DNA of 64,000 nt from Bolinopsis microptera (taxonomy: Eukaryota > Ctenophora > Tentaculata > Lobata > Bolinopsidae), in contig NC_087084.1 of the NCBI RefSeq assembly GCF_026151205.1, forward strand, positions 14,803,760-14,867,759, written 5' to 3'. The first letter of the stretch is position 1; each line of letters opens with the position of its first letter. Below the pieces are notes generated by a model. The model ran no database searches. It was not told where the DNA came from and saw nothing but the letters and a program-made list of their open reading frames with translations. This document shows, piece after piece, positions 1-64,000 of the stretch. The position numbers were made by a program, and so were the translations under genes.

Positions 1-93
1 CACTATTTGTGTCGGTGTTCCTGTTTTTAATAACGGGAACGTTTGTGGTACTGCCTCTATTCTCGGAGGAAAGTAGGGTCACCACCCTGTTGG
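1..93 (+). CDS. Upstream SLC7 paralogue, penultimate exon
   Basis: Open in the frame starting at base 3 and rich in Leu, Val and Phe. It ends in phase 1 at base 93, with the donor at 94-95. It corresponds to 16954-17050 of the downstream gene, and both exons end in a Gly codon split across the intron. Confidence 0.8.
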
Positions 94-792
94 GTACGTG
101 AGGAATACTTAATGGATAATTAATTAATTAATTAATTACTTGATGGATAGTTAATTAATTCATTATTAATTACTTAAAATTACCTGTTAAAAGTTCAAGA
201 AACTTCCTAGGATACCCCTTCAGTGCATACTGTAAACATAGTTGATAGTACTATTACTATTATATTACTATTATTACTTAATGGATAATTAATAGATTCA
301 TTCAAATAATGAATCAATTTCTATAATCGTATAAAATTCGTTTTTGGAGGATGAGGGAAGTATTTATTAATAATTAATTAAACACGAAGGATTTTAAAAG
401 AAATATTGCCAATATTTGAACAACAAACCTTGACAGGTCTATGCTGGATACCACTAGGAGCAGCGTTTTACGGTATCCGGCATCTTATAACACGGTATCT
501 TGTTAAGCAGAATGCGGTACCCGGCATCTTATAGCACGGTATCTTGTTAAGCAGAATGCGGTACCCGGCATCTTGTAACATGGTATATTGTTAAGCAGAA
601 TGCGGCATCTTACAGCACGGTATCTTATCAGGTCTAAGCTGGTTACCACTAGGAGCGGCAGTTTACGGCATCCGGCATCTTATTAAACAGTGCTGCTACA
701 AGAAGCTCGAACAGAAGACCTCAAGTCAGTCTAGTTTAGATTCTGGGTATAGTGAGGTTGACCGACACATCAAGGAATGTAAACTTAGCTAA
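1..792 (+). CDS. SLC7-type amino-acid transporter, 3' end only (upstream paralogue)
   Basis: The last two coding exons of a light-chain-type amino-acid transporter run in from the left edge. The exon at 1-93 reads a hydrophobic helix containing LITGTFVVLPLFS and ends one base into a codon at a GTACGTG donor. It aligns with the penultimate exon of the complete SLC7 gene downstream (LITGTFVILPLFS) in both sequence and phase. Two competing terminal exons follow, at 437-534 and 632-792. Polyadenylation signals AATAAA occur at 855-860 and 888-893. The two genes are therefore tandem paralogues in the same orientation. The family exchanges amino acids across the plasma membrane; substrate cannot be inferred from this fragment. 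Confidence 0.8.
437..534 (+). CDS. Upstream SLC7 paralogue, terminal exon version A (short tail)
   Basis: Follows a TTGACAG acceptor and reads GLCWIPLGAAFYGIRHLI, then a short tail ending at TAG 532-534. WIPLGA matches the WLPLGA of the downstream gene's last exon. No polyadenylation signal lies between this stop and version B, so a transcript using A would need the B-side poly(A) site. It may be a decaying duplicate. Confidence 0.55.
491..631 (+). repeat. 44-bp tandem repeat at the end of terminal exon A
   Basis: The 44-bp segment beginning at 491, which encodes the tail and stop of exon A, is repeated at 535 and again, shortened, at 579. The array runs up to the acceptor of terminal exon B. 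It is the small-scale version of the junction-linked repeats in the downstream gene. Confidence 0.75.
632..792 (+). CDS. Upstream SLC7 paralogue, terminal exon version B (long tail)
   Basis: Follows a TTATCAG acceptor and reads GLSWLPLGAAVYGIRHLIKQ. A polar cytosolic-type tail rich in Lys, Ser and Glu follows, ending at TAA 790-792. It is in the same phase as version A and clearly duplicated from it. It lies just upstream of two AATAAA signals, so it is the more likely functional C-terminus. Confidence 0.7.
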
Positions 793-854
793 GACTGAGT
801 TGAACTGAGATAACATTTGTATGATTCTTTTATATTAGTGTTTTATATTAATAT

Positions 855-893
855 AATAAAAACTTTTGAGAGTTTGACATTCAGATTAATAAA
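855..893 (+). promoter_or_regulatory. Polyadenylation signals of upstream SLC7 gene
   Basis: Two AATAAA hexamers, at 855-860 and 888-893, lie 60-100 bases after the stop codon of terminal exon B. That is the expected place for 3' end formation. Confidence 0.6.
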
Positions 894-1740
894 ACATCCA
901 AAGAATTATTCTAAATTCTAATTGGTAATATTATGAAGGAGTATATAATTGGTAAACAAAACAAAGTTACATCTGAAGAGTTTTTAGTTTTTATGTTTGG
1001 TCCCTATCATGTACCTGCAGCATTCTGTTACGGGTATTTGTTTTTGTTTTAACTTGGGTTTAAGATTGTGACTTTTCATTTGTACGGCATTTCAAGCGTT
1101 AAAATTGTTAACATTATAACATTTTAATAGTATAAATACTGTTAAAAATTGTCAAACATAGACGATTTCCCATCAAAATACGAGACTTGAGAATAAAAAT
1201 GAGTATGTAATTTTCAACCATTCCGAACTCTAAAATAACTTCTGGTTGGCTGTCACGAGTCAGTCACGTGTCACGTGTCAGTTGTGTACTTAAGTAATCA
1301 GTCACGTGCCAGTTGTGTACTAAAGTAATGAATACGTTAGAATTGTTTTGTCTGATAAAAGTGAGAACTGCATGCAAAGTGGTTAATTCATTGCTCAAAA
1401 TGATGCAGCCCCCAATTCGAATGAGATAACAAAACATAAGTCCGCTTATCCTACGCTACAGAGAGCATGAACAGGAGTGTGAAGTTGTATCTCGTAACGT
1501 AGCATCTCCTCCCCTTATTTTATAATAAAAAACAATCGGAAATTTTATTGAAAAATCGTCGAATAATGCTCGATAACGGTGCAAGACTAAATCAAAAGAT
1601 AAGGAAAAACAGCTCATTTTACGAACACGGATGTCGGATACCAATTGCTCAAATCTAATTTGTCGTTTAAATTTTCTCTTCTAAATTTTTCCGTTGATGA
1701 ACTGCCAAGTGGTTTCTAGAATCAAATTCTTAAATATTAA
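894..1740. other. Spacer without recognised gene
   Basis: AT-rich unique sequence. I see no conserved reading frame. A short 62-codon minus-strand frame at 1456-1644 has no family resemblance and is not called. A small degenerate repeat of GTCACGTGTCAGTTGTG type occurs near 1257-1330. Confidence 0.5.
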
Positions 1741-1749
1741 ATTCCCCTA

Positions 1750-2935
1750 TCAATTTTGGTCGACACACGTTAACTAAGAGCAGAATGAAGCAAGTTGAAG
1801 AACTATTGCATACTACTCCAGTAGCAGGGAGTAGTTGAGTGTGCAATTTGGTGTATAGAGTTTTTGCTACTGGATATATGGTTAAATAGGTCATTGGTAA
1901 CTCAAATCACCGAGAGCCTCGCCCATATGTCATATTAGCAAAAAACTCTATACATCGAAGTGCACACTCAACTCCTCCCTGCTACTGCAGAGTATATGTT
2001 GAATGCGTCAAATTGGATGTGCTTTCTGTGGAGATACGTACCTGTGTGCCGCCCCCGCTGACTTCTTTTCCGCCCAACTAAAATTTGTCTAATTTCTTAA
2101 GGAAGAAAACATGCCTTGTTTTTTGCCGACCCGTACAGACTTTTTTAGCGTCGACCGAATGTTCAAGTGGACGTAGTTTAGCGTAGAGTCTCACGCAGTA
2201 GAGTCCGGACCCAAGCAAAAAATGTGATAGTCGAGTATAGAGTGATTCATCAGATCATCCCATTTCCTCTTGACTAATGTTAACTACATCCTGGAGGGGG
2301 ATATTTAAAACAAATAAGTGATACGAAAGGATTGTATTAGCAGGAGCTTTCTAAATACTTGTGTAAATCGTCTTCAGTAAATCGTCTTCTTTAACTACAT
2401 CATATATCATTTCAAGTCCCAGTTAACAGTTAGACACATTCCTCATTTCAAGGTGATTAGATAATTGGTTTACAGCTCCCCCAGACCAATTATAAAGTCT
2501 TTTGATTCCTGATAGCTTCCGTTACCAGTCTACAAAGCTGTCTCATCTTGTGACGTTACATTTTTATTTTTATTTTAAGAACATTCTTGTATATTATTTA
2601 TTTTCCTATTTAGTCAAGACGTGAGTGTTAGGGCTCTCATTGACGAATTTATTTATGTTTAATCCTGTTTAATCCTGTTTAGTTGCTAGCTCTTCGTTGG
2701 GTATTATATATCCTTGTTATTGCGATTGGTGACGTGTCTTTAGTGACAATAAGATATTTAGATATGACTTATGAGAGCGAGCGCTAAAAGTAAATAGGTT
2801 TTTACTCATTCGATCCTTGATCTTAAACTATTACCCGTTCAATTTTGGTATAAACACGTAAACTTAGTGCAGAATAAAGCAAGTTATACAACTATTTTAT
2901 ACGTATCAAATTGGATGTGCTTTCGGTGGAGATAT
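1750..2935. repeat. Pair of related dispersed segments
   Basis: The stretch at about 1760-2045 (TAAGAGCAGAATGAAGCAAG onward) is recognisably related to 2850-2935 (TTAGTGCAGAATAAAGCAAG onward). The stretches at about 2170-2270 and 2460-2500 are related to 3180-3260 and 3295-3345. This looks like two diverged copies of an approximately 0.5-0.8 kb element, with rearranged order. No coding capacity was seen. Confidence 0.6.
1810..1995. mobile_element. Foldback (MITE-like) element, about 186 bp
   Basis: Two roughly 70-base arms, 1810-1880 and 1921-1995, are imperfect reverse complements; both carry the core AGTTGAGTGTGCA or its complement. They flank a short loop. The related segment at 2880-2935 runs straight across the insertion point (ACTATTTTATACGTATCAAA) without the element, so it acts as a related empty site. 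No transposase is encoded, and the superfamily is not determined because the target duplication is ambiguous (TATA-like). Confidence 0.7.
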
Positions 2936-4439
2936 AGCGCGGGCCGTTTAATTATGGTTAGGGTTTTAGCATATAACTATAAGTATATACTTCAGATAAG
3001 AATCTGGTGAGATATAGGGTTGGGATCTCAATAATCCCTCAGGGCCATCTATTTCTAAAGAACATGTTTAAGTAAAACAAAATATCTAATCTTGTGTGAG
3101 TTTTTGACTTTTAATAGATAATAATTATTATATATATTTTTGAGTAAATATTGGCTGGTACTTTGGGCCGGTCCCTAACGAAAAACGTGATAGTCGAGTG
3201 TAGACTGATTCATCAGATCATCCTATTTGGTTTACAGCTCCCCAGACCAATTATAAAGTCTAACATTTCCTCATTTCGAGCCCGTGAGCGGGTGAGCCGT
3301 AGAGTCTGACGCAGTAGAGACTGCAGTAGAGTCCGGACGCAAGCTGGGGTGGTCGTTACGCCACTGTGCACTTGCATAAAGCATAAAATATAAATGATAA
3401 GACGAGTTTATCTCATTTTTTCTAATATTGGATTATAAACAAACCCTGCTTGCATTGGACGTGGTGCTTCTTCAATGGACGTTCATGCAGATTTCTAAAA
3501 ATATATTTAAAACCTCCTCGTTATAATACAAAGTAATCTGCCTGGAAAATTGAACACATTATGAACATTATCTTGAACACATTATGCAAGATAAGCAGAG
3601 AACGTGTCTAATCTTGAATATCAGTTAAGATAAAGATGCTGGGAAATAATATCTTATGAAAATAAGGTGATAGACAAACAGATGTTTCCTCGCTCGGGGG
3701 CAATGCAGTTTCCTATCATACACAGTCAAAGCTAAAACGATCACGTGGTGTTATTACGAGTAACGTTATTGGTCAGGAGCCAATCCCTCCGGGCTATTTA
3801 AGCTTAAAATATAATTCTGTTTATTTTAATTTTTGTCTGGTTTTTCTGTTTACCTCATACTTGGTATCCTCACCTTAAACTCCGGAAAATTCTTGTTCTG
3901 TAGCAGTAGCTTTTGCTGAATTTAATGAATAAGGCGAACGTGGTTTAAATTGCTACAGCTGATTTCAATATCTTTGCTCAGTCTTACATGTAAAAAAACT
4001 AACTTCATGAATATTATCGGTCTACCTCCATCAATTCTGATAAGAGATGGATTAGTCGGAATCTTACGTCGGAATTTATAATCTTGCTGATATAATATAT
4101 GAACGGTCTTAAAACAAATTATAGGCCCTTAAAATTGGCATTCTGAATAACAGTTGAACAGGTAATGTAATAACAATACCGTTATCATCTGACAATGTTC
4201 CAAAACCCTAAAAAGATAAGTAGATTTTTGGAGAATCACTCAGCAATCAGCATCAATACAAAGCAATTTCACGTCTTTTTCAACATTATCTGAGCGGTTT
4301 AATTACGGGCCTTGCTAATAAAACAATTGAAACCGTGTTTCGTTACATTTGATTAGGATATCTGGTATTTTTACTGATTAATTTGTCATACCCCTTATTG
4401 TTTCACGTAGTATCCCATCTCATAATTACAGCAATATTA
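2936..4439. other. Spacer upstream of complete SLC7 gene
   Basis: AT-rich sequence without recognisable exons on either strand. It contains the second copy of the dispersed segment (to about 3345). Nothing else is supported. Confidence 0.5.
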
Positions 4440-4444
4440 CTGGG

Positions 4445-4458
4445 TTATATATATATAG
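4445..4458 (+). promoter_or_regulatory. Candidate TATA box of complete SLC7 gene
   Basis: TTATATATATATAG lies about 180 bases upstream of the start codon, in otherwise non-repetitive leader sequence. Position and composition suit a TATA box with transcription starting around 4475-4490. This is inference, not a mapped start. Confidence 0.35.
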
Positions 4459-4540
4459 AAGCTAGGTCACTATCAGTAGCGATTCAGACATCATTCAGCT
4501 AGTTTGTGATAAGTTTGTCATGTGTGTTCCAGTTCAGTGA

Positions 4541-4616
4541 ACTTTAGTAACTTTAGTGACTTTAGTAACTTTAGTGACTTTAGTGACTTTAGTGACTTTA
4601 GTAACTTTAGTGACTT
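4541..4616 (+). repeat. 9-bp tandem repeat in the 5' leader
   Basis: About eight copies of TRACTTTAG, alternating TAACTTTAG and TGACTTTAG, lie in the likely 5' untranslated leader, ending 18 bases before the start codon. Confidence 0.8.
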
Positions 4617-4633
4617 TGTTTCAAGGTGGGAAT

Positions 4634-4672
4634 ATGAAGGGGGACAATGAGATGGCACCACTCTTTAATAAG
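4634..4672 (+). CDS. SLC7 gene exon 1 (start)
   Basis: First ATG after the leader repeat; 13 codons (MKGDNEMAPLFNK) ending in phase 0 at AAG|GTAACA. The short acidic/polar cytosolic N-terminus suits the family. It joins the exon 2 acceptor cleanly. Confidence 0.8.
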
Positions 4673-7600
4673 GTAACATTTTATAGTTTTCTTGTGTTTA
4701 GTTGATAAACTTTGTCCGCGCCAATTTGGCTAAAATATGTGATTTTGAAGTTTAAACGCCAATGAAAACAGAGGAAAAGTATCGGGTGATCCTGACAAAT
4801 ATTTCCTTGTGCTTCAGAAATTTTATTAATCCATACACTAAATAATATATTTCCTTGTGTTTCAGGAAGGGTTTGAACCGAAGGTACAAAGAACAGTAGG
4901 AGTGCTAGCTGCCAGTGCTGTGTTATTTGGAAACTGTGTCGGTGCAGGAATCTTCATTTCTCCCAAAGGTACCCTATTAAGATTTTAGATATCTTCAGAT
5001 TCTGTTTGATTACCAAAGTAAGTAAGACTCTAGTACTAAAATTACCGCTAATAATGTCCCAGGAGTCTACGAGAAGGCAGCAAGCCCTGGAGCAGAACTT
5101 GTTAATTAAAATGGTCCGAGAATTCCGAGTTTTCCAGTAGTATCAACTAGATACCATGCTCAGAGCTAAATAATTGAACTAAATAAATTTTTAAATAAAC
5201 TAAATAACTAATAATTGAACTAAATAAATTTTTAAATAAATTTTCATTTCAGGGGTCTACGAGAAGGCAGGGAGCCCTGGAGCGGGACTGTTGATATGGG
5301 GACTAGCTGGTATTATTGCTACACTCTGTACTCTAGCCTACGCTGAGCTAGGTAATTATTGCTACACTCTGTACTCTAGCCTACGCTGAGCTAGGTAATT
5401 ATTGCTACACTCTGTACTGTAGCCTACGCTGAGCTAGGTAATTATTGCTACACTCTGTACTCTAGCCTACGCTGAGCTAGGTAATTATTGCTACACTCTG
5501 TACTCTAGCCTACGCTGAGCTAGGTAATTATTACTACACTCTGTACTCTAGCCTACGCTGAGCTAGGTAATTATTGCTACACTCTGTACTCTAGCCTACG
5601 CTGAGCTAGGTAATTATTGCTACACTCTGTACTCTAGCCTACGCTGAGCTAGGTAATTATTGCTACACTCTGTACTCTAGCCTACGCTGAGCTAGGTAAT
5701 TATTGCTACACTCTGTACTCTAGCCTACGCTGAGCTAGGTAATTATTACTACACTCTGTACTCTAGCCTACGCTGAGCTAGGTAATTATTGCTACACTCT
5801 GTACTCTAGCCTACGCTGAGCTAGGTAATTATTGCTACACTCTGTACTCTAGCCTACGCTGAGCTAGGTAATTATTGCTACACTCTGTACTCTAGCCTAC
5901 GCTGAGCTAGGTAATTATTGCTACACTCTGTACTCTAGCCTACGCTGAGCTAGGTAATTATTGCTACACTCTGTACTCTAGCCTACGCTGAGCTAGGTAA
6001 TTATTGCTACACTCTGTACTCTAGCCTACGCTGAGCTAGGTAATTATTGCTACACTCTGTACTCTAGCCTACGCTGAGCTAGGTAATTATTGCTACACTC
6101 TGTACTCTAGCCTACGCTGAGCTAGGTAATTATTATTACACTCTGTACTCTAGCCTACGCTGAGCTAGGTAATTATTGCTACACTCTGTACTCTAGCCTA
6201 CGCTGAGCTAGGTAATTATTGCTACACTCTGTACTCTAGCCTACGCTGAGCTAGGTAATTATTGCTACACTCTGTACTCTAGCCTACGCCGAGCTAGGTA
6301 ATTATTGCTACACTCTGTACTCTAGCCTACGCTGAGCTAGGTAATTATTGCTACACTCTGTACTCTAGCCTACGCTGAGCTAGGTAATTATTGCTACACT
6401 CTGTACTCTAGCCTACGCTGAGCTAGGTAATCATTGCTACACTCTGTACTCTAGCCTACGCTGAGCTAGGTAATTATTGCTACACTCTGTACTCTAGCCT
6501 ACGCTGAGCTAGGTAATTATTGCTACACTCTGTACTCTAGCCTACGCTGAGCTAGGTAATTATTGCTACACTCTGTACTGTAGCCTACGCTGAGCTAGGT
6601 AATTATTACTACACTCTGTACTGTAGCCTACGCTGAGCTAGGTAATTATTGCTACACTCTGTACTCTAGCCTACGCTGAGCTAGGTAATTATTGCTACAC
6701 TCTGTACTGTAGCCTACGCTGAGCTAGGTAATTATTACTACACTCTGTACTGTAGCCTACGCTGAGCTAGGTAATTATTGCTACACTCTGTACTGTAGCC
6801 TACGCTGAGCTAGGTAATTATTGCTACACTCTGTACTCTAGCCTACGCTGAGCTAGGTAATTATTGCTACACTCTGTACTGTAGCCTACGCTGAGCTAGG
6901 TAATTATTGCTACACTCTGTACTGTAGCCTACGCTGAGCTAGGTAATTATTGCTACACTCTGTACTCTAGCCTACGCTGAGCTAGGTAATTATTGCTACA
7001 CTCTGTACTCTAGCCTACGCTGAGCTAGGTAATTATTGCTACACTCTGTACTCTAGCCTACGCTGAGCTAGGTAATTATTACTACACTCTGTACTCTAGC
7101 CTACGCTGAGCTAGGTAATTATTGCTACACTCTGTACTCTAGCCTACGCTGAGCTAGGTAATTATTGCTACACTCTGTACTCTAGCCTACGCTGAGCTAG
7201 GTAATTATTGCTACACTCTGTACTCTAGCCTACGCTGAGCTAGGTAATTATTGCTACACTCTGTACTCTAGCCTACGCTGAGCTAGGTAATTATTGCTAC
7301 ACTCTGTACTCTAGCCTACGCTGAGCTAGGTAATTATTGCTACACTCTGTACTCTAGCCTACGCTGAGCTAGGTAATTATTGCTACACTCTGTACTCTAG
7401 CCTACGCCGAGCTAGGTAATTATTGCTACACTCTGTACTCTAGCCTACGCTGAGCTAGGTAATTATTATTACACTCTGTACTCTAGCCTACGCTGAGCTA
7501 GGTAATTATTGCTACACTCTGTACTCTAGCCTACGCTGAGCTAGGTAATTATTGCTACACTCTGTACTCTAGCCTACGCTGAGCTAGGTAATTATTGCTA

Positions 7601-10600
7601 CACTCTGTACTCTAGCCTACGCCGAGCTAGGTAATTATTGCTACACTCTGTACTCTAGCCTACGCTGAGCTAGGTAATTATTGCTACACTCTGTACTCTA
7701 GCCTACGCTGAGCTAGGTAATTATTGCTACACTCTGTACTCTAGCCTACGCTGAGCTAGGTAATCATTGCTACACTCTGTACTCTAGCCTACGCTGAGCT
7801 AGGTAATTATTGCTACACTCTGTACTCTAGCCTACGCTGAGCTAGGTAATTATTGCTACACTCTGTACTCTAGCCTACGCTGAGCTAGGTAATTATTACG
7901 ACACTCTGTACTCTAGCCTACGCTGAGCTAGGTAATTATTGCTACACTCTGTACTGTAGCCTACGCTGAGCTAGGTAATTATTACTACACTCTGTACTGT
8001 AGCCTACGCTGAGCTAGGTAATTATTGCTACACTCTGTACTCTAGCCTACGCTGAGCTAGGTAATTATTGCTACACTCTGTACTGTAGCCTACGCTGAGC
8101 TAGGTAATTATTACTACACTCTGTACTGTAGCCTACGCTGAGCTAGGTAATTATTGCTACACTCTGTACTGTAGCCTACGCTGAGCTAGGTAATTATTGC
8201 TACACTCTGTACTCTAGCCTACGCTGAGCTAGGTAATTATTGCTACACTCTGTACTCTAGCCTACGCGAGCTAGGTAATTATTGCTACACTCTGTACTCT
8301 AGCCTACGCTGAGCTAGGTAATTATTGCTACACTCTGTACTCTAGCCTACGCTGAGCTAGGTAATTATTACTACACTCTGTACTCTAGCCTACGCTGAGC
8401 TAGGTAATTATTGCTACACTCTGTACTCTAGCCTACGCTGAGCTAGGTAATTATTGCTACACTCTGTACTCTAGCCTACGCTGAGCTAGGTAATTATTGC
8501 TACACTCTGTACTCTAGCCTACGCTGAGCTAGGTAATTATTGCTACACTCTGTACTCTAGCCTACGCTGAGCTAGGTAATTATTGCTACACTCTGTACTC
8601 TAGCCTACGCTGAGCTAGGTAATTATTGCTACACTCTGTACTCTAGCCTACGCTGAGCTAGGTAATTATTGCTACACTCTGTACTCTAGCCTACGCTGAG
8701 CTAGGTAATTATTGCTACACTCTGTACTCTAGCCTACGCTGAGCTAGGTAATTATTGCTACACTCTGTACTCTAGCCTACGCTGAGCTAGGTAATTATTG
8801 CTACACTCTGTACTCTAGCCTACGCTGAGCTAGGTAATTATTGCTACACTCTGTACTCTAGCCTACGCTGAGCTAGGTAATTATTGCTACACTCTGTACT
8901 CTAGCCTACGCTGAGCTAGGTAATTATTGCTACACTCTGTACTCTAGCCTACGCTGAGCTAGGTAATTATTGCTACACTCTGTACTCTAGCCTACGCTGA
9001 GCTAGGTAATTATTGCTACACTCTGTACTCTAGCCTACGCTGAGCTAGGTAATTATTGCTACACTCTGTACTCTAGCCTACGCTGAGCTAGGTAATTATT
9101 GCTACACTCTGTACTCTAGCCTACGCTGAGCTAGGTAATTATTGCTACACTCTGTACTCTAGCCTACGCTGAGCTAGGTAATTATTGCTACACTCTGTAC
9201 TCTAGCCTACGCTGAGCTAGGTAATTATTGCTACACTCTGTACTCTAGCCTACGCTGAGCTAGGTAATTATTGCTACACTCTGTACTCTAGCCTACGCTG
9301 AGCTAGGTAATTATTGCTACACTCTGTACTCTAGCCTACGCTGAGCTAGGTAATTATTGCTACACTCTGTACTCTAGCCTACGCTGAGCTAGGTAATTAT
9401 TGCTACACTCTGTACTGTAGCCTACGCTGAGCTAGGTAATTATTGCTACACTCTGTACTCTAGCCTACGCTGAGCTAGGTAATTATTGCTACACTCTGTA
9501 CTCTAGCCTACGCTGAGCTAGGTAATTATTGCTACACTCTGTACTCTAGCCTACGCTGAGCTAGGTAATTATTGCTACACTCTGTACTCTAGCCTACGCT
9601 GAGCTAGGTAATTATTACTACACTCTGTACTCTAGCCTACGCTGAGCTAGGTAATTATTGCTACACTCTGTACTCTAGCCTACGCTGAGCTAGGTAATTA
9701 TTGCTACACTCTGTACTCTAGCCTACGCTGAGCTAGGTAATTATTGCTACACTCTGTACTCTAGCCTACGCTGAGCTAGGTAATTATTGCTACACTCTGT
9801 ACTCTAGCCTACGCTGAGCTAGGTAATTATTGCTACACTCTGTACTCTAGCCTACGCTGAGCTAGGTAATTATTGCTACACTCTGTACTCTAGCCTACGC
9901 TGAGCTAGGTAATTATTGCTACACTCTGTACTCTAGCCTACGCCGAGCTAGGTAATTATTGCTACACTCTGTACTCTAGCCTACGCTGAGCTAGGTAATT
10001 ATTGCTACACTCTGTACTCTAGCCTACGCTGAGCTAGGTAATTATTGCTACACTCTGTACTCTAGCCTACGCTGAGCTAGGTAATTATTGCTACACTCTG
10101 TACTCTAGCCTACGCTGAGCTAGGTAATTATTGCTACACTCTGTACTGTAGCCTACGCTGAGCTAGGTAATTATTACTACACTCTGTACTGTAGCCTACG
10201 CTGAGCTAGGTAATTATTGCTACACTCTGTACTCTAGCCTACGCTGAGCTAGGTAATTATTGCTACACTCTGTACTGTAGCCTACGCTGAGCTAGGTAAT
10301 TATTACTACACTCTGTACTCTAGCCTACGCTGAGCTAGGTAATTATTGCTACACTCTGTACTCTAGCCTACGCTGAGCTAGGTAATTATTGCTACACTCT
10401 GTACTCTAGCCTACGCTGAGCTAGGTAATTATTGCTACACTCTGTACTCTAGCCTACGCCTGAGCTAGGTAATTATTGCTACACTCTGTACTCTAGCCTA
10501 CGCTGAGCTAGGTAATTATTGCTACACTCTGTACTCTAGCCTACGCTGAGCTAGGTAATTATTACTACACTCTGTACTCTAGCCTACGCTGAGCTAGGTA

Positions 10601-13600
10601 ATTATTGCTACACTCTGTACTCTAGCCTACGCTGAGCTAGGTAATTATTGCTACACTCTGTACTCTAGCCTACGCTGAGCTAGGTAATTATTGCTACACT
10701 CTGTACTCTAGCCTACGCTGAGCTAGGTAATTATTGCTACACTCTGTACTCTAGCCTACGCTGAGCTAGGTAATTATTGCTACACTCTGTACTCTAGCCT
10801 ACGCTGAGCTAGGTAATTATTGCTACACTCTGTACTCTAGCCTACGCTGAGCTAGGTAATTATTGCTACACTCTGTACTCTAGCCTACGCTGAGCTAGGT
10901 AATTATTGCTACACTCTGTACTCTAGCCTACGCTGAGCTAGGTAATTATTGCTACACTCTGTACTCTAGCCTACGCTGAGCTAGGTAATTATTGCTACAC
11001 TCTGTACTCTAGCCTACGCTGAGCTAGGTAATTATTGCTACACTCTGTACTCTAGCCTACGCTGAGCTAGGTAATTATTGCTACACTCTGTACTCTAGCC
11101 TACGCTGAGCTAGGTAATTATTGCTACACTCTGTACTCTAGCCTACGCCGAGCTAGGTAATTATTGCTACACTCTGTACTCTAGCCTACGCTGAGCTAGG
11201 TAATTATTGCTACACTCTGTACTCTAGCCTACGCTGAGCTAGGTAATTATTGCTACACTCTGTACTCTAGCCTACGCTGAGCTAGGTAATCATTGCTACA
11301 CTCTGTACTCTAGCCTACGCTGAGCTAGGTAATTATTGCTACACTCTGTACTCTAGCCTACGCTGAGCTAGGTAATTATTGCTACACTCTGTACTCTAGC
11401 CTACGCTGAGCTAGGTAATTATTACGACACTCTGTACTCTAGCCTACGCTGAGCTAGGTAATTATTGCTACACTCTGTACTCTAGCCTACGCTGAGCTAG
11501 GTAATTATTGCTACACTCTGTACTCTAGCCTACGCCGAGCTAGGTAATTATTGCTACACTCTGTACTCTAGCCTACGCCGAGCTAGGTAATTATTGCTAC
11601 ACTCTGTACTGTAGCCTACGCTGAGCTAGGTAATTATTGCTACACTCTGTACTCTAGCCTACGCTGAGCTAGGTTAACAATCAAAACTTAATAACTTTGC
11701 AATCATAACAATACAACTTTAAACAATGAGAAAATCTCAACCAGGGATATTCACAAATAAATGAATAAAATGATTGTTCCCCAGGTACGATGATACCCCA
11801 GAGTGGGGGAGAGTTTGTGTACATAAAGAAAGCGTACGGGAAACTTGCAGCCTTCCTCTTCTCTTTTTGTGCAGTCTTCCTTATCAAGTGAGAAACAAAT
11901 CAGTGGCGAAACCACCTACTGCTCTATTAATCATTATCAATACTTAGCTTTTGTTTCTAGTTTTCTTACAAAAACTGATAACAAGTCTCGCGATAAAAGT
12001 AAACTCGTGCGCTGGTTATACCTTCATGCTAAGTCTTTCCTTCATTCGAATATTTTCATCTTCTCTGAGGGTCGCTCTTGAAGGACGACCCTGGCATTAA
12101 CACTACAACTCTTCTCAGGCCTGCCTCAATGTCAGTGGTTGCCCTGGTGTTCGGGGAGTACTTCTCTCACCTTACTTTGGGGCATGCTAGCAACTTATGG
12201 TTTTCTAAAGGAGTTGGTGCTCTTCTTATAGGTATAGTCCTGTTATTTACAAGACTGACCAAAATAACGACCGGTAAACATTACGATAAATAAACATTAT
12301 CCTCGGATACGTCTTTTTAAAAAACCCAGTTTATTCTAACCCCCTCCCCCTCCCTAGTGGTTCTAGGTATTTTCAACGTAGTGGGAGTACAGGCTATAAC
12401 CAAGCTACTTAGTCTAGCTTCAGTGTTAAAGTTAGCGGTGGTGGGGTTCCTTATCTCGTGTGGTATCACTGTCCTTATCAAGGGTCAAGGTTAGTTGATA
12501 TTATATGTGAAATATATTAAGACGCAATGAAATGATATTATGAAGGAGTATATTAGGACGCAATGAAACTATCACCACTAGATTAATATGTGATCTTTTG
12601 ATTCACAGGTATGCGACAAGGGATCGTTCACATATTACACATTTTGCTTTTCTACGCCTCCTACCACCAAGAAATATTGTTCTTGACAGCTAACCACTAC
12701 CAACAGGAGAAATAGGAAACTTCCAACCTCCCCTTTCCTTTGAAGGGTCCTCTACTAACCCCGCAGACTACGGGCTAGCATTTTACTACTGTCTGTGGAC
12801 ATTCCAAGCCTGGAATTCTCTAAACTACATGACAGGTACAATTCTTAAAGTTTTACTTTTTTACTTTTTACTTTTGCGACGAGTCCCCTAGTTCAGCAAT
12901 TTGGACGAGTATCTCTCGGAGCATCTGATAATCTACACCATGACCATATACAGTATACACATCAGTGGGTGCCCCACGCGCTACAATTTTAAATACATGA
13001 GTTAAGTATTTCTGCTTTTAACAACCTCACAATGAAAATGTTGGCAAACTTCCAAAGTCAGACTAACAAGACCCTTACACTCCCCAGAGGAGCTGAAGAC
13101 ACCAGAGAAGACACTGCCAATAGGAGGGTTGGTGGGGATGGTAGCAGTGGCTGTCAGCTACTTTCTCTGTAACCTAGCTTACCTCATGATGTTCTCACTG
13201 CACCACATTGTGGATACTAAAACTATTGCTATGGTTAGTTGCTAGGTTACTAGTGTAGTTGCTAGGTTACTAGTGTAGTTGCTAGCTTACCTCATGATGT
13301 TCTCACTGCACCACATTGTGGATACTAAAACTATTGCTATGGTTAGTTGCTAGGTTACTAGTGTAGTTGCTAGGTTACTAGTGTAGTTGCTAGCTTACCT
13401 CATGATGTTCTCACTGCACCACATTGTGGATACTAAAACTATTGCTATGGTTAGTTGCTAGGTTACTAGTGTAGTTGCTAGGTTACTAGTGTAGTTGCTA
13501 GCTTACCTCATGATGTTCTCACTGCACCACATTGTGGATACTAAAACTATTGCTATGGTTAGTTGCTAGGTTACTAGTGTAGTTGCTAGGTTACTAGTGT

Positions 13601-16600
13601 AGTTGCTAGCTTACCTCATGATGTTCTCACTGCACCACATTGTGGATACTAAAACTATTGCTATGGTTAGTTACTAGGTTACTAGTGTAGTTGCTAGGTT
13701 ACTAGTGTAGTTGCTAGCTTACCTCATGATGTTCTCACTGCACCACATTGTGGATACTAAAACTATTGCTATGGTTAGTTGCTAGGTTACTAGTGTAGTT
13801 GCTAGGTTACTAGTGTAGTTGCTAGCTTACCTTATGATGTTCTCACTGCACCACATTGTGGATACTAAAACTATTGCTATGGTTAGTTGCTAGGTTACTA
13901 GTGTAGTTGCTAGGTTACTAGTGTAGTTGCTAGGTTACTAGTGTAGTTGCTAGGTTACTAGTGTAGTTGCTAGGTTACTAGTGTAGTTGCTAGCTTACAT
14001 CATGATGTTCTCACTGCACCACATTGTGGATACTAAAACTATTGCTATGGTTAGTTGCTAGGTTACTAGTGTAGTTGCTAGGTTACTAGTGTAGTTGCTA
14101 GCTTACCTCATGATGTTCTCACTGCACCACATTGTGGATACTAAAACTATTGCTATGGTTAGTTGCTAGGTTACTAGTGTAGTTGCTAGGTTACTAGTGT
14201 AGTTGCTAGCTTACATCATGATGTTCTCACTGCACCACATTGTGGATACTAAAACTATTGCTATGGTTAGTACCAGCGGCCAGTTTCTAGTTTTAATAAT
14301 GGATTACAAAGTTTCCTTTTGGCAATTTGGTAACCTGTTGACGAACACATAACACATAACACATAACGTATGGCACAGGGTGGCACAGGGTGGCACAGGG
14401 TGGCACAGGGTGGGTTAACTCATAACTGTGTGGTTATCATCCGTCACCTAATTACTGAATTGCCGTTCTTATCGACTGTCAGTCATTTAGCCCAATCTTG
14501 AGCAATTCGTGCACGCCGTTTTGTGCACGCCGTTTTTTGTGTATTTGTAATGAGCCTTTTGCTTCAGGATAGTGGGTTCATAGCGTTTGGTAGAGCGGGT
14601 GAAATAATAATGACTCTAGGACTGCTGGTGTCGTGTCTAGGTTGTGTCGGAGGTTCTATCTGCTGCATTTCACGGAATCTTCAGGTAAGGACAATTGTTA
14701 AAACAAAGTTGGAAATTCCAGGAATTTAAATTTAGAATTCCTTAATTCAGTTTGGAAATATTTTAATCGGAAGAGGAACTTCTACTGACGTCTGACCTCT
14801 TAGACGCCAAGTCCTCTAATAATTTAATGCATTTGGCCCTGTGCCTCATATCTAATTATTGAACAGTGCAGGCGTACTTTCTGGAGTTTACCGTTATCAG
14901 TACTGTTAATGTTATCAGCCTGCAAACAAATATTTTAATACCAACTTTTAGGAACATTTGTCGGTTGATAAACTTAGTATTTTCTATAATTGAAATCAGA
15001 TTCAGATGTGGAGTATTTCCGATATGAGTGTTTCCTACTTCCATGGGAGCAATTACTAAACATTTTCAACCTTCAAACACAAGTACTTTACTTGTAATTG
15101 TACTCAAATACAAGGAAACATCACCATTCATCCTTCAGTGTACCGCGGACTCTGGAGTGTTTCCTACTTGTATGGGAGGGATTAGCAAACGGTTCCAAAC
15201 TCCCGTTAGAGCTATAATAATCGAGGTAAGAGATTGATTATTTCTTTCGAGATACGTCGTACCAAAGATATAGTGGAAAAATCAAAGTGATTCTCTCACG
15301 TTGAAAATTAAACTCGACGAAGAACCACAAAGAAAAAAATAGTTCAGTGCCAAACCCTAATTTCAAACACAAGGAAATATTTCCAAACTGTATCTCTCTC
15401 AGTGTACGACGATGTGCCTGTACATGTTATTTGACGCGAATGCCCTCATCCCCTTCCTCAGTACAGTAGAGTGGCTGTTTTACTGCGTTACTTTCTCAGT
15501 TATTCTCTACTTGAGATACAAGCACCCTGATACGCACAGACCCTTCAAGGTGAGTCACATACTACAACACCATTAATAACCTTCCCGCTCTTTAAGTGGA
15601 CATGGAGGGAGTGTTTGATCATTAACAACCTTCCCGCTCTTTAAGTGGAGGGAGTGTTTGATCATTAACAACCTTCCCGCTCTTTAAGTGGACATGGAGA
15701 GAGTGTTTGATCATTAACAACCTTCCCGCTCTTTAAGTGGAGGGAGTGTTTGATCATTAACAACCTTCCCGCTCTTTAAGTGGACATGGAGGGAGTGTTT
15801 GATCATTAACAACCTTCCCGCTCTTTAAGTGGAGGGAGTGTTTGATCATTAACAACCTTCCCGCTCTTTAAGTGGACATGGAGGGAGTGTTTGATCATTA
15901 ACAACCTTCCCGCTCTTTAAGTGGAGGGAGTGTTTGATCATTAACAACCTTCCCGCTCTTTAAGTGGACATGGAGGGAGTGTTTGATCATTAACAACCTT
16001 CCCGCTCTTTAAGGGGAGGGAGTGTTTGATCATTAACAACCTTCCCGCTCTTTAAGTGGAGGGAGTGTTTGATCATTAACAACCTTCCCGCTCTTTAAGT
16101 GGAGGGAGTGTTTGATCATTAACAACCTACCCGCTCTTTAAGTGGAGGGAGTTTTTGATCATTAACAACCTTCCCGCTCTTTAAGTGGAGGGAGTGTTTG
16201 ATCATTAACAACCTTCCCGCTCTTTAAGTGGAGGGAGTGTTTGATCATTAAAAACCTTCCCGCTCTTTAAGTGGAGGGAGTGTTTGATCATTAACAACCT
16301 TCCCGCTCTTTAAGTGGAGGGAGTGTTTGATCATTAACAACCTTCCCGCTCTTTAAGTGGAGGGAGTGTTTGATCATTAACAACCTTCCCGCTCTTTAAG
16401 TGGAGGGAGTGTTTGATCATTAACAACCTTCCCGCTCTTTAAGTGGAGGGAGTGTTTGATCATTAACAACCTTCCCGCTCTTTAAGTGGAGGGAGTGTTT
16501 GATCATTAACAACCTTCCCGCTCTTTAAGTGGAGGGAGTGTTTGATCATTAACAACCTACCCGCTCTTTAAGTGGAGGGAGTGTTTGATCATTAACAACC

Positions 16601-17269
16601 TTCCCGCTCTTTAAGGGGAGGGAGTGTTTGATCATTAACAACCTTCCCGCTCTTTAAGTGGAGGGAGTGTTTGATCATTAACAACCTTCCCGCTCTTTAA
16701 GTGGAGGGAGTGTTTGATCATTAACAACCTTCCCGCTCTTTAAGTGGAGGGAGTGTTTGATCATTAACAACCTTCCCGCTCTTTAAGTGGAGGGAGTGTT
16801 TGATCAATCAAAAAAAACGTACTCACAATAGGACACAATCACATCCTACTTCTTGTTCCTAACAGCTTGGATTAATATTTCTGTCTCTCTAGAGACCCCC
16901 TTTATTAGTTCAACTAATTACTTAATTAAACTAATTTAACTAATTTCCTCCAGGTCCCAATATTTATATCAGTTATACTATTCCTGATAACTGGAACTTT
17001 TGTAATCCTACCCCTCTTTTCTCAAAGCAGCCGCATGCCAACTATACTGGGTACTTTTTAATATCATTAACAAATTAACGAATCGAAAAAGTAAATTTAC
17101 AGCCAAGTTTTATATTTCAGCAAAAATTTTCGAATCTAAAATGAAAGCTGGAGTTGAAATTTGAATAATTTAATTATTATTTGCAGGGTTGATGTGGTTA
17201 CCGCTCGGGGCCCTGATGTACGCTGTCAGATACTATACCTCAACGCACTGTAAAGCTTTGACATTGTGA
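4634..17269 (+). CDS. SLC7-type (LAT / glycoprotein-associated) amino-acid transporter, 13 exons, 464 aa
   Basis: Exons: 4634-4672, 4866-4968, 5253-5351, 11785-11887, 12119-12231, 12358-12489, 12707-12835, 13088-13233, 14568-14684, 15139-15225, 15403-15549, 16954-17050, 17187-17269. All thirteen junctions are GT-AG and in phase, and total 1395 coding bases including the TGA stop. Family hallmarks in order: GAGIFISPKG in the broken first helix (residues about 39-48), SGGEFVYIKKAYGK, KPASMSVVALVFGEY, FYYCLWTFQAWNSLNYMTEE, LKTPEKTLP, then an LRYKHPDTHRPFK cytosolic loop before the last helices. Length fits the 12-helix APC-superfamily light chains (about 480-510 aa). Family role: Na+-independent amino-acid exchange at the plasma membrane. 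The loop between helices 3 and 4 has no cysteine, although classical light chains use one there to bond the heavy chain. Introns 3, 8 and 11 and the 3' end are swollen by minisatellites. Confidence 0.93.
4798..4865 (+). repeat. Duplicated acceptor region before exon 2
   Basis: ATTTCCTTGTGCTTCAG (AG at 4816-4817) is followed 48 bases later by ATTTCCTTGTGTTTCAG, the acceptor that exon 2 uses. The upstream copy is an intact-looking decoy acceptor. Confidence 0.7.
4866..4968 (+). CDS. SLC7 gene exon 2
   Basis: Follows TGTTTCAG and ends in phase 1 before GTACCC. It encodes helix 1, including NCVGAGIFISPK, the substrate-binding unwound segment diagnostic of the family. Confidence 0.95.
5063..5110 (+). 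pseudogene. Decayed copy of SLC7 exon 3
   Basis: After a CCCAG acceptor the sequence reads GVYEKAASPGAELVN and then TAA. It is a near-copy of the real exon 3 start (GVYEKAGSPGAG) 190 bases downstream, but it loses the frame and has no second half. Its inclusion would truncate the protein. Confidence 0.75.
5253..5351 (+). CDS. SLC7 gene exon 3
   Basis: Starts after TTTCATTTCAG and ends in phase 1 at GAGCTAG|GTAATT. It encodes GVYEKAGSPGAG plus helix 2 (IIATLCTLAYAEL). Its last 37 bases are the founder segment of the enormous array that follows, so the first donor is only one of 148 near-identical donors. Only this first one keeps the reading frame. Confidence 0.92.
5315..11672 (+). repeat. 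43-bp minisatellite, 148 copies, made of exon 3' end plus splice donor
   Basis: Each 43-base unit is the last 37 bases of exon 3 (ending TACGCTGAGCTAG) followed by the six intronic donor bases GTAATT. The span of 6358 bases equals exactly 148 exon segments and 147 donor hexamers; single-base indels near 8267 (-1) and 10460 (+1) cancel. Variants (CTGTAG for CTCTAG, ATTACT or ATTATT for ATTGCT, GCCGAG, AATCATT) define repeated blocks. The last unit is followed by GTTAAC instead of GTAATT. It is intronic to the transporter gene. Confidence 0.97.
11785..11887 (+). CDS. SLC7 gene exon 4
   Basis: Follows TTCCCCAG and ends in phase 2 at ATCAA|GTGAGA. It encodes the T-M-I-P-Q-SGGEFVYIKKAYGK loop and helix 3; the SGGE-Y/F-VYI motif is diagnostic for the family. 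Confidence 0.95.
12119..12231 (+). CDS. SLC7 gene exon 5
   Basis: Follows CTTCTCAG and ends in phase 1 at ATAG|GTATAG. It reads PASMSVVALVFGEY, then a loop with His, Thr and Asn but no Cys, then the next helix. An apparent longer reading frame through 12293 is intron read-through. Confidence 0.9.
12358..12489 (+). CDS. SLC7 gene exon 6
   Basis: Follows a pyrimidine-rich acceptor (CCCTCCCTAG) and ends in phase 1 at CAAG|GTTAGT. It encodes two hydrophobic stretches joined by FNVVGVQAITKLLSLASVLK, equivalent to the family's N-x-x-S/G-V-K/Q segment. Confidence 0.92.
12707..12835 (+). CDS. SLC7 gene exon 7
   Basis: Follows CCAACAG and ends in phase 1 at ACAG|GTACAA. It reads an extracellular polar loop, then FYYCLWTFQAWNSLNYMT, the helix-6 signature of the family (G/A-FY-x-x-LW-x-Y/F-x-x-WN-x-LNY). 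Confidence 0.95.
13088..13233 (+). CDS. SLC7 gene exon 8
   Basis: Follows CTCCCCAG and ends in phase 0 at GCTATG|GTTAGT. It encodes EELKTPEKTLP and helix 7. Its last ~57 bases plus the donor seed the 108-bp repeat that follows. Confidence 0.93.
13177..14269 (+). repeat. 108-bp minisatellite: exon 8 3' end plus donor, 10 copies
   Basis: Junction ATG|GTTAGT recurs at 13234, 13342, 13450, 13558, 13666, 13774, 13882, 14050, 14158 and, altered to GTTAGTACC, at 14266. Each unit has the exon 8 end (from GCTTACCTCATGATGTTC) and 20-bp GTTGCTAGGTTACTAGTGTA subunits. The unit from 13882 is 168 bp because it holds three extra 20-bp subunits. Like the exon 3 array, it duplicates a working exon end with its donor. 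Confidence 0.95.
14346..14412 (+). repeat. Short tandem repeats in SLC7 intron 8
   Basis: ACACATA is repeated about three times, followed by four copies of GGTGGCACAG. Confidence 0.8.
14568..14684 (+). CDS. SLC7 gene exon 9
   Basis: Follows TTGCTTCAG and ends in phase 0 at CTTCAG|GTAAGG; 39 codons. It includes DSGFIAFGRAGEIIMTLGLL and ISRNLQ, matching the family's helix 8 region that ends in SR. Confidence 0.93.
15002..15058 (+). pseudogene. Decayed copy of SLC7 exon 10
   Basis: Reads VFPTSMGAITKHFQ, clearly related to VFPTCMGGISKRFQ of the real exon 10 about 120 bases downstream. It lacks a good donor and loses the TPVRA segment. It is probably a relic of local duplication. Confidence 0.65.
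15139..15225 (+). CDS. SLC7 gene exon 10
   Basis: 29 codons, phase 0 at both ends, between ATCCTTCAG and GAG|GTAAGA. It corresponds to the family's REG-x-LP...TP-x-x-A loop (here ADSGVFPTCM...TPVRA); the usual Arg-Glu-Gly is altered to Asp-Ser-Gly. Confidence 0.88.
15403..15549 (+). CDS. SLC7 gene exon 11
   Basis: 49 codons, phase 0, between CTCTCTCAG and TTCAAG|GTGAGT. It encodes two helices and the LRYKHPDTHRPFK loop, the conserved LR-x-K-x-P-x-x-x-RP-F/Y-K signature. Confidence 0.95.
15571..16806 (+). repeat. 43/49-bp intronic minisatellite in SLC7 intron 11, about 28 copies
   Basis: Begins 21 bases after the exon 11 donor. The unit contains AACCTTCCCGCTCTTTAAGT and GGGAGTGTTTGATCATT. 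Early units alternate between a 49-bp form (with an extra ACATGG) and a 43-bp form; later ones are all 43-bp. Confidence 0.95.
16954..17050 (+). CDS. SLC7 gene exon 12
   Basis: Follows CCTCCAG and ends in phase 1 before GTACTT. It is homologous to 1-93 of the upstream paralogue, including the same junction phase. Confidence 0.93.
17187..17269 (+). CDS. SLC7 gene exon 13 (terminal)
   Basis: Follows TATTTGCAG. It reads LMWLPLGALMYAVRYYTS and a short tail to TGA 17267-17269. Homologous to the two terminal exons of the upstream paralogue. Confidence 0.9.
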
Positions 17270-17903
17270 AAGATATTGCAGATGTACGCTGTAAGATACT
17301 ACACCTCAACGCACTGTAAAGCTTTGACATTGTGAAAGATATTGCAGATGTACGCTGTCAGATACTATACCTCAACGCACTGTAAAGCTTTGACATTGTG
17401 AAACATATTGCAGATGTACGCTGTCAGATACTATACCTCAACGCACTGTAAAGCTTTGACATTGTGAGCTGATGTACGCTGTCAGATACTATACCTCAAC
17501 GCACTGTAAAGCTTTGACATTGTGAGCTGATGTACGCTGTCAGATACTATACCTCAACGCACTGTAAAGCTTTGACATTGTGAAAGATATTGCAGATGTA
17601 CGCTGTCAGATACTATACCTCAACGCACTGTAAAGCTTTGACATTGTGAAAGATATTGCAGATGTACGCTGTCAGATACTATACCTCAACGCACTGTAAA
17701 GCTTTGACATTGTGAAAGATATTGCAGATGTACGCTGTCAGATACTATACCTCAACGTAAAGCTTTGACATTGTGAAAGATATTGCAGATGAACGCTGTC
17801 AGATACTATACCTCAACGTAAAGCTTTGACATTGTGAAAGATATTGCAGATACTATACCTCAACGCACTGTAAGGCTTTGACATTGTGAAAGATATTGCA
17901 GAT
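17215..17903 (+). repeat. 66-bp tandem repeat of the terminal exon and its stop, about 10-11 copies
   Basis: From GATGTACGCTGTCAGATACT in exon 13 through its stop and a further 12 bases, the 66-base block repeats at 17281, 17347 and 17413, then in shortened and variant forms to about 17900. All copies after the first are downstream of the stop, so they form 3' untranslated sequence. No clear AATAAA follows. Confidence 0.92.
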
Positions 17904-18210
17904 GAGATCTCAGAAATTAGAAAAGATCCGATCTTGCAGCGGCGTGCATTTATAGGTCAAACAGGGTGGGCCAGAATTAAAGTAACGTCAGGATATTCTG
18001 TTACCTGGTTACTTGTGGACGACTCTGTATATTTATAATTTGTTGAACTATTATAATTTAACGTTTGTTTTATTTGAGGAATGACCTCCAGGACAGGTGT
18101 ATGTTGACACAATTTTTATTTTACTTATTCACATATTCAGTAATTTGTATCTATATTCATTTACTAAGCTATTCTCGTTGTCATTAAATTGTCAAAGAGG
18201 TTTAAAACAA
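17904..18210. other. Gap between SLC7 and NCKX genes
   Basis: Convergent intergenic sequence. I searched its minus strand for the missing final NCKX exon (a run with Asp first, then an S-N-x-x-GSN-type alpha-2 motif) and found nothing. Confidence 0.5.
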
Positions 18211-18440
<230 letters not shown>

Positions 18441-18445
18441 TTTAC

Positions 18446-18573
18446 CGGTACACTAGTTCCAGCAGCCACTACAACGAGTCCCATTATGTAGTCGTTAAAG
18501 CCAACAATACAGCCGAACCTCTCAACTAACAATACCATTCCGTAACTTAGTACTGCTATCCATAGCACACTAC
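18446..18573 (-). CDS. NCKX exon, alpha-2 repeat (last one found)
   Basis: Acceptor ATTTCCAG, donor ACCG|GTAAAT. After completing a Gly codon it reads [17 protein letters not shown], then [18 protein letters not shown], and ends in phase 0. In the family the next residue is Asp, so the alpha-2 motif is split exactly at this intron. Confidence 0.9.
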
Positions 18574-21500
18574 CTGGAAATATGAACATTTAACACGTGA
18601 CTTCCAAATAAGGGCATAAAATAACGCCGACCTCATTCTGACAAGTTTCAGTGCAGGTAATTGTATTTTAGTGCGAATGTCACTAAATTGATTTTAAAGT
18701 ATATCTTGGTTTATTGGACTAAATTGGATCCACACATTATTGATCTTATATCGTACTATGATTTACCTCTTTCATTCTTTACAGTTCATAGAAATGGACA
18801 ATGGACATGTGATGTAGTATGTAGTATGTAGTATGTAGTATGTAGTACGTAGTATGTAGTATGTAGTATGTAGTATGTAGTATGTAGTATGTAGTTTGTA
18901 GTATGTAGTATGTAGTATGTAGTATGTAGTACGTAGTATGTAGTATGTAGTATGTAGTATGTAGTATGTAGTATGTAGTATGTAGTATGTAGTAAGTAGT
19001 ATGTAGTTTGTAGTATGTAGTATATAGTATGTAGTATGTAGTACGTAGTACGTAGTATGTAGTATGTAGTATGTAGTATGTAGTATGTAGTATGCAGTAT
19101 GCAGTATGTAGTATGTAGTATGTAGTATGTAGTTTGTAGTATGTAGTATGTAGTATGTAGTACGTAGTACGTAGTATGTAGTATGTAGTTTGTAGTATGT
19201 AGTATGTAGTATGTAGTACGTAGTACGTAGTACGTAGTACGTAGTATGTAGTATGTAGTATGTAGTATGTAGTATGTAGTATGTAGTATGTAGTTTGTAG
19301 TATGTAGTATGTAGTATGTAGTATGTAGTATGTAGTATGTAGTATGTAGTTTGTAGTATGTAGTATGTAGTATGTAGTATGTAGTATGTAGTACGTAGTA
19401 TGTAGTATGTAGTATGTAGTATTTAGTATGTAGTAAGTAGTATGTAGTTTGTAGTATGTAGTATGTAGTACGTAGTACGTAGTACGTAGTATGTAGTATG
19501 TAGTATGCAGTATGCAGTATGTAGTATGTAGTATGTAGTATGTAGTATGTAGTATGTAGTATGTAGTATGTAGTACGTAGTATGTAGTATGTAGTATGTA
19601 GTATGTAGTATGTAGTAAGTAGTATGTAGTTTGTAGTATGTAGTATGTAGTATGTAGTATGTAGTACGTAGTACGTAGTACGTAGTATGTAGTATGTAGT
19701 ATGTAGTATGTAGTATGTAGTATGTAGTATGTAGTATGTAGTATGTAGTATAACATGTGATGTTGTATAAAACCCCAGATAAGATACCTATTGAAATTTC
19801 CTAATTCTATTTGTCGCTGCGTGCTGCAGGGAACAGAAACTAGTAAATACTAAACCTATACAATAATAATATAATGTATAATGTATAATGTATAATGTAT
19901 AATGTATAATGTATAATCTAAACCCAAACTCACCAACGAAAGAGAGCAAATAATACTTCTTGAGATGAGGTTTCATAGTGTTAGGTATAGTAAATGAGAA
20001 GAGGAGCTGGAAGGGGAAAGAAGCAGTGAAGTAGAAGATATTGATGAAGTAGCGGAGGAGGGAGCAGGCTCCGGCGGGTCGTTCTGGCAGGCTGGTTAAT
20101 ACTTTGGGGCAAACCTGGGGTATCATGAAGGTGTTAGGGGGAGGGGGTCATACTTGTAATATAGGGGGGGGGGTCATACTTGTAATATAGGGGGGGGGAG
20201 GGAGGGGGTCATACTAGTAATATCACGACGTATAGGGGAGAGTTCCTCAAAATTAAGATGTAAAAGTCCAACACAGGATAAATAAAAATTCCACCAACAA
20301 TCCCACAAACCTCACAGCAGCAGACTGTGACCTCATCAAAGTCCTCTTCCTCCCCCTCCGTCTCCGTGCTCTTATCACGCGGCGGCGTGACGTCACGCGG
20401 CAGATTAATGACGTCACGTTGCGTGTCCGTCCCGGGAGAGGAGCTACTACTGTGCCGCGCCTCTCCGTTAGTTTTCGTAACGTCGTCCACACAGACAGAG
20501 TCCAGACTCTCGCTCTTGTGTACTCCAGGGTCACGTGACCAGGGTTTCTCCTCGGGTTCTGTAGAGGGTTCGGATTGGTAGACATTGGACCTGCTGGCGT
20601 CTTCTAGGGGGCACCATTAGCAACATCTTAAATCTTATGCGAGGGGGGGGGGGGGGGGGGGGGGGGGCACCATTAGCAACATCTTAAATCTTATGCGAGG
20701 GGGGGGGGGGGGGGGTGCACCATTAGCAACATCTTAAATCTTATGCGAGGGGGGGGGGGGGGGCACCATTAGCAACATCTTAAATCTTATGCGAGGGGGG
20801 GGGGGTGCACCATTAGCAACATCTTAAATCTTATGCGAGGGGGGGGGGGGCACCATTAGCAACATCTTAAATCTTATGCGAGGGGGGGGGGGGTGCACCA
20901 TTAGCAACATCTTAAATCTTATGCGAGGGGGGGGGGGGGCACCATTAGCAACATCTTAAATCTTATGCGAGGGGGGGGGGGGGGGGCACCATTAGCAACA
21001 TCTTAAATCTTATGCGAGGGGGGGGGGGGCACCATTAGCAACATCTTAAATATTATGCGAGGGGGGGGGGGGGCGGCACTATTAGCAACATCTTAAATGT
21101 TATGAGAGGGGTGGGGGGGGGGGGGCACCATTAGCAACATCTTAAATCTTATGCGAGGGGGGGGGGGGCACCATTAGCAGCATCTTAAATCTTATGCGAG
21201 GGGGGGGGGGGGGAACCATTAGCAACATCTTAAATCTTATGCGAGGGGGGGGGAACCATTAGCAACATCTTAAATCTTATGCGAGGGGGGGGGGGCACCA
21301 TTAGCAACATCTTAAATCTTATGCGAGGGGGGGGGGGGGAACCATTAGCAACATCTTAAATCTTATGCGAGGGGGGGGGGCACCATTAGCAACATCTTAC
21401 ATCTTATGCGAGGGGGGGGCACCATTAGCAACATCTTAAATCTTATGCGAGGGGGGGGGCACCATTAGCAACATCTTAAATCTTATGCGAGGGGGGGGGG

Positions 21501-24500
21501 CACCATTAGCAACATCTTAAATCTTATGCGAGGGGGGGGGGCATCATTAGCAACATCTTAAATCTTATGCGGGGGGGGGGGGACCATTAGCAACATCTTA
21601 AATCTTATGCGAGGGGGGGGGGGCACCATTAGCAACATCTTAAATCTTATGCGAGGGGGGGCACCATTAGCAACATCTTAAATCTTATGCGAGGGGGGGG
21701 GGCACCATTAGCAACATCTTAAATATTATGCGAGGAGGGGGGGCACCATTAGCAACATCTTAAATCTTATGCGAGGGGGGGGGGGGCACCATTAGCAACA
21801 TCTTAAATCTTATGCGAGGGGGGGGGGGCACCATTAGCAACATCTTAAATCTTATGCGAGGGGGGGCACCATTAGCAACATCTTAAATCTTATGCGAGGG
21901 GGGGGGGGCACCATTAGCAACATCTTAAATCTTATGCGGGGGGGGGAACCATTAGCAACATCTTAAATCTTATGCGAGGGGGGGGGGGGGCACCATTAGC
22001 AACATCTTAAATCTTATGCGAGGGGGGGGGGGGCACCATTAGCAACATCTTAAATCTTATGCGAGGGGGGGCACCATTAGCAACATCTTAAATCTTATGC
22101 GAGGGGGGGGGGGGGGGCACCATTAGCAACATCTTAAATCTTATGCGGGGGGGGGGACCATTAGCAACATCTTAAATCTTATGCGAGGGGGGGGGGGCAC
22201 CATTAGCAACATCTTAAATCTTATGCGAGGGGGGGGGGGGGCACCATTAGCAACATCTTAAATCTTATGCGAGGGGGGGCACCATTAGCAAAATCTTAAA
22301 TCTTATGCGAGGGGGGGGGGGGCACCATTAGCAACATCTTAAATATTATGCGAGGAGGGGGGGGGCACCATTAGCAACATCTTAAATATTATGCGAGGGG
22401 TGGGGGGGGCACCATTAGCAAGCATCATCTTAAATCTTATGCGGAAAGCTTACCTCCTCATTCTTCAAATATTGGGCGGGCATTTTGGTTTCAATTAAAA
22501 GTTAAAACTCAGAGCACTCTATTCCCGACCAATTAAGTAACGCTTACCATACTAAACGTTACCATGAAACTTAATGATTTTCGAAATATTACCGCGACCT
22601 ATGATATAGCATTACACTAGGATCAAGAAGTGTCAAATTTATCCAGAACTGAAATCATCATTGTCAGGAAATCAGGAGTTCTAGCTAATTTAAAATCTCA
22701 TGGCTATTGCACTTCGCAGTTTCATATTACTAATGTGAATACCCGTGCCAACTGACTAATCTGCGAATGAGTAATACTTGCCTAGAGAAAAATTGGGAAC
22801 TTCAAGACCAACTAATTTTGGGAGGAAGTAAAATACATTTTAATTTTTTTGTTTCTCCAGTCTTTTTGCCCGGGCTCTTTTCAATATGTCTGTACCTCAC
22901 GACTACTCCAATAAAACGGTGTACGGAATTCAGAGCACAGCAGCGAGATACACGTGGGCAGGATACTGTCTCCTCGTTCTTATCTCCTCCCTCATTGGAG
23001 ACACTACTATTCTCATAGCAGCCATAAAATACCAAGTATTCAAACTCAACCGACTCCTGGTGGTTATGATCCTGCATTTAACGGTGTGTGATCTGCTGTT
23101 CTGCATTGTATCTCCCGTTCTGCCCATGATAGTATCCATGATAGCTGATGACTGGGTCCTAGGAAGATGGTTAAGCTTTGTACAGGTTTACTCTTCATTT
23201 TATATCAAAGCTGTTGGAATGTCCCTTATCTGCGCCATGACTTGTACCAAGCTGGTTGTCCTTCATTTTCCTTTGAGAGCTAGGTCAGTAGAAACAAGAC
23301 ATGCACATATCGGATGTGCTGTTGTCTGGACTTTATTGTTGAGTCTGCCAGTTACCTTGATATCCTTTTATGGAGACAACGTCTTCTTCAGCTATCAGCA
23401 TTACAGTAACAGTTTTGACACAAGTTCCTGGAAGTACCTAATGCCAGTGCTGATTGGGATCTTCATGTTAGTCCCACTAACTATAGTCATCATCACAACC
23501 TCTCTGCTTATCAGGTATCTGATCAAATCAAGGATAACTTCAACACGCTGCCAGGCAGCACCAAGATGGCAAGGAATCGCCACAGTCTCTCTGACAGCTC
23601 TCATCTACTGTATATCCGTCCTACCATACGCGATCTACCGTATAACTGCGTCCTATTTTGAGAAACAATCTGCCGTTCACACTACCTACTATCAGGGACA
23701 AAAGGATTTCGCGGCATGTACGAAATCGCGAAATTTCCCATTCTCCGCGACAAATTTTATGTATAGTTTAATGTATAGCCTGTTAACTTTCGCGGTACCG
23801 CGATTTTTGGCCAAAATAATCGCGAAATCCTTTTGTCCCTGCCTACTATAGACTAGCTCTATCTTGTAGCTTCCTTGATATAGTCAGCAACTTCATCATC
23901 TACTGTGCTACTGTGAGGAGCTTCAGGCAGTGGCTAAGGTTGAAGATACGGTGGTTTTACCAGCTTGTCACCAACCTTATCTCTAATAACGGTAACTTAT
24001 ATTGAATGTTTTCAGTGTTGAAAGTTTAGTTTCTTAAATCCTGGAGTAGTCATTCGTGTCCCTGATATTTGGGTTAATTCTAACTTATATTGCTTTATTG
24101 TTGTTGATCAATTATACGTGAATATTGATTTTCGATACTTAATTATGAACCTTTAGAATGATTGAGTACTATGGTTTATTAATCAAAAGCAGTAATAGAT
24201 AGTTGGAGTATGGTGTATCAACGGAGTAGTAATGATTATTTTTCAACAGGGACATTTTAATTATTTATAAAGGAGTATTAACTACTATACAACAGGGACA
24301 GTGATGGAGACAGTTGAGGTGTGAACGAATGGGAACATAGAAGAAAGGACAGCTCAAAGAATGAGGAAGATTAAGAGACCCAATGTTTTTCATTCAGGAC
24401 TATTTCACAATCTGTGTTCAACACAACATGTACATTTTGAATAGTCTGTCTTGTTTATTTTTTATTTGTGTTTGTTATGATTTCCGTGATGGTAAATGGT

Positions 24501-27500
24501 TTTAGTTTTGTATTTCATGTTTGGCGTAGGTTAGTGTTTTTTTCGTCCTTTATCAAAAGTTTACATTGCTGAACATTCAACTATTTGTTCTGTTTATTTC
24601 TGATTGCCAATAAAACGTGTTATCGACTGATTTTGATATTGAAATTAATTTCGTGAAGCAATAGTATCCCTTGTCCAATTACCAGTTGCAACAAATCGAG
24701 CGAAAAAATAAAATGTATGTAAGATAGCGACTTTCAGACAACGAGACTTTTTGACATTGCGCCCCTGAGTTATCTCAAGACAACTAAGAAATAATATGCA
24801 ATGTCTGACAACTGAACCTATTAAAACATGTTTAAACAAATAATTAGTGAAATGTTGGTGTACCTATTACACAATACACATGTACATTGTACCTATGAAG
24901 AGATAAGTGTACCTATATGAAGTGTACCTATATAAGTGTACCTATATAAGTGTACCTATATAAGTGTACCTATATAAGTGTACCTATATTAAGTGTACCT
25001 ATATAAGTGTACCTATATAAGTGTACCTATATGAAGTGTACCTATATAACTGTACCTATATGAAGTGAACCTATATAAGTGTACCTATATGAAGTGTACA
25101 TATATAAGTGTACCTATATGAAGTGTACCTATATAACTGTACCTATATGAACAGATAAGTGTACCTATATAAGTGTACCTATATGAAGAGGAGGATCGTC
25201 TGTCATACTACCAATACCGCTACTCCCTGAGCTCTGAGTCCGCATCATTGTCATGGGAACCCCCAGTCCTTTAGGGTACATCTCAACCCTCACATCACTG
25301 AAATAGTGACGTCATTAGTTGTGACGTCATTCGTTGTGACGTCATTCGTTGTAGAGATGTTATTTTAAAGTATGCAAGTTGTAGCAAGTGATTTATCGCT
25401 ACTTTTTAAATTATTTTCTGCTGATACCATGGTTTCAGCCCTCATGCTTTACCATTGTTGCTCCTTTACAATATTTACATGTTTAACATATTTTAATGGT
25501 CAGTTTTAACAACATTCCATACCAACTATTTTCAATAACATGTAAAGCGGTTTATTTTTCATTCAATACAATCATATCATGATCATAACACATTTCCGAG
25601 ATAGTTTTACCACATCATGCAATTGACCGATAATTGAGAAATTTAATATTATTTTATTTTTTATTCCACAGCATCACATACAGAGAAGAATCATTTATTA
25701 GATTATAAAAGCGCTCCTTTATCAAATATTCCATCAATCAAATAGTAACAAGCTACCATTCAGCTGAAAAATTTAATCGAATAATTAATCAATTAGTTTA
25801 ACTAGCATTCATCATATAACGGGTTACCATGGTGACCGCGCTGGTTACCCTGGCAACGTGTTCCCAGCGCAGCACGTCACTTACCGGAGCGGCACATAGG
25901 AGACACTGACACTGAACGAGTATACTAGTATTACTACACATCAATAGTGGGGGATAAAACCGGACTATTTAACAGTTCAAATAGAGAAATAAATTTAAAT
26001 AATGAGCTTGGAAAGGGCGCTTAGTGACAGGTGTTAAATTGTTAATGTCACGTGACCTCCACTAATATTACTAAGCTTCACATTTACAGCGGGATATAAA
26101 ATGTTTTGTTTATTTTATTCAGCGTTAATTAAAGTTTTAAGTGAAAAGTTCACAGAGCCATTCTCCAGACACGTTAAAATATTAACGAACCAAATTCACA
26201 ATCATCAGCTGTTATCTTTAAAAAACACATTAATAAATAACTATTAAATAATTATTTAATAATTGAATAATTACGAGCTTTTTTACCTGCTATTATTATC
26301 AGTTGGAGGAGTAACTTGTACAACTGGTCCAATACTATTATCCGATAACACGTGAACCTGATTAGTAGAAACAGTGAGAACAGCAATTAGCAGCTTCAAA
26401 TTATCAGTTTAACGAATAGGGAGGATGGAAATATCTCAAATTATTGTAGCCCCATGAACCTGCAGATTTAAAAGTCATACCTTTGTATTTTCGACTTCTT
26501 CGGCTTCAGCATGAGGAACATCTTTAATACAGCAAAGACATCTGAAAAAAAAGCAGCTATTAATGTAAAGTCACCGAATCGAAGACAATTTATATCATCA
26601 GCCCATTAAAAATGTATGCTGACTTGAGATGTATGGCCACCCAAGTAGAAAAGTAAAAACAGCGTGTCTCTAAATCGGTTACTCGTGCTTTCGAAGTAAG
26701 CTAAACATTTGGTGCAAGCAACTAATTTTCCCAGAGTCAACTTTTCTTTTCCGACCACGCTTGATGCACATGCAAACGCGCAATTTGCGCGCGTCGAATA
26801 CCAACTTTTGTGCAAGATTAAAACACCTATTAAACCTGCGCGCGTTCCATTAAGTTGATGCATGCTTTTAAATTTTCAGTCCTGACCAAATATCTACCTC
26901 ATGAATTCGAAATACCTAACAGAACCAAATAGAAACTGTCCTCGACTGACCAAGGTTCCAGTCTCCGCTTAAACTAACTCACACTACAAACCACACAGTA
27001 TGCGCTGGAGAAGAGAGAGTCATCGTCAAGCAACGCATGTATAACAACTTGGATTAACATGGCTAATTATGACAGAAACTGATTACGTTTCACCGATAGT
27101 TCTTACCGCCATGACGTCAAGCTCAATTAGTGCCTGTTATTGGCTGCTCGATCACCTCACTTCAAATCTAACGACCAATGTATAACTCTCTTACTCGCTC
27201 AAATAATACGCCTCCAATAAGTGAGATAGCTCGAGTGGAGAGAACACTTGCTCTCTGTTTATCTCGACCTCCTCGTAGCTGCAGGCATAAAATGAATAAA
27301 TGTAGAACGAGTATACAAATAATACTAGTACTATACAATATATACAATATATACAATATATACAATATATACAATATATACAATATATACAATATATACA
27401 ATATATACAATATATACAATATATACAATATATACAATATATACAATATATACAATATATACAATATATACAATATATACAATATATACAATATATACAA

Positions 27501-30500
27501 TATATACAATATATACAATATATACAATATATACAATATATACTATATATACAATATATACAATATATACAATATATACAATATATACAATATACTATAT
27601 AGTATATAGTATATATACTATATATTACTAGTTAAGTACTACTACTCCCTGGTCGAGGTTTAATAATGTTTTATTAGTTCACATTTCACAGGTCATACTA
27701 GCATGTTCGCAAGGGAGGAGTGTGTGGTATTTATGGTATGTGAACTGATCGAGAGGGGATGTAATATGAATATGCAGGTGAATAACTACAACTATGAGCA
27801 TGTGAATGAATAATTAAGATGCAAATAAAGTGGAGATTGAACAGTTGAACATGTTATATGAGAACAACATATCTAGGATGCATACAATCTTATGTGTTAA
27901 GGTTTATCATGTGTAGGTATACTTTACCATGTGGCTGGATAAAACAAGTGAATTACTAGCACGATCAGTCCAAATCAGGAACTTCAATCCTTTTCCGTAC
28001 TGTAAAGTACATTCTGGCCCATGTACTTTACAGTCGTTGTAAGAACTCCTACACTCTTACACAGCTATAGGTAGTGTATTCGCCCACTGGGTATTAGCCA
28101 CTAATTAATTAGCCACATGTAGGATGTTGTGGGAGAGTTTGGTAGCATTGTTTGTAAATCGTAATTCCTTGCATACTAAAAGCGTGGTATTCAGGTATTT
28201 GGCGCCATTCCAATATTTTTGTGGGATCCTTTTTTGCGAGTTTCTCTACTCCATTGAGTAACACAGGGAAATGGTGAACATTTCGTACCATTGTACGTGA
28301 GGGCGGTTTTGTTTTTTTGAGAAGATATTCTAATAACGTATTTAGATTAACTAGATATATCTTTTCAAACCAAGTAATGTTACTTGTTACAGTAGACAGA
28401 ATAGTAGCGTCAGGTTATAATGTTGTATTATATTATAGCATATAATATTGCTACTCAAGTAAGCGTCAGACATTCAGTATTCGGGAAACCATAAAATGAG
28501 CAATATCTGAGATTGCAGACGATGTTTTGAAGACGAGACTCAGTACTTGCAGTTTGGGGGGTAAAATGTAAAATATTCGAGATATTATTCAATACACAAT
28601 ATCTAAAAAATGTGAACTGTGAAATATAAAAATTTAACCGTTAAAGTTAAATCTAATCGTAAAATACAGTGAAACTAATCGTAAAATACAGTGAAACTAA
28701 TCGTAAAATACAGTGAAACTAAAGAGAAAGAGAAACCTAAAGAGAAAGAGAAACTAACCCTCCGAGAATGTCCAGCAGCTTAAAGAGAGCAGGGTTAAAC
28801 TTAAGAGCCAGGATGTAAATACCGTAGTAAAGTAGCGTCACCAGACTCTCTAACCACGTGAACATTCCTGAAATATTATATTAGCAATATTTATATGTGA
28901 ATATATTATACATGGATATTTTCACCTCACCTTTTAGAACCGCTCTGACATGGTTAGTACCTGACACTTGTGTTAGTTGCTAACCATATGGGCGGTATAC
29001 AAGCACATTATTTCATTCTTATATATAGGTGAGTTAGTAACAATTATTTTATACACAAGAAACGCTATTTTAATTCTTAGGACGCGAGGAGGATAAGGGT
29101 ATAAATGAGACATTAGTAATAGTAACCACTAACAATAGTTACTAACAGTAGTAACCATAGTTACTATTCGCGTTGTTAAGATTAGAAAGAGTACCCTCCA
29201 AAAGTTACTCAGTAACAACCTGCGTTACCATAGTTACCATATTTTCAAGGAATGAGAAGAAATTGTATAACATGACTGCTCATGTGAAGTTACTGTGAAA
29301 TCGAAATTGACTTGAACAGTTTATGATAGCTTATTGAATTATAAATTTAATAAAGTTTAATACCACAGATGATTCTGAAAGAACCATACCCCTCATACCC
29401 CTCATACCCCTTATACCCCTCATACCCCTCATACCCCTCATACTCTCCACACTTATTGTAATTAATCAGCATACCCCTTATACCCCTCATACCCCTCATA
29501 CTCTCCACACTTATTGTAATTAATCAGCATACCCCTTATACCCCTCATACCCCTCATACTCTCCACACTTATTGTAATTAATCAGCATACCCCTCATACC
29601 CCTCATACTCTCCACACTTATTGTAATTAATCAGCATACCCCTCATAACCCTGGTGTTGTTATTGACTTCTAGAACAACTTTTCTCTCCACACTTTCATT
29701 AATCAGCATCCTCCTCCTAAAATAATCAACACACAATCCAGGCGGAGCTGGCGAGACACTGGCCATCATTAATATCCCCTCGCTTTAAAAGAAGGTTAAC
29801 TGTATCCTGCATGCAGAGACCATATCCAGCGGAGGAAGTGTCATACTTGTCATGATACTGGTCACGTGGCACTTCCTGAGTCACGTGACACTACCTTTTG
29901 GTCACGTGACACTACCCAAAGGCCAGATTAGCTGCCAGATTAACTTAAGATGTGTCGCCTGGGAGGAAAGGAAGTGGGGGAGCGTATTGGGGGATATTAG
30001 GTTGATAAAATATGTATATATTATAAATATATATATTTTATATTCTTTAGAACTCTAACTTAGAGCCTCTATTATATACTATTCCTAACTAGGGGTCAGT
30101 GAGATAGCACCGCGTATTAAAATTACTTGGATTTCTACCGCTTTGATAAAATGACTACAAGAAGATGGGGAGATAATATTGTTGATTTATATAATATAGA
30201 TTATTCATTCTTTAGTGTAGATTAACTTTGTTTTTATACATTTTACTAAGTGTGAAGAATCAACCATACGTTATTGATATTGTTGAGATAATTAATGATA
30301 AATTGATATAATAATAAATGACTGTAATATTTTTATTGAGGCACATGCCACCCCATCGCGGGTTTACTACTAGTGGCAGGCACGTAGCCCCCCCCCCCCC
30401 CCCTGGCTACGTGCCTGGACAGTGGTTAACAAGGTAATCCTACAGTTGAAATAAGGATGATTCCATCTTCTTCTTCGTAGGGGGCTGTGCTCATTATCAC

Positions 30501-33500
30501 TATTGGACAGATCATGACCACTGTAAGATAGAGTATTGGAGCCCTGTGCTTACCCCGGTAAAATAAAGTGGTTCATTGTCTCCTCTACCTTCATACACTA
30601 AATATTATGCAATAGTAATCTCCAGACTGAATATCAATTTAGACAAATTAAAGATTTTAATTATATTTAGTGCTATCAGAGCAGATACGTTTCGCTAATA
30701 TAACAGCTTTACCGATAAAGATGCTATTTTTAAAGCTTTAAATCTCCTGGTTAAGCTTTCATTCCAATATCTCACCCGTCACGAATTAAGATCCTTACTT
30801 TGATTGGTCGGCGGTGCTCAGCTTGACTGCATCTGTTAAACGTATGGAGATATAATGATCAGACAATCACAAATATATTCTGGGAAACTGTGGGCAAGGG
30901 AAAGGTTGTCTTGGTTTTAAGTTTATACTATAATACAATACGTGATAAAACCCAGCTTTAACATGTTATGATCGGAAGTTTATCCATCTTGGGATTTGTT
31001 CACCCTTTGAATCAATCAAGCTAGATGGTTTTTTGTAAATACTGAGATCAAACTATCAATTTACAGGCTATCGTCAAACATGTTGCAAGGCGTCATCTTC
31101 AGTGACATAAGTCTAAGAAGTTAGTAAAACCCAAAATTCCTAAAAAATCTGAACATCTATCCATCTTGTATCAATCTCAACATTTACTCCAAATCACGTG
31201 ACCAACAAATCACCTGACCAACAAATCACGTGACAAACTAATCACGTGACCAACAAATCACGTGACCAACAAATCACGTGACAAACTAATCACGTGACCA
31301 ACTAATCACGTGACCAACAAATCACGTGACCAACAAATCACGTGACCAACAAATCACCTGACCAACAAATCACGTGACCAACTAATCACGTGACAAACTA
31401 ATAACGTGACCAACTAATCACGTGACCAACAAATCACGTGACCAACAAATCACGCGACCAATAAATCACGTGACCAATAAATTAATAACTCGTTTTATCA
31501 AATATAAAACCTGCAGTTTGCAAACATTGCTACATACTGTACAGCTTGATAGAATACTGAATGCAATAAGTTGGTTATCTTTAACAATTTGGGCCCAGAA
31601 CTGATTAATTAAACTCTTAATTCTCGCTCGACAGGATTAAATTATACCATTACCACTCACTGACACACCTGGGCCCTGTTTTAGTACGCAATAATCACGT
31701 ACAGTAGATGTAGCATTAGATGCCATCGTGGAGTTGGTGGTCTTCTGCACAATTTCCACCTCGACATGGTGAAAAAAAAATTAGAAACCTAAATTTAAAA
31801 GTTGGCCCTTTTTGGCCCCTTGCCCAAATTTTATGGGGGCGATGGCCCCTCCCCCCCCCCCCCCCCCCCCCCCCGGTTTCTTCAACCCCTGTTTGCAAAC
31901 ATTGCTACATACTGTACAGCTTGATAGAATACTGAATGCAATAAGTTGGTTATCTTTAACAATTTGGGCCCAGAACTGATTAATTAAACTCTTAATTCTC
32001 GCTCGACAGGATTAAATTATACCATTACCACTCACTGACACACCTGGGCCCTGTTTTAGTACGCAATAATCACGTACAGTAGAAGTAGCATTAGATGCTA
32101 TCGTGGAGTTATTGGTCTTCTGCACAATTTCCACCTCGACATGGTGAAAAAAATTAGAAACCTAAATTTAAAAGTTGGCCCTTTTTGGCCCCTTGCCCAA
32201 ATTTTATGGGGGCGATGGCCCCCCCCCCCCCCCCCCCCGGTTTCTTCAACCCCTGATTGCTGGTCTCCTGCACTATTTCCACAAGGCATACAACCTGCAA
32301 TCCGAAGATGATCGCAGCTCTTACGGAAGACTATAAGGTCTTCATTTTCCTATATTTAATAATACACTATACAGATGAATAAGTTGTAACCCCAGAAGTA
32401 TCGACTACCACGTACCTGTCGGTGTGTTTGTAATCTATCCTCATGGGATGTGAACAATTTAGTAAGAAGAACTCACTAGTAAGTGTATTAAATATGAACA
32501 TTTCATTAAAAGTGGAAGCCTCTAGAACAATTCTGGAAGAGTTTCATGGTAGATCTAGAGTTCTGGAACTGGGCCAAGGGTTGGGTTTCTTTCCAGAGTA
32601 TGGATCCGGGAATTGTGCACAAGGTGGCTCAAAATCAATACAGTGTCACATTGTGGCTATTTAACACTGACAGGATTATGAACAGTTATTTGAGGTGAAC
32701 AAGGATTTGAATGTATATTTCTAATATATATTTCTATAACATGGTTAATCAGCTTCCTTGTGTAGTTGGTTAATCATATGAGCGGGATATGAATACCTCA
32801 TTTCATTTCATTTCATAGACTGTAGAGTTAACTATGTAATTATGTAATTATGTAATTATGTAATATATTTGAGTAAACATTGTCTGGTTCTTCGGGCCAG
32901 TCCCCAATTAAAAAACACCTAAAAGCAGTATAAATTAAGAAATGAGATAAGATATCCAATTTCATAATAATTATTACTTTATTATTTATAGATAATAATT
33001 AATAATTACTATAAATTTCACAGTACTCACCATCCCACGCAAATGCGCTGAACATGACGATAGAAATACCGTAGAAGAATGCGTCACGTGATAACGGTCT
33101 CCAATCCAGTAATAATACCTGAAAATAATAAAGTTAACTATTGACATCTTTCTGTTTAACGTTTACACTATTAGTATTTATGTATGTTGGGCACTATTTA
33201 GTATTTACCACTATTATCTCTATCAACTGTGAGGTCGATATTATTAATCCGTTAGGATAAGACGTCACAACAAGTGCACATCTCTCTCTCTCTCTCTCTC
33301 TACTTAACACATCAAATCTAACATCTGCTTGATGTCTGAATAACATACAGCACTCTGTAGAGATATCTAGATAATATCTAGATACGTATCTAGATACGTA
33401 TCTGTGGGAGTATGGTAAATGAATGAGAATATCTGTGTTATTATAATTAATCTTATGTCCGAGAAGAGTACTCTCATCAAATGATTGGTCTCTCTACGGC

Positions 33501-36500
33501 TCGTGAATAATAAACACAATGGATATATATCAGTAACCCTAGTAACAGTAACCCTAGTAACACAATGGATATATATCATCTCGAGCTACAGGAATAGATA
33601 GCGGATACCATCTCAGATATTAGATGTGTGATTAGAACTACAGCTCAACTGACTAGACATCACTTATTCACTTTTGATATTGGATATGGAGCTTGTTCCA
33701 TATAGATACCGTCTCAGATATTGGATGTGTGCTCCGTGAGTAGAACTACAGCTCAGCACAACTGATACCAGCCAGACAGTAGACACCACTTATAATGAAG
33801 ACTTTTAGTTCTCACTAGAGATATTGGATATGAAGACTTTTAGTTCTCACTAGAGATATTGGATATGGAGCGTGTTCCATGATGTTGGATATGGACTATG
33901 CTAAGGAGCTTGTCCAATAATTAATGGGGAGTCTATCACAATAACTCACTCCAGGAAAATAGAGGAAGACCGTATTTTAATCATTAGCTAGCGAAACAAA
34001 CAGAGAAAACTGTTTGTTTGGGTAGTAGAACTACTCGAGTATTGGGTAACACTCGAGAGAAGAGCAGATCACGACCGGATTGACGACCGGATTGACGACC
34101 GGATTGACGACCAGATTGACGACCGGATTGACGACAGGATTGACGACCGGATTGACACCGTCAGTTGTGATTGCGCATTATTTTAAAAGTTCAGTACAAC
34201 CAAATAACGGAAAAAGTTATAAGACGCACCGATAGTGTCAACTTTATCAATACCATAGTGGAAAACATATGAAACAAGTTATTTAGTTATTTAGTTATTT
34301 AGTTATTTAGTTATTTAGTTATTTAGTTATTTAGTTATTTAGTTATTTAGTTATTTAGTTATTTAGTTATTTAGTTATTTAGTTATTTAGTTATTTAGTT
34401 ATTTAGTTATTTAGTTATTTAGTTACTTAGTTATTTAGTTATTTAGTTATTTAGTTATTTAGTTATTTAGTTACTTAGTTATTTAGTTACTTAGTTATTT
34501 AGTTATTTAGTTATTTAGTTATTTAGTTACTTAGTTATTTAGTTACTTAGTTATTTAGTTATTTAGTTATTTAGTTATTTAGTTATTTAATTATGAATAA
34601 GTTATAAAATAGCTAAAAACTCACGTTTTTACTGAGAATAGCTGACAGTGAGATTATTATTAGGATGTTGAACACTGCACTCCTGAAACAAATGATGGTA
34701 ATCAGTCGATTAATTAATTACATAATTAACTAGTCAATTAGCTTCGCAATTCATAACCTAATCAGCTGATGAGTTATATTGATTTGTGAAGAAACGTTTC
34801 CGTCCGCAAATTCTGAATGTCGCCATGACTTGTAAATTACGACAAGGAAAAGGCTCTTATCAGGAAAGGAATTATTCAACGTTTCAATGTGGCAATATCG
34901 TATTTATGATCTCAAATTATTTGTTATATAGTAATGTTGAAAGTAATAAAACAATCAACTATGCGACTCATAAATAATATTCCAATCCGGATTTTACACT
35001 TGTAAATTAGGTAACAAACAGCTGAAGACGATTTACAGATGTATTTTGAAAGCTCCTGCTAAAACAAACTTTTCGTATCACTTAAATGTTTTAAACAAAC
35101 CCCCCTCTAGATAACAAACAATTCAGTATAGAAGTATTTACCCAGGTGTGAAAAGTAAACCTGGTGGTAACTGGTGAGCTTATTGTCTGTGACTTTATTC
35201 AGATGAAACTGAACTTTTCCCCTTAGATAACCTGACCTCAGTGTTATTGTCAACAGAGTCTGTTGTATTATAAACAGGGAGATAAAGGGTTGCTCCGGTG
35301 TGTAGTGATGTCATTAGAGCTAATTAATTAATTACCTTCATTAGAGCTGGGTATTAAGGGTAGTGATGGTGTGTCATTAGAGCTAATTAATTAATTACTT
35401 TAATTAGAGCTGGGTATTAAGGGTAGTGATGGTGTGTCATTAGAGCTAATTAATTAATTACCTTCATTAGAGCTGGGTATTAAGGGTAGTGATGGTGTGT
35501 CATTAGAGCTAATTAATTAATTACCTTCATTAGAGCTGGGTATTAAGGGTAGTGATGGTGTGTCATTAGAGCTAATTAATTAATTACTTTAATTAGAGCT
35601 GGGTATTAAGGGTAGTGATGGTGTGTCATTAGAGCTAATTAATTAATTACTTTAATTAGAGCTGGGTATTAAGGGTAGTGATGGTGTGTCATTAGAGCTA
35701 ATTAATTAATTACTTTAATTAGAGCTGGGTATTAAGGGTAGTGATGGTGTGTCATTAGAGCTAATTAATTAATTACCTTCATTAGAGCTGGGTATTAAGG
35801 GTAGTGATGGTGTGTCATTAGAGCTAATTAATTAATTACCTTCATTAGAGCTGGGTATTAAGGGGGGGGGGGGGGGGGGGGGGTACCAATTAAAGGTATT
35901 AAATTATTAACAATTACCAATTACAGAACCCTCTTCAGTTCTTTTGAGAAAGGTTTCCAGAACCCTCTTCAGTTCTTTTGAGAGAAGTTTCCAGAACCCT
36001 CTTCAGTTCTTTTGAGAGAAGTTTCCAGAACCCTCTTCAGTCCTTTAAAGAGAAGTTTCCAGAACCCTCTTCAGTCCTTTTGAGAAAGGTTTCCAGTACC
36101 CTCTTCAGTCCTTTAAAGAGAAGTTTCCAGAACCCTCTTCAGTTCTTTTGAGAAAGGTTTCCAGAACCCTCTTCAGTCCTTTAAAGAGAAGTTTCCAGAA
36201 CCCTCTTCAGTTCTTTTGAGAAAGGTTTCCAGAACCCTCTTCAGTCCTTTAAAGAGAAGTTTCCAGAACCCTCTTCAGCTCTTTTGAGAGAAGTTTTCAG
36301 AACCTTCTTCAGTCCTTTTGAGAAAGGTTTCCAGAACCCTCTTCAGTTCTTTAAAGAGAAGTTTGGCAGGGAGCCAGCTTTACCTTCCCGACAAACAAAA
36401 GGGCTGTAGTGATTATACCTCAATCATATACCTTACTTTGTACTATGATGTAGCTTACTATTTATGCTACTGTGTACTGTACAGAGTACATGAGTTACAG

Positions 36501-39500
36501 GCTGTGAGTCTCAACGTGTACTCAAGTATGTAATGTATGTAATGTATGTGCATACTTGGTACAAGTTAGAAATAATTAAGAGACCCCATATAAAGATCTC
36601 AGTGAAATGGGTGAAGACCACGAATCCCTGTAGTTTCCTCTTCACATCAGCAGACATTGTACCACATACTTCTAGGTAACCACCTAAATACACCCAGCTG
36701 TACCCTACTGGTCCTCTAACTACACTGTAACTGGTGCTGCCCAGACATTGCCTCTACTAATAGAGTTAACAGGACTAGGTTCAGTGTACAGAGCGGATGT
36801 TCAACTTGTATAACAGAAGCCCTAGGCAGTACGGCACCCTTTTAACTACAGTACAACAACATGCCTCCTCCTTCTCCTCTGCTGCCCTACGCAGTACGGC
36901 ACCCTTTAACTACAGCACAACAACATGCCTCCTCCTTCTCCTCTGCTACCCTACGCAGTACGGCACCCTTTAACTACAGCACAACAACATGCCTCCTCCT
37001 TCTCCTCTGCTACCCTACCCAGTACGGCACCCTTTAACTACAATACAACAACATGCCGCCTCCTTCTCCTCTGCTGCTGAGCCCTCTTCTCGGAGTATTA
37101 CTGGTAGTCTACTGGACCGGAAGTGGGGTGGTAAATTACTGGTAGTTTAATGGACAATAAACCCTGGCAACTAACAGTATCAATACTGTCTTGGCAGCGT
37201 GCCAAGGTAATCTGGGTACCTGGAAGTTAGGGTACCGGTAATTTCAGCTAGATTACTCTTTGTTAAGTTGACTTGAAACAAAGGATGTTTTGCGGAGGGA
37301 GGAGAAAGATGGCACCAGCCCCTCTACTGTAGTAGTAACTACTTGACGCACTGAGACTGACTTTATTTGAGAATATACTAGCTAACTAGTTAGGTATATA
37401 ATATATATATATATATATATTATATAGTTGTGTTTCGAACTGTCATATTTAGACCTGTACCTTTAATTAGACCACTGCAACATACCCACACGCAACCCTT
37501 TAATTTTTTTTAAAGGGTTGCGTGTGGGTAGTTACTTTTGGGCCACCCTGTATATTGTATAATACTCCTCCACATTTAATTAGACTACTGCAATACTAAT
37601 GGTGGAATTAAACCTGAAGTCAGCAGTGTGGGGAAGTGAGTTGACGATGATCTGATGATGACTTAATGTTACCTTAGTAACAGTAACCATAGTAACAGTA
37701 ACCCTAGTAACAGTAACCCTAGTAACAGTAACCCTAGTAACAGTAACCCTATTAACAGTAACCCTAGTAACAGTAACCCTAGTAACAGTAACCCTAGTAA
37801 CAGTAACCCTAGTAACAGTAACCCTAGTAACAGTAACCCTAGTAACAGTAACCCTAGTAACAGTAACCCTAGTAACAGTAACCCTAGTAACAGTAACCCT
37901 AGTAACAGTAACCCTAGTAACAGTAACCCTAGTAACAGTAAGCCTAGTAACAGTAACCCTAGTAACAGTAACCCTAGTAACAGTAACCCTAGTAACAGTA
38001 ACCCTAGTAACAGTAACCCTAGTAACAGTAACCCTAGTAACAGTAACCCTAGTAACAGTAACCCTAGTAACAGTAACCCTAGTAACAGTAACCCTAGTAA
38101 CAGTAACCCTAGTAACAGTAACCCTAGTAACAGTAACCCTAGTAACAGTAACCCTAGTAACAGTAACCCTAGTAACAGTAACCCTAGTAACAGTAACCCT
38201 AGTAACAGTAACCCTAGTAACAGTAACCCTAGTAACAGTAACCCTAGTAACAGTAACCCTAGTAACAGTAACCCTAGTAACAGTAACCCTAGTAACAGTA
38301 ACCCTAGTAACAGTAACCCTAGTAACAGTAACCCTAGTAACAGTAACCCTAGTAACAGTAACCCTAGTAACAGTAACCCTAGTAACAGTAACCCTAGTAA
38401 CAGTAACCCTAGTAACAGTAACAGTAACAGTTACCCTAGTAACAGTTACCCTAGAGTATAGTGGCTAGTTAGATAATGTCTTCCTGACTGGGTAACTAGT
38501 TAGAAACCTATTAAATATTAACCTATTAAATATTAACTTATTAAGGACATGCCTTAAGAAAAGTTTAGTGTGCAAACAGCATAAAATATTGTGCAGATAG
38601 GATTCATATCAGGATTCAAACGTTACCCAAAACCTTATTATATTATAATTATATTATTATAACCAAATAGTCTAGTACCCGAACTTCAAAACCATTAATT
38701 AAGACACACAGTGGGTACCCTGCTGAGTGGGGACCTGCAAATGTCGATATTAATTGCTGTTTAATTTCCCGCCACAATTCTTATTAAACCACATATTTAA
38801 TGTAATCCCGATATAATAACACTCGACCTCTGCCCGATCCAGAGGATGTCACCATTTTACCTTCACACAGACATTGAACGCTGTAAGAAGATGACGATCA
38901 GACCTCGTTAAACCACATATATATAATAATATATAATATATTATTCTAAATTATGTGATGAATTCGCATTTAATACCGATGAACGGATATATTTCTGAAC
39001 TAAAAACATTAATCTAAGCACTGTGAGAGCAGTAAGATCACTTTTCAGGATCAGAGTCACGACAATGATCACCTGTCTCGAATAGTAGTACAGTAGTGAA
39101 CACAGCGAGAATTCATACTGAGCAATGCTGTGATTCTTAAGAATTAAATCGATAAGTAATTCAGACATGAAAATTACCGTAAATCTGCCGTCGTGTGCGA
39201 TGGAGATAATATGATTTTTAAGGTTCTGTCAGATTAGTTTTCACGACCACAGTCACGGATCCCGTCACGTGACTTATCACGTGACACGTTGTCTGGCACG
39301 TGGCCAGGTCACGTGTCACGTGGCACGTGGTCTGGCACGTGGCCAGGTCACGTGTCACGTGATAAGTCACGTGGTCTGGCACGTGGCCAGGTCACATGCC
39401 ACGTGATAAGTCACGTGGTTAGAGAGTGGTTTGTTGACGATATTCATGGTAGAACGATCAGTACACTGTATTTCTAGTACTCTATTGGTAAATGCTGATA

Positions 39501-42500
39501 TACCAGATTACCATGACTACCATGACATCACTCTGGTTCAACAGCGATTAACTGTAACATGTGAATTGTGAACACAAAGTGGTTTTCCCCCGAAAGTTAT
39601 ATGCTTTATTGCAATAAAGCATGGAGATGGTTCAAAATACGTAGCTCAAACAGATGACCTCATTCCTATCATACCATCTGATCGATACCATGTCAACTAT
39701 AAACGGTAATATTACTCGTAGTGGAGCTCGTTACAGCTCCCTGACATCATCTCAGAAATATAGTTACAACGGTGGTGGTAATAACCGATATTATATATAA
39801 TATAGTGTCTTCTCATCTCACAAAATGTCTTCTATCTGTCGTGTGTGGAGATTGAAACTATTATAATGAGGCCTAGTTTCAAGTAACCCTAGTAACAGTA
39901 ACCCTAGTTTCAAGTAACCCTAGTAACAGTAACCCTAGTTTCAAGTAACCCTAGTAACAGTAACCCTAGTTTCAAGTAACCCTAGTAACAGTAACCCTAT
40001 TTTCAAGACTCTGTTCTCTGCACTGAAACTATTATAATGAGGCCTAGTTTCAAGTAACCCTAGTAACAGTAACCCTAGTGTCAAGACTCTGTTCTCTGCA
40101 CTGAAACTATTATAATGAGGCCTAGTTTCTAGTTACCCTAGTAACAGTAACCCTAGTGTCAAGACTCTGTTCTCTGCACTGAAACTATTATAATGAGACC
40201 TAGTTTCTAGTAACCCTAGTAACAGTAACCCTAGTTTCAAGTAACCCTAGTAACAGTAACCCTAGTTTCAAGTAACCCTAGTAACAGTAACCCTAGTTTC
40301 AAGACTCTGTTCTCTGCACTGAAACTATTATAATGAGGCCTAGTTTCAAGTAACCCTAGTAACAGTAACCCTAGTGTCAAGTAACCCTAGTAACAGTAAC
40401 CCTAGTTTCAAGACTCTGTTCTCTGCACTGAAACTATTATAATGAGGCCTAGTTTCAAGTAAACCTAGTAACAGTAACCCTAGTTTCAAGACTGTGTTCT
40501 CTGCACTGAAACTATTATAATGAGGCCTAGTTTCAAGTAACCCTAGTAACAGTAACCCTAGTGTCAAGTAACCCTAGTAACAGTAACCCTAGTTTCAAGA
40601 CTCTGTTCTCTGCACTGAAACTATTATAATGAGGCCTAGTTTCAAGTAACCCTAGTAACAGTAACCCTAGTTTCAAGACTCTGTTCTCTGCACTGAAACT
40701 ATTATAATGAGGCCTAGTTTCAAGTAACCCTAGTAACAGTAACCCTAGTTTCAAGACTCTGTTCTCTGCACTGAAACTATTATTATAATGAGACCTAGTT
40801 TCAAGTAACCCTAGTAACAGTAACCCTAGTGTCAAGACTCTGTTCTCTGCACTGAAACTAATATAATGAGACCTAGTTTCAAGTAACCCTAGTAACAGTA
40901 ACCCTAGTGTCAAGACTCTGTTCTCTGCACTGAAACTATTATAATGAGACCTAGTTTCTAGTTACCCTAGTAACAGTAACCCTAGTTTCAAGTAACCCTA
41001 GTAACAGTAACCCTAGTTTCAAGACTCTGTTCTCTGCACTGAAACTATTATAATGAGACCTAGTTTCAAGTAACCCTAGTAACAGTAACCCTAGTTTCAA
41101 GACTCTGTTCTCTGCACTGAAACTATTATAATGAGACCTAGTTTCAAGTAACCCTAGTAACAGTAACCCTAGTTTCAAGTAACCCTAGTAACGGTAACCC
41201 TAGTTTCAAGACTCTGTTCTCTGCACTGAAACTATTATAATGAGGCCTAGTTTCAAGTAACCCTAGTAACAGTAACCCTAGTTTCAAGTAACCCTAGTAA
41301 CAGTAACCCTAGTTTCAAGACTCTGTTCTCTGCACTGAAACTACTATAATGAGACCTAGTTTCAAGTAACCCTAGTAACAGTAACCCTAGTAACAGTAAC
41401 CCTAGTAACAGTAACCCTAGTAACAGTAACCCTAGTTACCCTAGTAACAGTAACCCTAGTAACAGTAACCCTAGTGTCAAGTAACCCTAGTAACAGTAAC
41501 CCTAGTGTCAAGTAACCCTAGTAACAGTAACCCTAGTTTCAAGACTCTGTTCTCTGCACTGAAACTATTTTAATGAGACCTAGTTTCAAGTAACCCTAGT
41601 AACAGTAACCCTAGTTTCAAGACTCTGTTCTCTGCACTGAAACTATTATAATGAGACCTAGTTTCAAGTTACCCTAGTAACAGTAACCCTAGTTTCAAGT
41701 AACCCTAGTAACAGTAACCCTAGTTTCAAGACTCTGTTCTCTGCACTGAAACTATTATAATGAGACCTAGTTTCAAGTAACCCTAGTAACAGTAACCCTA
41801 GTTTCAAGACTCTGTTCTCTGCACTGAAACTATTTTAATGAGACCTAGTTTCAAGTAACCCTAGTAACAGTAACCCTAGTTTCAAGACTCTGTTCTCTGC
41901 ACTGAAACTATTATAATGAGACCTAGTTTCAAGTTACCCTAGTAACAGTAACCCTAGTTTCAAGTAACCCTAGTAACAGTAACCCTAGTTTCAAGACTCT
42001 GTTCTCTGCACTGAAACTATTATAATGAGACCTAGTTTCAAGTAACCCTAGTAACAGTAACCCTAGTTTCAAGACTCTGTTCTCTGCACTGAAACTATAA
42101 TAATGAGACCTAGTTTCAAGTAACCCTAGTAACAGTAACCCTAGTTTCAAGACTCTGTTCTCTGCACTGAAACTATTATAATGAGACCTAGTTTCAAGTA
42201 ACCCTAGTAACAGTAACCCTAGTGTCAAGTAACCCTAGTAACAGTAACCCTAGTGTCAAGTAACCCTAGTAACAGTAACCCTAGTTTCAAGACTCTGTTC
42301 TCTGCACTGAAACTATTGTAATGAGACCTAGTTTCAAGTAACCCTAGTAACAGTAACCCTAGTTTCAAGACTCTGTTCTCTGCACTGAAACTATTATAAT
42401 GAGACCTAGTTTCAAGTAACCCTAGTAACAGTAACCCTAGTTTCAAGTAACCCTAGTAACAGTAACCCTAGTTTCAAGTAACCCTAGTAACAGTAACCCT

Positions 42501-45500
42501 AGTTTCAAGTAACCCTAGTAACAGTAACCCTAGTGTCAAGACTCTGTTCTCTGCACTGAAACTATTATTATAATGAGACCTAGTTTCTAGTTACCCTATT
42601 TACAGTAACCCTAGTGTCAAGACTCTGTTCTCTGCACTGAAACTATTATAATGAGACCTAGTTTCTAGTAACCCTAGTAACAGTAACCCTAGTTTCAAGA
42701 CTCTGTTCTCTGCACTGAAACTATTATTATAATGAGACCTAGTTTCAAGTAACCTTAGTAACAGTAACCCTAGTTTCAAGACTCTGTTCTCTGCACTGAA
42801 ACTATTATTATAATGAGACCTAGTTTCAAGTAACCCTAGTAACAGTAACCCTAGTGTCAAGACTCTGTTCTCTGCACTGAAACTATTATTATAATGAGAC
42901 CTAGTTTCAAGTAACCCTAGTAACAGTAACCCTAGTTTCAAGACTCTGTTCTCTGCACTGAAACTATTATAATGAGACCTAGTTTCTAGTTACCCTAGTA
43001 ACAGTAACCCTAGTTTCAAGTAACCCTAGTAACAGTAACCCTAGTAACAGTAACCCTAGTTTCAAGACTCTGTTCTCTGCACTGAAACTATTATAATGAG
43101 ACCTAGTTTCTAGTTACCCTAGTAACAGTAACCCTAGTTTCAAGTAACCCTAGTAACAGTAACCCTAGTTTCAAGACTCTGTTCTCTGCACTGAAACTAA
43201 TATAATAATGAGACCTAGTTTCAAGTAACCCTAGTAACAGTAACCCTAGTTTCAAGACTCTGTTCTCTGCACTGAAACTAATATAATAATGAGACCTAGT
43301 TTCAAGTAACCCTAGTAACAGTAACCCTAGTTTCAAGACTCTGTTCTCTGCACTGAAACTATTATAATGAGACCTAGTTTCAAGTAACCCTAGTAACAGT
43401 AACCCTAGTTTCAAGTAACCCTAGTAACAGTAACCCTAGTTTCAAGTAACCCTAGTAACAGTAACCCTATTTTCAAGACTCTGTTCTCTGCACTGAAACT
43501 ATTATAATGAGACCTAGTTTCAAGTAACCCTAGTAACAGTAACCCTAGTTTCAAGACTCTGTTCTCTGCACTGAAACTATTATAATGAGACCTAGTTTCA
43601 AGTAACCCTAGTAACAGTAACCCTAGTTTCAAGACTCTGTTATCTGCACTGAAACTATTATAATGAGACCTAGTTTCAAGTAACCCTAGTAACAGTAACC
43701 CTAGTTTCAAGACTCTGTTATCTGCACTGAAACTATTATAATGAGACCTAGTTTCAAGTAACCCTAGTAACAGTAACCCTAGTTTCAAGACTCTGTTCTC
43801 TGCACTGAAACTATTATAATGAGACCTAGTTTCAAGTAACCCTAGTAACAGTAACCCTAGTTTCAAGACTCTGTTATCTGCACTGAAACTATTATAATGA
43901 GACCTAGTTTCAAGTAACCCTAGTAACAGTAACCCTAGTTTCAAGGCTGTGTTCTCTGCACTGAAACTATTATAATGAGACCTAGTTTCAAGTAACCCTA
44001 GTAACAGTAACCCTAGTTTCAAGTAACCCTAGTAACAGTAACCCTAGTTTCAAGACTCTGTTCTCTGCACTGAAACTACTATAATGAGACCTAGTTTCAA
44101 GTAACCCTAGTAACAGTAACCCTAGTGTCAAGACTCTGTTCTCTGCACTGAAACTATTATAATAATGAGACCTAGTTTCAAGTAACCCTAGTAACAGTAA
44201 CCCTAGTTTCAAGACTCTGTTCTCTGCACTGAAACTATTATAATGAGACCTAGTTTCAAGTAACCCTAGTAACAGTAACCCTAGTTTCAAGTAACCCTAG
44301 TAACAGTAACCCTAGTTTCAAGACTCTGTTCTCTGCACTGAAACTATTATAATGAGACCTAGTTTCTAGTAACCCTAGTAACAGTAACCCTAGTTTCAAG
44401 TAACCCTAGTAACAGTAACCCTAGTTTCAAGTAACCCTAGTAACAGTAACCCTAGTGTCAAGACTCTGTTCTCTGCACTGAAACTATTATAATAATGAGA
44501 CCTAGTTTCAAGTAACCCTAGTAACAGTAACCCTAGTTTCAAGACTCTGTTCTCTGCACTGAAACTATTATAATAATGAGACCTAGTTTCAAGTAACCCT
44601 AGTAACAGTAACCCTAGTTTCAAGACTCTGTTCTCTGCACTGAAACTATTATAATGGGACCTAGTTTCAAGTAACCCTAGTAACAGTAACCCTAGTTTCA
44701 AGACTCTGTTCTCTGCACTGAAACTATTATTATAATGAGACCTAGTTTCAAGTAACCCTAGTAACAGTAACCCTAGTGTCAAGTAACCCTAGTAACAGTA
44801 ACCCTAGTTTCAAGACTCTGTTCTCTGCACTGAAACTATTATAATGAGACCTAGTTTCAAGTAACCCTAGTAACAGTAACCCTAGTGTCAAGACTCTGTT
44901 CTCTGCACTGAAACTATTATTATAATGAGACCTAGTTTCAAGTAACCCTAGTAACAGTAACCCTAGTGTCAAGACTCTGTTCTCTGCACTGAAACTATTA
45001 TAATGAGACCTAGTTTCAAGTAACCCTAGTAACAGTAACCCTAGTTTCAAGACTCTGTTCTCTGCACTGAAACTATTATAATGAGACCTAGTTTCAAGTA
45101 ACCCTAGTAACAGTAACCCTAGTGTCAAGACTCTGTTCTCTGCACTGAAACTAATATAATAATGAGACCTAGTTTCAAGTAACCCTAGTAACAGTAACCC
45201 TAGTGTCAAGACTCTGTTCTCTGCACTGAAACTATTATAATAATGAGACCTAGTTTCAAGTAACCCTAGTAACAGTAACCCTAGTGTCAAGACTCTGTTC
45301 TCTGCACTGAAACTATTATATTGAGGCCTAGTTTCAAGTAACCCTAGTAACAGTAACCCTAGTTTCAAGACTCTGTTCTCTGCACTGAAACTATTATAAT
45401 GAGACCTAGTTTCAAGTAACCCTAGTAACAGTAACCCTAGTAACAGTAACCCTAGTAACAGTAACCCTAGTTTCAAGTAACCCTAGTAACAGTAACCCTA

Positions 45501-48500
45501 GTTTCAAGTAACCCTAGTAACAGTAACCCTAGTTTCAAGACTCTGTTCTCTGCACTGAAACTATTATAATAATGAGACCTAGTTTCAAGTAACCCTAGTA
45601 ACAGTAACCCTAGTGTCAAGACTCTGTTCTCTGCACTGAAACTATAATAATGAGACCTAGTTTCAAGTAACCCTAGTAACAGTAACCCTAGTTTCAAGAC
45701 TCTGTTCTCTGCACTGAAACTATTATAATGAGACCTAGTTTCAAGTAACCCTAGGTAACAGTAACCCTAGTGTCAAGACTCTGTTTCTCTGCACTGAAAC
45801 TAATATAATAATGAGACCTAGTTTCAAGTAACCCTAGTAACAGTAACCCTAGTGTCAAGACTCTGTTCTCTGCACTGAAACTATTATAATGAGACCTAGT
45901 TTCAAGTAACCCTAGTAACAGTAACCCTAGTGTCAAGACTCTGTTCTCTGCACTGAAACTATTATAATGAGACCTAGTTTCAAGTAACCCTAGTAACAGT
46001 AATCCTAGTTTCAAGACTCTGTTCTCTGCACTGAAACTATTATTATAATGAGACCTAGTTTCAAGTAACCCTAGTAACAGTAACCCTAGTGTCAAGACTC
46101 TGTTCTCTGCACTGAAACTATTATATTGAGGCCTAGTTTCAAGTAACCCTAGTAACAGTAACCCTAGTTTCAAGTAACCCTAGTAACAGTAACCCTAGTG
46201 TCAAGACTCTGTTCTCTGCACTGAAACTATTATAATAATGAGACCTAGTTTCAAGTAACCCTAGTAACAGTAACCCTAGTTTCAAGACTCTGTTCTCTGC
46301 ACTGAAACTATTATAATGAGACCTAGTTTCAAGTATCCCTAGTAACAGTAACCCTAGTTTCAAGTAACCCTAGTAACAGTAACCCTAGTTTCAAGACTCT
46401 GTTCTCTGCACTGAAACTATTATAATGAGACCTAGTTTCTAGTAACCCTAGTAACAGTAACCCTAGTTTCAAGTAACCCTAGTAACAGTAACCCTAGTTT
46501 CAAGTAACCCTAGTAACAGTAACCCTAGTGTCAAGACTCTGTTCTCTGCACTGAAACTATTATATAATGAGACCTAGTTTCAAGTAACCCTAGTAACAGT
46601 AACCCTAGTTTCAAGACTCTGTTCTCTGCACTGAAACTATAATAATGAGACCTAGTTTCAAGTAACCCTAGTAACAGTAACCCTAGTTTCAAGACTCTGT
46701 TCTCTGCACTGAAACTATTATAATGAGACCTAGTTTCAAGTAACCCTAGTAACAGTAACCCTAGTGTCAAGACTCTGTTCTCTGCACTGAAACTAATATA
46801 ATAATGAGACCTAGTTTCAAGTAACCCTAGTAACAGTAACCCTAGTGTCAAGACTCTGTTCTCTGCACTGAAACTATTATAATGAGACCTAGTTTCAAGT
46901 AACCCTAGTAACAGTAACCCTAGTGTCAAGACTCTGTTCTCTGCACTGAAACTAATATAATAATGAGACCTAGTTTCAAGTAACCCTAGTAACAGTAACC
47001 CTAGTTTCAAGACTCTGTTCTCTGCACTGAAACTATTATAATGAGACCTAGTTTCTAGTAACCCTAGTAACAGTAACCCTAGTTTCAAGACTCTGTTCTC
47101 TGCACTGAAACTATTATAATGGGACCTAGTTTCTAGTAACCCTAGTAACAGTAACCCTAGTGTCAAGACTCTGTTCTCTGCACTGAAACTATTATAATGA
47201 GACCTAGTTTCAAGTAACCCTAGTAACAGTAACCCTAGTGTCAAGACTCTGTTCTCTGCACTGAAACTATTATAATGAGACCTAGTTTCAAGTAAACCCT
47301 AGTAACAGTAACCCTAGTTTCAAGACTCTGTTCTCTGCACTGAAACTATTATTATAATGAGACCTAGTTTCAAGTAACCCTAGTAACAGTAACCCTAGTG
47401 TCAAGACTCTGTTCTCTGCACTGAAACTATTATATTGAAGGCCTAGTTTCAAGTAACCCTAGTAACAGTAACCCTAGTTTCAAGTAACCCTAGTAACAGT
47501 AACCCTAGTTTCAAGACTCTGAATATTACACAAGGTTTGAAGAGCCATGATTTGTCCCTGATAAAATAATATCACCCCAAATTGGCTGATCTAAACTGAT
47601 CGGAAACTGATCCTCTCCACACATCACATACTAACCCTATAACTGAGGAATTTTTTTCTCCCTTTGAATCAATCAAGCTAGATGATTTACTGTAAATACT
47701 GAGATCAAACTATCAATTTACAGGCTATCGTCCAAACATGTTGCAAGGCGTCATCTTCAGTGACATAAGCCCTAAAAACCCTATTACTGTACATGACCCT
47801 GGGTTGCTATTAATAGATACACCCCTCACCAGGACACAGCTCTCTACCTTAGTTACCCTAGTAACAGTAACCCTAGTAACTATATTATAGTTCTCCTAAC
47901 CAATGTACTGACAATATAATAACCTTTATGTGACCTGCATAAGTTAACACCTTCAGTTTCAAGCTGAAAACACAGGATCCGCCCAGGTACATGTTCCGAT
48001 CCCAGCAGAATCTACTTCCTGGTGTCGTGATGGCATCCTGCCAAACTGGATGGCATCATGCCAAACTGGACAATAACAACAATATCATGTTAACATTGGT
48101 ACACCTGACAAGGGTACTGTTACATGTTTATCATATTCACAGCCTTATTTCTAACGGTGTTTGCTCGGTATTTTTAGTGATGAAAACTCTTCTCAGGTCA
48201 TTTGCCTAATGAAGATGATTGCTATAATGATAGTTGGGAGTTTTTTGCAACATTTCAGTGTTTCCGAGTGTAGATCTGAACAAATATGTGGAAAATGACA
48301 AGAATTGAGGGGTGTCTTACCTCTAGCCAATCTGTACTCTTATGGAAGTAAACTAAAATACAGCTTTCTGATTGGTTGGTTTATGGCACGTGACTAAATA
48401 TACAGCTCTCAGATTGGTTTGCGTAAGTCTACATTGGCAGTGGTAAAATCCATGTAACTCAGCGTTTTCAGACAGTCTAAAATGTAATGTATGTACATAT

Positions 48501-49388
48501 AAATAATTTATAAAATGTTCCCACAATGTACTTAAACGAATATTCCATCCTTATTTCTATGTTGAAATACAATATATAAATGTGTTTAATGGCATTAACT
48601 GTCTACTGTTTTAGTGTCCAGTTACAGCGTTTAAAACCTTATTATACGAAATCTATTTTGTATACAAAATTCAGAAACAATTTTATAAAAGAGTAAAAGA
48701 ATCAACAGCTTTAAATAGTGTTTTATTTTTAGATTCTGCGTTCTGTTAATCGTCAGAGGAACAGTTCATCAAGAAGTTACTTAAACTATTTAAGTTGGTC
48801 ATAAAGTTGGGTTTATGTCGCACGGCCCAAAATTGGTAGTTTAAGTTACTAGACGAAACACAGCCCTCTGATTGGTTGAATTGAGTCAGGTTAATAAAAC
48901 ACAGCGCTCTGATTGGTTGATTTAGATCACGTGACTAAAATAAAGCTCCCTGATTGGTCACTCACACCGACAATGGTTTCCCACCCCAATATCAGAGTTG
49001 TTAGTGACTGCTGCTGAAAGACGTGAACAGCTCCGGTGCTGAGGAACCTGTAAGGGGGAACAGTTGTGTTTATGAAGGAGCAATGCTATATACCTTTTGT
49101 GAAGGAGTATTTGTGTAGAAACATGATCGTGTAGTTTAATTAGAGTAAATTTCACTGGTTGAGGATTATAACTAAGTTTTTCTAATATACTAAGAAAATC
49201 GCAGCTAAGTAGTCAAATAATGCCCAATTATTAATTAGCATCTAAATGATTAACACCTAATTAATTACCGCCTAATAGATTACCTGCTGCCATGAAAGTA
49301 GCCCCAGCCACATCTTCTGACAAGTCTAATCGCTGACAAATAACCACCAGCGAGGGTACGAAATAGTCGTCACAAACCACGGCTATAG
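18446..49388 (-). CDS. K+-dependent Na+/Ca2+ exchanger (NCKX, SLC24 family), 12 exons, both ends missing
   Basis: Exons in transcript order (minus strand): 49388-49284, 49047-48968 (frame-disrupted), 34682-34625, 33118-33031, 28867-28759, 26541-26481, 26357-26287, 25911-25885, 25297-25179, 20603-20332, 20114-19934, 18573-18446. From 34682 on, every junction is GT-AG with matching phase. Diagnostic motifs: CDDYFVPSL and [22 protein letters not shown] and SAVFNILI (alpha-1 repeat); a long, acidic, Ser-rich cytosolic loop; [19 protein letters not shown] and [14 protein letters not shown] (alpha-2). Family role: plasma-membrane export of Ca2+ with K+ in exchange for Na+. The exons before CDDYF and after GTSVP are not found, and the first residue of the missing exon should be the key alpha-2 Asp. 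Either the last exon lies left of the window, beyond both SLC7 genes, or the gene is broken. Confidence 0.88.
18812..19752. repeat. 7-bp (ATGTAGT) microsatellite, about 940 bp
   Basis: Units ATGTAGT with ACGTAGT, TTGTAGT, AAGTAGT and ATGCAGT variants. It lies in an NCKX intron. The 11-base direct repeat ACATGTGATGT borders it at 18805-18815 and 19753-19763. The 325-codon minus-strand frame is the repeat read out, not a gene. Confidence 0.97.
19868..19918. repeat. 7-bp (ATAATGT) microsatellite
   Basis: About seven copies, close after the donor of the NCKX exon at 19934-20114. Confidence 0.9.
19934..20114 (-). CDS. NCKX exon after the cytosolic loop
   Basis: Acceptor ATACCCCAG, donor GTTG|GTGAGT. 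It reads [17 protein letters not shown], a hydrophobic helix with [14 protein letters not shown], then KKYYLLSFV. The W/R-P...FP...IP-N/D...KK-Y/F order matches the family before the alpha-2 repeat. Confidence 0.88.
20141..20222. repeat. G-tract repeat
   Basis: Three copies of a unit made of GGGTCATACTTGTAATATAG plus a G run of variable length, in the NCKX intron just before the exon at 19934-20114. Confidence 0.85.
20332..20603 (-). CDS. NCKX exon, large cytosolic loop
   Basis: Acceptor CCCCTAG, donor GATGAG|GTCACA. It reads [20 protein letters not shown], then Ser-, Asp- and Glu-rich sequence ending GEEEDFDE. It is the hydrophilic loop between the two transport halves, a site of variable sequence and regulation in the family. 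Two TGACGTCA palindromes lie inside the coding sequence (20388-20395, 20409-20416). Longer frames on either strand here are shadows. Confidence 0.8.
20604..22443. repeat. G-tract minisatellite, about 40 copies, abutting the NCKX acceptor
   Basis: Unit CACCATTAGCAACATCTTAA plus ATCTTATGCGA followed by a run of 7-27 G. The array begins at the acceptor of the exon at 20332-20603, so on the transcribed strand each unit ends in a C run next to the splice site. The plus strand is dense in long G tracts able to form G-quadruplexes. G-run lengths may be unreliable. Confidence 0.96.
22444..22885 (+). other. Upstream region of nested GPCR
   Basis: Unique AT-rich sequence. A pyrimidine tract ending TTTGTTTCTCCAG at about 22847-22859, 26 bases before the start codon, could be a 3' splice site joining a 5' untranslated exon. 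No promoter element is clear. Confidence 0.35.
22886..23851 (+). CDS. Rhodopsin-class GPCR, C-terminus replaced by an inserted MITE (321 aa)
   Basis: Single reading frame with six clear helices: [13 protein letters not shown] (TM1, usual GN now GD), [10 protein letters not shown] (TM2 with the conserved Asp), [19 protein letters not shown] (TM3; the DRY motif is TKL, the trailing PL is kept), [12 protein letters not shown] (TM4), [15 protein letters not shown] (TM5) and [16 protein letters not shown] (TM6 with its Pro). Residues 1-269 are receptor. Residues 270-319 are encoded by a hAT-like MITE, and the stop falls in the right target duplication. The original TM7, [13 protein letters not shown] with a basic tail to TGA 24003-24005, still lies downstream out of frame (23850-24005). 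Ligand unknown. It lies wholly within an NCKX intron on the opposite strand. It could be a recent null allele or a hybrid receptor. Confidence 0.8.
   Translation: MSVPHDYSNKTVYGIQSTAARYTWAGYCLLVLISSLIGDTTILIAAIKYQVFKLNRLLVVMILHLTVCDLLFCIVSPVLPMIVSMIADDWVLGRWLSFVQVYSSFYIKAVGMSLICAMTCTKLVVLHFPLRARSVETRHAHIGCAVVWTLLLSLPVTLISFYGDNVFFSYQHYSNSFDTSSWKYLMPVLIGIFMLVPLTIVIITTSLLIRYLIKSRITSTRCQAAPRWQGIATVSLTALIYCISVLPYAIYRITASYFEKQSAVHTTYYQGQKDFAACTKSRNFPFSATNFMYSLMYSLLTFAVPRFLAKIIAKSFCPCLL
23685..23849 (+). mobile_element. 149-bp hAT-like MITE with 8-bp target duplication
   Basis: Element 23693-23841. The terminal inverted repeats begin CAGGGACAAAAGGATTTCGC and are matched exactly in reverse complement at the right end. 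It is flanked by CCTACTAT at 23685-23692 and 23842-23849. A CAGGG terminus, 8-bp duplication and internal CGCGA-type subterminal motifs fit the hAT superfamily. Non-autonomous. The net insertion of 157 bp shifts the host frame by one. Confidence 0.93.
23850..24005 (+). pseudogene. Orphaned TM7 and tail of the GPCR
   Basis: If element plus one target copy are removed, the receptor frame runs directly into this segment: helix 7 with SNFIIYC (NPxxY region degenerate), then [17 protein letters not shown] and a stop at 24003-24005, giving about 320 residues. It has no in-frame stop, which suggests the insertion is young. Confidence 0.85.
24006..24860 (+). other. 3' flank of nested GPCR
   Basis: Unique AT-rich sequence with no supported gene. 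An AATAAA at 24609-24614 is the best polyadenylation signal for the GPCR transcript. A 64-codon minus-strand frame at 24645-24839 has no recognisable family. Confidence 0.45.
24905..25185 (-). repeat. 14-bp minisatellite carrying an NCKX splice donor
   Basis: Minus-strand unit GTACACTTATATAG or GTACACTTCATATAG, about 20 copies. The NCKX exon at 25179-25297 ends CTTCATATAG|GTACAC, so the exon end and donor are the first unit of the array. Every copy repeats an AG|GTACAC junction. Confidence 0.92.
25179..25297 (-). CDS. NCKX exon, cytosolic loop
   Basis: Acceptor CTATTTCAG, donor CATATAG|GTACAC, phase 2 in and phase 1 out. It reads [19 protein letters not shown], then a Ser/Gly-rich stretch and DDPPLHI. 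It joins in phase to the exon at 20603 across the intron holding the GPCR. Confidence 0.8.
25307..25344. promoter_or_regulatory. Three tandem TGACGTCA (CRE) palindromes
   Basis: Perfect 8-bp CRE palindromes at 25307-25314, 25322-25329 and 25337-25344, each 15 bases apart, in a short repeat with TTCGTTG. They lie 10-47 bases upstream of an NCKX acceptor. Binding is not shown. Confidence 0.45.
25345..25884. other. NCKX intron
   Basis: AT-rich intron sequence with no repeat or exon recognised. Confidence 0.5.
25885..25911 (-). CDS. NCKX 27-nt microexon (candidate cassette)
   Basis: Bounded by TCGTTCAG and CTCCG|GTAAGT. Phase 2 at both ends; adds nine residues (SVSVSYVPL) to the cytosolic loop. 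Because it is symmetric, skipping it also keeps the frame. A second AG inside it (exon start at 25905) would give a 21-nt version. Confidence 0.6.
26287..26357 (-). CDS. NCKX exon, cytosolic loop
   Basis: Acceptor CTAATCAG, donor AGCAG|GTAAAA, phase 0 in and phase 2 out. Reads [20 protein letters not shown]. Placed by phase agreement with both neighbours. Confidence 0.75.
26481..26541 (-). CDS. NCKX exon, start of cytosolic loop
   Basis: Acceptor TTTTTTTCAG, donor ACAAAG|GTATGA. In the frame set by its neighbours it reads [20 protein letters not shown]: a Cys cluster just after helix 5, then an acidic stretch. Of the three frames this is the one that fits both junction phases. Confidence 0.75.
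26545..27330. other. NCKX intron, no supported gene
   Basis: Unique sequence with several CpG-containing motifs. The 85-codon minus-strand frame at 26606-26863 has no family signature. Confidence 0.45.
27330..27625. repeat. 9-bp (ACAATATAT) microsatellite
   Basis: About 29 copies followed by a TATATAGTATATAG-type palindromic stretch, in an NCKX intron. Open frames on both strands (YIL and YNI repeats) are artefacts. Confidence 0.96.
28000..28033. repeat. 13-bp perfect inverted repeat
   Basis: CTGTAAAGTACAT at 28000-28012 pairs with 28021-28033 around an 8-base loop. A small hairpin, possibly the tip of an old foldback element. Confidence 0.7.
28034..28640. other. NCKX intron, no supported gene
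   Basis: Contains a 60-codon minus-strand frame (28109-28291) without recognisable domain or splice context. Otherwise featureless. Confidence 0.4.
28660..28752. repeat. Short tandem repeats by NCKX donor
   Basis: Three copies of CTAATCGTAAAATACAGTGAAA, then two of TAAAGAGAAAGAGAAAC, starting within six bases after the donor of the exon at 28759-28867. Confidence 0.85.
28759..28867 (-). CDS. NCKX exon, helix 5
   Basis: Acceptor ATATTTCAG, donor GGAGG|GTTAGT, phase 1 in and phase 2 out. Reads [20 protein letters not shown] followed by LKFN, matching the family's W-E-x-x-x-L-x-x-x-LY-x-x-Y...KFN helix. Confidence 0.9.
28868..29377. other. NCKX intron
   Basis: AT-rich, with loose GTTACTAACAGTAACCATAG-type repetition around 29120-29240. 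No exon seen. Confidence 0.5.
29386..29645. repeat. CATACCCCT minisatellite
   Basis: 9-bp CATACCCCT units nested in a longer unit with CTCCACACTTATTGTAATTA, four copies. Read on the minus strand it gives an EYEGYEG repeat frame joined to a non-repeat N-terminus (29578-29769), which I do not call a gene. Confidence 0.9.
30377..30417. repeat. C-tract hairpin with 13-bp arms
   Basis: CAGGCACGTAGCC (30377-30389) and its exact complement (30405-30417) flank a C run. It is kept in copy 2 at about 54056-54099. The arms resemble hAT-type termini, so it may be a tiny deletion derivative. Confidence 0.75.
30985..31120. repeat. Dispersed repeat, member 1 of 3
   Basis: CTTTGAATCAATCAAGCTAG through CGTCATCTTCAGTGACATAAG recurs at about 47655-47772 and 54685-54797. 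The member at 47.66 kb lies outside the segmental duplication, so this is an independent dispersed element. Confidence 0.85.
31194..31485. repeat. 15-bp E-box (CACGTG) array, about 19 copies
   Basis: Unit AATCACGTGACCAAC with variants (ACAAAC, CACCTG, AACGTG, CACGCG). Almost every unit contains CACGTG. The copy 2 version (54893-55303) is longer. Confidence 0.93.
31513..32250. repeat. 0.38-kb tandem duplication with C tract
   Basis: The block beginning GTTTGCAAACATTGCTACAT and ending in a long C run is present twice here and once in copy 2 (from 56706). Each contains TTTTATGGGGGCGATGGCC before the C tract. Confidence 0.9.
33031..33118 (-). CDS. NCKX exon, helix 4 (copy 1)
   Basis: Acceptor ATTTTCAG, donor GGGATG|GTGAGT, phase 0 in and phase 1 out. 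Reads [20 protein letters not shown], then VMFSAFAWD. Matches the family's P-L-x-RD-x-x-FY helix after the alpha-1 repeat. Identical to 57897-57984. Confidence 0.9.
33280..33302. repeat. (CT)n microsatellite
   Basis: About 11 CT dinucleotides; copy 2 equivalent near 58232-58252. Confidence 0.85.
34068..34160. repeat. 13-bp GACCGGATTGAC repeat
   Basis: Seven copies with single-base variants; three copies in copy 2 (59007-59045). Confidence 0.88.
34274..34595. repeat. 8-bp (TTAGTTAT) repeat
   Basis: About 40 copies, some TTAGTTAC. It starts about 30 bases after the donor of NCKX exon 34625-34682. Copy 2 equivalent at 59164-59485. Confidence 0.95.
34625..34682 (-). CDS. NCKX exon, end of alpha-1 repeat (copy 1)
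   Basis: Acceptor TTGTTTCAG, donor AAAAAC|GTGAGT. Reads [19 protein letters not shown], the family's GSAVFNIL segment, with the Gly split at the junction. Identical to 59519-59576. Confidence 0.92.
35310..35862. repeat. 63-bp minisatellite, about 9 copies
   Basis: Unit includes TGTCATTAGAGCTAATTAAT and GCTGGGTATTAAGGGTAGTG, ending at a G run (35863-35882). Copy 2 has about four units (60205-60448). Confidence 0.93.
35928..36360. repeat. 34-bp minisatellite, about 13 copies (copy 1)
   Basis: Unit GTTTCCAGAACCCTCTTCAG plus TTCTTTTGAGAGAA. Copy 2 is expanded to about 92 units (60503-63620). Confidence 0.95.
36556..36735 (-). CDS. Unassigned candidate exon (copy 1)
   Basis: A minus-strand frame reads [20 protein letters not shown], then [20 protein letters not shown] and [13 protein letters not shown], and ends at CAA|GTATGC, a plausible donor. 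Hydrophobic end, no family recognised. It does not fit the NCKX chain. The copy 2 version (63813-64000) differs by Val to Ala and Ser to Arg, so evidence for selection is weak. Confidence 0.3.
36826..37085. repeat. 64-bp repeat, 4 copies
   Basis: Unit includes CCCTACGCAGTACGGCACCC and ATGCCTCCTCCTTCTCCTCT. Confidence 0.92.
37483..37530. mobile_element. 48-bp perfect hairpin flanked by TA
   Basis: Arms of 21 bases (37483-37503 and 37510-37530, outer part TACCCACACGCAACCCTTTA) separated by six T. TA at each end and arms beginning CCCACACGC suggest a minimal Tc1/mariner-type foldback, although the TA could be part of the arms. Confidence 0.55.
37665..38455. repeat. 15-bp (CCCTAGTAACAGTAA) array, about 52 copies
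   Basis: Nearly homogeneous 15-bp units in the long NCKX intron. The same 15-mer is the building block of the compound array at 39.9-47.5 kb. Confidence 0.97.
38850..38912. repeat. Dispersed 60-bp repeat
   Basis: CAGACATTGAACGCTGTAAG with AAGATGACGATCAGACCTCG recurs at 49522-49586 in the same orientation, in otherwise unrelated flanks. Confidence 0.85.
39255..39420. repeat. CACGTG-rich repeat cluster
   Basis: More than a dozen CACGTG palindromes in about 165 bases, in units such as CACGTGGTCTGGCACGTGGC and CAGGTCACGTGTCACGTG. Sequence and order differ from the 15-bp E-box array at 31.2 kb. Confidence 0.9.
39880..47518. repeat. Compound minisatellite, 7.6 kb, in the long NCKX intron
   Basis: Unit of about 75 bases: CTAGTTTCAAGTAACCCTAG, TAACAGTAACCCTAG, then AAGACTCTGTTCTCTGCACT, GAAACTATTATAATGAG. 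Extra 15-bp and 30-bp subunits are inserted at many places. The dozen or more minus-strand frames reading [20 protein letters not shown] are the repeat translated, not genes. Units are close to error-free, unlike the related block at 50.6 kb. Confidence 0.97.
47655..47772. repeat. Dispersed repeat, member 2 of 3
   Basis: Homologous to 30985-31120 and 54685-54797, with a few substitutions and one inserted base. Confidence 0.85.
47773..48350. other. NCKX intron, no supported gene
   Basis: Unique sequence with a short run of the 15-bp unit near 47850-47875. A 72-codon plus frame at 47991-48209 has no support. Confidence 0.4.
48352..48960. repeat. Degenerate repeat with CTGATTGGTT and CACGTGACTAA
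   Basis: CTGATTGGT-type boxes (inverted CCAAT) near 48368, 48410, 48870, 48910 and 48950, several followed by CACGTGACTAAA. It looks like a decayed tandem repeat ending at the NCKX exon 48968-49047. A promoter role is speculative. Confidence 0.5.
48968..49047 (-). pseudogene. NCKX alpha-1 exon with frame disruptions
   Basis: Acceptor CTTACAG, then SSAPELFT, the conserved alpha-1 core with its Glu. The next part, [13 protein letters not shown], is readable only in another frame. Near the end, an extra A in GGGAAACC and a base missing at the donor would be needed to explain the frame. Reading straight through stops at TAA. This is either a broken gene or indel errors in the sequence; the latter is plausible because noisy sequence lies 1.6 kb away. 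Confidence 0.75.
49284..49388 (-). CDS. NCKX exon, start of alpha-1 repeat
   Basis: Acceptor CCCCCGCAG, donor GCAGCAG|GTAATC, phase 1 in and out. Reads [13 protein letters not shown], then [29 protein letters not shown] and [10 protein letters not shown] are hallmarks that separate NCKX from other exchangers. Upstream exons (N-terminus, first helix) are not found in the window. Confidence 0.95.
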
Positions 49389-49799
49389 CTGCGGGGGAAC
49401 AGAGGATTAGTTTGTAATTAACTAATTAGTTTGTAATTAACTAATTAGTTTGTAATTAACTGGTTAATTGATTTAATAACACACCACTGTTACAGAGGAA
49501 CAGAGGAGTTTGTAATTAACTGATCACCATTTTACTTTCATACAGACATTGAACGCTGTAAGAAGATGACGATCAGACCTCGTTAACTGGTTAATTGATT
49601 GAATAAATGGTTAAATGAAAATCAGCTAATTTACAAGTTAATTGATGCGTTAATTGCTTAGATAACTTTCTAGGAAATGATTGAATAAAATAATGTTAAG
49701 AGAAGGGCTCGAACAGGACCACTATAAAATTAGAAATGCCTTGTTTGAAGCGTATTTACGCTATTGTACATGGTACGGAGTGGTTTGAGAAATTATTTG

Positions 49800-50045
49800 G
49801 AAACTTAGCCCCCCCTCCTCCCCCCTTAGCCCCCGGCCCCTTAGTGTCTCTCAGATAACCAGCGATATTAAACTTAGGACTTCCCGCCCCCCCCCCCCCC
49901 CTTAGTGTCTCTCAGATAACCAGCGATATTAAACTTAGGACTTCCCGCCCCCCCCCCCCCCTTAGTGTCTCTCAGATAACCAGCGATATTAAACTTAGGA
50001 CTTCCCGCCCCCCCCCCCCCCTTAGTGTCCTCTCAGATAACCAGC
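49800..50045. repeat. 60-bp C-tract repeat, 4 copies
   Basis: Unit TTAGTGTCTCTCAGATAACC plus AGCGATATTAAACTTAGGAC ending in a run of about 14 C. Confidence 0.93.
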
Positions 50046-50162
50046 GATATCTTATTAAAAACAGTTACATACCCGCCCACAGTTGTAGTGACTCAAACAA
50101 AGCAGCTTATCTAATAGTTTGTTGTTGCTAATGTAAGGGGGCTGCAGCTAATGGGGGACACT

Positions 50163-50392
50163 AAACACTGTTACCATGGTAACACTAAACACTGCTACCA
50201 TGGTAACACTAAACACTGCTACCATGGTGACACTAAACACTGCTACCACCCACTTGATAAGTGTATGTCAGTCAGTGAGCTGTGTTCCATCTGATAAGTG
50301 CTCTCTGCTTATCTTCTACACTACTTAGACTACTTATAGACTACTTATAGACTACTTACAGACTACTTATAGACTACTGGGGAGAGGCTGTC
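50163..50392. repeat. Small tandem repeats
   Basis: Four copies of ACACTAAACACTGCTACCATGG, then five of ACTACTTATAG, then two of GGGGAGAGGCTGT. Confidence 0.85.
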
Positions 50393-50634
50393 GGGGAGAG
50401 GCTGTGCATTATTGACAGATCCCTCCCATTGAATGTTCTCTAAGTGCTTTAAGCTCATAAATAAATTTCGATTAAGGATTGATAAGTAAGGAAAAATCTC
50501 GATTTTTAACACAACCTAACTTGCCACCAAGAGGGGTTTGGTTTTTTAGGGCTAGGGCTGTTCAGAGACAAAAGGGTTTTGGGACAGTCTTTACCTCAGA
50601 GAGAGAGAGAAGGAGAAAATTTTCTGGGCAAGTC

Positions 50635-53170
50635 TCTGTTCTCTGCACTGAAAACTATTATTATAATGAGACCTAGTTACAAGTAACCCTAGTAACGTAA
50701 CCTAGTTTCAAGTTCTTTTCTCTGCACTGAAACTATTATTAATGAGACCTAGTTTTAGTTTTACCTATAACAGGAAACATAGTTTCAAGTAACCCTAGTA
50801 ACCTGTAACACTAGGAACAGTAACCCTAGTTTCAAGGACTGTGTTCTATGAACTGATACTATTATAAATGAGACCTTGTTTCTAGTTACCCATAGTAACA
50901 GTAACCCTAGTTTCAGTACACCCTAGTAACTGTATACCTAGTTTCAAGATCGGTTCTCTGCATGAACACTAATAATAATGAGACCTAGTTTCAAGTGAAC
51001 CCTAGTAACAGTAACACCTAGTTTAAGACTCGGTTCTATGCACTGAAAACTAATATAATAATGAGACCTAGTTGCAAGGGTAACCTAGTAAACAGTAACC
51101 CTAGTTTCTAAGACTCTGTTCTCTGCCACGGAAACTATTTTATTGAGTCTAAGTTTCAAGTATCTAGTAACAGTAACCCTTGTTTCAAGTAACCTAGTAA
51201 CAGTTAACACTTGTTTTCAAGTAACCTCGTAACAGTAACACTATTTTCAAGAGCTTGTTCTTCCTGCACTGAAACTATTATATGGAGGCCTAGTTTCAAG
51301 TAACCCTAGTAACTGTAACTCAGTTTCAAGCTCTTGTTCTCTGCACTGAAATTTTATATGAGACTTGTTTCACGTAACCCTAGTAACAGTAACCCTTAGT
51401 TTCAAGACTTGTTATCTGCACTGCAAACTATTATATTGTGACCTAGTTTCAAGTAACCCTAGTAACAGTAACCTCGTTTCATGACTCTGTTATCTGCATG
51501 AAACTAATTATAATGAGACCTAGTTTCAAGTATCCCTAGTAACAGTAACCACCACTATTTTCAAGCCTTGTTATATGCACTGAAAAACTATTATAATGAG
51601 GACCTGTTTCAAGTAAACCCTAGGTAACTGTAACCTAGTTTTCAAAGGACTCTGTTATCTGCACTGAAACTATTATAATGAGACCTAGTTTCAAGTAACC
51701 CTAGATAACTGTAACCCTAGTTTCAAGGCTGTTGTTCTCTGCACTCGAAACTATTTTAATGAGGACCTTGTTTCAAGTACCCTAGTAACAGTAACCTACA
51801 GTTTCAAGTAACCCAGTAATACAGTAACCCTAGTTTCAGTAACCCTAGTATCAGTAACTAGTTTCAAGGAACCCTAGTAACATTAACCCCTAGTGTCAGA
51901 TCTTGTTCTCTGCTGAAATATTTTTATAATGAGACCTAGTTTCTAGTTACCCTATTTACAGTAACCTAGTGTCAGACTCTGTTCTCTGCACTGAAAACTA
52001 TTATAATGAGTCCTAGTTTCTAGTAACCCTGTAACAGTAACCTAGTTTCAGACTCTGTTCTCTGCACTGAAACTATTAATATAATGAGTCCTAGTTTCAG
52101 TAACCTTAGTAACAGTAACCCTAGTTTCAAGTCTCTGGTCTTGCTCTGAAACTATTATTATAATGTAGACCTAGTTTCAAAGTAACCCTATAACCCCAGT
52201 AACCCTAGTTGTCAAGATGTTCTCTGCAACTGGAACTATTATTATAATGAGACCTAGATTCAAGTAACCTAGTACAGTAATCTAGTTTCAAGACTTGTCT
52301 CTGCACTTACTGAAACTATTATAATGAGACTAGATTCTAGTTACCCTGTAACAGTAACCCTAGTTTCAAGTAACCCTAGTAACAGTATCCCTAGTAACAG
52401 TAAACTAGTTTCAAGGCCTTTGTTCTCTGCACTGAAACTATGATAATGAGACCTAGTTTCTAGACCCTAGTTAACAGTAACCCTAGTTTCAAAGTAACCT
52501 AGGAAACAGAACCTAGTTTCACGACTCTGTTCTCTGGCACTGAAAACTAATATAATAATGAGACCTAGTGTCAAGTAAACCCTAGTAACGAACCCTTGTT
52601 TCAAGACTCTGTTCTCTGCATGAAACTAATTAATAATGAGACCTAGTTTCAAGTAACCTAGTATCAGTAACCCTAGTTTCAAGACTCTGTTCTTGCACAG
52701 AAACTATTATAATGAGAACCTAGTTTCAAAGTACCATAGTAACAGTAACCCTAGTTTCAAGTTACCTAGTAACAGTAACCCTAGTTTCAAGTAACCTATA
52801 ACAGTAACCCTATTTTCAAGGACTCTGTTCTCTGCACTGAAACTATAATAATGAGACCTAGTTTCAAGTAACCTAGTAACAGTAACCCTAGTTTCTAGAC
52901 TCTGTTCTCTGCACTGAACTAGTATAATGAGACCTAGTTTCAAGTAACCCTAGTAACAGTAACCCTAGTTATCAAGATCTGTTATCTTGCACTGAAACTA
53001 TTATAATGAGACCTTTTTCAAAGTACCCTAGTAACTGTAACCTAGTTTTCATGACTCCTGTTTCTGCACTGAAACTAGTATATGAGACCTAGTTTCAGTA
53101 ACCTTTAACAGTAACCTAGTTTCAAGACCTCTGTTCTCTGCACTGTAAATATATAATGAGACCTAGTTTC
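50635..53170. repeat. Error-rich version of the compound minisatellite
   Basis: The same 75-base unit as 39880-47518, but nearly every unit has one to several single-base deletions, insertions or substitutions. The error style (lost bases, doubled A and G, small homopolymer changes) resembles uncorrected long reads rather than array divergence. It ends exactly at the start of segmental copy 2. Confidence 0.9.
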
Positions 53171-54684
53171 AAGTTAACCCCATACCCATACCCCCCCTAC
53201 CCTTACCCCATGTAATACCCTCATACCCCTTATACCCCTCATACCCCTCATACCCCTCATACCCCTCATACCCCTCATACCCCTCATACTCTCCACACTT
53301 ATTGTAATTAATCAGCATACCCCTCATAACCCTGGTGTTGTTATTGACTTCTAGAACAACTTTTCTCTCCACACTTTCATTAATCAGCATCCTCCTCCTA
53401 AAATAATCAACACACAATCCAGGCGGAGCTGGCGAGACACTGGCCATCATTAATATCCCCTCGCTTTAAAAGAAGGTTAACTGTATCCTGCATGCAGAGA
53501 CCATATCCAGCGGAGGAAGTGTCATACTTGTCATGATACTGGTCACGTGGCACTTCCTCGAGTCACGTGACACTACCTTTTGGTCTCGTGACACTACCCA
53601 AAGGCCAGATTAGCTGCCAGATTAACTTAAGATGTGTCGCCTGGGAGGAAATGAAGTGAGGGAGCGTATTGGGGGATATTAGGTTGATAAAATATGTATA
53701 TATTATAAATATATATATTTTATATTCTTTAGAACTCTAACTTAGAGCCTCTATTATATACTATTCCTAACTAGGGGGTCAGATAGCACCGCGTATTAAA
53801 ATTACTTGGATTTCTACCGCTTTGATAAAATGACTACAAGAAGATGGGGAGATAATATTGTTGATTTATATAATATAGATTATTCATTCTTTAGTGTAGA
53901 TTAACTTTGTTTTTATACATTTTACTAAGTGTGAAGAATCAACCATACGTTATTGATATTGTTGAAATAATTAATGATAAATTGATATAATAATAAATGA
54001 CTGTAATATTTTTATTGAGGCACATGCCACCCCATCGCGGGTTTACTACTAGTGGCAGGCACGTAGCCCCCCCCCCCCCCCCCCTGGCTACGTGCCTGGA
54101 CAGTGGTTAACAAGGTAATCCTACAGTTGAAATAAGGATGATTCCATCTTCTTCTTCGTAGGGGGCTGTGCTCATTATCACTATTGGACAGATCATGACC
54201 ACTGTAAGATAGAGTATTGGAGCCCTGTGCTTACCCCGGTAAAATAAAGTGGTTCATTGTCTCCTCTACCTTCATACACTAAATATTATGCAATAGTAAT
54301 CTCCAGACTGAATATCAATTTAGACAAATTAAAGATTTTAATTATATTTAGTGCTATCAGATACGTTTCGCTAATATAACAGCTTTAGTCTTTACCGATA
54401 AAGATGCTATTTTTAAAGCTTTAAATCTCCTGGTTAAGCTTTTATTTCAATATCTCACCCGTCACGAATTAAGATCCTTACTTTGATTGGTCGGCGGTGC
54501 TCAGCTTGACTGCATCTGTTAAACGTATGGAGATATAATGATCCGACAATCACAAATATATTCTGGGAAACTGTGGGCAAGGGAAAGGTTGTCTTGGTTT
54601 TAGGTTTATACTATAATATAATACGTGATAAAACCCAGCTTTAACATGTTATGATCGGAAGTTTATCCATCTTGGGATTTGTTC

Positions 54685-54797
54685 ACCCTTTGAATCAAAC
54701 AAGCTAGATGGTTTTTTGTATATACTGAGATCAAACTATCAATTTACAGGCTATCGTCAAACATGTTGCAAGGCGTCATCTTCAGTGACATAAGTCT
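54685..54797. repeat. Dispersed repeat, member 3 of 3
   Basis: Copy 2 equivalent of the element at 30985-31120. Confidence 0.85.
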
Positions 54798-54892
54798 AAG
54801 AAGTTAGTAAAACCCAAAATTCCTAAAAAATCTGAACATCTATCCATCTTGTATCAATCTCAACATTTACTCCAAAATGTCCTATCAGATTA

Positions 54893-55303
54893 TCTGACCA
54901 ACAAATCACGTGACCAACAAATCACGTGACCAACTAATCACGTGACCAACAAATCACGTGACCAATAAATCACGTGACCAACAAATCACGTGACCAACTA
55001 ATCACGTGACCAACAAATCACGTGACCAACTAATCACGTGACCAACAAATCACGTGACCAACAAATCACGTGACCAACTAATCACGTGACCAACAAATCA
55101 CGTGACCAACTAATCACGTGACCAACAAATCACGTGACCAACTAATCACGTGACCAACTAATCACGTGACCAACTAATAACGTGACCAACTAATAACGTG
55201 ACCAACTAATCACGTGACCAACTAATCACTTGACCAACAAATCACGTGACCAATAAATCACGTGACCAATAAATCATGTGACCAATAAATCACGTGACCA
55301 ATA
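54893..55303. repeat. 15-bp E-box array, about 27 copies (copy 2)
   Basis: AATCACGTGACCAAC units, expanded relative to copy 1 (31194-31485). CACGTG is the most constant part. Confidence 0.93.
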
Positions 55304-55494
55304 AATTAATAACTCGTTTTATCAAATATATGTTTCCAGAGCTCCTTTGCAATAGTAATCACTTGTCATATGTAACCAATACAGTGAATTGCTAAATCAA
55401 ATAGAGGATAATATTTGTATGTAACCTAAATCGCGATTCTTGAGAAAAGGTTGTAAAGAATTATAGTGCACTGTGCAGCGATTTAAAATCGGAT

Positions 55495-56548
55495 GTTGAG
55501 ATCTCTGATAATTATAGTAGATGTTGCGATCTCTGATAATTATAGCAGATGTTGAGATCTCTGATAATTATAGTAGATGTTAAAGTGTTAAGATCTCTGA
55601 TAATTATAGTAGATGTTGAGATCTCTGATAATTATAGAAGATGTTGAGATCTCTGATAATTATAGAAGATGTTGAGATCTCTGATAATTATAGTAGATGT
55701 TGAGATCTCTGATAATTATAGTAGATGTTGAGATCTCTGATAGTTATAGTAGATGTTGAGATCTCTGATAATTATAGTAGATGTTGAGATCTCTGATAAT
55801 TATAGAAGATGTTGCGATCTCTGATAATTATAGCAGATGTTGAGATCTCTGATAATTATAGTAGATGTTAAAGTGTTAAGATCTCTGATAATTATAGTAG
55901 ATGTTGAGATCTCTGATAATTATAGAAGATGTTGAGATCTCTGATAATTATAGAAGATGTTGAGATCTCTGATAATTATAGTAGATGTTGAGATCTCTGA
56001 TAATTATAGTAGATGTTGAGATCTCTGATAATTATAGTAGATGTTGAGATCTCTGATAATTATAGTAGATGTTGAGATCTCTGATAATTATAGAAGATGT
56101 TGAGATCTCTGATAATTATAGAAGATGTTGAGATCTCTGATAATTATAGTAGATGTTGAGATCTCTGATAATTATAGTAGATGTTGAGATCTCTGATAAT
56201 TATAGTAGATGTTGAGATCTCTGATAATTATAGTAGATGTTGAGATCTCTGATAATTATAGTAGATGTTGAGATCTCTGATAATTATAGTAGATGTTGAG
56301 ATCTCTGATAATTATAGTAGATGTTGAGATCTCTGATAATTATAGTAGATGTTGAGATCTCTGATAATTATAGTAGATGTTGAGATCTCTGATAATTATA
56401 GAAGATGTTGAGATCTCTGATAATTATAGTAGATGTTGAGATCTCTGATAATTATAGTAGATGTTGAGATCTCTGATAATTATAGTAGATGTTGAGATCT
56501 CTGATAATTATAGTAGATGTTGAGATCTCTGGTAATTATAGTAGATGA
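55495..56548. repeat. 28-bp minisatellite, about 38 copies, unique to copy 2
   Basis: Unit AGATGTTGAGATCTCTGATA plus ATTATAGT, with AGAAG, GCGATC and AAAGTGTTAAG variants. The block containing TTAAAGTGTTAAG occurs twice, 300 bp apart (about 55578 and 55868), showing block duplication. It lies inside the 1.37-kb stretch absent from copy 1. Confidence 0.95.
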
Positions 56549-57032
56549 ACTCTGAGTATACGTTTTTGTGATTGTAGAATTGTCTAAAAGTGATAAAGTG
56601 GCCCGGTAATGATTTTAAAGTAGCTGTGACCTGTTGTATCCCTTCTTCAATCTGACACGTGATCAAAACACTTTATCTGATTAGTTGGGGAGAGGTCAAA
56701 ACCTGCAGTGCAAACATTGCTACATACTGTACAGCTTGATAGAATACTGAATGCAATAAGTTGGTTATCTTTAACAATTTGGGCCCAGAACTGATTAATT
56801 AAACTCTTAATTCTCGCTCGACAGGATTAAATTATACCATTACCACTCACTGACACACCTGGGCCCTGTTTTAGTACGCAATAATCACGTACAGTAGATG
56901 TAGCATTAGATGCCATCGTGGAGTTGGTGGTCTTCTGCACAATTTCCACCTCGACATGGTGAAAAAAAATTAGAAACCTAAATTTAAAAGTTGGCCCTTT
57001 TTGGCCCCTTGCCCAAATTTTATGGGGGCGAT

Positions 57033-57035
<3 letters not shown>

Positions 57036-57077
<42 letters not shown>
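57036..57077. repeat. 42-base C tract
   Basis: Homopolymer after GGGGGCGATGG; the copy 1 equivalents are shorter (about 31849-31874 and 32219-32238). The true length is uncertain. Confidence 0.8.
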
Positions 57078-57080
<3 letters not shown>

Positions 57081-57896
57081 TTCTTCAACCCCTGATTGCT
57101 GGTCTCCTGCACAATTTTCACCTCGACGTGGTGAAAAAACAAGGCATACAACCTGCAATCCGAAGATGATCGCAGCTCTTACGGAAGACTATAAGGTCTT
57201 CATTTTCCTATATTTAATGATACACTATACAGATGAATAAGTTGTAACCCCAGAAGTATCAACTACCACGTACCTGTAGGTGTGTTTGTAATCTATCCTC
57301 ATGGGATGTGAACAATTTAGTAAGAAGAACTCACTAGTAAGTGTATTAAATATGAACATTTTATTAAAAGTGGAAGCCTCTAGAACAATTCTGGAAGAGT
57401 TTCATGGTAGATCTAGAGTTCTGGAACTGGGCCAAGGGTTGGGTTTCTTTCCGGAGTAAGGATCCGGAAATTGTGCACAAGGTTGAAGGTGGCTCAAAGT
57501 TAATACAGTGTCACATTGTGGCTATTTAACACTGACAGGATTAAGAACAGATATTTGAGGTGAACAAGGATTTGAATGTATATTTCTAATATATATTTCT
57601 ATAATATGGTTAACCACCTTCCTTGTGTAGTTAGTTAATCATATGAGCCGGATATGAATACCTCATTTCATTTCATTTCATAGACTGTAGAGTTACCTAT
57701 GTCATTATGTAATAATGTAATTATGTAATATATTTGAGTAAACATTATCTGGTTCTTCTGGCCAGTCCCCAATAAATAAAACCTAAAAGCAGTACAAATC
57801 ATTAAGAAGAAATGAGATAAGATATCCAATTTCATAACTAATAATTATTATTTATAGATAATAATTAATAATTATTATAAATTTTACAGTACTCAC

Positions 57897-57984
57897 CATC
57901 CCACGCAAATGCGCTGAACATGACGATAGAAATACCGTAGAAGAATGCGTCACGTGATAACGGTCTCCAATCCAGTAATAATAC
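57897..57984 (-). CDS. NCKX exon, helix 4 (copy 2)
   Basis: All 88 bases are identical to 33031-33118, with the same splice signals. It belongs either to a second partial NCKX copy or to the other haplotype of the same gene. Confidence 0.8.
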
Positions 57985-59163
57985 CTGAAAATAATAAAGT
58001 TCAGTAACTATTGACATCTTTCTGTTTAACGTTTACACTATTAGTATTTATGTACGTTGGGCACTATTTACCACTATTATCTCTATTAACTGTGAGGTCG
58101 ATGTTATTAATCCGTCAGGATAACGCGTGAGAGGTAACGCGTGAGAGGTAACGCGTGAGGGGTAACGCGTGAGGGAGTGAGAGAAAGAGAGAGGAAGAAC
58201 CATATTCCAACCTACATTCTATCACAACAAGTGTACAGCTCTCTCTCTCTCTCTATACTTAACACATCAAATCTAACATCTGCTTGATGTCTGAATAACA
58301 TACAGCACTCTGTAGAGATATCTAGATAATATCTAGATACGTATCTGTGGGAGTATGGTAAATGAATGAGAATATCTGTGTTATTATAATTAATCTTATG
58401 TCCGAGAAGAGTACTCTCATCAAATGATTGGTCTCTCTACGGCTCGTGAATAATAAACACAATGGATATATATCAGTAACCCTAGTAACAGTAACCCTAG
58501 TAACACAATGGATATATATCATCTCGAGCTACAGGAATAGATAGCGGATACCATCTGAGATATTAGATGTGTGATTAGAACTACAGCTCAACTGACTAGA
58601 CATCACTTATTCACTTTTGATATTGGATATGGAGCTTGTTCCATATAGATACCGTCTCAGATATTGGATGTGTGCTCCGTGAGTAGAACTACAGCTGATA
58701 CCAGCCAGACAGTAGACACCACTTATAATGAAGACTTTTAGTTGTCACTAGAGATATTGGATATGAAGAGTTTTAGTATTCACTAGTGATATTAGATATG
58801 GAGCGTGTTCCATGATGTTGGATATGAAGACTATGCTAAAGAGCTTGTTCAATAATTAATGGGGAGTCTATCACAATAACTCACTTCAGGAAAATAGAGG
58901 AAGGCCGTATTTTAATCATTAGCTAGCGAAACAAACAGAGAAAACTGTTTGTTTGGGTAGTAGAACTACTCGAGTATTGGGTAACACTCGAGAGAAGAGC
59001 AGATCACGACCGGATTGACGACAGGATTGACGACAGGATTGACACGTCAGTTGTGATTGCGCATTATTTTAAAAGTTCAGTACAACCAAATAACGGAAAA
59101 AGTTATAAGACGCACCAATAGTGTCAACTTAATCAATACCATAGTGGAAAACATACGAAACAA

Positions 59164-59485
59164 GTTATTTATTTATTTAGTTATTTAGTTATTTAGTTAT
59201 TTAGTTATTTAGTTACTTAGTTATTTAGTTATTTAGTTATTCAGTTATTTAGTTACTTAGTTATTTAGTTATTTAGTTATTTAGTTATTTAGTTATTTAG
59301 TTATTTAGTTATTTAGTTATTTAGTTATTTAGTTATTTAGTTATTTAGTTATTTAGTTATTTAGTTATTTAGTTATTTAGTTATTTAGTTATTTAGTTAT
59401 TTAGTTATTTAGTTATTTAGTTATTTAGTTATTTAGTTATTTAGTTATTTAGTTATTTAGTTATTTAGTTATTTAGTTATTTATT
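59164..59485. repeat. 8-bp (TTAGTTAT) repeat, copy 2
   Basis: About 40 units; differs from copy 1 in the positions of the TTAGTTAC variants. Confidence 0.95.
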
Positions 59486-59518
59486 TATGAATAAGTTATA
59501 AAATAGCTAAAAACTCAC

Positions 59519-59576
59519 GTTTTTACTGAGAATAGCTGACAGTGAGATTATTATTAGGATGTTGAACACTGCACTC
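59519..59576 (-). CDS. NCKX exon, end of alpha-1 repeat (copy 2)
   Basis: All 58 bases are identical to 34625-34682 ([19 protein letters not shown]), although the surrounding intron shows several differences. Confidence 0.8.
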
Positions 59577-60204
59577 CTGAAACAAATGATGGTAATCAGT
59601 CGATTAATTAATTACATAATTAACTAGTCAATTAGCTTCGCAATTCATAAGCTAATCAGCTGATGAGTTATATTGATTTGTGAAGAAACTTTTCCGTCCG
59701 CAAATTCTGAATGTCTCCATGACTTGTAAATTACGACTAGGAAAAAGCTCTTATCAGGAAAGGAATTATTCAACGTTTCAATGTGGCAATATCGTATTTA
59801 TGATCTCAAATTATTTGTTATATAGTAATGTTGAAAGTATTAAAACATTCAACTATGCGACTCATAAATAATATTCCAATCCGGATTTTACACTTGTAAA
59901 TTAGGTAAACAGCTGAAGACGATTTACAGAATATGTATTTTGAAAGCTCCTGCTAAAACAAACTTTTCGTATCACTTATATGTTTTAAACAAATCCCCCT
60001 CTAGATAACAAACAATTCAGTATAGAAGTATTTACCCAGGTGTGAAAAGTAACTGGTGAGCTTATTGTTTGTGACTTTATTCAGATGAAACTGAACTTTT
60101 CCCCTTAGATAACCTGACCTCAGTGTTATTGTCAACAGAGTCTGCTGTTGAAACTACGTATTATAAATACAGGGAGATAAAGGGTTGATCCGGTGTGTAG
60201 TGAT

Positions 60205-60448
60205 GGTGTGTCATTAGAGCTAATTAATTAATTACCTTCATTAGAGCTGGGTATTAAGGGTAGTGATGGTGTGTCATTAGAGCTAATTAATTAATTACCT
60301 TCATTAGAGCTGGGTATTAAGGGTAGTGATGGTGTGTCATTAGAGCTAATTAATTAATTACCTTCATTAGAGCTGGGTATTAAGGGTAGTGATGGTGTGT
60401 CATTAGAGCTAATTAATTAATTACCTTCATTAGAGCTGGGTATTAGGG
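60205..60448. repeat. 63-bp minisatellite, about 4 copies (copy 2)
   Basis: Contracted version of 35310-35862, ending in a G run. Confidence 0.92.
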
Positions 60449-60502
60449 GGGGGGGGGGGGGTACCAATTAAAGGTATTAAAGTATTAACAATTACCAATT
60501 AC

Positions 60503-63500
60503 AGAACCCTCTTCAGTTCTTTTGAGAGAAGTTTCCAGAACCCTCTTCAGTTCTTTTGAGAGAAGTTTCCAGAACCCTCTTCAGTTCTTTTGAGAGAAGT
60601 TTCCAGAACCCTCTTCAGCTCTTTTGAGAGAAGTTTCCAGAACCCTCTTCAGCTCTTTTGATAGAAGTTTCCAGAGCCCTCTTCAGTTCTTTTGATAGAA
60701 GTTTCCAGAGCCCTCTTCAGTTCTTTTGATAGAAGTTTCCAGAACCCTCTTCAGTTCTTTTGATAGAAGTTTCCAGAGCCCTCTTCAGTTCTTTTGATAG
60801 AAGTTTCCAGAACCCTCTTCAGTTCTTTTGATAGAAGTTTCCAGAGCCCTCTTCAGTTCTTTTGATAGAAGTTTCCAGAGCCCTCTTCAGTTCTTTTGAT
60901 AGAAGTTTCCAGAGCCCTCTTCAGTTCTTTTGATAGAAGTTTCCAGAGCCCTCTTCAGTTCTTTTGATAGAAGTTTCCAGAGCCCTCTTCAGTTCTTTTG
61001 ATAGAAGTTTCCAGAGCCCTCTTCAGTTCTTTTGATAGAAGTTTCCAGAGCCCTCTTCAGTTCTTTTGATAGAAGTTTCCAGAGCCCTCTTCAGTTCTTT
61101 TGATAGAAGTTTCCAGAGCCCTCTTCAGTTCTTTTGATAGAAGTTTCCAGAGCCCTCTTCAGTTCTTTTGATAGAAGTTTCCAGAACCCTCTTCAGTTCT
61201 TTTGATAGAAGTTTCCAGAGCCCTCTTCAGTTCTTTTGATAGAAGTTTCCAGAGCCCTCTTCAGTTCTTTTGATAGAAGTTTCCAGAGCCCTCTTCAGTT
61301 CTTTTGATAGAAGTTTCCAGAGCCCTCTTCAGTTCTTTTGATAGAAGTTTCCAGAGCCCTCTTCAGTTCTTTTGATAGAAGTTTCCAGAACCCTCTTCAG
61401 TTCTTTTGATAGAAGTTTCCAGAACCCTCTTCAGTTCTTTTGATAGAAGTTTCCAGAGCCCTCTTCAGTTCTTTTGAGAGAAGTTTCCAGAACCCTCTTC
61501 AGTTCTTTTGATAGAAGTTTCCAGAGCCCTCTTCAGTTCTTTTGAGAGAAGTTTCCAGAGCCCTCTTCAGTTCTTTTGAGAGAAGTTTCCAGAACCCTCT
61601 TCAGTTCTTTTGAGAGAAGTTTCCAGAACCCTCTTCAGCTCTTTTGAGAGAAGTTTCCAGAACCCTCTTCAGTTCTTTTGATAGAAGTTTCCAGAACCCT
61701 CTTCAGTTCTTTTGAGAGAAGTTTCCAGAACCCTCTTCAGTTCTTTTGAGAGAAGTTTCCAGAACCCTCTTCAGTTCTTTTGAGAGAAGTTTCCAGAACC
61801 CTCTTCAGTTCTTTTGAGAGAAGTTTCCAGAACCCTCTTCAGTTCTTTTGAGAGAAGTTTCCAGAACCCTCTTCAGTTCTTTTGAGAGAAGTTTCAGACC
61901 CTCTTCAGTTCTTTTGAGAGAAGTTTCCAGAACCCTCTTCAGTTCTTTTGAGAGAAGTTTCCAGAACCCTCTTCAGTTCTTTTGAGAGAAGTTTCCAGAC
62001 CCTCTTCAGTTCTTTTGAGAGAAGTTTCCAGAACCCTCTTCAGTTCTTTTGAGAGAAGTTTCCAGAACCCTCTTCAGTTCTTTTGAGAGAAGTTTCCAGA
62101 ACCCTCTTCAGCTCTTTTGAGAGAAGTTTCCAGAACCCTCTTCAGTTCTTTTGAGAGAAGTTTCCAGAACCCTCTTCAGTTCTTTTGAGAGAAGTTTCCA
62201 GAACCCTCTTCAGTTCTTTTGAGAGAAGTTTTCAGAACCCTCTTCAGCTCTTTTGAGAGAAGTTTCAGACCCTCTTCAGTTCTTTTGATAGAAGTTTCCA
62301 GAGCCCTCTTCAGTTCTTTGATAGAAGTTTCCAGAGCCCTCTTCAGTTCTTTTGATAGAAGTTTCCAGAGCCCTCTTCAGTTCTTTTGATAGAAGTTTCC
62401 AGAGCCCTCTTCAGTTCTTTTGATAGAAGTTTCCAGAACCCTCTTCAGTTCTTTTGATAGAAGTTTCCAGAACCCTCTTCAGTTCTTTTGATAGAAGTTT
62501 CCAGAGCCCTCTTCAGTTCTTTTGATAGAAGTTTCCAGAGCCCTCTTCAGTTCTTTTGATAGAAGTTTCCAGAGCCCTCTTCAGTTCTTTTGATAGAAGT
62601 TTCCAGAAGCCCTCTTCAGTTCTTTTGATAGAAGTTTCCAGAACCCTCTTCAGTTCTTTTGATAGAAGTTTCCAGAACCCTCTTCAGTTCTTTTGATAGA
62701 AGTTTCCAGAACCCTCTTCAGTTCTTTTGATAGAAGTTTCCAGAGCCCTCTTCAGTTCTTTTGATAGAAGTTTCCAGAACCCTCTTCAGTTCTTTTGAGA
62801 GAAGTTTCCAGAACCCTCTTCAGTTCTTTTGAGAGAAGTTTCCAGAACCCTCTTCAGCTCTTTTGAGAGAAGTTTCCAGAACCCTCTTCAGCTCTTTTGA
62901 GAGAAGTTTCCAGAACCCTCTTCAGCTCTTTTGAGAGAAGTTTCCAGACCCTCTTCAGCTCTTTTGAGAGAAGTTTCAGAACCCTCTTCAGCTCTTTTGA
63001 GAGAAGTTTCCAGAACCCTCTTCAGTTCTTTTGAGAGAAGTTTTCCAGGACCCTCTTCAGTTCTTTTGAGAGAAGTTTCCAGAACCCTCTTCAGTTCTTT
63101 TGAGAGAAGTTTCCAGAACCCTCTTCAGTTCTTTTGAGAGAAGTTTCCAGAACCCTCTTCAGCTCTTTTAGAGAAGTTTCCAGAACCCTCTTCAGTTCTT
63201 TTGAGAGAAGTTTCCAGAGCCCTCTTCAGTTCTTTTGAGAGAAGTTTCCAGAACCCTCTTCAGCTCTTTTGAGAGAAGTTTCCAGAACCCTCTTCAGCTC
63301 TTTTGAGAGAAGTTTTCAGGACCCTCTTCAGTTCTTTTGAGAGAAGTTTCCAGAACCCTCTTCAGTTCTTTTGAGAGAAGTTTCCAGAACCCTCTTCAGC
63401 TCTTTTGAGAGAAGTTTCCAGAACCCTCTTCAGCTCTTTTGAGAGAAGTTTCCAGAACCCTCTTCAGTTCTTTTGAGAGAAGTTTTCAGGACCCTCTTCA

Positions 63501-63620
63501 GTTCTTTTGAGAGAAGTTTCCAGAACCCTCTTCAGTTCTTTTGAGAGAAGTTTCCAGAACCCTCTTCAGCTCTTTTGAGAGAAGTTTCCAGAACCCTCTT
63601 CAGCTCTTTAAAGAGAAGTT
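60503..63620. repeat. 34-bp minisatellite, about 92 copies (copy 2)
   Basis: Same unit as 35928-36360 but about seven times longer. Two main unit types, GAGAGAAG and GATAGAAG, occur in blocks, which indicates block amplification. The 68-codon plus frame at 62931-63137 is repeat. Confidence 0.96.
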
Positions 63621-64000
63621 TGGCAGGGAGCCAGCTTTACCTTCCCGACAAACAAAAGGGCTGTAGTGATTATACCTCAATCATATACCTTACTTTGTAC
63701 TATGATGTAGCTTACTATTTATGCTACTGTGTACTGTACAGAGTACATGAGTTACAGGCTGTGAGTCTCAACGTGTACTCAAGTATGTAATGTATGTAAT
63801 GTATGTGCATACTTGGTACAAGTTAGAAATAATTAAGAGACCCCATATAAAGATCTCAGTGAAATGGGTGAAGACCACGAATCCCTGTAGTTTCCTCTTC
63901 ACATCAGCAGACATTGTACCACATGCTTCTAGGTAACCACCTAAATACACCCAGCTGTACCCTACTGGTCCTCTAACTACACGGTAACTGGTGCTGCCCA

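What the first reader, a model, noticed from the sequence alone, without database searches (positions are those of the whole stretch)
5315..11672. 148 tandem copies of an exon end together with its splice donor
The 43-bp unit is the last 37 coding bases of SLC7 exon 3 plus the donor GTAATT. The transcript therefore presents 148 near-identical 5' splice sites in a row. Using any donor but the first adds a multiple of 43 bases and meets an in-frame TGA within the first added unit. The gene either chooses the first donor with high precision or makes large amounts of unproductive RNA. I know of no described case of a working exon/intron boundary amplified to this degree.
Basis: seen in the sequence. 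Interest (0 to 1): 0.88.

Follow-up and report, generated by a model that had tools for sequence, protein, structure and literature searches.

The report
Splice donor repeated 148 times
In an amino-acid-transporter gene of a probably animal genome, a short DNA repeat that includes the end of an exon and its splice signal has grown to 148 copies, so the cell most likely has to pick the first of many near-identical cut sites; the kind is known from a human clotting gene, but I did not meet it at this scale in the papers I could search.

Summary
There are 148 CTAG|GT donors from 5352 to 11673, period 43. 147 are near-identical (144 GTAATT, 3 GTAATC); the last is GTTAAC. They follow exon 3 of an intact 13-exon SLC7-type gene model. 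147 of 148 donors would give the same early stop, so only the first is productive.

The claim of no described precedent does not hold. Human factor VII intron 7 has 37-bp repeats over its donor, where only the most upstream site is normally used ("oriented scanning"). What is new is the scale and recurrence. A tandem paralogue 11.6 kb upstream has the same array with 27 donors. Exon 8 of the same gene has a second donor array (10 copies). A mitochondrial-carrier gene has 17 exon-end+donor copies, and another permease 25.

Tandem repeats are abundant here (16% of a 40-kb sample, 10% of 34 kb of homology-picked loci, 53% of the window). Neutral repeat growth over a donor, tolerated because the first donor wins, explains it best. 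The unit's own AG scores as a poor acceptor, which disfavours recursive splicing. No RNA was available, so donor use is inferred.

The parts
4634..4672 (+). exon 1, start of coding
   Evidence: gene model
4866..4968 (+). exon 2
5253..5351 (+). exon 3 (99 nt); its last 37 nt are the first repeat unit's exonic part
5352..5357 (+). first donor GTAATT, the only one of 148 that keeps the frame
5305..11674 (+). 43-bp array spanning exon 3 end and donor, 148 donors
   Evidence: TRF, script
11673..11678 (+). terminal donor GTTAAC, weaker; in paralogue A its preceding AG is AC
11785..11887 (+). exon 4
12119..12231 (+). exon 5
12358..12489 (+). exon 6
12707..12835 (+). exon 7
13088..13233 (+). exon 8
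13174..14271 (+). second array over an exon end and donor: mostly 108-bp units, 10 copies of exon-8 end + GTTAGT, the real exon end included
   Evidence: TRF rows, count
14568..14684 (+). exon 9
15139..15225 (+). exon 9b
15403..15549 (+). exon 10
15571..16806 (+). 43-bp array wholly inside intron 10, unrelated sequence
16954..17050 (+). exon 11
17187..17269 (+). exon 12 with stop codon
17215..17851 (+). 66-bp array spanning the last coding bases and the stop codon, about 10 copies
   Evidence: TRF; 9 copies by pattern

Best explanation
A minisatellite seeded by a small tandem duplication across the exon 3/intron 3 boundary has grown by block duplication and unequal exchange, in a genome where tandem repeats are abundant. 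The gene tolerates it because the spliceosome takes the most upstream (exon-proximal) donor, as described for human factor VII intron 7, and discards all later copies with the intron. The seam probably created the donor now used: units carry GTAATT, while the sequence after the last unit carries the weaker GTTAAC. Shown: anatomy, gene integrity, length difference between paralogues (148 against 27 donors, about 5% diverged at synonymous sites), second array in the same gene, other cases in the genome. Inferred: first-donor use, neutrality and the seeding step.
For: Array and donors. Only donor 1 is productive. Gene intact (464 aa; Pfam PF13520 E 2.6e-52; best solved relatives are cystine/glutamate and b(0,+) transporters, E down to 5.3e-71). 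A/B exons 1-8: 11 synonymous and 6 nonsynonymous differences, dN/dS 0.17. Unit donor scores 7.82 (18th-19th of 35 donors, leave-one-out); terminal donor 4.22, below 33 of 35. In paralogue A the terminal site reads AC|GTTAAC (score -1.56), so if exon 3 is used, A most likely uses an array donor. U1 with the canonical ACTTACCTG near its 5' end in the 4 loci read of 10 matches. Tandem repeats cover 16.4% of a 40-kb sample, 9.9% of 34.5 kb of loci picked by homology, and 53.5% of the window. Of the 4 arrays of 600 bp or more in this gene, 3 lie over a coding boundary; random placement gives at least that with P 0.13, so no special seeding is needed. Other donor-spanning arrays: exon 8 of A/B/C (4/10/4 copies), mitochondrial carrier on C9 (17), permease on C12 (25). 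Precedent for first-donor choice: PMC6627357 (passages).
Against: No RNA evidence. The last donors would give introns of ordinary length (9 of 148 give 460 nt or less; 28 of 35 introns of the three genes are 126-454 nt), and a length preference would favour those. In human duplicated genes, repeats at exon-intron boundaries were reported to change splicing, and 66% of such intron changes also had transcripts that keep the repeat (PMC2812944, passages). The dN/dS covers the time since the A/B split, not since the array reached 148, and rests on 17 changes. An upstream-wins rule predicts fewer acceptor-spanning arrays, yet one with 3 copies was seen (L026).
Confidence: 0.72

Rival explanations
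1. Donor choice is leaky: many transcripts use donors 2-147, meet the TGA after codon 92 and are degraded, so array length sets how much transporter is made (unproductive splicing as a dial).
For: All 147 other donors give the same early stop. The donors are nearly the same and no unusual fold was found in three stretches, one over the first donor (z 0.86, -0.44, -0.23). Length differs between paralogues, 148 against 27. Boundary repeats change splicing in human duplicated genes (PMC2812944, passages), and a minisatellite is over-represented near alternative splicing regions in C. elegans (PMC4039745, passages).
Against: No sign that the array is kept or tuned. Internal donors are neither purged nor specially protected: 1 of the 6 variable unit positions lies in the donor hexamer, in 145 units of length 43. 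A longer array (40100-47515) lies in a stretch of the window where I modelled no gene.
Confidence: 0.13
2. The array removes itself in pieces or repairs wrong choices: each unit runs from GT to AG, so donor 1 joined to the end of any unit recreates exon 3|GTAATT, and a wrong donor can be cut back later. This would be a chain of zero-length exons (recursive splicing).
For: Every one of the 147 units begins GTAAT and ends CTAG, so any whole-unit excision leaves no trace in the mRNA.
Against: The unit's three AGs score 1.33, -3.14 and -7.11 as acceptors, while 34 of 35 real acceptors of the three genes score 5.0 or more; the lowest real one, 1.44, is close to the best unit AG. A single unit is 43 nt, against a shortest intron of 126 nt among the 35.
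Confidence: 0.05
3. The late donors win because they give introns of normal length, and the window's gene is being silenced by its own array, with paralogues A and C doing the work.
For: 28 of 35 introns are 126-454 nt; only the last 9 donors give 460 nt or less.
Against: All 13 modelled exons are intact and the few A/B changes are mostly synonymous. Differences in exons 3-8 polarised with C: 6 in A, 4 in B, 3 unresolved, so B shows no faster decay.
Confidence: 0.06
4. The copy number is an assembly error and the true array is much shorter.
For: 148 near-identical units in 6.4 kb are hard to assemble; no reads were available.
Against: Ordered unit variants with a block duplication beyond 100 shuffles. 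Same array with 27 donors in the paralogue on the same 16.35-Mb contig.
Confidence: 0.04

Closest known systems
Human factor VII (F7) intron 7, 37-bp repeats over the donor
   Same: The authentic donor lies in the first of several highly homologous repeats and the most upstream donor is used (PMC6627357, passages seen; the primary paper it cites, Borensztajn 2006, was not held).
   Different: F7 has few units (intron 7 alleles H5-H7 named in PMC3166910, passages seen; that this is the same repeat, with about 5-8 units, is recalled). Here 147 near-identical donors, and several genes in one genome. First-donor use is untested here.
Variable internal tandem repeats at exon-intron boundaries in human segmental duplications (PMC2812944)
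   Same: Minisatellites over exon-intron boundaries of recently duplicated paralogues, differing in copy number (passages seen).
   Different: There on average 30-bp units repeated 4 times, with new introns and alternative transcripts reported; here the intron is old and copy number reaches 148.
Intron gain by tandem duplication (PMC4974935, abstract seen)
   Same: A tandem duplication carrying AG|GT, so each unit runs GT to AG.
   Different: No intron gained: paralogue C and the C4 paralogue have this intron at the same place without the array.
Recursive splicing sites (recalled)
   Same: AG directly followed by GT, repeated.
   Different: Weak acceptor signal before the AG.

Membership tests
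Donor-spanning minisatellite of the F7 intron 7 type | first unit contains exon end and authentic donor | tested here: met
Donor-spanning minisatellite of the F7 intron 7 type | downstream units carry the same donor | tested here: met
   147 of 148 GTAATT or GTAATC
Donor-spanning minisatellite of the F7 intron 7 type | copy number varies | tested here: inconclusive
   between paralogues 148 against 27 donors; alleles not available
Donor-spanning minisatellite of the F7 intron 7 type | only the most upstream donor is used | not testable with these tools
   needs RNA; the frame shows only that donor 1 alone is productive
SLC7 light-chain amino acid transporter | amino acid permease family by sequence | tested here: met
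   PF13520 E 2.6e-52; closest solved chains are xCT, b(0,+)AT and LAT1
SLC7 light-chain amino acid transporter | transport activity and heavy-chain partner | not testable with these tools
   no experiment
Intron gained by AGGT tandem duplication | the intron is new, absent from relatives without the duplication | tested here: not met
   intron present at the same position in C and in the C4 paralogue, read by eye
Recursive splice sites | functional acceptor signal at the AG before the GT | tested here: inconclusive
   score 1.33, below 35 of 35 real acceptors, but the lowest of these is 1.44 and the matrix is small

The most novel reading that the evidence does not exclude
Arrays of exon end plus donor are a recurrent class in this genome, seeded in different genes (SLC7 exons 3 and 8, a C12 permease, a mitochondrial carrier). 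They persist because 5'-to-3' donor choice makes every copy after the first invisible, so the genome holds a graded natural series (4, 10, 17, 25, 27 and 148 donors) that tests how far upstream-first choice can be pushed before it leaks.
Probability: 0.4. Interest if true: 0.7.

Novelty: new variant of a known kind. Interest (0 to 1): 0.52.

Why it matters
How the spliceosome picks one of several equally good donors is an old question, mostly studied with two to a few duplicated sites (recalled). This gene and its paralogue offer 148 and 27 copies of one donor in very similar contexts, with a clear readout, since any donor but the first gives an early stop. Together with the 17- and 25-copy cases they would show whether upstream-first choice holds outside mammals and over more than 6 kb. 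The arrays also matter for annotation and evolution: the end of a coding exon is itself a repeat unit, and one crossover at such an array may have made a chimeric third gene.

Tried and rejected
Intron gain by AGGT duplication: rejected, because the intron is older than the array. Recursive splicing or 15-nt in-frame microexons from the inner TCTAG: disfavoured by acceptor scores. RNA folding setting the first donor apart: no sign (z 0.86, -0.44, -0.23). Preferential seeding at coding boundaries in this gene: not significant (P 0.13 for at least 3 of the 4 arrays of 600 bp or more; smaller arrays in the gene were left out). Rfam on the window: no match at gathering threshold. Species: not identified; sponge genome notes were listed and an assembly-size search found 0 papers, so I name no species. 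A lag count of unit variants was not significant (observed maximum 6, null 95% value 6); the alignment test was. One search used a wrong start for exon 10 of A and C in the acceptor training set; one search replaces it, with leave-one-out (near-identical copies from the other paralogues stay in the training set, which inflates scores of real sites). In one search the terminal donor fell below all real donors; with leave-one-out it falls below 33 of 35, and I use the latter. The survey covered 39 of 50 homology loci (11 of the 30 mitochondrial-carrier loci left out as overlapping) and extended reading frames on the wrong strand for minus-strand hits, so I use from it only the arrays at L015, L016, L026 and L028. 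Exon-level family searches for tandem exon series: PF00153 106 matches, 17 of them in one series on C9; PF13520 19, PF00083 10, PF00005 20, PF00122 17, no series. This is a weak test: PF13520 listed none of the C13 genes or their arrays, so it missed the very case in hand.

Literature: 8 searches on precedent and 2 on species. One search listed 20 of 80 papers; two searches found none. I found no case near 148 donors in these; that is no proof of absence. Also looked at: PMC2423196 (passages), which cites the scanning model.

Full report
What is there. The window lies at 14,803,760-14,867,759 of contig C13 of an unnamed 264.65-Mb genome with 232 contigs. A script finds 148 CTAG|GT donors; 144 read GTAATT, 3 GTAATC and the last GTTAAC. 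The 147 units between them fall into 10 variants, 106 identical. Every unit runs from GT to AG.

The gene. Thirteen modelled exons between 4634 and 17269 give an open frame of 464 aa. It is an SLC7-type transporter by Pfam (PF13520, E 2.6e-52) and by solved relatives (xCT, b(0,+)AT, LAT1). Exon 3 (5253-5351, 99 nt) ends with the 37 bases that recur in each unit. Joining each donor to exon 4 leaves the frame open only for donor 1; the other 147 give the same stop after residue 92. Exon 3 is 99 nt with equal phases on both sides, so skipping it would also keep frame.

Paralogues. Two more genes lie upstream in tandem. A (14,796,830-14,804,293) is intact over 469 aa, and C over the 457 aa modelled; no match to exon 1 was found in C. 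A has the same array with 27 CTAGGT donors, and its last copy reads AC|GTTAAC, so if exon 3 is used, A most likely uses an array donor. C has the same intron at the same place with no array, as does a paralogue on C4, read by eye; hence the intron is older than the array. A is close to B upstream of and through exon 3 (blocks of 97-99%) and in exons 4-8 (96-100%), while introns 4-7 match at only 87-95%. From three bases after exon 8 onward A matches C instead, at 95-98%. One unequal crossover in the exon-8 array, giving the order C-A-B, is the simplest account; the uneven identity leaves room for gene conversion. A and B differ by 11 synonymous and 6 nonsynonymous changes in exons 1-8 (dN/dS 0.17). 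The arrays now hold 148 and 27 donors, while the 112 bases after them differ at 2.

Splice signals. With a matrix from the three genes and leave-one-out, the unit donor scores 7.82 (18th-19th of 35) and the terminal donor 4.22 (below 33 of 35). The unit's own AGs score 1.33, -3.14 and -7.11 against 5.0 or more for 34 of 35 real acceptors and 1.44 for the lowest. The genome's U1 has the canonical 5' end in the 4 loci read of 10 matches. Folding of three stretches shows nothing unusual. Of 145 units of length 43, 6 positions vary, one of them in the donor hexamer; internal donors are neither purged nor specially kept.

Setting. Tandem repeats cover 53.5% of the window, 17.9% of the 40 kb upstream, 16.4% of 40 kb from five places that I chose at round coordinates, and 9.9% of 34.5 kb of loci picked by homology. 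Of the 4 arrays of 600 bp or more in this gene, 3 lie over a coding boundary: exon 3 donor, exon 8 donor, and stop codon. Random placement in the collapsed gene gives at least 3 of 4 with P 0.13. No special attraction to splice sites is needed.

Recurrence. Exon 8 plus donor is present 10 times in B, 4 in A and 4 in C, the real exon included. A mitochondrial-carrier exon on C9 has 17 copies of exon end plus GTAAAT, spaced 143-253 bases. A permease on C12 has 25 copies of ATGG|GTAGGT or its ATAG variant. These exon ends are inferred from homology and frame, not from RNA. One acceptor-spanning array of 3 copies was seen (L026). Four other family searches (PF13520, PF00083, PF00005, PF00122; 66 matches) showed no tandem series, but PF13520 missed even the genes in hand, so this says little. 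The C12 case came from an SLC7-like query and the C9 case from one family search, so no rate can be given.

Mechanism. Best reading: neutral minisatellite growth over a donor, tolerated because the most upstream donor is used. That rule is described for human factor VII intron 7, whose donor lies in the first of several 37-bp repeats (PMC6627357, passages; the primary paper was not held). That the first donor is the functional one here is inference from the frame and from selection on the gene; no RNA was available. The main rival is leaky choice with much unproductive RNA; boundary repeats in human duplicated genes do change splicing (PMC2812944, passages). Recursive splicing is disfavoured by the weak AGs.

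Novelty. A known kind (donor-spanning minisatellite; also boundary repeats in human duplicated genes) at an extreme copy number and with several cases in one genome. I rate it a new variant. Its value is as a natural test of donor choice.

Noticed in passing
G000:C13:14796830-14804293 (just upstream of and into window 1-534): Gene A looks chimeric: B-like through exon 8 (exons 4-8 96-100%), C-like after it (95-98%), switching at the exon-8 array; an unequal crossover at a minisatellite may have made a third gene.
   Followed up: partly
G000:C9:1287558-1290436 (L072, L073): Mitochondrial-carrier exon end plus donor GTAAAT present 17 times, with runs of an 11-bp repeat of varying length between; reading on past the donor meets TAA at once.
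   Followed up: yes
L028 1627-2951 (C12): 50-bp array of about 27 copies holding 25 donors of an amino-acid-permease exon.
   Followed up: partly
L026 1372-1508 (C29): 40-bp array of about 3 copies spanning a likely splice acceptor, with runs of C before the AG.
   Followed up: partly
window 13174-14271; L011 about 1930-3680; L012 6543-7993: Exon-8 copies inside the arrays of B and C resemble that gene's own exon (HHIVDTK in B, HQIVDTN in C), suggesting the array and the coding exon evolve in concert; A's copies are mixed.
   Followed up: no
window 5065-5099 and 15026-15072: Partial decayed copies of exon 3 (88.6%) and of exon 9b (78.7%) lie in the introns before the real exons.
   Followed up: no
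window 18164-18589, minus strand: An open frame resembling a potassium-dependent sodium/calcium exchanger exon (label from reading, no search) runs straight into a long AGAC repeat at its likely donor.
   Followed up: no
window 22844-23851, plus strand: A 335-aa open frame that reads like a seven-helix receptor (label from reading, no search).
   Followed up: no
G000:C67 and C12:2170079-2170930; C27 and C13:8095931-8097968: Matching hits with equal or near-equal scores on small contigs and chromosomes suggest leftover haplotype copies in the assembly.
   Followed up: no
window 15571-16806 and 20656-22443: Two further arrays in the same window also have period 43 but unrelated sequence; probably coincidence.
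   Followed up: no
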